Of a stretch of DNA of 46,250 nt, positions 1 to 46,250 are shown one piece after another. Origin of the DNA: Lysobacterales bacterium (lineage in GTDB: Bacteria > Pseudomonadota > Gammaproteobacteria > Xanthomonadales > SZUA-36); NCBI GenBank assembly GCA_014238945.1, contig JABAAB010000027.1, positions 1-46,250 on the forward strand. Reading direction: 5' to 3'. A program made the translations under genes and the position numbers. The notes under the pieces were generated by a model. That model had not been told where the DNA came from. It was given only the letters and a program-made list of their open reading frames with translations, and searched no databases. Every line of letters starts with the position of its first letter. Position 1 is the first letter of the stretch.

Positions 1-1065
1 AGACAGGACAAATATCAACACCAGGGCCGCAGAAGATACGATTGAGCGGTACTTTTCGTTGTTAAGCAGTCCCGAAACGGTGTGGATGGCCATCAGGAAT
101 ACCGGCATCAGCACGGCAATAAAACGACTCATCTGATCGGGATACGGCCATACCATCAACATGCAAAAAGAAGCAACCGCATACCAGGCGTCGATCCGGA
201 ACCTGATGAACCTGACAACAAGGCCAGCTGAAACCAATACCGTCGCAATAACCGTTCCGGTTGTCGAGCCCCAGATTTGAACCCACCCACGCAGAACCGA
301 TCGCAAGTGTTGTACCAGGTAACCCCAGTGCAGAGTGCTCAGATTGTTTACCAGGTCATCACTGTAACCCCGAATGCCAGGCAGTCCCGCACGCAGATAA
401 ACTATGATCGCCAGTCCTGCGGCCAGACCCGGGAGAAAGGGAATCAGCAACAAAAACCTTCGTTGAAACACAAGACAGCCAATCAGGGCCGCCACCAGTG
501 CCCAGCCTGCGCTCCGGGTTGCTACCGCCAGGCCCGTGGTGAACCCGATCAACAGCCACAATAGCCTGGTTTGACGATTCAAGTTTGCCAGTAGTAATAC
601 AACGCTGGTCAGCAATATGAACAAGGGTTCCGACATCAGCGCGGGTAAAAAAGTCAGCGCCAATGGATTGAACATCATCAATGCACCTGCAAAGACCATG
701 GCGGTGATCGGCATGCCCTCACGAAAAAACCAGGTCATTGCAACTCCGGTCGCCAGGGCGAGGAATGCCACGTTCAATATTAATGCGTTGCTGTGGTCAA
801 CCAGAACCTGCCCCGTCAATGACAAGGCGAAAGGGAAAAGTGGTGGATACTGCCTGGATTGCAACATGGTCCAGGCAACATGCAGATGTTCATTTCGTCC
901 CGACAGCCACTCTGCATACCAGGCAAACCAGGTGTCGTCCCAGTCAAACCCCAGGGGTGACGGCGGTAACACCATCCACACCCCGAGCAGGAAAAATCCT
1001 GTCACCAGGGCAAGAATTATCAGGCTGGTCTTCCGGTAAAAGTGACCCTTAACAAAAATATTCAA
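1..1065 (-). CDS. Multi-pass membrane glycosyltransferase (GT-C-like), 3' end outside the window
   Basis: The minus strand is open for 355 codons from a TTG at 1065 to the window edge, so the C-terminus is missing. The translation is strongly hydrophobic with about eight or more membrane segments. After the first helix comes a loop with Asp-Asp and aromatic residues (FDWDDTWFAWYAEWLS, about residues 38-53). Acidic residues in the first periplasmic loop are the hallmark of GT-C enzymes that use polyprenyl-phosphate sugars (ArnT/PMT-like). A GT2 gene of the polyprenyl-phosphate type lies upstream on the same strand, which fits donor synthesis plus transfer. The start is uncertain: no ATG lies between the upstream in-frame TGA and the first helix, and the ribosome-binding site is weak. 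Acceptor and sugar cannot be told. Confidence 0.7.
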   Translation of the reverse strand, partial: MNIFVKGHFYRKTSLIILALVTGFFLLGVWMVLPPSPLGFDWDDTWFAWYAEWLSGRNEHLHVAWTMLQSRQYPPLFPFALSLTGQVLVDHSNALILNVAFLALATGVAMTWFFREGMPITAMVFAGALMMFNPLALTFLPALMSEPLFILLTSVVLLLANLNRQTRLLWLLIGFTTGLAVATRSAGWALVAALIGCLVFQRRFLLLIPFLPGLAAGLAIIVYLRAGLPGIRGYSDDLVNNLSTLHWGYLVQHLRSVLRGWVQIWGSTTGTVIATVLVSAGLVVRFIRFRIDAWYAVASFCMLMVWPYPDQMSRFIAVLMPVFLMAIHTVSGLLNNEKYRSIVSSAALVLIFVLS

Positions 1066-1402
1066 CTTCGGCCCATCATCAAAGCAAACAATGGGTCATT
1101 GTAACCAATGATGAATGCAAAATAAGGAGCCCTTTCCGGAGCGGTCTTGTCAACCCGGGTACCTGGTTTTGCCGAATGAAGGTTTGACCTGATAATTAAA
1201 GGACCAATCAGGTTTTGAGCCAAACCAGCTTTCATGTCAGTTGACACCCCTCAGGTCATCTTCGAATTCAAGCTACAACTGACAATTATGGGCCAGCACG
1301 TCGGAACCCTCGGACTGTCTGCCTGAATCCGTTTTCCCCGGACCTGGGATGACGGGGATATGTGAAATGAAAGAACAGCAGCGAACAGGATCCTTCGTAT
1401 AC
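1066..1402. other. Gap between two minus-strand glycosylation genes
   Basis: This 337-base stretch lies between the GT2 gene and the GT-C-like gene. I see no convincing gene, hairpin terminator or promoter in it. A 61-codon minus-strand frame (1062-1247) overlaps the TTG start of the membrane gene, but its sequence resembles no family I know. Confidence 0.5.
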
Positions 1403-2095
1403 CTATGAACGCCACAGGTTGTATTTCAGAATACACCAGATGGCCCAAATACCATCTTTCCAGCCGATTTTCTTGCCCTCGGTATAAGTGCGCCCGAAAT
1501 AGCCAATTCCCACCTCGTATATGCGAAGTTTTCTGGTCGCAATCTTGGCAGTGATTTCAGGCTCGAACCCAAACCGGTCTTCCCTGATATCGATTGACTG
1601 GATCACATCACGGCGAAAGGCCTTGTAACCGGTTTCCATATCCGTGAGATTAAGGTTGCTGAACATGTTGGACATAAAGGTCAGCAAACCATTACCTACC
1701 CGGTGCCAGAAATACAACACGCGGTGCGGTCTGTTTCCCATAAAACGTGAACCATAGACAACATCCGCTCTGTTGTTGACGATGGGGTCGATCATGACCG
1801 GGTAATCACGCGGGTCATACTCTAAATCTGCATCCTGCACGATGACGATGTCTCTTGTTGCGGCCGAGAACCCAACCCTCAGTGCCGCGCCTTTTCCCCT
1901 GTTTCTGTCCTGGTAGATCACTCGGACCGACTTACCGTCGATTTGTTGGGCCAGTAATTCCCGGGTTCCGTCCGTTGAACAGTCATCTACTACTATGATT
2001 TCACCCTTCTCGCCAATGACATCACGGACGGACTGAACCACCTGTTGTATTGAATTGACCTCGTTGAAACACGGGATGACGACTGAAAGATTCAT
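1403..2095 (-). CDS. GT2 glycosyltransferase, polyprenyl-phosphate sugar synthase type
   Basis: A 230-residue GT-A fold transferase of family 2. Visible motifs are the N-terminal strand LSVVIPCFNE, the nucleotide-binding VVDDCSTDGT (about residues 35-44), the acidic metal site QDADLEYDP (about 87-95), and an ETGYKAFRR acceptor-region motif near residue 150. Length and motifs match dolichol/undecaprenyl-phosphate mannosyl- or glucosyltransferases (DPM1/GtrB group), but no C-terminal membrane helices are present, so this is the soluble short form. It likely charges a lipid carrier with a sugar that the downstream membrane glycosyltransferase then uses. The ATG at 2095 begins directly with the conserved first strand. 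The exact sugar is not predictable. Confidence 0.88.
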   Translation of the reverse strand: MNLSVVIPCFNEVNSIQQVVQSVRDVIGEKGEIIVVDDCSTDGTRELLAQQIDGKSVRVIYQDRNRGKGAALRVGFSAATRDIVIVQDADLEYDPRDYPVMIDPIVNNRADVVYGSRFMGNRPHRVLYFWHRVGNGLLTFMSNMFSNLNLTDMETGYKAFRRDVIQSIDIREDRFGFEPEITAKIATRKLRIYEVGIGYFGRTYTEGKKIGWKDGIWAIWCILKYNLWRS

Positions 2096-2400
2096 CGCTG
2101 CTGCTCATAATGATAACGTGGTGATTACCCGAAGCAAGGTTATCTGTAACGATTGGCAATTACAATTGCTTAATTTAACTGGCCCTGCATTGTATCTACC
2201 TGACTCGACGGGTACCTCTTTGTGTACAACGTGGATTGTCCGGACTGGTCTTATTTGGCCGGTCCAAGCAAAATTGTTAATTTCACAACGGGTATAGGTT
2301 AAAATACAGGGTCAGCCAACACGTGAGAGCGGGTCATTACCGTATTCAACCTGCTCATACAATAGCGAGACACCATGACAGTTCCCGGAGATCAACCCGT
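2096..2400. promoter_or_regulatory. Divergent intergenic region between the GT2 gene and surA
   Basis: An AT-rich 305-base region that must hold promoters for the leftward GT2 gene and the rightward surA operon. A perfect inverted repeat GCAATT-AC-AATTGC lies at 2156-2169. A weak surA promoter candidate is TTGTTA near 2275 with TAAAAT about 20 bases further on, which is longer than optimal spacing. An in-frame GTG at 2323 could extend SurA, but the 26 extra residues do not look like a signal peptide. Confidence 0.4.
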
Positions 2401-3699
2401 ATGACAAGTTTTAGCCGCCCTTTAATTTGGCTTGTATGCATGACCCTGATGTCCGCTGTGACGTTCTCGACTGTACAGGCACAAACCACCGAGAAAATCG
2501 ATTCCATCGTTGCCCTGGTGGATGACGATATCATTCTCAGAAGTGAATTGGATCTGGCCACCAAGGGAATCATTGATCGAATCCGCCAACAGGGCGGGTC
2601 CCTGCCGCCGCAGCACCTGCTGGAAAAACAGGTGCTGGAGCGTCTGATCGTGCGCAGGCTGCAGTTACAGAGGGCATTCCAGACCGGTATACGTATATCC
2701 GACACAGATATTGACCAGTCGCTGTTACAACTTGCCCAGCAGAACAATCTAACCTTGACACAGATGCGCCAGGTCATTGAATCGGACGGCGAAGATTTTA
2801 CAGAATTTCGACAGAATATCGGTGAGGAAATGATGACCGAGCGTCTGCGCCAGCGAGTGATCAATGGCATGGACCCCATCACAGACACCGAGATCGATAT
2901 CCTGCTGGCTTCCGACCGTTTCCATGGTGGTGAATACAATATTTCACATATCCTGATCAGTCTGCCGGAGGGTGCAACACCACAACAGATTGCTGAACAG
3001 GAAAGCAAGGCCAACAACGTGCATCAGCAATTGCTGGAAGGCCTGGATTTCGCCTCGGCAGCCATCAGTTTTTCCGGCAGCCAGGAGGCCCTTGAAGGCG
3101 GCCTGGTTGGCTGGCGGGACCTGAATTCAGTACCGGTGGCATTTTCTGAATCAATCAAGAACCTGAGAGGTGGGCAGTTCACAGTACCGATCCGCAGTCA
3201 GGCCGGTTTTCACATCGTCAGGGTCAATGACTACCGCGACCGCAGCCAGGTAATGGCCACAGAATTCCATGCCCGTCATATCATGATAGAAATCAATGAG
3301 CTCGTTGCAGCACGAGATGCCATGGCAGAGGTGCGTGACATACATCAAAAGTTGAAAGACGGGGAAGATTTCGAGGTGCTGGCCAGGGAAAACTCAGATG
3401 ATGTTTCCAGTGCGAACCTGGGTGGAGACATGGGATGGTTTGCCCCTCAGGCCTTTGGTGAGCGCATCGAGCAGACCTTGCAGGCCATGCAGGACGGCGA
3501 TATTTCCGAGCCATTTCAAACCGTCACCGGATGGCACATCATAGAGCGCCTCGGCATACGCGAGAAGGACGTAACCGAGGCAGCCATGCGCAATGCAGCG
3601 CGTGCCAACCTGCAACAGCAGAAAATGGATATCGAAGTCGAACAATTCTTACAGCAGATGCGTGATGAAGCATTTGTAGAAATCCGTTTGCCTTCCTGA
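2401..3699 (+). CDS. surA: Periplasmic chaperone and peptidyl-prolyl isomerase SurA
   Basis: SurA escorts outer-membrane proteins through the periplasm to the BAM complex. The 432-residue product has a signal peptide ending near VQA-QTT, an N-terminal chaperone domain beginning DSIVALVDDDIILRSELD, and two parvulin domains (first starting near ISHILISL, second near ARHIMIEI with GGDMGWFAPQ), then a short C-terminal helix. The length matches E. coli SurA (428). I chose the ATG at 2401 over the upstream GTG at 2323 because it gives a normal signal peptide and has GGAG upstream. It heads the surA-pdxA-rsmA-apaG-apaH series. lptD, the usual upstream neighbour, is absent and replaced by a divergent glycosyltransferase gene. 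Confidence 0.96.
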   Translation: MTSFSRPLIWLVCMTLMSAVTFSTVQAQTTEKIDSIVALVDDDIILRSELDLATKGIIDRIRQQGGSLPPQHLLEKQVLERLIVRRLQLQRAFQTGIRISDTDIDQSLLQLAQQNNLTLTQMRQVIESDGEDFTEFRQNIGEEMMTERLRQRVINGMDPITDTEIDILLASDRFHGGEYNISHILISLPEGATPQQIAEQESKANNVHQQLLEGLDFASAAISFSGSQEALEGGLVGWRDLNSVPVAFSESIKNLRGGQFTVPIRSQAGFHIVRVNDYRDRSQVMATEFHARHIMIEINELVAARDAMAEVRDIHQKLKDGEDFEVLARENSDDVSSANLGGDMGWFAPQAFGERIEQTLQAMQDGDISEPFQTVTGWHIIERLGIREKDVTEAAMRNAARANLQQQKMDIEVEQFLQQMRDEAFVEIRLPS

Positions 3700-3727
3700 A
3701 CACACTGCCAGCCACTCGGGCACAGGA

Positions 3728-4705
3728 ATGATCAAGGATTTACCCGTACTTGCCATTACTCCGGGCGAGCCGGCAGGTGTCGGACCTGAATGTACCATTC
3801 GCCTGGCCCACGAGCACCCCGAGTTACGTTTGCTGACGATTGCGGATCCGAAATTGCTTGGTTCAACGGCTGCTCAACTGAATTTGAATGTTCCCATAGT
3901 CAACTGGCACCCGGGGGAAACCGTTCATGCTGGCAAACTCAATTGCTTCAAGCAAAAACTCAATGTACTTCCCACCCCGGGGAAGCTAAACCGGGCCAAT
4001 GCTGAGTACGTGATCTCAACCATCAAATCCGCCGTCAGACTCGTGCGTTCGGGCCATGCAGGTGCACTGGTGACCGGCCCGGTACACAAGGGCGTGATCA
4101 ATGACGCAGGGATCGCTTTTAGTGGCCATACCGAGTTGCTGGCCAAACTGGCGGGATTACACAAGGTTGTGATGATGCTGGCTGCGGGTGACTTTCGTGT
4201 CGCTCTGGTAACTACCCACCTGCCCCTGCGCGATGTTCCGGATGCCATTACAGTTGAAAATGTCCACGACACCATACACATCACCAACGATGAATTGCGC
4301 CGTAGATTTGGAATCGCACACCCCGTGATCCAGGTGCTGGGGCTCAACCCGCATGCCGGTGAAGGCGGACACCTGGGCAGTGAAGATGACCAGATCATTA
4401 AAAAGGTCATCACCCGGTGCAGATCCGATGGCATCAGCGTTATTGGTCCGGTGCCGGCTGACAGTGCATTTACACCATCACGTCTTGCCTCCTGTGACGC
4501 GGTGATCGCAATGTACCACGACCAGGGACTGCCCGTACTCAAACACGCGGGCTTCGGCAAGGCTGTGAATATCACGCTGGGCCTGCCCTTCGTGCGTACC
4601 TCGGTGGACCACGGCACAGCTTTGGATATTGCGGGTAAAAATCAGGCCAGCGCCTCCAGTTTCTATACGGCGGCGGCGGTCGCACAGCAAATGTGCAACC
4701 AGTAG
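3728..4705 (+). CDS. pdxA: 4-hydroxythreonine-4-phosphate dehydrogenase PdxA
   Basis: PdxA oxidises 4-phosphohydroxy-L-threonine with NAD(P) in the DXP-dependent pathway to pyridoxal 5'-phosphate, in the cytoplasm. The 325-residue protein shows the family motifs TPGEPAGVGPE at the N-terminus, TGPVHKG and FSGHTE in the middle, NPHAGEGG (about residue 209), MYHDQGLPVLK (about 259) and DHGTALDIAG near the end. The histidines in FSGHTE, MYHDQ and DHGTA correspond to the metal and substrate ligands. The length is typical. It lies 28 bases after surA and 4 bases before the proposed rsmA start, so the three are probably co-transcribed. Confidence 0.96.
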   Translation: MIKDLPVLAITPGEPAGVGPECTIRLAHEHPELRLLTIADPKLLGSTAAQLNLNVPIVNWHPGETVHAGKLNCFKQKLNVLPTPGKLNRANAEYVISTIKSAVRLVRSGHAGALVTGPVHKGVINDAGIAFSGHTELLAKLAGLHKVVMMLAAGDFRVALVTTHLPLRDVPDAITVENVHDTIHITNDELRRRFGIAHPVIQVLGLNPHAGEGGHLGSEDDQIIKKVITRCRSDGISVIGPVPADSAFTPSRLASCDAVIAMYHDQGLPVLKHAGFGKAVNITLGLPFVRTSVDHGTALDIAGKNQASASSFYTAAAVAQQMCNQ

Positions 4706-4709
4706 AACA

Positions 4710-5498
4710 TTGACCCAGGGAAAGCATATAGCCCGAAAGAGATTTGGACAGAATTTTCTGCATGACCAGGCCGTCATTGACCGAATTATTGCCTGTATCG
4801 CGCCGAAAGCGAACGACTTGCTGGTTGAAATCGGCCCCGGTCAGGCTGCCCTGACCCGGCCACTGGCCAGGTGTGGGGCGGAACTGCATATTATTGAAAT
4901 TGACCGCGACCTGGCCACAACGCTTTCAAAACAATTTGCCAGCTACCAGAATGTCAAAATCCACCAATGTGATGCCTTGAAAACGGACCTGTCTTCCATA
5001 ACAGCTAATCGCCCATTCCGCTTGCTTGGAAATCTGCCCTACAATATTTCCACACCACTGCTGTTTCACGTATTGCAATGGAGTGATCTGCTGATCGACA
5101 TGCACTTCATGCTGCAAAAAGAAGTCGTGGATCGTCTTGCGGCGATCCCTGGAAGCAAGACCTACGGACGGTTGTCCGTGATGGCCCAGTTTCGCTGTAC
5201 CGTGGAACCCCTTTTTGAAGTACTGCCGAAGAGTTTTAGCCCCGCACCGCGGGTACTTTCGAACATTGTCCGCCTAATACCACTTCACTCACCGCCGGCT
5301 GATGCAGGCCGGGAGGGACAATTGGAGCGTGTGGTACGGGCAGCATTCTCACAACGACGCAAGACATTGCGCAACAGCCTGAAGAGCCTGATGAACGCAA
5401 CGGAAATCACAGCGGCCGGGATTGACCCGGGTCAGCGTGCAGAACAACTCAGTTTGTCGCAATTTGCCACACTTGCACGCCTGCTGTCGTACGATTAA
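4710..5498 (+). CDS. rsmA: 16S rRNA dimethyladenosine transferase RsmA (KsgA)
   Basis: RsmA methylates the two adjacent adenines in helix 45 of 16S rRNA with S-adenosylmethionine, a late checkpoint in small-subunit assembly. The protein opens with ARKRFGQNFLHD, then the SAM motif VEIGPGQAALT, the acidic EIDRD that binds the ribose, and the catalytic NLPYNIS motif. The C-terminal helical domain contains FSQRRKTLRNSL. Starting at the TTG at 4710, four bases after the pdxA stop, gives 262 residues, close to the usual 265-275. In-frame starts further upstream lie inside pdxA and add an Arg-rich stretch not seen in the family. Translation is probably coupled to pdxA. Confidence 0.94.
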   Translation: MTQGKHIARKRFGQNFLHDQAVIDRIIACIAPKANDLLVEIGPGQAALTRPLARCGAELHIIEIDRDLATTLSKQFASYQNVKIHQCDALKTDLSSITANRPFRLLGNLPYNISTPLLFHVLQWSDLLIDMHFMLQKEVVDRLAAIPGSKTYGRLSVMAQFRCTVEPLFEVLPKSFSPAPRVLSNIVRLIPLHSPPADAGREGQLERVVRAAFSQRRKTLRNSLKSLMNATEITAAGIDPGQRAEQLSLSQFATLARLLSYD

Positions 5499-5537
5499 AG
5501 TTGATTTTGGCCCACAAGCTTGCAGGTAGCAATTGAT

Positions 5538-5903
5538 ATGAGTACCAGGATACCCGTTCATGTGGAGGCGCAACCTGAATTTCTCGGTCAACGGGATGGC
5601 AAATATGCTTTCGCCTACACGATATTCATTACCAACAAATCGAGCCAGATCATTACCCTGAGAAACCGACATTGGATCATTACCCACGCGGACGGATCGG
5701 TTGAGGAAGTCATCGGCGAGGGAGTTGTTGGCCAGACTCCGGAACTGGCACCAGGGGGTTCATACAGTTACACCTCCGGTGCGCTGATACCCACTTCGGT
5801 TGGATCCATGAGGGGTTCATATGGTTTTATCACGGATGACGGACATTCCTTTCGTACAGAGATACCAGAATTCACCCTGCATGCGCCGGATACTCTTCAT
5901 TAG
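5538..5903 (+). CDS. apaG: ApaG (DUF525) protein
   Basis: A 121-residue ApaG/DUF525 protein with a fibronectin-III-like beta sandwich. Recognisable segments are FAYTIFITN, RHWIITHADG, EVIGEGVVG, PELAPGGSYSYTSG and MRGSYGFI. The length and motif order match E. coli ApaG (125 residues). Its biochemical role is not settled; the gene is typically linked to apaH and rsmA, as here. The ATG at 5538 is preferred to a TTG at 5520 because the family starts just before the IPVHVEAQ strand. It lies 39 bases after rsmA and 69 bases before apaH. Confidence 0.94.
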   Translation: MSTRIPVHVEAQPEFLGQRDGKYAFAYTIFITNKSSQIITLRNRHWIITHADGSVEEVIGEGVVGQTPELAPGGSYSYTSGALIPTSVGSMRGSYGFITDDGHSFRTEIPEFTLHAPDTLH

Positions 5904-5972
5904 CGCACAATTCTCAGCGGTCGCACCACCTGTTTGCCGACCCCGGTGGTCCCGGGTATCCAACAGGCGCAT

Positions 5973-6785
5973 ATGTCTGTTTACCTGATTGGTGACATTC
6001 AGGGTTGCCATGACGCCCTGCAACGTTTACTGGACAAGTTTAATTTTGACCAGGCTGCGGATAAATTGTGGCTGTGTGGGGATCTGGTAAATCGAGGCGG
6101 CAGTTCACTGCAAGTTATGCGTCTGTTGTTCAGTCTCAGGGAATCAGTCAGCGTGACCCTGGGCAATCATGACCTGCACCTGTTGGCAGCAAGTCAAAAT
6201 CTCTTCTACGGGGGCGGTGATAGTGCAGAGTTTGATGCAGTTTTGACAGCACCCGATTTCGAGGAACTGATCGGGTGGTTACGCCAACAACCACTGGCGT
6301 GCTGGTCGCCCGAGCACCGCTTGTTGAGGGTACACGCCGGGGTGATTCCGCAGTGGACATGGCAAGATGTGATCAGTGCAGGAAAGGAAGTTTCTGCAGT
6401 ATTGCAGTCAGACCAAAGTGATAAATTTCTGCACCATATGTACGGCAACCGTCCCCGGCTTTGGCGAGAAGAGCGAACCGGTATGAAACGGCTCAGGCTG
6501 ATTACCAATATCCTCACACGTCTGCGGTTTTGCGATTATGCCGGCCGTGGTGCCTACAGGCATTCCGGTGCACCCGGCAGTCAACCGGTGGGATACAAAC
6601 CCTGGTACAAGCACAAGCACAGAAAAACCAGGGACATCACCATCGCTTTCGGGCACTGGGCCGCTTTGGGGTTGCGTCTCAAAAAACGCTACCTCGCCAT
6701 GGATTCCGGCTGTGTGTGGGGTGGAAAACTCAGTGCACTCAGGTTGGAAGACCGAGCCTTGTTCCAGGTAAAAAACGAGGTTTAG
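5973..6785 (+). CDS. apaH: Symmetrical diadenosine tetraphosphatase ApaH
   Basis: ApaH hydrolyses Ap4A to two ADP and can remove Np4 caps from RNA. It belongs to the calcineurin-like metallophosphatases. The metal-site motifs are present in order: GDIQGCHD (about residue 7), GDLVNRG (about 34), LGNHDLHLL (about 62), then HAGVIPQW. GHWAALG near residue 223 supplies the final histidine. The ATG at 5973 starts the conserved MSVYLIGDI; a TTG at 5934 would add 13 unlikely residues. At 270 residues it is slightly shorter than the E. coli enzyme. Its stop codon overlaps the stop of the convergent folA gene, leaving no room for a terminator between them. Confidence 0.95.
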   Translation: MSVYLIGDIQGCHDALQRLLDKFNFDQAADKLWLCGDLVNRGGSSLQVMRLLFSLRESVSVTLGNHDLHLLAASQNLFYGGGDSAEFDAVLTAPDFEELIGWLRQQPLACWSPEHRLLRVHAGVIPQWTWQDVISAGKEVSAVLQSDQSDKFLHHMYGNRPRLWREERTGMKRLRLITNILTRLRFCDYAGRGAYRHSGAPGSQPVGYKPWYKHKHRKTRDITIAFGHWAALGLRLKKRYLAMDSGCVWGGKLSALRLEDRALFQVKNEV

Positions 6786-7285
6786 AGGCGTGGTTTGACC
6801 CGACGTCTCAACTCGACGATGCGATATCGGTATTGATTGTCCCGATTGGATTCGAAGCCAATCTCTGATGTCTGGTGCCATTCCTCTTCCACCCAGCAAG
6901 GAAACCAGGTATCCGCTTCGACATCTATCTCTATCAGCGTGAGCACCATACGGTGGGCATGAGGCAGCGCGAGGGTGTACAGTTGCCCCCCGCCGATCAC
7001 CATGATTTCTGAAGCCAGTGACAAGTCCATAGCAGCTTCAAGGGAGCCGGCCACATCCGCACCAGCGGCAATAAAATCATGATTCCGGGTGACCACAATA
7101 TTTTGCCGGCCAGGTAATGGTTTGCCAATGGATTGCCATGTCTTGCGACCCATGACCAGTGCCTTACCCATGGTGGTCCTTTTGAAATGCTGCAACTCTG
7201 CCGGCAGGTGCCAGGGCATGCCACCATCGAGTCCGATCCCACGGTTGGTCGCCATTGCGGCGATAAGTGTTATTTGTTTATCCAT
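6782..7285 (-). CDS. folA: Dihydrofolate reductase
   Basis: FolA reduces dihydrofolate with NADPH, restoring the cofactor that thymidylate synthase consumes. The 167-residue protein has the standard motifs: ITLIAAMATNRGIG with the Met20-type loop, GGMPWHLPAEL with the Trp and the acidic active-site region, TMGKALVMGRKTWQSIG, LPGRQNIVVTR, and VIGGGQLYTLAL. It is the last gene of lgt-thyA-folA, 56 bases after thyA, and converges with apaH with a 4-base overlap of the coding ends. thyA and folA are functionally paired because ThyA generates the substrate of FolA. Confidence 0.97.
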   Translation of the reverse strand: MDKQITLIAAMATNRGIGLDGGMPWHLPAELQHFKRTTMGKALVMGRKTWQSIGKPLPGRQNIVVTRNHDFIAAGADVAGSLEAAMDLSLASEIMVIGGGQLYTLALPHAHRMVLTLIEIDVEADTWFPCWVEEEWHQTSEIGFESNRDNQYRYRIVELRRRVKPRL

Positions 7286-7341
7286 TTTAACGGGCTTGAT
7301 GTCGGCATGATTCCTTATTCCCGGTTATACCCGTCAGGGAG

Positions 7342-8175
7342 TTACACGGCAATCGGGGCACGGATTCCTGCATGGCACCGGTAATTCTGTAACTGAAAAT
7401 CTTCAAATTCAAAGCCGAACAAATCATTACGTTCGGGGTTGAGTCTCATGACCGGTAATGGAAAAGGGTCCCGCGCAAGCTGGGTGCTCACCTGTTCGAG
7501 ATGATTGAGATAAATATGTGCGTCACCCAGTGTATGAACAAAGTCGCCGGCTTTCAGATTCAGCACTTGTGCAATCATCATTGTCAACAATGCGTACGAT
7601 GCGATGTTGAAGGGCACACCCAGGAAGACATCTGCACTGCGCTGGTACATCTGGCAACTCAGGGTTCCATTGGCCACGTGGAACTGAAACATGGTATGAC
7701 ACGGGGGCAGTGCCTGCAGTCCCGCACGGGCATTATCACTTGGACTTTGAGATTCATCTGGCAACACAGCGGGATTCCATGCCGAGATAATATGCCGGCG
7801 CGAATGTGGTTTGCTGCGGAGATCTTCCAGCAGTCCCTGTACCTGGTCCAGGTGCCCACCGCCAGGCAGGACCCAGTCACGCCACTGGGCACCGTAGACC
7901 GGCCCCAGTTCGCCATGTTCATCTGCCCACTCGTCCCAGATGGTGACCCCGTTGTCGTTGAGGTATGCAATATTGGTATCACCTTTCAAAAACCAAAGCA
8001 GCTCATAAATTATGGATCTTAAATGTAACTTCTTGGTCGTCACACATGGAAATCCCCGGGACAGGTCGAATCGCATCTGGTAACCGAACAGACTGATGGT
8101 CCCGGTACCGGTTCGGTCCTCTTTGCGGCTGCCCTTTTCAAGAATATCCTGCAGCAGTTTAAGGTAGGTTTTCAT
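7342..8175 (-). CDS. thyA: Thymidylate synthase ThyA
   Basis: ThyA methylates dUMP to dTMP using methylene-tetrahydrofolate. Key parts of the 277-residue sequence are the dUMP phosphate-binding region [18 protein letters not shown], the nucleophile in [32 protein letters not shown], and the C-terminal GIRAPIAV. Between SAWNPAVL and the active-site cysteine there is a roughly 12-residue Ser/Asp-rich insertion ([12 protein letters not shown]) absent from the 264-residue E. coli enzyme. Its ATG overlaps the lgt stop codon (8172-8175), so the two are translationally coupled. Confidence 0.97.
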
Positions 8176-9053
8176 GACTTGGGGTCAGTCTCTTCCCTTT
8201 TCGGTCCGGCACGGTAAGCCATATACATAATGATGGCACCTGCAGCAATCATGGGCAATGACAACAGCATTCCCATGGTCAGCCATTGCATGGCGAGAAA
8301 ACCGATATGGTCATCGGGTTGACGGAAAAATTCAGCGATCAATCTGAACACACCATAGCCGATCAGGAACATTCCGGAAACAGCAGCACCCGGCCTGGGT
8401 CGGGCTGAATACCACATCAATATAAAGAACAGGGCCAGCCCCTCCAATCCAGCCTGGTATAACTGGCTTGGATGCCGGGCGAGGTGATCGAGGGCCCCTG
8501 AGCGCCATGCTTCATCGAGCGCTTTGCTGTCACCCGGTCCGTAGCCCGTGGAATTAACGAAGATCATGCCCCACGGAACATCTGTCAAACGGCCCCACAA
8601 CTCTCCACCTATGAAATTACCAAGCCGACCGAAAGCCAGGCCAAGAGGAACCATTGGCGCCACGAAATCAGCAACCTGCCAGAAAGATTTATTGGTCTTG
8701 CGGGCAAACCAGACCATGGCCAGTATCACACCAATCAGTCCACCATGAAATGACATGCCGCCATCCCAGACCCTGAACAACGACAAGGGGTCCGCCAACA
8801 GTGATTGAAATCCATAGAACAGCATATAGCCCATGCGGCCACCCAGAATGACACCAAGCATGCCGTAAAACAGGACATCGCTGACCTCCTGTTTGCTCCA
8901 TCCGAGCCAGGCCCGGGTCGTCGCCAGGGTGTTTCCCATAGCCCAGAAAGACAGAAACGCCAACAGGTACATCAAACCGTACCAGTGTATGTCCAGGGGG
9001 CCGATGGACAGGGCCACCGGATCAAAATTAATCAATATGTGTTTGGGTTGCAC
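8172..9053 (-). CDS. lgt: Prolipoprotein diacylglyceryl transferase Lgt
   Basis: Lgt adds diacylglycerol from phosphatidylglycerol to the lipobox cysteine of prolipoproteins in the inner membrane. The 293-residue protein has about seven membrane helices. It carries the HGGLIGV motif (about residue 105) and the signature [13 protein letters not shown] (about 145-157) containing the essential arginine and asparagine. It starts at a GTG at 9053 with GGGAG placed about eight bases upstream, followed by the family-typical short N-terminus and [11 protein letters not shown]-like segment. It is first of the lgt-thyA-folA unit and overlaps thyA by four bases. A putative lipoprotein at 35508 would be one of its substrates. 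Confidence 0.97.
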
Positions 9054-9424
9054 CTGGCAACTCCCGGAAAATTATTATAAGAATCGCAGGCAGCATATGA
9101 CAGTCTTCGGGTAGGGGCAAGCCGGTTTACACACAATGCACAAACGGATAGAAAAACACCGGCCAACACGGCCATGTGACGGTATCGATTGCTACAATAA
9201 CGGCCTGGCAGCGCTGCGATGCGGTACACTGCCTGCCCGTGCGATGCACCAGTGTCCAGAGAAACTGGGTGGCCAGACCATCAACGGTGATGGTTTTGAG
9301 CTGAAATTCTCGCAGTGAAAAAAATGGAAAGACGCTCGAATCCGGGTAAGAAAAACGTTGGTTCCTTTTGGGATGGGAGGCATAAGCCGGTTGAGTGATC
9401 CGGAGAATTAAAACGGGACATAAT
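9054..9424. promoter_or_regulatory. Divergent intergenic region between lgt and the SLC13-type permease
   Basis: This 371-base region should carry the leftward promoter for lgt-thyA-folA and a rightward promoter for the permease. I see no strong -35/-10 pair, hairpin or RNA element. Short open frames on both strands (for example 9136-9318) lack ribosome-binding sites and family resemblance. Confidence 0.4.
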
Positions 9425-11254
9425 ATGCTCGAACTTGCTCTGCCAAATATACATGCACTGGCCGTGATGATCATGATCTTCATCGCACTGGTGCTGTTTA
9501 CACGTGATGACATACCACTGGAAACCACCAGCCTTGTGGTTCTGGTGGTTTTGGCTACCGGATTTCAGCTATTTCCTTATGAGTCTGATGGCGGGAAACT
9601 CAATCCGGCTGACTTTTTTCTTGGTTTTGGCAATCGCGCATTGATCGCTGTTTCAGCCCTGATGGTGGTCGGCCAGGGTCTGATACGCACCGGTGCCCTG
9701 GAACCGGTAGGCCGTATACTCGCCAACTTGTGGCGACGTAATGCGATAATGACATTGCTGCTGACCTTGATCATCACGGCATTCCTGAGCGCATTCATCA
9801 ACAACACACCCATCGTGGTCCTGATGTTACCTATATTGATTGGTGTTGCCATTAAAACCGGGACTTCACCTTCGGGTAGTCTTATTCCGATGGGTTTTGC
9901 CAGTATTGTCGGGGGAATGGCCACCACCATTGGCACATCCACCAACCTGCTGGTCGTCAATGTCGCAGCCGATATGGGGATGGATCGGTTTAATATGTTT
10001 GATTTCGCTGCGCCCGTGCTGATTGCGGGCCTGGCTGCAATCTTATACCTGTGGTTGATCGCACCGAGGATTATCCCCGAACGGGCACCTCCCATGAATC
10101 GGGGTACGGCCAGACTCTACACCGCACAAATTCAACTTCGTGACGACAGCCCCTTTGCTGGAAGATCACTCGCGCACGCCATCACACGAACCGGTGGTAA
10201 CATCAATGTGGAAACCATTCAGCGTGGCAAGGGAGTTTTCATCAATCCTCTTCCGGATGTGAAATTGCGCGGCCGTGACCGACTGACCACCAGTGACACA
10301 CAACAGAACCTGCGCGAGTTTGCACGTCTGCTGGGTGGCACCTTGTACACCGGTGAGCACGCAGTGGACTCCAGTCATCCCCTGTCTGCCGAAGGACAGC
10401 AAATTTCTGAAGTTGCCATTACACCCGCTTCAAGACTTAACGGGGTGCGTATCGGCAACGCCGGATTGTCATCCCGATACAATTTGAAACTACTGGCGTT
10501 CAATCGATTCGAAGGCCGGGAAGAACGTGAATCCCCCGGACTTGACGAAATACGCCTCAGAGCCGGAGATGTATTACTGGTTCAGTCAACACTTGAGAAT
10601 CTGGGAGAACTCAAGCAGACGTCTGATTTTTTGATTCTCGATGGCAGTATCAACCTGCCGAGGGCACGCAAGGCACCCATCGCACTGGCTGTCATTATCG
10701 GTGTGGTAGCCCTGGCTGCATCCCGGGTTTTGCCCATAGAAATCAGCGCCCTGCTGGGCTGCCTGGTATTGATAATCACCGGTTGTCTGAACTGGAAAGA
10801 CGCGATGAACGCGCTGAGTACGCAAGTCATCCTGATCATCGTTGCCTCTCTGGCCATGGGCATGGCGCTACTGAAAACCGGCGGGGCCGATTTTCTGGCC
10901 AACCTGTTTGTTCACATTACCTTCGGAGCATCGCCGCCCATCGTGCTGATGAGCCTGATGTTGATGATGGGCGTCCTGACCAACGTGGTATCCAATAATG
11001 CGGCAGCGGTCATTGGCACACCCATAGCCATTGGGATTGCACAGCGGTTGGGACTACCCCTGGAACCCTTTGTACTGGCAGTCATGTTTGGTGCCAACCT
11101 GAGCTTTGCCACACCCATGGCATACCAGACCAATATATTGATCATGAATGCCGGCGGTTATAAATTCGGGGATTTTGTCCGGGTTGGTGTACCGTTGTCC
11201 GTGATTACCTGGTTTATACTTAGCGGCGTGCTGATCTGGGCGTATGAACTGTAA
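9425..11254 (+). CDS. SLC13 (DASS)-type permease with two central RCK_C domains
   Basis: A 609-residue inner-membrane transporter of the SLC13/divalent-anion-sodium symporter type. The N-terminal half has about five to six helices and the motif GTSTNLLVVN. Residues of about 225-410 form a soluble region with two TrkA_C-like (RCK_C) domains. The C-terminal half again has about six helices and contains NVVSNNAAAVIG and the paired motif ATPMAYQTN. The two SNT/TPxxYQTN signatures mark the inverted-repeat substrate sites. Proteins of this build include sulfate and dicarboxylate carriers; the substrate cannot be told. I prefer the ATG at 9425 to a GTG at 9395. An OPT transporter follows 45 bases downstream. 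Confidence 0.9.
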   Translation: MLELALPNIHALAVMIMIFIALVLFTRDDIPLETTSLVVLVVLATGFQLFPYESDGGKLNPADFFLGFGNRALIAVSALMVVGQGLIRTGALEPVGRILANLWRRNAIMTLLLTLIITAFLSAFINNTPIVVLMLPILIGVAIKTGTSPSGSLIPMGFASIVGGMATTIGTSTNLLVVNVAADMGMDRFNMFDFAAPVLIAGLAAILYLWLIAPRIIPERAPPMNRGTARLYTAQIQLRDDSPFAGRSLAHAITRTGGNINVETIQRGKGVFINPLPDVKLRGRDRLTTSDTQQNLREFARLLGGTLYTGEHAVDSSHPLSAEGQQISEVAITPASRLNGVRIGNAGLSSRYNLKLLAFNRFEGREERESPGLDEIRLRAGDVLLVQSTLENLGELKQTSDFLILDGSINLPRARKAPIALAVIIGVVALAASRVLPIEISALLGCLVLIITGCLNWKDAMNALSTQVILIIVASLAMGMALLKTGGADFLANLFVHITFGASPPIVLMSLMLMMGVLTNVVSNNAAAVIGTPIAIGIAQRLGLPLEPFVLAVMFGANLSFATPMAYQTNILIMNAGGYKFGDFVRVGVPLSVITWFILSGVLIWAYEL

Positions 11255-11299
11255 TGACTGCCAAGAAATCACTTTGAATAAATAACCGGAAAACAATCT

Positions 11300-13036
11300 A
11301 TGAATACAACCACGGCAAACACCGGAGTGGTGCGTACCGGCGCTTACCCCGAACTGACACTGACGGCTGTACTGGTCGGCTATTTTCTGGGTGCAGTCAT
11401 CGCGGTAAGCATCGGTTATGCCGCCCTGATACTGGGTTTTTCCATTGAAGGATCGGAACTTGCTGCCATCCTTGGATTCGCCATTCTCAGGGGCATGCTT
11501 AGGCGAAATTCGATCATAGAGAACAATATTGTTCAGACCATCGCCAGCGGTGTCAATGGTGCATCCAGTGGCATGATGTTTTCCGTACCGGCAATTTTCA
11601 TACTGGGGTACGGGACGGATTTCAACCCGGTGTTACTGACCTTCGGTGCCATCGCAGGTGCTTTTCTCGGTATCGGCTTTATCATTCCTTTACGGAAACA
11701 AATGATCGATTATGAACGCCTGACCTATCCCGGCGGGGTGGCCGTGGCCACCATCCTGAAGTCACCCGGTGCGGGTATACAAAAAGCGATGTTTCTGCTC
11801 ATCGCCGCCGTGGTCAGCGGGTTCGTACACTATATGAGCCAGAACACCGGCGTTGAGTACTGGGATATTGGCGGGGCGCTTGGCTGGCCTGACTACATGA
11901 ATGGCATTTGGTACCTGTCACTGCTCTCCATCGGGGTGGGTTATATCGCCGGCAAGGGCGGTGTAGCATTTATCATCGGTGGTTATGTCTGCTACTGGGT
12001 GCTGTCCCCGTTGTTAAGCCAGTTTGGTCTGTTTCCGGTTGACGCCGACAGCGGTTTGCTCATCAGCGACCCGAACAGCCTGCGTCTAATGCTTTATCGT
12101 CCAGTAGGTATTGGGATGCTGATAGGCGGGGCAGTAGCTGGTGTAGTGTTGGCATTTCCAATGATACTCAGCGCAGTACGCAGCATGCAGAATGCCGCGA
12201 ACGAGAACTCGAGTATGTCCAGGGATGAAATGCCGATACGCCTACTGTATTTCGCCATTGGTGGTGCGGCCATATTACTGGCTGTGATCGCGGTTCTCTC
12301 CACTGAAAAGATGGGTCTGGGGCGTGGCGTGCTGATGGCGGTGGTCGGTACCCTGTGGATCTGGATCGCCGGTGTCATCCTGTCCGAGGCCATCGGCCGG
12401 ACGAACTGGTCTCCATTGTCCGGTATGACACTGATCGCGGTAACCATCCTGATCGTCATTTCAAGTGGACTCGGTGACACCAAGGCAGCGGTGGTATCTG
12501 CAATTATGGTAGGAGCCGCAGCCTGTGTGGCGATGTCCCAGGCCACCGACCTGATGCTGGACCTGAAGACCGGCTATCTGGTCGGCGCCACACCCCGACA
12601 ACAGCAACTCGGGCAGTTCCTGGGTGCCTGGCTGGGTCCCATCCTGATCATGGTGCTGATCTTTGTGTTGCATGAGGCCTATGGACTGGGCAGCGACAAA
12701 TTACCGGCACCACAGGGACAGGCACTGGCCAGTATGGTCAATGGAATTATTGGTGGCGATGTCCCCACTCAGAAATACCTGGCAGGTGCCGGACTCGGTG
12801 CATTGCTCAGCCTGGCATCCCCGGGTCTGGGTATCACGGTCGGTCTGGGATTTTACCTGCCCTTCAGTATCGTACTTACCTACAGTATAGGTACCCTGCT
12901 GAGGGTTATTTCCGACTGGAAATTGGGTGAGAAATTTTCGGAGGAAACCGGTATCCCGATCGCAGCGGGTGTTATTGTCGGTGAGGCCCTGGTTGGCGTG
13001 GGGTTTGCTGTTTACATGATCCTGGAGGCCGTATGA
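11300..13036 (+). CDS. OPT family oligopeptide transporter (first copy)
   Basis: A 578-residue, roughly 14- to 16-helix membrane protein of the OPT family, which moves small peptides or metal-chelate complexes by proton coupling. Family-typical segments are NIVQTIASGVNGASSGMMF near residue 75, IPLRKQMIDYERLTYPGGVA near 133, DLKTGYLVGATPRQQQLGQF near 422, and the C-terminal GVIVGEALVGVG. It is clearly homologous to the second OPT protein at 30465 (shared GATP-x-x-QQ and LPAPQ motifs) but about 75 residues shorter. Its stop overlaps the ATG of the next small membrane protein, which suggests coupled synthesis. The transported compound is unknown. Confidence 0.92.
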   Translation: MNTTTANTGVVRTGAYPELTLTAVLVGYFLGAVIAVSIGYAALILGFSIEGSELAAILGFAILRGMLRRNSIIENNIVQTIASGVNGASSGMMFSVPAIFILGYGTDFNPVLLTFGAIAGAFLGIGFIIPLRKQMIDYERLTYPGGVAVATILKSPGAGIQKAMFLLIAAVVSGFVHYMSQNTGVEYWDIGGALGWPDYMNGIWYLSLLSIGVGYIAGKGGVAFIIGGYVCYWVLSPLLSQFGLFPVDADSGLLISDPNSLRLMLYRPVGIGMLIGGAVAGVVLAFPMILSAVRSMQNAANENSSMSRDEMPIRLLYFAIGGAAILLAVIAVLSTEKMGLGRGVLMAVVGTLWIWIAGVILSEAIGRTNWSPLSGMTLIAVTILIVISSGLGDTKAAVVSAIMVGAAACVAMSQATDLMLDLKTGYLVGATPRQQQLGQFLGAWLGPILIMVLIFVLHEAYGLGSDKLPAPQGQALASMVNGIIGGDVPTQKYLAGAGLGALLSLASPGLGITVGLGFYLPFSIVLTYSIGTLLRVISDWKLGEKFSEETGIPIAAGVIVGEALVGVGFAVYMILEAV

Positions 13037-13596
13037 ACATCAAGCACATTGCCCTGGCAGTCATCATGATTTCATTTCTGGTTGGCGCGTTTATTTCCGT
13101 GCTTGATCCTCTGCAAGTCAAATGGCATTGGTTTATACCGACACTCTTGCTCGGATTAACTGGATTGTATGTATTCAGAAAAATACACCACGGTGAAGCC
13201 CGCGCCAGTCACCGCCTGAGTGGCAATCTTAAAACCCTGGATACCAGCCTTGCGAATATTGAGCAACACCTGCAACAACTCAACACTGACCCGGATAATC
13301 TACCGGTTTACCAGGCGCGTTTCGAGATAGACCGATTGCTCAGATCCGATCTGAATAATTTTGCAAACGCCCGTGAAACCATGATGCATGTCTTTGGTCT
13401 GCAAAACTATGCGGATGTTATGAGTGCATTTGCGGCCGGAGAGCGCTATATTAACAGGGTGTGGTCCGCCTCTACCGACGGATACGTGGATGAAGTTCGA
13501 AGTTATCTGGACCGTGCACATAAACAATTTATCGAGGCCCGCGCCTTATTCAGGGATCTCCAGCAGCAGTATCAATCAGGAGTTACAACCGACTGA
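13033..13596 (+). CDS. Small membrane protein of unknown function coupled to the OPT transporter
   Basis: I do not recognise this 187-residue protein. It has two N-terminal membrane helices (about residues 5-25 and 33-48) followed by a mostly helical, charged soluble part with possible coiled-coil character around residues 60-95. Its ATG overlaps the stop of the OPT gene (ATGA), which gives the start with confidence and suggests the two proteins are made in a fixed ratio. A role as accessory or regulatory subunit of the transporter is inference only. Confidence 0.75.
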   Translation: MNIKHIALAVIMISFLVGAFISVLDPLQVKWHWFIPTLLLGLTGLYVFRKIHHGEARASHRLSGNLKTLDTSLANIEQHLQQLNTDPDNLPVYQARFEIDRLLRSDLNNFANARETMMHVFGLQNYADVMSAFAAGERYINRVWSASTDGYVDEVRSYLDRAHKQFIEARALFRDLQQQYQSGVTTD

Positions 13597-13676
13597 TTCA
13601 CCGCTGTAAACTAATGAGAAACTACGAGTGAATTACACGTTTAACGCTAATTCCTATACGTTTGTCGCCATATCAA

Positions 13677-13705
13677 TTGACTGATCGTTGCTCTATATAT
13701 AGAGT
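13677..13705 (+). promoter_or_regulatory. Putative promoter of the TonB2-type operon with an AT-rich palindrome
   Basis: A -35-like TTGACT at 13677-13682 is followed at 15 to 17 bases by TATAGA/TAGAGT near 13698-13705. The -10 region is embedded in a perfect 14-base palindrome CTCTATATATAGAG at 13691-13704, which could be an operator. It lies about 50-80 bases before the first gene of the operon, the only gap in this part large enough for a promoter. Confidence 0.4.
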
Positions 13706-13756
13706 GTCCCGACCAATTAATCCATTCAACCTATTTTAAAGCCATTGAGACAAAGC

Positions 13757-14545
13757 ATGCTAAATATCAGAAAGATTACCTGCCTACTTTCCTCGATTCT
13801 CATTTTTGCCATTGCAAGCCTGTCTTTTCCGGCTTTTGCAGTGTCCATTAGTGAAGTCATGCAGGAAGGTGAACAACGCGCAGACCAGGGTCTCCGAGAC
13901 CAGGGTCAGATTGATTCCGTTGCCGATCAGACCGAGAAAATCGTAGAGGATTTCAGAGCGGTCACCAAGGTTGTGGACGGTCTGAAAATGTACAATGCCC
14001 TGTTACAGACACAATTAAATAACCAGGAAGCCGAAATGGTGGCCTTGTCTGATTCCATCAGCAACATTGCGCTGATTGAACGTCAGATTGCACCCTTGAT
14101 GATACGCATGCTTGATGCACTGGAAGAGTTTGTTAAGCTGGACACGCCGTTCCTGAAAAAAGAACGTACCGATCGGATCGCACGACTGCGCGAAATGATG
14201 GAACGTTCGGATGTGACCGCAGCTGAAAAACTGCGCCGGGTCGTCGAGGGCTATCAAATCGAAAACGACTACGGTCGCACCATTGAAGCCTATAAGGGTT
14301 CAACTGAAGTGAATGGTAATCTGCTTGAAGTTGACTTCCTGCGTATCGGGCGTGTTGCCCTTTTGTACCAGACCGTAGGTAGTACCTACACGGGTGCCTG
14401 GGACTCGAATGAACACAAATTTGTCGAACTCCCACCCGCAACGTATAAGGCCCAGGTAGACAGGGGATTAAAAATCGCACGTAAACAGGTTGCACCGGAT
14501 CTCCTGGTGGTGCCGGTAAGCGCACCGACGAGGGCAATGCAATGA
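13757..14545 (+). CDS. DUF3450 periplasmic protein of the TonB2-type operon
   Basis: A 262-residue exported protein: signal peptide of about 27 residues ending SFPAFA-VS, then a long coiled-coil segment (about 40-110) and a C-terminal part with the segment ENDYGRTIEAYKG and YTGAWD. This order matches the DUF3450 family, encoded first in TonB2-like operons of Vibrio and Shewanella. Its proposed role is in the periplasmic part of the energy-transduction complex, but the mechanism is unknown. The ATG at 13757 is preferred to the TTG at 13745 because it begins the signal peptide. Its stop overlaps the ATG of the next gene. Confidence 0.85.
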   Translation: MLNIRKITCLLSSILIFAIASLSFPAFAVSISEVMQEGEQRADQGLRDQGQIDSVADQTEKIVEDFRAVTKVVDGLKMYNALLQTQLNNQEAEMVALSDSISNIALIERQIAPLMIRMLDALEEFVKLDTPFLKKERTDRIARLREMMERSDVTAAEKLRRVVEGYQIENDYGRTIEAYKGSTEVNGNLLEVDFLRIGRVALLYQTVGSTYTGAWDSNEHKFVELPPATYKAQVDRGLKIARKQVAPDLLVVPVSAPTRAMQ

Positions 14546-15918
14546 TCAAAATATTCAAAACAATAGGTCTTGCTGGTAGCCTGCTATTGGTTTCGACACT
14601 CTCCGCCCAGGCGTCAACCGCCGTTTCGCTGGATGAACTCCTGCAACAGGTTAAATCGGGACGTGTAAATGACCAGGCTGAAAACAAGGCCAGGCTGGAT
14701 GCATTCCGGGCCAACCGCGCTGAACAAACACAGAACCTGGCAAATGCCCGGGCAGAACAGGCGCGTGAAGAGCAGCGTTCGACTCAAATGGAAAATCAGT
14801 TCGAAGTGAACGACGCCAGGATCATTGATCTGGAACGTGCCTTCCAGGATCGACTGGGTGGTCTCAAGGAACTGTTTGGAGTGCTGCAACAGGCATCAGG
14901 TGACGCCCGAGGGCAATTCGAAACATCTTTGACTCAGGTTCAATTCCCTGACCGTACAGATTTCCTGACGGATTTCGCCAAGAAGATGGGGCAGTCAAAC
15001 CGCCTGGCGTCACTGGAAGAAATCGAACGTCTGTGGTTTGAACTGCAGCGTGAGATGACAGAAACGGGCAAGGTATCCACCTTCACCACCAACGTGGTCA
15101 ACTCCAGTGGCGAAGAAGCGCAACGTGAAGTTACCCGCATCGGTGCCTTTAATGTTATCTCCGATGGAAAGTACCTTGAATTCGTTCCCGAAACGGGACG
15201 ACTGGTTGAATTACAACGTCAGCCTCAAAGTCGTTACACCAGCAGAATTCCCGACCTGACCGGTGCCAACTCTGGAATTTACCCGATAGGGCTGGATCCA
15301 ACGCGTGGCCAATTGCTGAGTTTGCTGGTCCAGTCTCCGAGTCTGGGTGAACGCATTGCACAGGGCAAGACAGTCGGTTACGTCATTATTGCGCTGGGTA
15401 TCGTCGGTGTATTGATTGCCATCTGGCGTGTATTGATATTGTCTTCGGTCAGCGCCAAGGTGAATAGGCAAATCAAGAATATCAACCAGCCGGACACCGG
15501 TAATCCACTGGGGCGGGTCCTGAAAATCTACCAGGAGGGTGCCAATGTTGATATTGAAACCATAGAGCTTAAACTCGGTGAGGCCATACTCAGGGAAACA
15601 CCCAAATTTAACGCAATGCTTCCATTGTTAAAGATCATCTCCGTGGTAGCACCTTTGCTGGGACTGCTTGGAACGGTAACCGGTATGATCGTCACCTTCC
15701 AGGCCATCACCCTGTACGGTGCCGGTGATCCGAAACTGATGGCCGGTGGTATTTCAACTGCATTGGTCACAACAGTACTCGGTCTTGTGGTCGCCATTCC
15801 AACGGTATTCCTGCACACACTTGTTTCCAGCCGGGCCAGGAGACTGACCCAGATATTGCAGGAAGAAGCCGCCGGAATGCTGGCCGAACGTGCTGAAGCA
15901 CGCCAATCGGCAGCGTAG
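14542..15918 (+). CDS. TtpC-like long MotA/TolQ/ExbB proton-channel protein
   Basis: A 458-residue ExbB-type protein with a large periplasmic extension. After a signal peptide (cleavage near AQA-ST) comes a roughly 230-residue periplasmic region with a coiled coil at about 45-110. Membrane segments are near 275-298, 362-385 and 408-430. The MotA/TolQ/ExbB core includes VAPLLGLLGTVTGMIVTF and GGISTALVTTVLGLVVAIP. This build matches TtpC of Vibrio TonB2 systems, which is needed there with ExbB2-ExbD2-TonB2 for siderophore uptake. It overlaps the DUF3450 gene by four bases and precedes a second, short ExbB by 12 bases. Confidence 0.9.
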   Translation: MIKIFKTIGLAGSLLLVSTLSAQASTAVSLDELLQQVKSGRVNDQAENKARLDAFRANRAEQTQNLANARAEQAREEQRSTQMENQFEVNDARIIDLERAFQDRLGGLKELFGVLQQASGDARGQFETSLTQVQFPDRTDFLTDFAKKMGQSNRLASLEEIERLWFELQREMTETGKVSTFTTNVVNSSGEEAQREVTRIGAFNVISDGKYLEFVPETGRLVELQRQPQSRYTSRIPDLTGANSGIYPIGLDPTRGQLLSLLVQSPSLGERIAQGKTVGYVIIALGIVGVLIAIWRVLILSSVSAKVNRQIKNINQPDTGNPLGRVLKIYQEGANVDIETIELKLGEAILRETPKFNAMLPLLKIISVVAPLLGLLGTVTGMIVTFQAITLYGAGDPKLMAGGISTALVTTVLGLVVAIPTVFLHTLVSSRARRLTQILQEEAAGMLAERAEARQSAA

Positions 15919-15930
15919 GACAGTACTCGC

Positions 15931-16470
15931 ATGGACCTGATTTACTACTATCTTCCGGCACTGGAAACTGTCCGTGACTTCCTGGAACTGGGAGGAGGCG
16001 TACTCTATGTCATCGGTCTCCTCACCATGTTTATGTGGGTGTTGATCGTTGAAAGACTGGTCTATCTCCGCTCCGGGCACAAACGGCTGGTCGCTGTTAC
16101 CCAGCAGCTCTGGGAAGCACGGGATGACCATCACACCTGGTACGCACACCAGATTCGGATACGTCTGGTATCACAGGTATCCGCACAGGTGGAGCGCAAT
16201 ATCCCACTGATCCAGACCTGTGTTGCCCTGTGTCCTTTGCTTGGGTTACTGGGCACGGTGACCGGGATGGTCGAAGTGTTTGAAGTCATGGCCATTTCGG
16301 GCTCGAGTAGCCCCCGTTCCATGGCCGCCGGTGTGTCAAAAGCAACCATTCCGACAATGGCGGGTATGGTTGCGGCACTTTCCGGGGTAGCCATGGGAAC
16401 CTACTTACAACGTAAAGTTAGCCGGGAAAGGGCACTTCTTGCCGATCACCTGGTCGTAGAACATGTGTGA
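15931..16470 (+). CDS. exbB: ExbB-type proton channel subunit
   Basis: A 179-residue MotA/TolQ/ExbB family protein, shorter than classical E. coli ExbB (244) but typical of ExbB2 partners. It has an N-terminal helix (about 20-42), a cytoplasmic loop with charged residues, then the conserved PLLGLLGTVTGMVEVF and AAGVSKATIPTMAGMVAAL helices that line the proton path. With ExbD and TonB it converts the proton-motive force into movement that opens outer-membrane receptors. The operon therefore encodes two ExbB-like proteins, one long with a periplasmic arm and one minimal. Confidence 0.92.
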   Translation: MDLIYYYLPALETVRDFLELGGGVLYVIGLLTMFMWVLIVERLVYLRSGHKRLVAVTQQLWEARDDHHTWYAHQIRIRLVSQVSAQVERNIPLIQTCVALCPLLGLLGTVTGMVEVFEVMAISGSSSPRSMAAGVSKATIPTMAGMVAALSGVAMGTYLQRKVSRERALLADHLVVEHV

Positions 16471-16494
16471 CCTGCGCGTCACAGGAGTATTTGA

Positions 16495-16899
16495 ATGAAA
16501 CAATTTTTTCAGCCTGAACCCGAAGAAGAATCGGAGATCAACATCACACCTATGCTGGATGTTGTGTTTATTATGCTGATTTTCTTCATCGTAACGGCTA
16601 CTTTTGTCAAGGAAGCTGGCATTGATGTGAATCGTCCTGACGCTGCCACAGCAGTCAAAAAGGAAAACGCCAATATCCTGATAGCCATTGGACCCAACAA
16701 CGATATCTGGATCGACCGGCGTCAAATCGACATACGTTCGGTGCGACCCAATATCGAACGACTGCACGCAGAAAATCCTCAAGGGTCGGTGGTCATACAG
16801 GCCGATAAGGAATCCAAGACCGATACCCTGATCCAGGTCATGGATGCAGCGCGACAAGCCGGTGTTTACAACGTATCAATCGCCGCCAACGAGCCTTGA
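16495..16899 (+). CDS. exbD: ExbD-type energy transducer subunit
   Basis: A 134-residue ExbD/TolR protein with a short cytoplasmic N-terminus, one membrane helix (about residues 20-40) that contains the conserved proton-accepting Asp in INITPMLDVVFIMLIFF, and a periplasmic domain ending QVMDAARQAGVYNVSIA. The ribosome-binding site AGGAG sits seven to eight bases before the ATG. It works with the two ExbB-type proteins and with TonB, which starts nine bases after the ExbD stop. Confidence 0.94.
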   Translation: MKQFFQPEPEEESEINITPMLDVVFIMLIFFIVTATFVKEAGIDVNRPDAATAVKKENANILIAIGPNNDIWIDRRQIDIRSVRPNIERLHAENPQGSVVIQADKESKTDTLIQVMDAARQAGVYNVSIAANEP

Positions 16900-16907
16900 G
16901 AACAGCC

Positions 16908-17567
16908 ATGTCAGCAACAACGATCAATCAACACCTGTCGCAAAACCAGGCGAGTAATCTGATCCGGCTGATAATTGGTCTGATCGCGGCACTCGCCGTG
17001 ACCCTGAGCCTGTTCTGGGTAATGCAATATCTGATTGCAACCGCAGATCGTAGTTTGAATGAAGACAGCGCAGGTAACCTGCTAGATTTTGTCAGGGTTA
17101 AACGTGACGAAACCATAGAACGTCGCCAATTAAAACCAGAGAAACCACCACCACCGGATGCGCCACCGCCACAACCACCCACACCGCAACTGGATAATCT
17201 CAATCCAAATGCTGAGAAAATTGCCATATCGGCCGTTCCGGTTGAAACGGATATCGAAATGACCGGGGGGTTCAGCCTCGGAGTCGGTGAAGGCGACTAC
17301 CTGCCCATTGTCAAGGTAGCGCCAATTTATCCCAATAGGGCGCTGACCCGCGGTATTGAAGGCTTTTGCGTGGTTCAGTACACCGTGACCAGCCTGGGAA
17401 CGATTAAAGACCCCGTGATTGTTGAATCGCAATGTACTTCCAGCCTGTTTCACCGGGCATCCCTGAATGCTGCACTGAAATTCAAGTACAAACCCAGGGT
17501 TATTGACGGTGAAGCCGTGGAAGTTCCCGGTGTACAAAACAAATTCACTTACGAAATTACCGAATAA
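16908..17567 (+). CDS. tonB: TonB energy-transducing protein
   Basis: A 219-residue TonB2-type protein: one N-terminal helix (about 22-45), a proline-rich periplasmic stretch (PEKPPPPDAPPPQPPTP, about 82-98), and the C-terminal TonB domain with VAPIYPNRALTRGIEGFCVV and the final KFKYKPRV region. The C-terminal domain binds the TonB box of outer-membrane receptors such as the one at 20231. The ATG at 16908 is preferred; a TTG at 16896 overlaps the exbD stop and would add four residues. The proline spacer is short, as in TonB2 rather than TonB1 proteins. Confidence 0.93.
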   Translation: MSATTINQHLSQNQASNLIRLIIGLIAALAVTLSLFWVMQYLIATADRSLNEDSAGNLLDFVRVKRDETIERRQLKPEKPPPPDAPPPQPPTPQLDNLNPNAEKIAISAVPVETDIEMTGGFSLGVGEGDYLPIVKVAPIYPNRALTRGIEGFCVVQYTVTSLGTIKDPVIVESQCTSSLFHRASLNAALKFKYKPRVIDGEAVEVPGVQNKFTYEITE

Positions 17568-17571
17568 GAGC

Positions 17572-18930
17572 ATGATCCCAAGAAGCACCCCCGAAACATC
17601 AAAACACATACTGTTCAGGGTCGGGCTATCCGTCCTGTTGGCAGTTTTTCTCACCTCGCCTCTTGCAGCACAAGATAAGAATGAACGGAAGACCAAGCAG
17701 ACGGTGGCCATGAGTCAAGAGGTTTACGAGACCCTGATGGAAATTCAGGAACTGGTGGAAACCGAGAACTTCATAGGCGCGCAGGGAAAAATCAGTGAGC
17801 TTCAAACCGGTAAGAAGAAACTTTCACCCTATGAGTCAGCTCAGATATGGAACCTGTCTGGATACGCCTATTACCTGCAGGAACGTTACGACGACGCCAT
17901 CAATTCTTACGCAAAAGTATTGCAGCAACCCGAACTTCCTGAGGCGCTGCAACAGAGCACCCTGAAGACACTGGCACAACTTCATTTTACCGTTGAGAAC
18001 TATCAACTCGCACTGGATACCATACGACGCCTGATAGCGGTTGTGGCCGAACCCGCTGCTGATGTTTACATGTTACTGGGGCAGGCATTTTTCCAAATGC
18101 AAAATTATAGCGATGCCGTGCCTCCTATCAGAACGGCAATTGATATGTTCAAGGAGCAAGGCAGGGTACCCCGGGAAAACTGGCTGCTGTTGTTACGTGT
18201 GTGCTATTGGGAACTGAAAGATTTCCCCATGATGCTGCTGGTACTTGAAGAGTTGATCGAAGCATATCCGAAAGATTCCTACATTTTGACGCTGGCCGGT
18301 GTATACAGTGAACTGGGTGACACCAAGAAACAATTGGCACTGACAGAATCCCTCTATGAGAAAGGTTATATCGACGGCAAATCACACGCTGTAAACCTGG
18401 CCAATTTGTACTTGCTGCATGGTCTCCCATATAAAGCTGCAAAAGTTCTTGAAAAAGAAATGGCGGCCGAGAACGTCGATTCTAATGTAAGGAATCTGCG
18501 TTTGTTATCACAGGCCTGGTACCAGGCCAGGGAAGATGAAAAAGCAATACCACCTTTGCGCCAGGCCGCCGCATCGGGTGACGAGGGTGAGCTTTACATC
18601 CGTCTGGCTCAGTCGTATATCAATCTGGAACGGTGGAATGAAGCTGCAGAAGCAGCCAAAGATGGTCTGGCGGTCGGTGACCTGAAGCGGGAAGATACTG
18701 CCAATATCATGTACGGTATGGCATTGTTCAATCAAAAGAAACTGGAACAGGCTCGCAGGGCATTCCAGGCTGCATCATCGGACAGGCGCAGCAAACGCAC
18801 GGCTGCCCAGTGGATCAAGTACGTTGACAGTGAAATCCGGCGGCGCGATATGCTTCAACAAAAAATGCCTGAAAGAGAAGCCCGTGAAGTTGACGACATT
18901 ATCAGGGCAAATCAACAGGAAACTGAGTAA
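17572..18930 (+). CDS. Periplasmic TPR-repeat protein of the TonB2-type operon
   Basis: A 452-residue protein with a signal peptide (cleavage near PLAA-QDK) and repeated helix pairs of tetratricopeptide type, for example IWNLSGYAYYLQERYDDAIN, VYMLLGQAFFQMQNYSDAV and LYIRLAQSYINLERWNEA. TPR proteins commonly close TonB2-like operons with DUF3450 and TtpC, where they are thought to act as periplasmic scaffolds. It starts four bases after tonB with AAGAG in front. A hairpin terminator follows 19 bases after the stop. The partner protein is unknown. Confidence 0.88.
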   Translation: MIPRSTPETSKHILFRVGLSVLLAVFLTSPLAAQDKNERKTKQTVAMSQEVYETLMEIQELVETENFIGAQGKISELQTGKKKLSPYESAQIWNLSGYAYYLQERYDDAINSYAKVLQQPELPEALQQSTLKTLAQLHFTVENYQLALDTIRRLIAVVAEPAADVYMLLGQAFFQMQNYSDAVPPIRTAIDMFKEQGRVPRENWLLLLRVCYWELKDFPMMLLVLEELIEAYPKDSYILTLAGVYSELGDTKKQLALTESLYEKGYIDGKSHAVNLANLYLLHGLPYKAAKVLEKEMAAENVDSNVRNLRLLSQAWYQAREDEKAIPPLRQAAASGDEGELYIRLAQSYINLERWNEAAEAAKDGLAVGDLKREDTANIMYGMALFNQKKLEQARRAFQAASSDRRSKRTAAQWIKYVDSEIRRRDMLQQKMPEREAREVDDIIRANQQETE

Positions 18931-18949
18931 CTCCAGACACGTTATGACT

Positions 18950-18985
18950 TGAGGCCACGCAAATGCGTGGCCTCACTTGTTTTGA
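18950..18985 (+). terminator. Terminator of the TonB2-type operon
   Basis: A perfect 11-base-pair GC-rich stem (18950-18960 with 18965-18975) with an AAAT loop is followed by a T-rich stretch (CTTGTTTTG). It lies between the TPR gene and the convergent crcB gene and could stop transcription from both sides. Confidence 0.85.
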
Positions 18986-19064
18986 TCCGGAACATAATGA
19001 TTCACCCGGATATTTTTCAGCGTCACCACACCACCGCAACCAGATCGCCTCAAATTTTCAGACC

Positions 19065-19484
19065 TCACCTCAACATCAAATCACTCAACAGCAAGCCTGT
19101 CAGGAAGGCCACACCCGCACCTGCAAGTGTGGCCGCAAAATATGAAGAGGCATAAAAGTACTCATTGTCCTGAACAAACTGAGCCAACTCATAAACAAAA
19201 GCTGACATGGTGGTAAATCCGCCACAAAACCCCGTGGCCAGCAGCAGACGCATCTCTGTGGACATCAACTCCGCCCTGGTACCAAGGCCCGCAATCAGGC
19301 CAATGGCCAGACATCCAACGAGATTGGAGATAAGAGTTCCAAATGGAATGCTGAAAACTGAAACACCCTGTGTCAGCAGTGTTATTGAGTAACGACTGAC
19401 ACCACCGAGCATACTACCCAGACCCACGTAGACAAATGGTAAGATATGGTGCACCTTCATTCCTATGCTGAACTCAATCAGCAC
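19065..19484 (-). CDS. crcB: Fluoride channel CrcB/Fluc
   Basis: CrcB/Fluc proteins form dual-topology dimers that export fluoride across the inner membrane. The 139-residue product has four helices and the family motifs GGVSRY, GTLISNLVGCLAIG and GFCGGFTTMSAF, which hold the pore Asn, the central sodium site and the phenylalanine track. Either the ATG at 19484 or the one at 19460 (MKVHHIL) could be the start; the latter is closer to the usual N-terminus. I looked for a fluoride riboswitch upstream and saw none. The gene is divergent from the sulfotransferase, with only about 50-80 bases between them. Confidence 0.93.
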   Translation of the reverse strand: MLIEFSIGMKVHHILPFVYVGLGSMLGGVSRYSITLLTQGVSVFSIPFGTLISNLVGCLAIGLIAGLGTRAELMSTEMRLLLATGFCGGFTTMSAFVYELAQFVQDNEYFYASSYFAATLAGAGVAFLTGLLLSDLMLR

Positions 19485-19538
19485 ATAATGCGGGGCAGAC
19501 TACGCCGACGCAAGCGGCAACCACGGGTGAGACCAGAG

Positions 19539-20195
19539 ATGACGATGCGATCTACAACACGCAAGCTGGCCTACCGCTTATCAGGCATCAAACCTTCGCC
19601 ATTGAGGCAGGGTCAGGATCAATCGTTCATATTTGTCCACATCAACAAAACAGCCGGCACCAGTGTGGGTAATGCGATTGGTCTGCCTGTAAAGGATCAC
19701 CTTACCGCAATGGAAATCATTGAACGGGTCGGTAAGGTCGCCTGGGACAACGCATTCAAGTTCAGTCTGGTCAGAAACCCATGGGACCGTGTGGTTTCGC
19801 TGTACGAATACCGACGCAAGAAGAACAAGACGCAAATCGCAACAAGAGGGATCACGTTTTCCGACTGGGTTGAACTGGTCTTTGGTGATAACCCGGACCC
19901 TTTCTATTGCAATAATCCGAAGTCATTTCAACCCCAGGTTGAATGGCTAAAGGATGATGAAGAAAAGTTCAGCATCGATTTTGTTGGGAAGTTTGAAACC
20001 ATCGCACAGGACTTCGAATACATCAGGAATGAAATCGGCATTGACGCCGTGTTGCCCCACCTCAATGCCAGTGACCGGGGCGGTTATCAGGCCTATTACA
20101 ACCAGTATACCCGTGATGTTGTAGCCCACCGGTTTGGCGAGGATAATGAGATGTTCGGTTACCGTTTCCAGCCCACAAACAAAGAAGGAGGGTAA
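19539..20195 (+). CDS. Sulfotransferase family 2 protein
   Basis: A 218-residue cytosolic sulfotransferase of the Sulfotransfer_2 type. FVHINKTAGTSVGNAIG carries the 5'-phosphosulfate loop that binds PAPS, and SLVRNPWDRVVSLYEYRR holds the Arg and Ser that contact the 3'-phosphate. These enzymes sulfate sugars of exopolysaccharides or glycolipids; the acceptor here is unknown. In-frame codons upstream (to 19446) would overlap crcB and add an Arg-rich tail. The ATG at 19539 has GGTGAGA in front and is the likely start. The last codons and the stop lie inside a terminator hairpin (20178-20211). Confidence 0.88.
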   Translation: MTMRSTTRKLAYRLSGIKPSPLRQGQDQSFIFVHINKTAGTSVGNAIGLPVKDHLTAMEIIERVGKVAWDNAFKFSLVRNPWDRVVSLYEYRRKKNKTQIATRGITFSDWVELVFGDNPDPFYCNNPKSFQPQVEWLKDDEEKFSIDFVGKFETIAQDFEYIRNEIGIDAVLPHLNASDRGGYQAYYNQYTRDVVAHRFGEDNEMFGYRFQPTNKEGG

Positions 20196-20211
20196 TCCCT
20201 CCTTCTTTGTT
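20178..20211. terminator. Bidirectional terminator-like hairpin with the sulfotransferase stop in its loop
   Basis: A perfect 15-base-pair inverted repeat (20178-20192 with 20197-20211) encloses the four-base loop TAAT, and the loop contains the TAA stop (20193-20195). The arms are purine/pyrimidine biased (AACAAAGAAGGAGGG), so transcripts of either strand end the stem with a U-rich arm. It separates the rightward sulfotransferase from the leftward TonB-dependent receptor, 19 bases past the receptor stop. Confidence 0.85.
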
Positions 20212-20230
20212 ATGACATGCTGAAGCTCAA

Positions 20231-22708
20231 TCAGAAATGATACTGGATCTCAACGCCGTAGGTGCGCGGTATCATCGGTACACCCGACAATGAACCAAAG
20301 AAATCACGGAACATGTCAACGTATTCACCTTCATCGGTCAGGTTACGTCCCCAGAGATATACTTCCCAGGATCCATCTCCATCGATCAAACCAATTCGGC
20401 CATTAAGGGTTGTAAGTGCATCAATGTGCCCGAAATCGATGGTGTTGGGAACGAAGTAATTGGCAATATCAAAGGTAAAAATTGCACCGTGGGTACCCGT
20501 CAGATTCCTCGATGTCTCGTTTTCAATGGTGGTGAAGTAATCCCCCACATGGTTCGCATCCAAACGGATCAACAAGTCCGCATTTGCACCACCGAGTCTC
20601 GTACGGTATTCAATACCGAATGAAGCATTGAGATCGGGAGCCAGGGGAAGCTTGTTTCCAGCGGCGTTAACCGGGTCTTTCCGTACACCACCGGGAACCG
20701 TTGGGTCCGGCACTTCTACAGACGTGCCACCCGGAAAATCGTCAAATTTTGCGTCGAGGATTCCCAGTGTCGCGTTCAGTGTCACACTGCTACTCACGTT
20801 AAAGACCGCTTCAAATTCCAATCCACTGGTTTCAACCTTTGCCGCGTTGCTGATTCTGATCGATGTGGCTTGTGTTCCGGATACCGGATCAAAACCAAGA
20901 TCAAAAAACTGGTTCACCTGGTAGTCATCATACATGGAGATGAACGCGGCAACGTTCAGCGAAAGACGGCCGTCCATGAATACCGACTTCATACCCAATT
21001 CATAACTGTCAACGGTCTCTTCGTCAAAATCGATACCTGCATCAAGATCGACCTGGGTCACGTAATCAAGGTTGAACCCACCGGACTTGAACCCGGTTGA
21101 ATACTTGGCGTATAAGTTGGTGTCGTCACCCATCGCATAACTGAGACTGACCGTGGGTGAAAAATTGGTGTAGGTATCGGAGTCGATCAGACCGCCCGCC
21201 GGTGTGTTTCCGATCAGGAAAACACCGGACTGGGTACCGTCAAGGTGATACAGAATATCCTTGGTTTCGTCGGAATAGCGGAATCCTACTCCGAGTCGCC
21301 AATGGTCGTTAATCTCGTAAGTACCGTTCATGAAGACAGCCCAGCTGTCCGTTTCAACTTCACCCGAGTTAAACGCCCCACCACCCGGCAATATACTGAA
21401 CAACCAGCCCGCCCAACCTGCTACGGCATTACGGGTAGTAACCGAGTCCTGGTTGTAATAATAGAACCCGGCAACATAATTGAAGGTGCCATTATCAGGT
21501 GAGATCAGCTGTATTTCCTGTGTGGTCTGTTCATACACATCCGTGTAGTCGATGTAAAGAAAGTCCAGAGGGGAAGTATCGGTATCATGATGATAAACGA
21601 TTTCGGTGTCACGGTAAGCGGTGATTGACCTCAGGCTGTAGCCATTGTCCAGATTGTAATCAATATTGAGATTGGCACCGAAAATGTCTCTTTTTTCCGT
21701 GCTTCTTTCACTAAAACTAATCTGGCCGTATTCGGGAGAGAAATGGTTCAACGTAGACCCAAAAGTATCGGTGAAAGGTTCGCCATTAATGACATCCCTG
21801 GATGATCTCAGATCATCCATTGCAATGTTGATGTCCAGGTTTTCATTTGGTTGAAATCGCAACTGAGCGCGATAGGATTGAGTATCAACATTTTTTGCGG
21901 CCGTGGTTGTATCCGGAGACGTGGGCGGGGCCACCGACCAGGCTGCGCAACCCGGGGGTGTTGTTGCTCCCGGAAAATGACATAGCGGAACACCAAATAC
22001 CGGACCCACGCCGGGGATGACAAAATTTGCAGTCTGGGGAACCATGCTGGGATCCCAGATGTTATCGACATAACCGTCACGTTCGCGGTGTGAGCCCGAT
22101 ATCCGGGCGCTGACGGTTTCACTGAAGGGGAAATTTGCCACGACCTTTAACTCCAGGGCATTGTAGTTCCCCAGATTGGCACTTACATCAAATTCGGAAT
22201 CAGGCCCCGGTTTCGTGGATATCATATTGACCGCACCACCGACCGTATTCTTACCAAACAATGTTCCCTGCGGCCCACGCAGTATCTCAATGTGATCAAG
22301 ATCGACCAGGTCCTGGTTCATGGCCGGCCCTGGTCCCAGGTAGACGCCATCCAGATAAACACCTACCCGGGAGTCAAAACCAATGTTACGTGAATTTGCA
22401 CCTACGCCCCGAATCTTGACCTGGGCGCCGAAATCAGTGCCCTGAGTTATCAAGACATTTGGGATGTATTCACTCAGTTCCCGCAATTCCTGTACACCCG
22501 AGTGGTCTATTGCATCAGCACCAAAGACCGAGATCGCAATGGGTACTTCCCTCAGGTTTTCAGCACGTTTTTGAGCGGTTACCAGGATCTCTTCGATTGC
22601 GAGGTCTTCGCCCTCTTGTGCAACCGCAGTCGTACCAAGAAAAGCTGAGCCAATAAGCACAGAGGATATTACTTTAAATATCAATAACTTATTTGTCTTG
22701 ATTCTCAT
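20231..22708 (-). CDS. TonB-dependent outer-membrane receptor
   Basis: An 825-residue receptor. After a signal peptide (ends near AVA-QEGED) it has a TonB box (EEILVTAQKR), a plug domain with VKIRGVGAN and IEILRGPQGTLFGKNTVGG, and a 22-strand barrel ending in IPRTYGVEIQYHF with the terminal aromatic residue needed for assembly. The plug and the TAQKR box are typical of the large marine/caulobacterial group that imports unknown small organics rather than known siderophores. The substrate is unknown. Energy would come from a TonB system such as the one at 13757-18930. A good sigma-70-like promoter lies 86-114 bases upstream. Confidence 0.94.
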   Translation of the reverse strand: MRIKTNKLLIFKVISSVLIGSAFLGTTAVAQEGEDLAIEEILVTAQKRAENLREVPIAISVFGADAIDHSGVQELRELSEYIPNVLITQGTDFGAQVKIRGVGANSRNIGFDSRVGVYLDGVYLGPGPAMNQDLVDLDHIEILRGPQGTLFGKNTVGGAVNMISTKPGPDSEFDVSANLGNYNALELKVVANFPFSETVSARISGSHRERDGYVDNIWDPSMVPQTANFVIPGVGPVFGVPLCHFPGATTPPGCAAWSVAPPTSPDTTTAAKNVDTQSYRAQLRFQPNENLDINIAMDDLRSSRDVINGEPFTDTFGSTLNHFSPEYGQISFSERSTEKRDIFGANLNIDYNLDNGYSLRSITAYRDTEIVYHHDTDTSPLDFLYIDYTDVYEQTTQEIQLISPDNGTFNYVAGFYYYNQDSVTTRNAVAGWAGWLFSILPGGGAFNSGEVETDSWAVFMNGTYEINDHWRLGVGFRYSDETKDILYHLDGTQSGVFLIGNTPAGGLIDSDTYTNFSPTVSLSYAMGDDTNLYAKYSTGFKSGGFNLDYVTQVDLDAGIDFDEETVDSYELGMKSVFMDGRLSLNVAAFISMYDDYQVNQFFDLGFDPVSGTQATSIRISNAAKVETSGLEFEAVFNVSSSVTLNATLGILDAKFDDFPGGTSVEVPDPTVPGGVRKDPVNAAGNKLPLAPDLNASFGIEYRTRLGGANADLLIRLDANHVGDYFTTIENETSRNLTGTHGAIFTFDIANYFVPNTIDFGHIDALTTLNGRIGLIDGDGSWEVYLWGRNLTDEGEYVDMFRDFFGSLSGVPMIPRTYGVEIQYHF

Positions 22709-22793
22709 ATAATTCGTCCTGCATTAAGCGGAAAACATGATTCGGGACTGGAGTCCACCGGTGAGTCCGGTCAAAACCGGTGACCAAACGTTA

Positions 22794-22822
22794 AAATTAC
22801 GTTATAAGCACTTGACTGTCAA
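22794..22822 (-). promoter_or_regulatory. Sigma-70-type promoter of the TonB-dependent receptor
   Basis: On the minus strand TTGACA (22822-22817) is followed after exactly 17 bases by TAATTT (22799-22794). Between the promoter and the gene there are repeated CACCGGT/ACCGGTG elements (22755-22785) in inverted order that could bind a regulator. Confidence 0.6.
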
Positions 22823-22928
22823 TCAAAATCCATGGAATGGACCGCCTTCCCCAACCTCGATTTAGCCGACATTTGGCCTCAAATTTGCCTGGATATGTGA
22901 ATAGGTATCATGGGAGAAATTTGGCTGC

Positions 22929-23915
22929 CTATGACGTATCAATCACTACACAACCTCGGAAGCCGCCCCGTTCTATCAATTCATGTGCCCGGACCGATTC
23001 TTTCAGCGGCAGAACATGGGCAATGCGGTGGGTGAGATATTCTGCACGCAGTGCCTTCTCTATATCTTCCATGGCAGCCTGCTTCGCGAATTCCGGCATC
23101 GCGTAGACAATGACCATGCGTACCACCAGGTCCTTGAACATCACCCGGTAAAACGGCAGTTTGGGCTCGGTGACGATGGTTGAACCATAGGTGACAATCG
23201 TGCCACTGGTGTTGATCACATCCAGCACCGCAGGAAGGTTGGCACCGAATTCAACATCAATGACCCTGTCGATTAGTCTGCCACCATTGGTGGCTATAAC
23301 TTGGGCAGCCCAGTCAGCTTCACGGTGATTCACCGTTGAACTCGCACCCGCATGGAGACAGGACATTGCATCGGTTTCATTGCTGGCCGTTGCAATGACT
23401 TTTGCTCCCGCACGGGCAGCCCATTGCACGGCATAATGACCGACGCGGCCTGCACCACCCGTTACCAGCAATGTCCGGTCTTTTACAGGACCGTCCGCAA
23501 AAACACATCGATGGGCTGTCATCAGTGGTATGCCGATGCAGGCACCCACCTCAAAGGAGGTGTTTTCTGGCAGAAAAGCCGCACGCCTGGCATCCAGGGC
23601 AACATATTCGGCAGCGGTGCCAAATCGACGTCCGTGTTGTGCCTGGTAGACCCAGACCCGTTCACCCAAACGCTTTGACGATACTCCTTGGCCAACCTCT
23701 TCGATAACACCGGCACCATCACTGTGTGGAATCACCGGTCCGTATTCAAGAAGACCGGGAGCGGACCCGGCACGTTTCTTTACATCAGACGGGTTAACCC
23801 CGCTGCTCGAAAGCCGCACCAGTACCTCACCTGCACCGGGCACCGGCTTTTCACGATCACCGGCAATCAATACATCCCGGGCTGCTCCGAACTTCTCGAA
23901 CCAGATTGCTTTCAT
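22929..23915 (-). CDS. Zinc-free medium-chain dehydrogenase, NADPH:quinone reductase type
   Basis: A 328-residue MDR-superfamily protein of the quinone oxidoreductase group. The N-terminal GroES-like domain shows GEVLVRLSSSGVNPSDVKKR, without the cysteines and histidines of the zinc alcohol dehydrogenases. The nucleotide-binding domain has VTGGAGRVGHYAVQWAARAG and the IATASNE loop typical of NADPH. Such enzymes reduce quinones or enones to protect against reactive carbonyls. It is transcribed on its own, leftward, and its ATG at 23915 begins directly with the canonical MKAIWFEKFG. The natural substrate is unknown. Confidence 0.92.
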   Translation of the reverse strand: MKAIWFEKFGAARDVLIAGDREKPVPGAGEVLVRLSSSGVNPSDVKKRAGSAPGLLEYGPVIPHSDGAGVIEEVGQGVSSKRLGERVWVYQAQHGRRFGTAAEYVALDARRAAFLPENTSFEVGACIGIPLMTAHRCVFADGPVKDRTLLVTGGAGRVGHYAVQWAARAGAKVIATASNETDAMSCLHAGASSTVNHREADWAAQVIATNGGRLIDRVIDVEFGANLPAVLDVINTSGTIVTYGSTIVTEPKLPFYRVMFKDLVVRMVIVYAMPEFAKQAAMEDIEKALRAEYLTHRIAHVLPLKESVRAHELIERGGFRGCVVIDTS

Positions 23916-24123
23916 TTATCGCTCCGACAGGTCATTGGAATGGGTAGTTCGGTCATTGGACAGGCTTTTCATGTGCACGTCAACGCATCTGCCCCGGCCG
24001 ACTTTAATTCATCTGCCAGGTTGATCAGCTTTGCTTTGTTCTATATGAGTTCAGAAATTCGCCTTAGAGACTCTGTCTCCACAATACAGGATGGGTATTG
24101 AAATGCTATTGCTTAATCAAAAC

Positions 24124-25206
24124 TTAGCGAGAAAGACTCCAGCTCAATGTGAAGCGATAATCCTCCTCCGGTTGGGGTCCATTGAGAGACTGGTAAATGG
24201 GAAGGCCAAACTCCAGACCAAAACTTTGGCTGCTAAGGACCGATAAAGAATCCGGGTCGGATGGTGGTGATGTCCTCAAACCGAGTATCAAGTTCACTTT
24301 GGTGCCACCAAACGCCTCCGGGTTGGCCACCGGCGTTGGATAGATCGGACCCGGAAAGTTTTCATCATTTCCCTTAATGTGCCCCCATTTTTGACCCGCT
24401 AACTTGACCGTAGCGTCCAGCCACTCAAGCATCTGGGTCTCAGCCCAGGCGGAAACAAGCAACTGATGCCCTAGCCTGTAACCTCGATCGTTTTCCCCTG
24501 TCCTTATCTTGCCCAGCGCCTGAGCACCCCACTTCCATGCCTGGGTACGGTTACGATAGGTAATACTCAGAGGAATATCCCAGGTTCCCGAACCCAATTG
24601 CATGGTATAGGGAAGCTGGCTGCCGGGACCAGCCGGTGTATGGCCCTTCTCCGTAATCGATCCTGTTGGAACGCTAACACCTCCGGATATCGTCCACCCA
24701 CCACTCAAGTCAGCCCCAAGCGAACGGGACAAAGTCAAGGACGCATCTCCGACACCATCTGAGGTGATGGTAAATTCGGAGAATCCGGGTACAAGACTAA
24801 CGTGCTCAGTTGACTGACGAATATAAGGTGCCAAAAAGTTCAATCTGGTCGATTCGTTCAATTTGTAACTGAAATCGAAAATATGGGCCTGCTGCTTTAT
24901 TCGTGTTTGAAGGATGGGATAGGTCACACCGTTCGGTGGTCCGAGTAATGAAGAAATTGGATTGGTGTTCCTGCCATCGCGATAATCCCCGAACCGGACC
25001 TGATTGTAGTGATAGCCGATGCTCCAACGCTGGCTCTGCGATTCCGACGCTTCCCGATAGCGAACCGACATTAGCTCACTTAAACTCATATCGGCCAAAT
25101 CCGTGGGTGACGTCTGGGCTAGCGACGGTGTAGGTATCATGCAAACCAGGCACAAAATCGACACAATAAACCCGCAAATTAAGCTTTGTCGGTTTGGAAT
25201 CACCAC
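24124..25206 (-). CDS. Secreted beta-barrel-like outer-membrane protein
   Basis: A 360-residue exported protein. The GTG at 25206 is chosen because AAGGGG lies just upstream and a good signal peptide follows (cleavage near SLA-QTS). The mature protein starts with DLADMSLSELMSVRYRE, a plug-like or periplasmic segment seen before many barrel proteins, then many amphipathic strands with aromatic ends and a C-terminal strand ending FTLSWSLSR. The pattern resembles the transporter-like family assigned to phenol-degradation MetA proteins, but I would not assign a substrate. It is divergent from the YfiR-domain sensor kinase, so the two may share control. Confidence 0.7.
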   Translation of the reverse strand: MVIPNRQSLICGFIVSILCLVCMIPTPSLAQTSPTDLADMSLSELMSVRYREASESQSQRWSIGYHYNQVRFGDYRDGRNTNPISSLLGPPNGVTYPILQTRIKQQAHIFDFSYKLNESTRLNFLAPYIRQSTEHVSLVPGFSEFTITSDGVGDASLTLSRSLGADLSGGWTISGGVSVPTGSITEKGHTPAGPGSQLPYTMQLGSGTWDIPLSITYRNRTQAWKWGAQALGKIRTGENDRGYRLGHQLLVSAWAETQMLEWLDATVKLAGQKWGHIKGNDENFPGPIYPTPVANPEAFGGTKVNLILGLRTSPPSDPDSLSVLSSQSFGLEFGLPIYQSLNGPQPEEDYRFTLSWSLSR

Positions 25207-25807
25207 CTACCCCTTGGATTCATCTGTAAGTCCGTATTTTGTACCAAGACACCTATCAAGCGGGCACATAACCCTTCAAGATGCATCCATTTAATTTGTT
25301 GTACTGATGAATTCTGTGTCATCAAGGTCAATTGTGACCTGACATCCCGCCTTGAAAGTATAGGACAAATCAACATGATTTATTCAATATATACGCATTT
25401 GCTTGTATTCCAAATTGCATCCGGTCCTCAAATTGAGTGCCCACGGTGACATTTATCAGCGGACATTCTGAACCAGGGAATCAGGGCAGACTGATGAATT
25501 GCCCGGTCCGCATTTCATATTCCTGTTAAACCACCACACCCACCACCAGGAGCGGAAACATTCAGTCTCTTTGTCAGATTTATCAGTGCATACACCTTGA
25601 AGAACAGAATGCCAAAAATTGTATCGAGTAGCCTTTGCATTACTATCATCAATTGTTGGCATGAACCCTGATGCTGGAAATACGCTATTATCAGGGTAGG
25701 CAATAGGGGAAGATTTACTGTTGGTTGAATTTGTTTGCCCGGAAACCCCACAAATTATCCTAATACCTGCTAATCAGGCCAATGAACTTTTGGATTAAAA
25801 AAAGCCC
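25207..25807. promoter_or_regulatory. 600-base divergent region upstream of the YfiR-domain sensor kinase
   Basis: An AT-rich, apparently non-coding region between the leftward barrel protein and the rightward hybrid kinase. It contains a perfect inverted repeat AGGTCA-ATTG-TGACCT at 25325-25340, possibly an operator. A minus-strand 78-codon frame (25515-25751) with a hydrophobic middle and a Gly-rich end has no clear ribosome-binding site and is not called. Confidence 0.4.
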
Positions 25808-28105
<2,298 letters not shown>

Positions 28106-28327
28106 TGGTCGCTGTCCGTAATCGATCTTGTTTTCCTGGCAGGGCACGGGATCTCACCCGGCAGTTACAGGACCCTGGTCTGGGATGACAGCAACTACAA
28201 AGTGCAAAACAACATGGATCCCATCCAGTCATGTCCAACCGCCAGGGAATTCCTGGATTACCCTCCGGACTTTGAAACATGGAGAATTGGCGGCACACGG
28301 TTGCCACCTGAAGTGTGGGATGTATAG
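28106..28327 (+). pseudogene. Protein-like open frame after the kinase stop, probable coding remnant
   Basis: Directly after the kinase TAA the same frame stays open for 73 codons and reads like real protein (for example SYRTLVWDDSNYKVQN and FETWRIGGTRLPPEVWDV), ending at TAG 28325-28327. There is no usable start except an internal ATG. It is either a decayed gene fragment or the remains of a longer ancestral product. I do not recognise the family. Confidence 0.35.
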
Positions 28328-28412
28328 CGCAATGCCATCAGATATATGGGAGCGTTACCAGACTGTTACAGTAGTCTGAAACCAACCTGGCGCAGCCTGT
28401 GCAGATGGAATT

Positions 28413-29357
28413 TTACTCTGATCCTGATCCATTCAGAGCTTCAATTATCTTGGCATCAATCCAGAAAATATCGCCTTCACCGGCGCGTTTACTGCTAAAA
28501 AACAGGTATTTTTCGTCGTGACTGAGCATCGGACAAAAATCCCGCTTATCCGAGTTGACGGATGCCCCCATATTTTGCAACGGCGACCATTCATTACCTG
28601 GCCGTTGGAAACTGATGTATAGATCGGCGCCCCCGTAACCATCTTCACGACCGGAAACGGCGACAATGAGGTAGCTCTCACCTGGTGCAACAAAAACATC
28701 ACCCTCGTAGTTCGCTGAGTTGATCACCGGCCCCAGGTTTTCCGGCGACTGGTAGGCACCGCCAAGCATTTTTGAGCGATAGATATCGGCCTTGCCAAAC
28801 CCCTCTGCCCTGATGGCCTGGAAATACAGGGTGTTATTGCGGGTTACACTCGGGTATACCTGGCTGGTGCCCGAGTTCACAACAGGTCCAAGGTATTGTG
28901 TGTCATCCCAGAGGAATCCTTTTCGGTCGGCAAACCAGATATCGAAACCATTATCTCTGCGCTCAACTTTCCCGGGGCGGGGTCGCCGGCTACTCCAGAA
29001 AACCCGCTGGCCGTCATGGCTGATGACCGGGTCAACATCAGTGGGGTCAGTTGAAAATGAGGCCAGCGCCGGCTTGCTCCAACGCCCTTCAAACTGCCGC
29101 GTCACCATGATCATGGTGCCGGTTTCCTGGCTCCAGATTGTAAAGTAGAAGGCTTCGCCATCGGGTGTAAATACCGAATTGATTTCACTTCGATCGGTGG
29201 ACACAACGCCGGGTGCAAAAATCTCGGCATTCATGCCAGCTGGTTGCTGTCCCAGATACGGACCGTAGAGATCAGGCCAGTCTTCATAGATTGTTGTTGC
29301 AACAGCCAGGGTTACGCAGGCCTGGGCTGCAATAACGGCAGCAATGATGATCAGCAA
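28413..29357 (-). CDS. Exported PD40/WD40-like beta-propeller protein
   Basis: A protein of about 314 residues with a hydrophobic N-terminal segment (signal peptide or anchor) and repeated PD40-type blades: INSVFTPDGEAFYFTIW, DVDPVISHDGQRVFWSSRR, QVYPSVTRNNTLYFQ and FCPMLSHDEKYLFFSSKR. Proteins of this class are annotated as TolB-like or sialidase-like propellers, and the role is usually unknown. The apparent start is a TTG at 29357 and leaves no positive residues before the hydrophobic core. An in-frame extension (IRITKS...) lies just upstream but would have to start at ATA, so the true start is uncertain. Confidence 0.75.
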   Translation of the reverse strand: MLIIIAAVIAAQACVTLAVATTIYEDWPDLYGPYLGQQPAGMNAEIFAPGVVSTDRSEINSVFTPDGEAFYFTIWSQETGTMIMVTRQFEGRWSKPALASFSTDPTDVDPVISHDGQRVFWSSRRPRPGKVERRDNGFDIWFADRKGFLWDDTQYLGPVVNSGTSQVYPSVTRNNTLYFQAIRAEGFGKADIYRSKMLGGAYQSPENLGPVINSANYEGDVFVAPGESYLIVAVSGREDGYGGADLYISFQRPGNEWSPLQNMGASVNSDKRDFCPMLSHDEKYLFFSSKRAGEGDIFWIDAKIIEALNGSGSE

Positions 29358-29541
29358 TGACTTTGTTATGCGTATTCAGGTGTCCGATTTTCGAATCCTG
29401 CCTCGCCGGACAGTCGCATAAACGCGAAGGCATGCCGGGCTATTTGCAGCAGCCGATGGGGCCAAAACACCCAGGGTACCGAGTTGATCTGCAGACTCGG
29501 TTTGCAGCAGATTTTTGAATCACTTGGTGCCTCGAAAGATG

Positions 29542-30216
29542 TCATCTTAATGCGTCAGGTTTTGCGCGTTGCGCACGGTTTTTTACAACCATCCAAACCA
29601 GTATAAGGGCAGGAATCCAACTTGACATCAGACCAAAGCTCACTGTGCTATAGCCACCCAAAATACAGCCGAGCGTGAAACTGACAATCATCGCGAATGC
29701 CAGCTTTGTATCGGCGCGTTGTGTTGTGTTGTCGGTGTCTGATAACAGTCTTTGTGTCAGTATCGCGGTCGTTCTCATAACCGTGCCAGTCATCACTGTG
29801 GTCAGGGGACCGGGGAGGAAATGATGCAGAGTGTTCTGACTTCCCAGCGCAAAAACCATCATCAATGTCAACAGCATATCCAACTCACCCAGGTTCGTAC
29901 TGAGCTGGATCAACGCCCCTGCTGTGGCAAGTATTGCTATCAATAGCATACACAGGGTTGCGGGAAGCAATGTATGGGGCAAGCTGCGTTTCCTGCGCGA
30001 CAAAAATACACTGGTACAGATCACGGCAAGGACAAAGACGGGAAAGGTAGCCAGTTTGAGGTAATCTTCAGGTTCGATACCTTGTACCAATGCCACGGCA
30101 AACATGACAAAGTTGCCAGTGACATGGGACGAAAACACACCGTCCATGTGAACAAATGTGGCCGTGTCGCAAAAACCGGCGACAACGGCGAGTAAGGCAC
30201 GGCTGCTGTTGTTCAA
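29542..30216 (-). CDS. DUF1275 (YoaK-type) membrane protein
   Basis: A 224-residue inner-membrane protein with six or seven helices and the DUF1275 signatures AGFCDTATFVHMDGVFSSHVTGNFV near the N-terminus (split here by its conserved GNFV) and FALGSQNTLHHF in the middle. The function of the family is unknown. It starts at a TTG at 30216 with GAGAAAG about nine bases upstream; no ATG is available. It lies on the same strand as the second OPT gene, 248 bases after it. Confidence 0.85.
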   Translation of the reverse strand: MNNSSRALLAVVAGFCDTATFVHMDGVFSSHVTGNFVMFAVALVQGIEPEDYLKLATFPVFVLAVICTSVFLSRRKRSLPHTLLPATLCMLLIAILATAGALIQLSTNLGELDMLLTLMMVFALGSQNTLHHFLPGPLTTVMTGTVMRTTAILTQRLLSDTDNTTQRADTKLAFAMIVSFTLGCILGGYSTVSFGLMSSWIPALILVWMVVKNRAQRAKPDALR

Positions 30217-30275
30217 AATCGTTACACTTTCTCGTCAGCAAAAATCACAGGGTGCAGATGTGCAGAAAAAACTGT

Positions 30276-30395
30276 TCAACCAACATCTTGAGTTTGATGC
30301 TTTAACCAGATTGATCCCGCTTCAGCAACAGGTTTTGTTTCTGGTGTTTTTGTCTGTTTGGCCGCTTTTTTCCGGGAAACCCACTTACCCAACAA
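30276..30395 (-). CDS. Possible 39-residue lysine-rich small protein
   Basis: Between the second OPT gene and the DUF1275 gene a short minus-strand frame begins at TTG TTG and reads GKWVSRKKAAKQTKTPET, continuing to a TGA at 30276. The Lys/Thr/Pro composition looks protein-like. There is no convincing ribosome-binding site, and an in-frame TGA lies just upstream. It may be a real small basic protein or chance. Confidence 0.22.
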   Translation of the reverse strand: MLGKWVSRKKAAKQTKTPETKPVAEAGSIWLKHQTQDVG

Positions 30396-30464
30396 GACCA
30401 GTCAATTTGACGCCGGTGGCGGCTGAAACCAGGCCGTGTTAGCAGTCACAAGCGATTGCAGACC

Positions 30465-32432
30465 CTAGTCGGCACGCCTGATTCGGCCGACAAACCAGTA
30501 CGCCAACAGCAAAAAAGCGGCAAACCCGACCGTCTCCGCAAGCCATTCCGGTCCCAGCCATCCGGTTCCAATGCCCTCGGGTTTGCGATTCAGTACAAAC
30601 GCGACCCCCGCGATTCCGACCCCCAACAGGCCCTCTCCACCGACAAATCCCGAACTCAGCAGGACACCACGTTCCCGACGGTCCTGTTTTTCCTGCTGGT
30701 TGGTTGCCCGTTTCTCCATGATGTGACGCAACATGCCACCCAGGAAGATCGGAGTCATCGTTGACACGGGTAAATAAACCCCCACCGCGAACGGCAGGGA
30801 AGGAATTTTCAATAGTTCACACACCAGCGTGATTCCGACACCGAATCCTACCAGCACCCAGGGCAGATTCTGGTCCAGTACCCCATCAATCACCAAACGC
30901 ATCAGGGTGGCCTGAGGTGCAGGAAGTTCGGCGCTGCCAAAGCCGAATGCCTTGCCCAGCAGTATCACCGCGGCGCAGACAAATACCGCCGAGGTCAGCA
31001 CGCCAATCAGTTCCGCCCGCTGCTGGCGTTTTGGCGTGGCGCCGATCAGGAAACCACTTTTCAAATCCTGTGATGTATCACCGGCAATGGATACGGCAAT
31101 GGCGACTACACATCCGACGACCAATGTCGCTGCTTTTCCGGTTTCATCGGTCCAGCCCATCAACAGAAATATGGTCGCAGTTCCGAGCAGTGCCGCAATG
31201 GTCATGCCACTGGTCGGGTTGGATGTGACTCCGACCAGGCCGACAATTCTAGCTGCCACCGTAACGAAAAAGAAGGCAAATACAGTCACACACAAGGCCG
31301 CTGCGATGCGCATACCCATGCCACCGACATTGCCGAACGCCCACGGGGCAATACCGAGAAAAAGCACGATCAATAATGCACCGGCACCAACCGTCTTCAG
31401 TGACAGATCCTGCCGGGTACGGGGTACATCAAGCGCCGGTTGATCACCCGTGGGGCCGCCCAGTTGACTGGCGCTGGCCCTGAAGCTGTGAACCATCACC
31501 GGCAAGCTGCGTATCAGCGTGATAATTCCCGCGGCAGCAACAGCGCCCGCACCGATATAACGGACATAGCGCGACCAGATATCACCGGTCGGCATATCCC
31601 GGATCAGGCTCAGTGTTTCCGGATAAAAGGGAAGTTCACGTGCATCACCCCAGTAGGCAATTCCGGGAATAATAATCAGTGCGGACAGCAGACCACCACC
31701 GACCATGATCAATGCCACCCTTCGACCCAGGATGTAACCCACGCCAAACAGGGCGGCAGACAGGTCAAAACCGACCTGGGCTTTCTTGATAAACGGAATC
31801 GTCAGTGTCGCGTGACCCGGAATCAGGTGCAACCAGGAGGTCAGAAACTTGAAAAAGGCACCCATGCCGATACCGATAAAAATATTCCTGGCGCGGTTGC
31901 CGCCCACCTCGTTGGCGACCAGCACCTCCGCACAGGCCATGCCTTCAGGGTAAGGCAGTTTGCCGTGTTCACCCTCGATCAGGTAACGCCGCAACGGAAT
32001 CATGAACAATACACCCAGCAGACCACCCGACATGGCCAGCACCGTCATCTGTAAAAGACCGGGTGCCATGTTCCACATAAACAGGGCCGGCAGGGTAAAT
32101 ATGATGCCACTTGCCAGCGAACTCGACGCCGAACCGGTGGTCTGGGCAATGTTGGCCTCAAGAATGGTGCTGTTGATACCGGTACGTTGCAGTGCCCGGA
32201 ATACGGCCACCGTCATCACGGCGACGGGAATCGAGGTACTGATGGTCAGACCAGCACGCAGCCCCAAATAGGCATTGGCCGCACCGAAGATAATGCCGAA
32301 CAATACGCCCAACCCGATACCTTTAAGGGTGAATTCAGCCGGGCTTTCACTGGCACTGACATAGGGTTGGTACTGCTCCCCCTCTTCCAGTGGTGCGTAG
32401 GCTTTGGGATCCAGTCCCCTTTTGTCAGTCAC
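30465..32432 (-). CDS. OPT family oligopeptide transporter (second copy)
   Basis: A 655-residue, roughly 16-helix OPT transporter. The N-terminus (SPAEFTLKGIGLGVLFGIIF) and motifs such as NIAQTTGSASSSLASGIIF, PLRRYLIEGEHGKLPYPEG, GFLIGATPKRQQ and FVGGEGLLGVG are family-typical. The start is the GTG at 32432, not the ATG 15 codons upstream, because AGGAGAAAGG stands immediately before the GTG and the product then starts VTDKRGLDPKAY. It shares clear homology with the OPT protein at 11300 but has a longer N-terminal part and is closer to the PF03169 prototype. The substrate is unknown. Confidence 0.93.
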   Translation of the reverse strand: MTDKRGLDPKAYAPLEEGEQYQPYVSASESPAEFTLKGIGLGVLFGIIFGAANAYLGLRAGLTISTSIPVAVMTVAVFRALQRTGINSTILEANIAQTTGSASSSLASGIIFTLPALFMWNMAPGLLQMTVLAMSGGLLGVLFMIPLRRYLIEGEHGKLPYPEGMACAEVLVANEVGGNRARNIFIGIGMGAFFKFLTSWLHLIPGHATLTIPFIKKAQVGFDLSAALFGVGYILGRRVALIMVGGGLLSALIIIPGIAYWGDARELPFYPETLSLIRDMPTGDIWSRYVRYIGAGAVAAAGIITLIRSLPVMVHSFRASASQLGGPTGDQPALDVPRTRQDLSLKTVGAGALLIVLFLGIAPWAFGNVGGMGMRIAAALCVTVFAFFFVTVAARIVGLVGVTSNPTSGMTIAALLGTATIFLLMGWTDETGKAATLVVGCVVAIAVSIAGDTSQDLKSGFLIGATPKRQQRAELIGVLTSAVFVCAAVILLGKAFGFGSAELPAPQATLMRLVIDGVLDQNLPWVLVGFGVGITLVCELLKIPSLPFAVGVYLPVSTMTPIFLGGMLRHIMEKRATNQQEKQDRRERGVLLSSGFVGGEGLLGVGIAGVAFVLNRKPEGIGTGWLGPEWLAETVGFAAFLLLAYWFVGRIRRAD

Positions 32433-33081
32433 TACCTTTCTCCTGGTACTCAGATTATTTTTGTGCGCTGAGAACAATTATACGCATGTTTGGTACAGCG
32501 AATACCTCCAGCTGTCACCTGCTGCAAACGACCCACGCAAAGATCCATCGCCAAGCTGTAACCCCGTATGGAAATGCAACCAGACCATGGAAATTCGCGT
32601 TCCATGCCTGCCCGGAATCACAACTTCAAAGGGTATACAAAGCAAGATCCCGGCTAATGTCATACATTCGCGGGAGCGATGGTGATTGCGCCCCATGCCC
32701 GACGTCTTTTCAATAGCCAGTGACAACGCCGATCTGCCGTCAACCTGCCCGACCTCGGCAGAACAACCGGTTGCCCGTGGCCAGGCCGCAAGATGGGAGT
32801 CGGGCCAGCGTGACTCAAAGCCTGTTTCTCACCGATGAGTGTCTTTACCGATGTGCCAACCCGGTAATCGCCAGTGTGTCATGTCCAGCAATGACAGTTA
32901 TGATTCCATGCGCAAGCCTCAACACTTGCAAGGTTCAGGCACAAACCGGGCGGGAATTGCGGGAAACAAATCAACAGCAATACGTTGATTTCCTCGGAAA
33001 TGGTTTTTATGCTTTCTATCCACTTGAAGCTTCCCGTCCACTACAATACTTGTGGGGGGGTCAGGACAGGAAAGACTGATT
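32433..33081. promoter_or_regulatory. 650-base region between the OPT gene and the PqqD/kinase region
   Basis: It must hold the leftward promoter of the OPT gene and any rightward promoter of the 33082-34792 genes. I see no tRNA, no terminator and no convincing gene; the frames at 32720-33079 and on the minus strand lack family resemblance and ribosome-binding sites. Confidence 0.4.
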
Positions 33082-33258
33082 ATGAGATGGATACAAGAGC
33101 GGATGGCGAAGAGGGCACTTCCGACAAAACTTTCGGTAAAAGGAATAGTTGATGCGGCGATGAGCATTTGGTCAGACACCACAAACCGGTCGTTAATCAT
33201 GTTTGCCACATTGAAACGGCAACACTTTACTCCTGAAAACCGGTTCCCCGGCTGCTGA
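33082..33258 (+). CDS. Possible 58-residue small protein just before the cupin-like gene
   Basis: An ATG at 33082 with AGGACAGGAAAG upstream opens a 58-codon frame (beginning MRWIQERMAKRALPTK, ending RFPGC) whose stop lies two bases before the ATG of the next gene. The spacing suggests translational coupling. The sequence is basic and amphipathic and ends in a single cysteine. I recognise no family. It could be a small leader or substrate peptide of the downstream proteins, or merely a leader frame. Confidence 0.35.
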   Translation: MRWIQERMAKRALPTKLSVKGIVDAAMSIWSDTTNRSLIMFATLKRQHFTPENRFPGC

Positions 33259-33260
33259 AC

Positions 33261-34496
33261 ATGGACGTTCGACCTGCAGATAATTTAGCCGTTGGGCTCC
33301 CCGCACTCTTCGAAAGCATGGCCGGCGCCGTCGAACATGCCTGGGCGGCTACCAACCGGAGCCCGGATGATCTCCCGCTGATCGCGGCAGAGGTCCTCGA
33401 CCGCCACCGCACGGAATTGACCCGCCTGAGCTTTGCAGACATTGCTGAGGAGGCCCTGGCAACCCGGGGCCCGCAATTGAATGCTGACAGCCCGTTTGGC
33501 AATCCTCCCATTACCTGGCTCATGGCGGATCACTTCTGTATTGAGAGCTATCTGTGGCTAGAAAACTCCACCGGCATCCACGACCACGGCTTCAACGGTG
33601 CCTGGATGAACCTGGTTGGCAACTCCATCCATCGTCAATTTCAATTCGATGGCGCCGAAACGTTAAGCCCCAGTCTCCGTGTGGGTTCATTGATTCCGAT
33701 AAACTGGGAGATACTGGAGCCGGGCGACATACGGCAGATTCCCCGTGGGTCCGAATTCATCCACGACTTGTTTCACCTGCACCGGCCCACGGTGACACTC
33801 ATTATCCGGTCCTTCTCAAAGCATTCCAGGGACGCACCTCGCCTGCAACAATCGTACACCGGCTTTGGAGATTGCAGCTTCGCCAGGGATTCATTCGGGC
33901 GACCGGACTGGGAAGTACTGCAAAAACGGCTCATGTACAGCCTCGATGCAGTAACACCTGATTTGGCTTTTGACCTCTTCTCCCGGCGACTTGGAGAAGA
34001 TTCGCTGGAGACAGCGTTAATGATGCTTAAATTCATCATTCTTCACCTCAAACCCGAGCCCAGGGCCGCCTACCTCAGGGCCTTCAAGGCCGCTTACGGT
34101 CCTGTCGCCGGGCGCCTGGTTGAGGCATTGCTGCTTTATCGCCAGAATTACACTCTTCTGCTGTTTCGCCGGCTTGCTGAGGACCCGGAGGACATGTTGT
34201 TGTTCGGACTTTTGCGCGAACCCACTGACCTCACCACGGTTCTGGAGCGCATCTCCACAACAACAAAAGCCAGTAACCCGGAAATTTGGCTTTTTGAACG
34301 GCTGCGGTCAATCTCCGATCGCGCCCAGGGGCAGGACACTGAATGGGCCATTCGCCTGGATGAAGCTGCGCTGGTTGCCCTGCGAAATCAGCTCACCGGC
34401 CGATCGGAGCCCTCGGGCGATTATAGTGCCGAAGACCTCGCCTTACAGAGCTTTTTTCTCAGTCATCAATCTCCTCTTCAGGTCTTGTGGAAGTAA
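33261..34496 (+). CDS. Cupin-like protein resembling thiol dioxygenases, linked to PqqD
   Basis: A 411-residue cytosolic protein. Residues of about 85-185 look like a cupin barrel of the cysteine-dioxygenase type: H107 and H109 in STGIHDHGFNGAWMNL (H-x-H), the turn EPGDIRQIPRGSEF, and H168 in FIHDLFHLHRPTVTLIIRS as the candidate third ligand (H172 and H174 are also close). The C-terminal 220 residues are helical, Leu/Arg-rich and unassigned. The PqqD-like gene overlaps or abuts its 3' end. By family knowledge three-His cupins bind iron and oxidise thiols; whether this protein is catalytic, and on what, is inference. I see no exact family. Confidence 0.7.
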   Translation: MDVRPADNLAVGLPALFESMAGAVEHAWAATNRSPDDLPLIAAEVLDRHRTELTRLSFADIAEEALATRGPQLNADSPFGNPPITWLMADHFCIESYLWLENSTGIHDHGFNGAWMNLVGNSIHRQFQFDGAETLSPSLRVGSLIPINWEILEPGDIRQIPRGSEFIHDLFHLHRPTVTLIIRSFSKHSRDAPRLQQSYTGFGDCSFARDSFGRPDWEVLQKRLMYSLDAVTPDLAFDLFSRRLGEDSLETALMMLKFIILHLKPEPRAAYLRAFKAAYGPVAGRLVEALLLYRQNYTLLLFRRLAEDPEDMLLFGLLREPTDLTTVLERISTTTKASNPEIWLFERLRSISDRAQGQDTEWAIRLDEAALVALRNQLTGRSEPSGDYSAEDLALQSFFLSHQSPLQVLWK

Positions 34497-34498
34497 GG

Positions 34499-34792
34499 AT
34501 GTTCAAGCGTCAGGATCGATTTTTACGCAATGACGAGTTTGCCAGTGAACAAATTGATGGCACCGTCTGGTTGTGTGACCGTCTGAGTGGCAACTTTCAG
34601 CGTCTCAATGCCGTTGGCTCTTTCATCTGGTGTGAACTTGCCGGATCCGGGCACAACTTCGAGGAACTGCTTGCCGCCCTGATTGAAACCTTTGATGTAG
34701 AGCCGGACCAGGCACGTAATGACCTGCAGGCATTCCTCGCCGCACTCATCGCCGACTGTGCGCTCATGCAAAAGGATTTCGATCAGGAATAA
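34499..34792 (+). CDS. Free-standing PqqD-like peptide-binding protein
   Basis: A 97-residue PqqD-family protein. The typical pattern is visible: DGTVWLCDRLSGNFQRLN followed by AVGSFIWCEL, then a helical C-terminal half (EELLAALIETFDVEPDQARN, DLQAFLAALIADCAL). PqqD domains hold the leader peptide of ribosomally made precursors for a modifying enzyme (RiPP recognition element). The ATG at 34499 has GGAAG five bases before it; a GTG at 34487 would add four residues and overlap the cupin-like gene. Synthesis is likely coupled to that gene. A second PqqD domain lies in the kinase at 39020. Confidence 0.85.
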   Translation: MFKRQDRFLRNDEFASEQIDGTVWLCDRLSGNFQRLNAVGSFIWCELAGSGHNFEELLAALIETFDVEPDQARNDLQAFLAALIADCALMQKDFDQE

Positions 34793-35507
34793 AGCCCTGA
34801 TGTACAGGTTGCTGGGTTGCAATACTTTGGTTACCTGACTGTTCCGCTGCATCCGGTGTAACGTCCCCGACCCGACCCCTCAAATTCATACCTGTCAACT
34901 GATCGATGCCCTCGATTTCGCCATTGATGATGGCCTAGTGCATGTCTCGTTTGTTCAATCCGCCCGGGAAGACTAGAAAACTGCCTGATCATGGCTGCGC
35001 ACCAAATTAACTTCTGAGGACAATCACAGGCTGCCTTGTCAATCAGGCGGTAAGAACGCCAGAGACCGGTATCTTGATTCATTTACCGTGTCTGAGTTAT
35101 GGCAAACCATTGATGTGGAAAGAATTTGTTTATGGCTTGGTAACTGCTGTAAGCAGGGTGTTTTAGAAGAAGAGTGTGAGCTGCCCCGCCGCGAAACTGA
35201 ATGCATAATGGGAGTGAGTCGCAATTTGCATATCAATTTGCAAATTCATCCTGCTGATTCAGACTCCCGGATTTCTTAAATCAAACACTGTCCGCAATTC
35301 ATGCAATGCCGCCATTCGCGCGGACTGAACACCCTGGAGGATACGAAGCAGAGTATGGTCTATAGCAGTCGGCATGATCATTGCATAAGTGAATGCATGT
35401 GTTTAATCAAGAGGCAACGCAGTGCGCAGATTTCGAAAGGGTCGAGGTCGCGTGGTCCGGTTTTCCGGATGGTGCGTCAGGTTTAGTAATTTTAAAGGGG
35501 TCTTATA
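34793..35507. other. 715-base region between PqqD and the large lipoprotein gene, with possible decayed coding
   Basis: No gene is called. One plus-strand frame after a TGA (about 34839-34976) reads like protein (CQLIDALDFAIDDGLVHVSF) but has no start, so it may be a remnant. A GTG frame at 35088-35279 is unsupported. Direct 9-base repeats CAATTTGCA occur at 35222 and 35234. The ribosome-binding site AAAGGGG of the next gene lies at the right end. Confidence 0.4.
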
Positions 35508-38500
35508 ATGAATCGTGTACATTCTGTGCTACTGTCGCTGTCGTTGGCTTTGGTTGGGGCCTGTGCCAGTGTGCCACCGGACCCGGTAGAACGTACTGGA
35601 TTCCCGGTAGAACGTACTGGATTCAGCAGCCGGGATTTGCTCGGAATGAATGCGCCGGCAGGTACCTACATGACAGGTGCCTCCACCAATGGAAACCAGG
35701 CGTCTGAAAATCAGTTGGTATCAGGGCAGGTTTACCCGACCGATGGACCTTACATTGTCGAACTGATGGATGTGCCTGTTGGTGAGTATGACCCAAACAA
35801 CCAACTTGACCGCAAGGGTGACGCAGGGCGGCCTGACAGCCCCGTCTCGAAAGAACTGGCCGCATTGTTGCGGGAAGAGGCCATGCTGATGCCGCCCCAG
35901 CCCGGTCTGGCACAGACACAGATGGATGGTCCCGGACAGTTTGGACCCACGCCCAGCACCAATTTTGACAGCCTTGACTACGATGATTGCTGCGGCGGCG
36001 GCGGTAACGTACCTCCGGACCCGGAACTGGCTGTTGGCTCCGATGAAATCATCGCGGTAGTTAATGTTGCCTTCGAAATCTACGACAAGTCCGGTAACCT
36101 GTTGAGCGGGCCGACTACGTTTTCGAGCCTTTTCAGCGGGGTATCCGGTTGCACCAGCAGCCTGTTCGATCCCAACGTGCTCTATGACGAGGAGTATGAC
36201 CGTTTCTTCCTGGCAATCGATGGTGGCGGGACCAATTACTGCGTTGCTGTCAGTGCGACGAATGATCCGCTCGGTGCCTGGAACCTGTATGTTTTAGCTG
36301 CGGCTTCTGGAAATGATTCCTTCGATTTTCCCCACGCCGGCATCGGCCGGGACGCAATCTATATGGGCGGCAACATTTTTACAAATGGAAGCTTCTCACA
36401 AGCCAAGGTCTTCGCCATCGATAAATTGGCAATGTACAACGGAAGCTCGACCACTTATGCAAGCCAAACCACTGGCTCGGAAAGCACACCCCAACCAATG
36501 AACCTGCACGGCTGGAACCAGGGCACATGGCCTGTTTCCGGACCGCATTACATCCTCACGGACGGTCCTTTCGATGGCGCCGAGTACGGCGTATGGTCGT
36601 GGAACGATCCATTTAACGCCGGTGGTACTTTTGTAAAAGTCGGTAACGTAAATCTGCCCAACTTTACCGGAGCCTCCATTGGATATCCCGTGGATGTACC
36701 CCAGAGTGGTGGTGATGACCTCCAGGCTGGCGACTGGCGTGGACTGGATGCAGAATACCGCAATGGCAATATCTGGATGACCAATAGCGGGTCCTGTAAC
36801 CCGGGTGGCGGCACGGTCGATTGTGTGCAATGGGCGCAGATTGACCCGACTGGCCCCAGCGTTGTGAATGCCGGCATATACGGCAGCGACGACGAGTACC
36901 GTTTCTTCCCTGACCTGGTTGCCAATCACTGCGACGACATGGCCATTGGCTATTCCAAGAGTTCAACCAGCATGTATCCCAGCGTGTTTGTGACCGGCCG
37001 GGAGAGTGGTGATGCCAGTGGAACGCTTCAGTCCGAAGTTGAGATGAAGGCGGGCGAAACGGTCTATACCTCATTTGAAAGCAGCCCCCCCCGTCGTTGG
37101 GGAGATTACAGCGGAATGACCATCGATCCGGATGGCCTGACTTTCTGGTATATGGGGCAATACAGCAAGTCCGGACTCAGCGGCAGTACCAACTGGGGCA
37201 CTTACGTCAGTTCCTTCAGCTACCCGAATTGTGTGGTCACACCTTCAGCTCCTGGACCGGCAACCAATCCCAGCCCCTCGAACGGCGCCACTGGGGTAGC
37301 CGTGGATGCAGATTTGTCCTGGAACGCGGGTTGGACAGCGACCAGCCACATCGTCACTTTTGACGGGGTGACCTATGCCGAACAGGCTGGCATAACCTTT
37401 GACCCCGGCCCTCTGGAGTCTTTGACCAATTATACCTGGCGGGTCGACGAAAAGAACGCCCACGGCACAACCACCGGAGCCTCCTGGACCTTCACCACGC
37501 TCGAGGTCACACCACCGGCACAGCCAACCGGGGTGACCGCAACCGCACTTTCAAATAATGATGTACAGATTGACTGGACTGACGAGTCGAACGATGAAAC
37601 CGGTTTTCTGATCGAGCGGCAGGTCGCCAGCGCGTGGACACAGGTCGGTTCTGCATCAGCCAATGCCACCTCGCATGTTGACTCATCGGGTCTGGCCGCC
37701 GAAAACACATATGACTACCGCGTGATTGCGACCAATTCGGGCGGCTCTTCATCTCCTTCGTCACAGGCTGCTGCCACCACCAAGGCGGCGTGTAGTGCCA
37801 GCAAAGATTTTTTACAAAATGAGTGGTACATGATCGGGTTCCCCTGCAACACGTTCCCGCACAACACGGTGGCGGACATCTTTCCTGGTCTCAGTATTTA
37901 CTTCTACCGGGTTGATGCGGAAAATAACGCCTACTACGTCATGGGTGCTTCTGACACAGTAGAAGAGGGTGTTGGCTACTTCTTCTACCAAACCAGCCAG
38001 TCTTCCTTCGCGCTGTCCATCGATGGCCACCCCAACGGCCACACCATGGTAGACCTGGTGGGGAAACCGGAAGGCCAGTTCAATATGGTTGCCCAGTCTT
38101 ATTACTTCACGACACCAGGTACGTCATTTTGGTCCCAGACGGCGTTCAAGAAAGGCAATCAAAATAAAACCATGTCACAAGTTGATAACCTCAGGAATAA
38201 TGGTGTATTCAGGTGCGATGAAACCCCACCCGATCCCAGTAAGTGTCTGGTCTGGCGAAAGAGCAATCGGTGGAACGGTAGCGCCTACCAGGTATACGAT
38301 GGATCCTTAAACGAACAAGGCCCGATGGATCCATTTGACGCATTGTTTGTGAAGGTTTATAACGATGACATGCAACTGGTCTTCCAACCGGGAGCGAATA
38401 ATAACCTCGCACCGGACTCCGCCGAGTCAACATCGACCGATGGGCCAATGGCCGCTGAGGTTGGTAGTAATGGCCCCGGTGGTGGTGGTGGCAATGGCAA

Positions 38501-38999
38501 TGGCGGTGGCAATGGCGGTGGCAATGGCGGTGGCAATGGCGGCGGCGGTGGCGGTGGCAGTGGCGGTGGCGGGTTTGAACCCTGGTTTGCGCGTTTGATT
38601 GCCGAATCCGGAGCCTATTCGGACCCGGGCAACGTCTTCGGGCAACTGGAGTTTGCAACCGATGAGCTGGATACCTACGACAGTGAGGAACCGTATCCGT
38701 TCGGCTCCAACTACCTGAGCATCTTGTTTAACAATCCCGCTTTCGACGAAGTGTACTGGGGTTATACCACCGACTTGCGCTCTATTCAGACACCGCTCGG
38801 TGGTGAGTGGTCGTTTCTGGTGCGATCCAATGGCATGCAAACGGTGACCCTGCGTCTGGAGGATATCGATTTCAGTGGGTTCGCCACAGTGCAAATTTAC
38901 GATGAACAGACTCTCATGTGGGTCGACATGATGACCGAAAACGCTTACTCATTCGACGTACAGGCCGAGACCCACGCGTTCAGGTTGAGGCTCGAGTAA
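35508..38999 (+). CDS. Large putative surface lipoprotein with propeller-like, fibronectin III and Gly/Asn-rich regions
   Basis: An 1163-residue exported protein. The N-terminus (basic MNRVH, hydrophobic core, LVGAC with Cys19) fits a lipoprotein signal. Residues of about 165-585 have repeated Asp/Gly-rich strands (PDPELAVGSDEIIAVVNVAF, FDPNVLYDEEYDRFFLAIDG, RWGDYSGMTIDPDGLTFWYM) suggesting a beta-propeller. About 590-662 is an Ig/FN3-like domain, about 668-760 a fibronectin III domain (PTGVTATALSNNDVQIDWTD), about 765-970 an unassigned domain, 989-1022 a Gly/Asn-rich linker, and 1023-1163 a final beta-rich domain. A strong AAAGGGG ribosome-binding site precedes the ATG. It lies between two PqqD-domain genes; whether it belongs to that system is open. 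Confidence 0.8.
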   Translation: MNRVHSVLLSLSLALVGACASVPPDPVERTGFPVERTGFSSRDLLGMNAPAGTYMTGASTNGNQASENQLVSGQVYPTDGPYIVELMDVPVGEYDPNNQLDRKGDAGRPDSPVSKELAALLREEAMLMPPQPGLAQTQMDGPGQFGPTPSTNFDSLDYDDCCGGGGNVPPDPELAVGSDEIIAVVNVAFEIYDKSGNLLSGPTTFSSLFSGVSGCTSSLFDPNVLYDEEYDRFFLAIDGGGTNYCVAVSATNDPLGAWNLYVLAAASGNDSFDFPHAGIGRDAIYMGGNIFTNGSFSQAKVFAIDKLAMYNGSSTTYASQTTGSESTPQPMNLHGWNQGTWPVSGPHYILTDGPFDGAEYGVWSWNDPFNAGGTFVKVGNVNLPNFTGASIGYPVDVPQSGGDDLQAGDWRGLDAEYRNGNIWMTNSGSCNPGGGTVDCVQWAQIDPTGPSVVNAGIYGSDDEYRFFPDLVANHCDDMAIGYSKSSTSMYPSVFVTGRESGDASGTLQSEVEMKAGETVYTSFESSPPRRWGDYSGMTIDPDGLTFWYMGQYSKSGLSGSTNWGTYVSSFSYPNCVVTPSAPGPATNPSPSNGATGVAVDADLSWNAGWTATSHIVTFDGVTYAEQAGITFDPGPLESLTNYTWRVDEKNAHGTTTGASWTFTTLEVTPPAQPTGVTATALSNNDVQIDWTDESNDETGFLIERQVASAWTQVGSASANATSHVDSSGLAAENTYDYRVIATNSGGSSSPSSQAAATTKAACSASKDFLQNEWYMIGFPCNTFPHNTVADIFPGLSIYFYRVDAENNAYYVMGASDTVEEGVGYFFYQTSQSSFALSIDGHPNGHTMVDLVGKPEGQFNMVAQSYYFTTPGTSFWSQTAFKKGNQNKTMSQVDNLRNNGVFRCDETPPDPSKCLVWRKSNRWNGSAYQVYDGSLNEQGPMDPFDALFVKVYNDDMQLVFQPGANNNLAPDSAESTSTDGPMAAEVGSNGPGGGGGNGNGGGNGGGNGGGNGGGGGGGSGGGGFEPWFARLIAESGAYSDPGNVFGQLEFATDELDTYDSEEPYPFGSNYLSILFNNPAFDEVYWGYTTDLRSIQTPLGGEWSFLVRSNGMQTVTLRLEDIDFSGFATVQIYDEQTLMWVDMMTENAYSFDVQAETHAFRLRLE
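35584..35625 (+). repeat. Two tandem 21-base repeats encoding PVERTGF twice
   Basis: CGGTAGAACGTACTGGATTC occurs twice in a row (copies start at 35584 and 35605) with only the last base differing. It duplicates seven residues directly after the lipobox region of the large protein. Confidence 0.95.
38475..38576 (+). repeat. GGTGGC/AATGGC microsatellite encoding the Gly/Asn-rich linker
   Basis: Imperfect repeats of GGCGGTGGCAAT give a run of glycines with regularly spaced asparagines (about residues 989-1022 of the large protein). Such arrays change length by slippage and act as flexible linkers before a terminal domain. Confidence 0.9.
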
Positions 39000-39019
39000 T
39001 TTGGTGAACATCGGCCAGG

Positions 39020-40282
39020 GTGACTGTGGGTGCTGAGCAACCCACTGCCCTGCCGGGTGCGGCGTGGATAGAGGCACACATCCACGCATTTGAGGTGGGT
39101 TCTGCGCTTGCCCTGGTACGCCCCGGCTGCGAAAAGATCTGGCTGTTGAACGACACCGCCAAGGCGATTTGGCAGAGGTTGGTGCGGGCTGAACGAGCGG
39201 AGGAAATTACCCGGGCGCTTGCGGAACAGTTCGGGACTGGCCCCGAAATCCTGCGGTCTGATATCCAGACCACCCTGAAGCAATGGGCGGCCGAAGGCCT
39301 GTTGCCTGGCCTGCGGACTCCCGCAATTACTCCGTCCGCTGTCGCGCCGGAAAGAGATTCAGGCGATGGCACCCAGGCTACGGCCGAAGTTTTCATTACA
39401 GTGAACATGGCCGGCAAGGTAGTGGACATCGGCGTGGCGCCTCAAAGCCTCCAGCCCCGCGTGTTGCATCTGATGGGTCACCTCACTTGCCCCACGACCC
39501 GGTCAACGGACGACCATTTAGTCTTGAGCCAGCATAACGATCAATGGTACTTACGCCACAATGGGGCCTTGATCGGCCGTTACGGTTCGACGGACGAGGG
39601 GCTGATCGGATTGAGAAACCAGCTAATCGCACTGGGCCTGCGCGAACTGGATACGCTGGTGACGCTGCATGGCGCGGCGGCAACCCTCAATGGTCAATGC
39701 GTGGTTTTTCCGGCGCCCGGAAGCAGCGGCAAATCCTCGCTGGCCTATGCACTGGGACACGCTGGCTGGTCCGTGCTCGCCGAGGACGTGACGCCCGTGC
39801 TGCGCAAATCCCGCCAGGTCCTGCCTTTTCCCACCTCGTTCAAATTCCGCCGGCCGAGTCTGGCGGTGCTGCAGGAATTCACCGGTGGCCCGGTCGAACA
39901 CATTTTATTCACATCGGGCGGTGAGGAGCAATTTCACGCGCCGGCGTTCCCGGTGACTGAACCGCTTACGAAACACCCGGTCCACGCGATGGTCTTTCCA
40001 CGCTACGTAGCGGGTGCCCGCCTGGCCTGGCGTCCGCTCAGTCTGCAGGAATGCTTGTTAAAATTGCTCGAATCCGGCTCGGCCATCACCGCCGATGACA
40101 TTGAACTGAAATTCCCGGAATTGCTGGATTGGCTGGAGCAGACCCCCGCCTATGAGATGATCTTCGACGCCCTGGCCCCCGCGCTGCAATGGCTTGAGAG
40201 TCTGTCCATTTTGCCCCGGGTGGTGCATAATGACGGTGGCGGAAACACGTTCAGGGGTTGGGAACCTTGCGCAAAGGGGTAA
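39020..40282 (+). CDS. PqqD domain fused to an HPr-kinase-like kinase
   Basis: A 420-residue cytosolic protein. Residues of about 20-98 are PqqD-like (EKIWLLNDTAKAIWQRLV, LKQWAAEGLL). Residues of about 120-400 resemble the HPr kinase/phosphorylase catalytic domain: the P-loop FPAPGSSGKSSLAYAL (Lys238) and LAEDVTPVL (Asp256), the acidic motif that follows the P-loop in HprK. The family knowledge used is that HprK-related kinases with PqqD partners occur in peptide-modification loci, and one (the paeninodin kinase) phosphorylates a lasso peptide. The start is the GTG at 39020 (another GTG lies at 39026), 20 bases after the large lipoprotein gene. The candidate substrate peptide gene starts five bases after its stop. 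Confidence 0.85.
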   Translation: MTVGAEQPTALPGAAWIEAHIHAFEVGSALALVRPGCEKIWLLNDTAKAIWQRLVRAERAEEITRALAEQFGTGPEILRSDIQTTLKQWAAEGLLPGLRTPAITPSAVAPERDSGDGTQATAEVFITVNMAGKVVDIGVAPQSLQPRVLHLMGHLTCPTTRSTDDHLVLSQHNDQWYLRHNGALIGRYGSTDEGLIGLRNQLIALGLRELDTLVTLHGAAATLNGQCVVFPAPGSSGKSSLAYALGHAGWSVLAEDVTPVLRKSRQVLPFPTSFKFRRPSLAVLQEFTGGPVEHILFTSGGEEQFHAPAFPVTEPLTKHPVHAMVFPRYVAGARLAWRPLSLQECLLKLLESGSAITADDIELKFPELLDWLEQTPAYEMIFDALAPALQWLESLSILPRVVHNDGGGNTFRGWEPCAKG

Positions 40283-40287
40283 CACAT

Positions 40288-40512
40288 ATGAGCGAAAAAA
40301 AGGAAATGCGAAGTGCTGATGCATCACCGGCGGCGGATGTTGACCAGTCGCGCCGCAAGTTTGTCACCGAGGCAGGCAAACTTGCCTACCGGGCGCCCAT
40401 AGCCATCGCTTTCAGTCTGGCCTTATCAAATGAAGCGGCGGCGTCACATCTGTTGTGCCCCCCCCCGGGTCCCATTGAAATCCCCTGTGATCCAGAAACT
40501 TTTGGTCACTGA
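40288..40512 (+). CDS. 74-residue peptide with leader-like N-terminus and Cys/Pro-rich tail; candidate substrate
   Basis: The ATG at 40288 has AAAGGGG about eight bases upstream and lies five bases after the kinase stop. The N-terminal 20 residues are charged, followed by SRRKFVTEAGKLAYRAPIAI and a hydrophobic stretch ending NEAAA, which looks like a Tat or signal-type element with an AxA-like cleavage site. The 22-residue tail (53-74) starts SHLLCPPPG and contains Cys57 and Cys67 and several prolines. Small peptides of the KxAYxAP-type beside PqqD and HprK-like genes recur in proteobacteria (recalled, not searched). A modified or phosphorylated exported peptide is the most attractive reading; a plain small exported protein is the alternative. 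Confidence 0.7.
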   Translation: MSEKKEMRSADASPAADVDQSRRKFVTEAGKLAYRAPIAIAFSLALSNEAAASHLLCPPPGPIEIPCDPETFGH

Positions 40513-40514
40513 TT

Positions 40515-40608
40515 ATTGGGGCCAGACCATTGACTTTCTGAGTGGGCTCCCCCGCCCCGTAACCTCTAATTAATGGGGCCAGGACCCTAAAGTTTCTGAG
40601 CGGGCTCC
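40515..40608. repeat. Two imperfect REP-like repeats with GGGGCCAG cores
   Basis: Two copies about 57 bases apart (40515-40550 and 40572-40608) share GGGGCCAG-ACC, TTTCTGAG and GGGCTCC. An inverted copy of the core (CTGGCCCCAATT) lies near 41141-41152. They flank the truncated dehydrogenase remnant and resemble short palindromic elements of the REP type. Confidence 0.7.
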
Positions 40609-40654
40609 TTCCCACCCGTAGCATCAACGATGCGTATGCCGCTGCATTCCATGC

Positions 40655-41017
40655 TCAAAGGCGTACAGCCATCGACATTTTCAACGACGCCCGGAGAGGC
40701 CGGATGAACAGCATGCGTGCGGGCTGACTATCTCTACTTTGGTCAAACCCCTTGTTTGGTCCAACTATGGTTGACGGCGAACACTCCTCGACTTCCTTGA
40801 AAACGGAAATCCCGTACGCCCGTAGCCTGGCGACATTGGGGTCGCTGTTCATCGAGTGGAATCCGCCGGCAGCATGCCATGTTGATCCGGCTGTCCGTTG
40901 TTTTCGTTCAACCAGAACGACATCTGACCAACCCAGTTTGGTCAAATGATAGAGCGCAGACGCACCGACAATACCACCGCCAATGACAACAACCCGGGCA
41001 TAATCTTTCATATTCAC
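40655..41017 (-). pseudogene. Truncated FAD-dependent dehydrogenase (dimethylglycine/sarcosine dehydrogenase-like) remnant
   Basis: From the ATG at 41017 about 85 residues match the N-terminus of DAO-type flavoproteins: RVVVIGGGIVGASALYHLTK (FAD-binding GxGxxG), SDVVLVERKQ, TAGSTWHAAGGFHSMN and DPNVARLRAYGI. After about GPNKGF the similarity stops and about 25 unrelated residues lead to a stop at 40655. A complete enzyme has 400-850 residues, so this is a decayed fragment. REP-like repeats on both sides suggest deletion or rearrangement. Confidence 0.8.
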
Positions 41018-41410
41018 TCACGTTTGTTATGTGGTCATTCAAAGCACACACCACTGCTCAACGCATTGCTCGGTCTCTGGAGTGCCATAAATTAGAAGTA
41101 TAAGCTGATACCAGGGGAATTGAGGAACGAAATAGTCTTTGCCCTGGCCCCAATTTTTTAATTCTGCCCGGTGTAACCCTTTTGCCCCTACAGACGTATT
41201 CGTCCGTTAAGTTGACTATTTATATGGAATTTTAATGGTAAAAATGACTGTCAGCCGGTCCGCGTGTCCTCCCTGCAGGCATTGGAGGTTCGGCTTGAAC
41301 GAAGCAGGCATTGGGATAAGGCTATGACGGGTATGGCTTCTTTGCTAGGATCATATCTGCCAGCACTAAATAATCCGGCATCGGCAGTAATCCTGAACGA
41401 ACCGATTTTC
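41018..41410. promoter_or_regulatory. Region between the dehydrogenase remnant and the ECF sigma gene
   Basis: It holds a REP-like core (CTGGCCCCAATT, near 41141) and the ECF-type promoter at 41172-41200. The codons from 41264 are in frame with the sigma gene, but the extra 49 residues do not resemble a sigma N-terminus. The leader would thus be about 200 bases long if translation starts at 41411. Confidence 0.55.
41172..41200 (+). promoter_or_regulatory. ECF-type promoter of the sigma/anti-sigma operon
   Basis: TGTAACC (41172-41178), 16 bases, CGTATT (41195-41200). The same motif with identical spacing stands upstream of the EF-hand-like gene (42698-42726). The AAC-containing -35 and CGT -10 are typical of ECF sigma factors. 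It indicates autoregulation. Confidence 0.75.
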
Positions 41411-41992
41411 ATGGAATCAGTAACGCAGAGTATCGAACTGAAGCATGAATCTGATGAACAATGCTGGTCAAAATTAATGGTAAGCGCACAGGCGGGCAAC
41501 GAGTCCGATTACCGGCAATTGCTCACCGAGTTGACTGGCGTGATCTACAATTTCCTGCGCAGTCGTTTTGGCAATCACCACTTTATTGAGGACTGTGTGC
41601 AGGAATCCCTGATTGCTATTCACCAGGCCCGCCATACCTATGACCGGCAACGTCGCTTCCGGCCCTGGCTGTTTGCCATCGTACGCCACAAGGCCATAGA
41701 TACACTGCGCAAGCAACGTACGCGGCAAAAAGTCACCAGTCAATTCAAGGGGGAGCAGGAAATCCAGAACCGGACGAGCCACAAGAGTGATGCAGAGAGC
41801 GAGTTGATCAAGGGTCGTTTACTGGAGCTATTGTCTATACAGCAGCGGGAGGTATTGATTCTGACCAAGTTCATCGGTTTCAGCGTTGCTGAAGCGGCAG
41901 AAAAACTCGGGATTTCTGAAAGCCTGGTAAAAGTTCGTGTACACCGGGCGATCAACAAACTAAAACAGACTATGGAAGCAGACACACTGTGA
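41411..41992 (+). CDS. ECF RNA polymerase sigma factor
   Basis: A 193-residue extracytoplasmic-function sigma factor. Sigma-2 shows NHHFIEDCVQESLIAIHQARHTY (core binding, -10) and RRFRPWLFAIVRHKAIDTLRK; sigma-4 shows LLSIQQREVLILTKFIGFSV and the helix-turn-helix AEAAEKLGISESLVKVRVHRAINKL split across its two helices. I chose the ATG at 41411; in-frame starts at 41324 or 41264 would extend the N-terminus. Its stop overlaps the GTG of the anti-sigma gene. A matching promoter motif stands in front of its own operon and in front of the gene at 42841, so these are its likely targets. Confidence 0.9.
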   Translation: MESVTQSIELKHESDEQCWSKLMVSAQAGNESDYRQLLTELTGVIYNFLRSRFGNHHFIEDCVQESLIAIHQARHTYDRQRRFRPWLFAIVRHKAIDTLRKQRTRQKVTSQFKGEQEIQNRTSHKSDAESELIKGRLLELLSIQQREVLILTKFIGFSVAEAAEKLGISESLVKVRVHRAINKLKQTMEADTL

Positions 41993-42645
41993 ACAAGCAT
42001 GACACCCTGATCTCTGACCTCAGCCGCGATCTGGTGCCTGTTTCGCCTTCTCCGAATATCAACATGCTGGCCCTGGCCTGGTTCCTGTTGAGCGCAATTT
42101 ACGTGGTTGCAGTTACCCACCTGATTGGCCCCATCCGACCAGGTGCGTATTCGCAACTCGGCACGGAGCCCCGTTTTCTGTTGGAGATGTTGTTGGGTGT
42201 GGCAGCAATTCTCTGGATCAGCCTGCTGGCGTTTCGCTCTGCCGTGCCGGCTGCTCTGAGCAGACCATTTGCTATTACCGGCCTGATTCTGATGACATTC
42301 TGGCTGGCACAATATGTCACCGGATTCATCAGCCCTGCACTGGAACCATCCACGCTGGGCAAGCGTAACTATTGTTATATCGAAACGCTGGTTTATGCGT
42401 TGCCCGTGATCGTCGCTGGTCTGTTCCTTATTCGCCGACTCTATCCCCTGAGTCCGATACGTACAGCCATGTCCGTAGGGCTGGTGGCCGGCATGTTACC
42501 GGCCCTCTATATGCAACTGGCCTGTATGTATGAGCCGGCGCACATACTCACTTTTCATATCCTCCCCGGCTTGCTTATGGTGGGCGCAGGCGCGGGTATC
42601 GCAATGAAATGGAGTTTGCGTCAACGCAGTTCCGACCCACAGTAA
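41989..42645 (+). CDS. NrsF-type (DUF1109) membrane anti-sigma factor
   Basis: A 218-residue inner-membrane protein with six helices and a short N-terminal cytoplasmic part (LISDLSRDLVPVSPSP), which matches the DUF1109/NrsF family. In Caulobacter NrsF holds the ECF factor SigF inactive at the membrane until a metal or oxidative signal releases it. GTG at 41989 overlaps the sigma stop, which is typical for sigma/anti-sigma pairs. Cysteines in KRNYCYIETL and LACMYEPAH sit in membrane-loop positions where NrsF family members are thought to sense. The signal here is unknown. Confidence 0.88.
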   Translation: MNKHDTLISDLSRDLVPVSPSPNINMLALAWFLLSAIYVVAVTHLIGPIRPGAYSQLGTEPRFLLEMLLGVAAILWISLLAFRSAVPAALSRPFAITGLILMTFWLAQYVTGFISPALEPSTLGKRNYCYIETLVYALPVIVAGLFLIRRLYPLSPIRTAMSVGLVAGMLPALYMQLACMYEPAHILTFHILPGLLMVGAGAGIAMKWSLRQRSSDPQ

Positions 42646-42697
42646 ATTCAAGAAATCTCCGTTACGTACCCAGAAAAATTTTTTATTTTAGTGAGCT

Positions 42698-42726
42698 TGT
42701 AACCTTTATTCCCTGGCCCACGTATC
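42698..42726 (+). promoter_or_regulatory. ECF-type promoter of the EF-hand-like gene
   Basis: TGTAACC (42698-42704), 16 bases, CGTATC (42721-42726), matching the promoter upstream of the sigma gene in -35, spacing and -10. It lies 115 bases before the ATG at 42841. Confidence 0.75.
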
Positions 42727-42840
42727 CGCTTTCAAACCTGTAAAGGCCTGGTGAGCCGCCCTCCGAATACGGTGATTTCACACACACGCCAAACCGGTTT
42801 TACCAGAAGCGTTTTACTGACCAATAAGGAAAGCATCAGC

Positions 42841-43209
42841 ATGAGTAGATTCAAGTTAGTCACGACGATTGCCCTTGCCGGCACCATTGCCCTATTGACT
42901 TCCAGCGTTTACGCCAAAGAGCGTACCAAGGGTAGAGGAGCACCAGGAATACCCGTCATTTATGTGACCTCGCAGGATATGTATTACGACACCCTTTTAC
43001 TGGGGGACCTGCCTTATAACGAAACCTCGAATTTCCAAAAGTTGGAGCCGGGTCTTGGACCATCCGGTGTGCAAACTGAATTCGGTCCGGGTGACACCGA
43101 ATACTATGGTGGACGTTGGTGGGTAGACGCGAACGAAAACGGCTACATGGATGAAGAGGATGTCTACTTCCTGTGCCCATTGCTGGGTCCGGGCAGAAGT
43201 GAAATCTGA
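42841..43209 (+). CDS. Small secreted protein with an EF-hand/dockerin-like calcium loop
   Basis: A 122-residue exported protein. AAGGAAAG precedes the ATG at 42841; the signal peptide is cleaved near VYA-KER. The mature part is about 98 residues, Gly/Pro/Tyr-rich, and includes WWVDANENGYMDEEDVYF, where D-x-N-x-N-G-x-x-D-x-E-D matches a calcium-binding loop. The tail contains one Cys. It is preceded by an ECF-type promoter like that of the adjacent sigma gene and followed by a terminator, so it is a single-gene target of that regulon. I do not recognise the family. Confidence 0.85.
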   Translation: MSRFKLVTTIALAGTIALLTSSVYAKERTKGRGAPGIPVIYVTSQDMYYDTLLLGDLPYNETSNFQKLEPGLGPSGVQTEFGPGDTEYYGGRWWVDANENGYMDEEDVYFLCPLLGPGRSEI

Positions 43210-43229
43210 AAAATAGTCGTTTGGAAATG

Positions 43230-43262
43230 AGGGCCAAAAGGACTTGGCCCTGTTTCTATTTT
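43230..43262 (+). terminator. Terminator of the EF-hand-like gene
   Basis: An 8-base-pair GC-rich stem (AGGGCCAA 43230-43237 with 43244-43251), six-base loop, then a T-rich tail (TTTCTATTTT). Confidence 0.85.
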
Positions 43263-43420
43263 GGAACCATGCTGATTGCAATAAAATACCCGGGTCCGGA
43301 ACAGTTGCACTTCCGGTCAGCGATGTCCGGGATCCGGTCAATAATATCCAGACGATGCGGAGATCTTCCCCGGAGATATTCAACGGTGGCGTCAGCCGAA
43401 TCACATTGGAAAAAAGACAG

Positions 43421-43585
43421 CTACAGACCAGCATCCATAGCAAACTTCATCATTGCCTGCATGGGTTCCGCCTGCTCGCCGCTGGCATCAAAGGTCTCCA
43501 GCGGTTTCCGTGTATCCTGGTTCCTCCCCAGTTCCCAATTTGATTTCTTCAGATATTGATCTCTGTTGCGTTCTATTGTCTGGAC
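43421..43585 (-). pseudogene. Minus-strand coding remnant cut by a REP-like repeat
   Basis: The minus strand reads as a protein-like C-terminus (RNRDQYLKKSNWELGRNQ, ETFDASGEQAEPMQAMMKF) ending at a TAG at 43421, but it has no start codon before the palindromic element at 43591-43610 interrupts the likeness. The frame stays open as far as 43699 by chance or decay. I do not recognise the family. The rest of 43263-43693 shows no gene. Confidence 0.4.
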
Positions 43586-43590
43586 AAGAT

Positions 43591-43610
43591 AAATGGGGTC
43601 AGTGTCTGAC
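43591..43610. repeat. REP-like GGGGTCAG palindrome
   Basis: AAATGGGGTCAGTGTCTGAC contains the perfect inverted repeat GTCAG-TGT-CTGAC and a GGGG lead, similar to the GGGGCCAG elements near 40515. It stands at the edge of the coding remnant. Confidence 0.6.
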
Positions 43611-43693
43611 GCTAGCTGCGGCTGACCTGCGTCAACTGAGGCATTGCCGTTTTTTGATAAACTTGTTTGTACTAACCAATTCAGGAACCCGCC

Positions 43694-44128
43694 ATGTTTT
43701 CAAAACCATCACTGATGACCCGCATCGTAATCGGCAAGACTGTGGGCTTTATCATTGGCCTGACAGGCTTTTTCATGTTGCCCTCGCTGTTTGGCGAAAC
43801 GAGCCTGATGATTCGTTGGGGTTTTGTTTTCTGGTACACAACAATGGGCGCTTTTATCGGTGTGTTTGGTGTACTCACATGGCACCCGATACTCAAGTTG
43901 CCAATGCCCTGGTGGTTTCGGTCATTGTGGATCGGTGCCTGGCTCAATTTTGTGCTGACACTGTTTATTTACGACTTGATGCAAGGCTACATGACGTCTT
44001 ACTTCGGAGAAAATGGTCTGATCAGCTCACCGTTCTGGTTTGTATTTGAAGGTGCACTGGTTGGTCTGTTGATGGGCTACCTCACAACACGCTTTGGTGG
44101 TGAAGGCAAGGAAACTGTCGGTCGCTAA
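43694..44128 (+). CDS. Four-helix inner-membrane protein of unknown function
   Basis: A 144-residue hydrophobic protein with four predicted helices (about 12-30, 41-62, 75-95, 108-128) and conserved-looking loops TWHPILKLPMPWWFRSLWIG and YDLMQGYMTSYFGE. I do not recognise it. The ATG at 43694 follows AGGAACCC, a weak ribosome-binding site. It stands alone on the plus strand between the remnant and the convergent kinase-like gene. Confidence 0.75.
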   Translation: MFSKPSLMTRIVIGKTVGFIIGLTGFFMLPSLFGETSLMIRWGFVFWYTTMGAFIGVFGVLTWHPILKLPMPWWFRSLWIGAWLNFVLTLFIYDLMQGYMTSYFGENGLISSPFWFVFEGALVGLLMGYLTTRFGGEGKETVGR

Positions 44129-44132
44129 GGCT

Positions 44133-44181
44133 TGGCAGTGGCTGTGTTGCGTGCCAGCATGCAGTCGCATAGCAACACTGC
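44133..44181. repeat. Dispersed hairpin-forming repeat, copy 1
   Basis: Related to 45175-45236: both start GGCAGTG and end with a TGCAGTCGC...ACACTGCT hairpin part. The element can fold through GCAGT...ACTGC arms. Confidence 0.55.
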
Positions 44182-44208
44182 TTAAGTAAACTGTCCCCTG
44201 ATAGCCAG

Positions 44209-44901
44209 TCAAAACATCGGAAATGTAAAATTGGTCCCCTCGGGCGTTAGCTCAAGTTCTTCTTCAATCAGATCCAGCAACTGCTCGGCATCCTCGCTAT
44301 CGTAGCGAATGGTGCCATCATCCTCGACCAGATTCCAATCCGAGCTTTCGATTCTGAGTTTTTTCCCATCGTAGCGGGGAAAAAATTCTTCATACAATTC
44401 GTTCAGATCTTCCAGGTAAGTATCCTGGGCACTCAACAGCGCACGTTCAGCTTCCCGGACCTTTCCTTCCTGGATAAGGCGTTTCTCAATGCGGGTTTTC
44501 AACTCATTTACTTCGGTGTGTGGATAAATCACCAGGTCGGGTTCGGGTATTTTGAGCTTCATGGCGTCGTATTGATGGATAAGAATCATCTTTTCACGTT
44601 TGGAAAGGTACTGATCGCGATAATTTTTCTCTGTAAATATATAAATGTCCTCTTCCTTGATACGGTCAGTGATGGCCGATTGCGGCGATATGGTCATGTG
44701 CCACCAGTTACGAAAGCGGCTGGAGAGGAAAAAAACCTGGGTATTGTAGGCGTGTTCCCTGCGGTCGCCGTAGTAATAATTGAGTACGAGTTCATCCACT
44801 TCTTCACGGTAAAAGTCGTAGTTCCACCTTTTTTCGATCAATTTGCACAACGTGGTCTTGCCCGCGGAAATGTTGCCCATCACGGCGATAATTTTTTTCA
44901 T
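44209..44901 (-). CDS. Deoxynucleoside-kinase-like protein
   Basis: A 230-residue P-loop kinase of the deoxynucleoside kinase fold (dGK/dAK/dCK type). Motifs: MGNISAGKTTLCKLIEKRW (P-loop), REEVDELVLNYYYGD, TDRIKEEDIYIFTE in the position of the usual E-R-S motif (the Ser is replaced by Ile), and LSAQDTYLEDLNELYEEFF with the lid region. Such enzymes phosphorylate deoxynucleosides in salvage. The altered E-R-S motif and the acidic C-terminus make the exact substrate unclear. It lies downstream of the rRNA operon on the same strand, behind two terminators. Confidence 0.82.
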   Translation of the reverse strand: MKKIIAVMGNISAGKTTLCKLIEKRWNYDFYREEVDELVLNYYYGDRREHAYNTQVFFLSSRFRNWWHMTISPQSAITDRIKEEDIYIFTEKNYRDQYLSKREKMILIHQYDAMKLKIPEPDLVIYPHTEVNELKTRIEKRLIQEGKVREAERALLSAQDTYLEDLNELYEEFFPRYDGKKLRIESSDWNLVEDDGTIRYDSEDAEQLLDLIEEELELTPEGTNFTFPMF

Positions 44902-45123
44902 CGGCAGAGTATAACCCTGCCGTCAAAACGGGGCAGGTCAAAACACACGCAATGCACACATTTACTGTGCTGAACTGATACAGGATGAAACCTGCGTTTT
45001 TATGGAACCCTGATAGCCCCGAATACTGAAAGTATTCGTTCGTGATCTTGCAGGGCACAATGGCCGCGGTCTTAAAGTTCCGTGGGTCAGTTGCATTGAA
45101 CTATGTCAGCTTTTTCCCAGTGC
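44902..45123. other. Region between the rRNA terminators and the kinase-like gene
   Basis: No gene is called. A perfect 8-base-pair hairpin CGAATACT-GAA-AGTATTCG is at 45020-45038, without a T-run. A promoter for the leftward kinase gene must lie here, but no strong motif is seen. Confidence 0.4.
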
Positions 45124-45161
45124 ATAAAAAAACTCCGGCTTCTCGAAAGAAGCCGGAGTTT
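45124..45161 (-). terminator. Second rRNA-operon terminator
   Basis: On the minus strand a perfect 14-base-pair stem (45161-45148 with 45143-45130) with a four-base loop is followed by a run of T. It stands behind the duplicated 5S tail at 45168-45184. Confidence 0.92.
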
Positions 45162-45167
45162 GGTATT

Positions 45168-45184
45168 AATGCCTGGCAGTGACC
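45168..45184 (-). pseudogene. Relic of a second 5S rRNA 3' end
   Basis: Seventeen bases (AATGCCTGGCAGTGACC, as read on the plus strand) are identical to the 3' end of the intact 5S gene at 45364-45380, and a terminator follows at the same distance. The rest of the 5S copy is missing. Confidence 0.6.
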
Positions 45185-45236
45185 GTGTTTCGTACCAGTG
45201 TGCACGCAAAAAATGCAGTCGCGAAGCGACACTGCT
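45175..45236. repeat. Dispersed hairpin-forming repeat, copy 2
   Basis: Related to 44133-44181. It contains GCAGTCGCGAAGCGACACTGC, which folds into a hairpin, and begins with the GGCAGTG shared with the 5S tail. The following bases to about 45290 (TGTGGCTGTGAAACAGC and a CGCGCAG palindrome) are hairpin-rich. Confidence 0.5.
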
Positions 45237-45320
45237 GTGGCTGTGAAACAGCTCTGCGCGCAGCGGAGGCGTAGCACAGATGAAGATGGCCAATGCCAGC
45301 CCTTCATTATCGCAATGTCT

Positions 45321-45356
45321 ATAAAAAAACCCGGCCTGATTTCTCAGACCGGGTTT
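45321..45356 (-). terminator. First rRNA-operon terminator
   Basis: On the minus strand a 13-base-pair GC-rich stem (45356-45344 with 45339-45327, one G-T pair) with a GAAA loop is followed by TTTTTAT. It begins nine bases after the 5S 3' end. Confidence 0.93.
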
Positions 45357-45364
45357 TCGGAATA

Positions 45365-45483
45365 ATGCCTGGCAGTGACCTACTCTCGCATGGGAGACCC
45401 CACACTACCATCGGCGATGTATCATTTCACTTCTGAGTTCGGTATGGAATCAGGTGGTTCTAATACTCTAATGCCGCCAGGCA
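45365..45483 (-). rRNA. rrf: 5S ribosomal RNA
   Basis: The 119-base minus-strand gene starts TGCCTGGCGG and ends CTGCCAGGCAT, so the terminal helix closes. Conserved internal parts are CCGAACTCAGAAGTGAAAT and ATGGTAGTGTGGGGTCTCCC. The order 23S-5S and length are normal for gammaproteobacteria. Confidence 0.97.
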
Positions 45484-45830
45484 AGACTTTTGAGGCGCTT
45501 GCGCCGAAAAGTCCCCGGGCTAGACCCGGGGCCTCATCACGCTGGCAGAGAATTCAACGTTGACCCCACTTTCGCGGGAATGATGTCAGCTCGACCAATG
45601 CGCTTGGCCTCATCAGGAGCAAGAAATTAATCTCACCCCCTACATTTGGTAGTTCTGTCAAAAGCTTCTGCGTCTATCGAAGTATTTTTGGCGAAGTCAT
45701 TTTTGTGTGAGTGGTGCAAGAACACGGAACCGACAAGGGAGTGTACTAATGTACATGACCGCAGTCGGTGGAGTGTTCTGGTGCCGCTCACGCGGAAATG
45801 ACAAAGCCAAAAGGGGTTTTGGTGTTATAT
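45484..45830 (-). other. 23S-5S spacer with processing stems
   Basis: A 347-base spacer without a tRNA. It contains a GC-rich hairpin (CCCCGGG-CTAGA-CCCGGGG, 45512-45530) and another around 45486-45512 (ACTTTT...AAAAGT arms with GGCGC/GCGCC), placed just upstream of 5S and likely RNase processing signals. Confidence 0.6.

Positions 45831-46250
<420 letters not shown>

Follow-up and report, generated by a model that had tools for sequence, protein, structure and literature searches.

A candidate ribosomal-peptide modification cassette with two PqqD domains, an HprK-like kinase and a predicted thiol-dioxygenase-fold cupin

In a contig of a Lysobacterales bacterium (GenBank assembly GCA_014238945.1, contig JABAAB010000027.1; the analysed stretch of 46,250 nucleotides is referred to as the window), we found a set of genes that we read, with a probability of roughly 0.6, as a ribosomal-peptide modification cassette combining PqqD docking, kinase and cupin reactions, Tat export and a giant partner protein. 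Gene content, recurrence, motifs and a predicted fold are the basis of this reading, and from them we infer the binding, both reactions, how the peptide is exported and what the giant protein does in the following scheme. The 74-aa peptide, with its twin-arginine export start and aromatic-x-x-Pro motif, would be the precursor. Both PqqD domains, one coupled to the cupin and one fused to the kinase, would bind the precursor through this motif and present it to both enzymes. The HprK-like domain would phosphorylate a serine or threonine of the peptide, S53 or T71, and the cupin perhaps oxidises C57/C67 to sulfinic acid. The product would be exported, probably by Tat, and act with the co-encoded giant exported protein. 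The set points to an undescribed route to a chemically modified peptide.

The four genes named in the earlier note (cupin-like protein, free PqqD, PqqD-HprK and the 74-aa peptide) all proved to be open frames where it had placed them (Table 1). The free PqqD starts two bases past the cupin stop and is probably translationally coupled to the cupin, and the peptide starts five bases past the kinase stop. A gap of 0.7 kb between the cupin-PqqD pair and the giant gene counts against a single cassette, and the pair may be transcribed separately from the genes from the giant onward. A promoter and terminator scan did no better than shuffled sequences (3 vs 4.8; 8 vs 8.7).

Table 1. Features of the candidate cassette, in positions of the window.
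Feature	Position	Strand	Basis
Predicted 3-His thiol-dioxygenase-fold cupin, helical C-terminal half, 411 aa	33261..34496	+	open frame, AlphaFold2 model
H107 codon of cupin	33579-33581	+	
Free PqqD domain, 97 aa	34499..34792	+	Pfam PqqD 51.7 bits; ATG 34499
Giant exported, lipoprotein-like protein, 1163 aa, fn3 domain	35508..38999	+	fn3 E 1e-7; signal by eye
C-terminal domain of the giant, common to other peptide-linked giants	38535..38996	+	sequence matches
PqqD-HprK fusion, 420 aa, GTG start	39020..40282	+	PqqD 44.9 bits; TIGR04352 59.2 bits
PqqD domain in fusion	about 39113-39304	+	
Kinase domain in fusion	about 39653-40204	+	
Kinase residues H217, P-loop G237-K238-S239, E255-D256			
Putative precursor peptide, 74 aa	40288..40512	+	open frame; ATG 40288
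Peptide R22-R23	40351-40356		
Peptide Y34-R-A-P37	40387-40398		
Peptide S53	40444-40446		
Peptide C57	40456-40458		
Peptide C67			

The three-histidine pattern that had been noticed in the cupin-like protein is shared by its relatives: H107, H109 and H168, and also H172, are identical in 45/45 aligned rows, a result built in to some extent, since HxH or IHxLFH was part of the search patterns. The first three would form a three-His metal site. The alignment comprises 45 of 49 rows, the near-copies L143, L146 and L168 having been removed together with the second copy from L179. The AlphaFold2 model built on these 45 rows (pLDDT 90.3) has a predicted CDO/ADO-type barrel, and among the PDB matches listed 50/50 were thiol dioxygenases or their kin. 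The cupin thus shares its predicted fold and 3-His pattern with CDO, 3MDO, ADO and the plant cysteine oxidases, but, unlike them, it has additional helices at the N-terminus and, towards the C-terminus, a helical half some 195 residues long. In cupins from Corallococcus and Myxococcales, a PqqD-like stretch at the C-terminus (E 6e-4 to 0.09) is suggestive only.

The cupin could well have another role than that of a peptide-cysteine dioxygenase, either as a peptide oxygenase with another target (e.g. hydroxylation or decarboxylation) or as a small-thiol binder, a reading that we take seriously while holding it short of even odds. Some cupin-linked precursors lack cysteine, namely that of L138 and one of the lasso-like pair in L183; the L137 peptide has a single cysteine, which sits just past its YxxP. 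Moreover, no Pfam model, CDO_I and the other thiol dioxygenase models included, matches any of the 45 rows, and an NCBIfam scan of these rows gave no thiol-dioxygenase match, only 2/45 touching a PqqD model. The profile comparison with CDO_I was weak (P 4e-4, probability 34%, from three sequences), compared with P 0.083 (0.7%) for Cupin_2. The uniform fold matches among the PDB entries listed and the HxH...H arrangement of the histidines, on the other hand, fit a thiol dioxygenase.

Cupin relatives occur in lasso, LanB, YcaO-TfuA and radical-SAM clusters. RiPP-type neighbours were found at 17/47 cupin loci, 10 of which themselves supplied queries or HMM seeds, as opposed to 0/20 control regions, which came from genomes chosen for an HprK or cassette match and were not matched in phylum to the cupin loci. 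The tested RiPP hallmarks were absent at the other 30/47, which counts against the cassette reading. HprK lies within 10 kb of five of the 47 relatives, four of them with PqqD too, when HprK-HMM matches with E above 1e-6 are excluded. Two weak cupin matches turned up in 369 genomes of the class: one (L012) was rejected as falling within a histidine-kinase-like frame, and the other (L011) has a stop inside an 83-aa frame. The cupin had no match in plasmids. Single-sequence scans of viral_contigs gave 11 candidates for the cupin and three for the kinase, none of them confirmed, and a steered scan of the same set confirmed 0/55 candidates.

The two PqqD domains, one free and one fused to a kinase, were upheld by Pfam PF05402, whose gathering score of 23.4 bits both exceed (51.7 and 44.9 bits); the genome holds six such domains in total. 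The kinase scores 59.2 bits (E 3e-16) against HprK-related kinase A (TIGR04352), below the curated cut-off of 200 bits, and is therefore a relative of that family and not a member. H217 and G237-K238-S239 are invariant in six rows, as expected by sequence of an HprK-like protein in general. We take H217 and E255-D256 to be the HPr-kinase-type catalytic histidine and acidic pair, although the latter is D-D in three and D-E in two of the five aligned relatives. The AlphaFold2 model of the kinase was poor (pLDDT 42.5 on six rows) and was not used. The idea that the PqqD-HprK fusion is unique to the window was ruled out by L013, L045, L046, L047, L236, L237 and L240. Two kinase matches in relatives, L008 and L009, were rejected as copies of the window locus; they belong to different HprK loci, of which one is the G051 cassette.

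Tat substrates carry an S-R-R-x-F-hydrophobic start, a hydrophobic stretch and an AxA motif. By sequence, the window peptide appears Tat-like in all three respects (SRRKFV, APIAIAFSLAL, AAAS). Its Y34-R-A-P37 corresponds to the Y-x-x-P of lasso-type leaders, and, counting from the AxA-like signal end, S53 and T71 are its only serine and threonine. The C-terminal serine that lasso kinases phosphorylate is absent, which counts against phosphorylation here. The peptide belongs to a family in which a twin-arginine start is followed by aromatic-x-x-Pro, a motif present in 32/32 peptides collected; all nine seed peptides carry it, the first three having been picked by a pattern without it. The earlier note had not mentioned this motif. 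Several RREs including PqqD bind W/Y/LxxP-type sequences, according to excerpts of PMC12710340, and the excerpted part of PMC5067487 reports a leader bound by the PqqD-type protein PadeB1 at about 5 nM.

The family is tied to cassette genes. A PqqD, HprK or nucleotidyltransferase (NTase) HMM match, from seeds assigned partly by eye, lies within 1.5 kb of 10/18 small peptides of the class with RR and aromatic-x-x-P, as opposed to 0/24 weak decoys; the count would be 11/19 with the L237 peptide (YTAP, beside a PqqD-HprK fusion), which was misframed at L195. These counts leave out the loci of the same genome (L184, L207) and the seed loci (L092-L096, L114), and two of 30 class matches outside this genome had no locus. 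Family peptides adjoin PqqD-HprK fusions in L046, L236, L237 and L240. Against the association, the remaining 8/18 have no cassette gene in stretches of 10-15.5 kb (seven loci, L229-L235), and an HprK and NTase match adjoins an RR protein of 219 aa (L206/L239) that lacks aromatic-x-x-P.

It is conceivable that the peptide is an ordinary, unmodified Tat peptide, with the PqqD domains serving as signal-peptide chaperones and the kinase regulating PqqD or the giant, though we regard this as unlikely. The motif overlaps the hydrophobic stretch of the Tat-like signal in 31/32 peptides, and many core regions share no modifiable residue beyond a GS pair (19/32 peptides, 5.6 expected by shuffling). 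However, the one exception, the L137 peptide, keeps Y-x-x-P yet has no RR pair, and aromatic-x-x-P is missing from nine longer proteins that the peptide HMM also found, most of which look Tat-type by eye. Furthermore, the same types of kinase, PqqD and NTase modify lasso precursors: in the excerpts of PMC8498205, these are phosphorylated by HprK homologues and the phosphate is glycosylated by a nucleotidyltransferase.

The modification cassette also draws on recurrence elsewhere. The nearest of the 47 cupin relatives lies in a Myxococcota assembly (L137), in the order giant FG-GAP protein, peptide of the same HMM family, HprK, Peptidase_S24 and cupin; the only PqqD detected in that assembly is on another contig, directly beside the beginning of a giant gene cut off by the contig end. 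The missing RR pair of the L137 peptide counts against the parallel. Within the same genome as the window, contig C2 holds a sister cassette of giant, peptide, PqqD and HprK. Cupin, kinase and peptide thus recur together, so the earlier note's own test, that they might never co-occur in other genomes, did not go against it. At the sequence level, recurrence supports the gene set as one system, most of it being found also in a distant phylum. The earlier note had proposed one peptide-modification system: the unity is strengthened by L137, by HprK near five of the 47 cupins and by the peptide family tied to PqqD/HprK cassettes, while the modification itself we infer. It is improbable that two adjacent systems meet here, cupin and free PqqD acting on another substrate and giant, PqqD-HprK and peptide standing separate, as the 0.7-kb gap and the sister cassettes without cupin would suggest (among 39 genomes of the family only this one has the cupin, seven weak matches of E 0.02-0.3 aside), because in L137 the sister cupin lies two genes behind peptide and HprK, and L148 groups cupin, NTP_transf_5, PqqD and HprK in about 5 kb.

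Among known systems, the proposed cassette most resembles the lasso tailoring modules K (HprK homologue, paeninodin) and N (nucleotidyltransferase, pseudomycoidin), with which it shares an HprK-like kinase, a PqqD-type RRE and a short aromatic-x-x-P precursor. The likeness to module N lies in a nucleotidyltransferase-like gene of several sister cassettes, confirmed as Pfam NTP_transf_5 only in L148; none was seen adjoining the window cassette. Unlike the lasso modules, it has a Tat-like precursor start, PqqD and kinase in one chain and a giant exported partner, besides lacking the C-terminal serine. The lasso B2 protease (Transglut_core3) and C cyclase (Asn_synthase) were absent from the eight proteins of 33.2-43.2 kb and, by eye, from the rest. 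In the HPr-rel-A system, for which the literature searched held no published description, the counterparts are TIGR04352 for the kinase, which falls far below its cut-off, and TIGR04353 for the free PqqD (14.3 bits, below the cut-off of 35).

More tentatively, and with some doubt, we propose a new class of ribosomal peptide, in which the leader would be a Tat signal and PqqD dock at once, an RRE-fused HprK would phosphorylate, in the cupin branch an undescribed, RRE-partnered family of thiol dioxygenases would make cysteine sulfinic acid and the product would be exported as the partner of the giant surface protein, the oxygenase family also serving lasso, LanB, YcaO-TfuA and radical-SAM clusters in several phyla. 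The analysis offers candidate precursors for those HprK/PqqD/nucleotidyltransferase cassettes that have no lasso proteins beside them, and proposes aromatic-x-x-Pro as the motif on which their PqqD domains dock. It further points to a family of predicted thiol-dioxygenase fold that no Pfam model covers and that occurs in RiPP clusters of several unrelated kinds. If this family oxidises peptide cysteines, it would perform a modification not tied to RiPPs in the titles and abstract openings of the literature searched.

The giant protein appears to belong to the gene set. It carries an fn3 domain and, by eye, a signal with an LVGAC lipobox. Its C-terminal domain occurs at 15 places in 8/41 genomes and is 33% identical over 115 aa to that of the giant of contig C2. 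The giant, which the earlier note had passed over, sits between the cupin-PqqD and kinase-peptide halves.

The cupin-like protein, free PqqD, PqqD-HprK fusion and small peptide that an earlier note had put forward as a peptide-modification system were borne out as open frames in the window, which is one entire contig (G000:C35), and both PqqD domains scored above the Pfam cut-off. That account did not contain the giant, a very large exported protein encoded between the two gene pairs. For the kinase of the fusion, the nearest NCBIfam model was HprK-related kinase A, with 59 of 200 bits.

Genes of the putative peptide-modification set in the window
Gene	Position	Strand	Observation
Cupin-like gene	33261-34496	+	open reading frame; no model above cut-off in Pfam or NCBIfam
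Free PqqD	34499-34792	+	ATG 2 bases past the cupin stop; Pfam PqqD 51.7 bits, above cut-off
Giant, exported, lipoprotein-like, 1163 aa	35508-38999	+	
PqqD-HprK fusion	39020-40282	+	Pfam PqqD 44.9 bits, above cut-off
74-aa peptide	40288-40512	+	ATG 5 bases past the kinase stop

Small peptides with an RR start recur beside the same genes. On contig C2 of this genome, genes for an exported protein of 1419 aa, a small RR peptide, PqqD and HprK stand consecutively, and in genome G649 a small RR peptide accompanies a nucleotidyltransferase (NTase)-like gene and a PqqD-HprK fusion. A strict pattern for the RR region alone, scanned over the small ORFs of 47 loci (L045-L091) and the window, matched only these two peptides and that of the window. 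An HMM of the three (A1), searched over 41 genomes, revealed further family peptides adjoining HprK or PqqD in G010, G019 and G051; in G006, a family peptide follows a giant. The nine-peptide set A5 was then searched over 370 class genomes and matched in 23 of them, giving 30 matches beyond this genome, of which 28 came with loci. Eighteen of the 28 loci encode small peptides that combine RR with an aromatic-x-x-P motif, and 10 of these 18 had a PqqD, HprK or NTase HMM match within 1.5 kb; a cassette gene was near 0/24 weak decoy loci of an earlier search. For the eight neighbourless small peptides (seven loci, L229-L235), no cassette genes were present in stretches of 10-15.5 kb, and three of the seven loci belong to genomes (G160, G242, G095) with a cassette-linked peptide on a different contig. 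At nine loci the encoded proteins are longer and, by eye, mostly of Tat type; none has aromatic-x-x-P by pattern (0/9), and one of them (L206, 219 aa) adjoins HprK and NTase matches. At the remaining locus, L195, the script chose the wrong frame.

Related genes were seen at two other loci. L049, on contig C97 of this genome, carries by eye an NTase-like gene, two PqqD and HprK amid glycan-type genes (7883-11382), with no small RR peptide by the RR-region pattern. On Methylobacterium tardum plasmid pMt-1 (L013, 6087-12763), a PqqD-HprK fusion adjoins an annotated nucleotidyltransferase and large hypothetical proteins.

An aromatic residue followed by two residues and Pro is present in all nine A5 peptides, with the RR pair ahead of it in eight, and in 32/32 of the collected peptide set. 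W/Y/LxxP-type sequences are bound by several RiPP recognition elements, PqqD among them, according to PMC12710340. A GS pair follows soon after the signal-like part in 19 of the 32 peptides, as opposed to 5.6 expected on shuffling, and the Ser of this pair is a candidate site of phosphorylation across the family. In the window peptide, AAA-S53 takes its place.

Counterparts of the C-terminal 154 residues of the window giant occur at 15 places, spread over 8 of the 41 genomes searched (this one among them), and a family peptide lies within 1.5 kb of 7 of these 15 loci. On contig C44 of this genome, a giant C-terminus that looks similar by eye is followed by a family peptide. The N-terminal parts of the giants differ, that of the C2 giant having by eye a metalloprotease-like HEIGHQ stretch.

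Ordinary searches found no convincing relative of the window cupin. We therefore scanned a collection of 84,980 species genomes with a search steered towards the HxH and IHxLFH motifs by invented helper rows. Of 99 matching stretches, 47 were confirmed by tblastn, from Myxococcota, Verrucomicrobiota, Acidobacteriota, Bdellovibrionota, Actinomycetota, Gemmatimonadota, Planctomycetota and Pseudomonadota. W99, H107, H109, G113, A114, G120, I160, H168 and H172 are invariant in the 45 aligned rows, which partly follows from the search patterns. None of the 45 rows matched Pfam, and in NCBIfam a PqqD model alone matched, in two rows. The C-termini of four relatives from Corallococcus and Myxococcales (L140, L141, L143, L146) weakly resemble the second half of PqqD (E 6e-4 to 0.09). 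The AlphaFold2 model of the 411-aa window cupin (pLDDT 90.3) gave 1265 Foldseek matches in the PDB, 148 with E up to 0.001; all 50 listed are thiol dioxygenases or their kin (cysteine, 3-mercaptopropionate, cysteamine, plant cysteine oxidase, ergothioneine), with a best E of 5e-7 and a TM by target of 0.46-0.66. Profile comparison with CDO_I (three sequences) gave P 4e-4 and a probability of 34% with HxH in register, and with Cupin_2 (twelve sequences) P 0.083 and 0.7%.

The earlier reading of these parts as one system gained from the co-occurrence of most of them in another genome. In the tree, the window cupin is sister (100/100; 43-46% identity) to that of Myxococcota isolate ANT-56 (L137), whose 3.8-kb contig carries, in order, the final part of a giant with FG-GAP repeats, a peptide of 53 aa, an HprK-like gene, Peptidase_S24 and the cupin, cut by the contig end. 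The peptide has YTRP without RR and matches the peptide HMM with E 8e-16, being one of that HMM's nine seeds. The HprK-like gene was called by our own HprK HMM (E 4e-12) and by its P-loop and His, and has no NCBIfam family. The sole PqqD detected in the ANT-56 assembly (contigs of at least 3 kb) overlaps the start of a second giant gene running off its contig, and our guess is that both contigs belong to a single locus. Over all 47 cupin loci, HprK lies within 10 kb at five, with PqqD too at four; about 0.03 HprK loci would be expected in their 0.75 Mb, as roughly estimated from 65 places among 397 genomes of the phylum, a comparison that spans different phyla and search methods.

Pfam hits beside the cupin relatives include Transglut_core3 with Asn_synthase (L154, L183), Asn_synthase (L138), NTP_transf_5 (L148), lantibiotic dehydratases (L140, L161), YcaO-TfuA (L180), radical SAM with a C39 exporter (L159) and C39 exporters (L145, L160). 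In a local search at 1e-6, 17/47 cupin loci had a hallmark gene compared with 0/20 control regions of 20 kb, ten of the 17 having themselves supplied the queries and the other seven (L137, L139, L141, L150, L152, L157, L167) being based on this search alone. None of the tested hallmarks was present at the other 30 loci, many of them from Verrucomicrobiota. Thus, members of the cupin family often, though not always, lie within peptide clusters. At L138 (Acidimicrobiaceae MAG, 1362-15043), a lasso-like cluster contains the cupin, a sulfotransferase, Asn_synthase, two PqqD and HprK; a lasso-like precursor is encoded at 2316-2498.

In the most likely mechanism, the PqqD domains would grip the peptide at Y34-P37 and the HprK domain would phosphorylate it, with possible oxidation of C57 or C67 by the cupin. 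Published work lends support: PMC8498205 describes lasso precursors whose C-terminal Ser is phosphorylated by HprK homologues, with a hexose then attached to the phosphate by a nucleotidyltransferase; PMC5067487 gives PadeB1-leader binding of about 5 nM; and PMC8503633 describes oxidation of N-terminal cysteines of proteins by ADO, with a 3-His iron site. Unlike lasso precursors, however, the window peptide has no C-terminal Ser, which counts against the proposed mechanism, as does the absence of Cys from the L138 precursor and from one of the two L183 precursors. Of the two reactions, Cys oxidation is the less certain.

Both kinase and PqqD belong to a known kind, here without lasso enzymes. 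Neither a comparable precursor type beside HprK/PqqD nor the cupin family as a peptide-tailoring enzyme was found in the literature searched, where most subscription journals are missing.

Right past the peptide stop (40515-41017) are two similar imperfect direct repeats (GGGGCCAG...TTTCTGAG[T/C]GGGCTCC), and beyond them, by eye, a short minus-strand frame like the N-terminus of an FAD-dependent oxidoreductase. At 41264-43209 there follow genes for an ECF sigma factor and an anti-sigma membrane protein of the NrsF type (59 bits to Pfam NrsF), with an exported protein of 152 aa and without a family immediately downstream; this group could regulate the adjoining peptide set. Elsewhere in the window, we noted by eye two large membrane proteins like oligopeptide (OPT-type) transporters (11300-13036 and 30465-32477), as well as ExbB/TonB-like genes of energy transduction and, after them on the opposite strand, a gene resembling those of TonB-dependent receptors (13745-22708).
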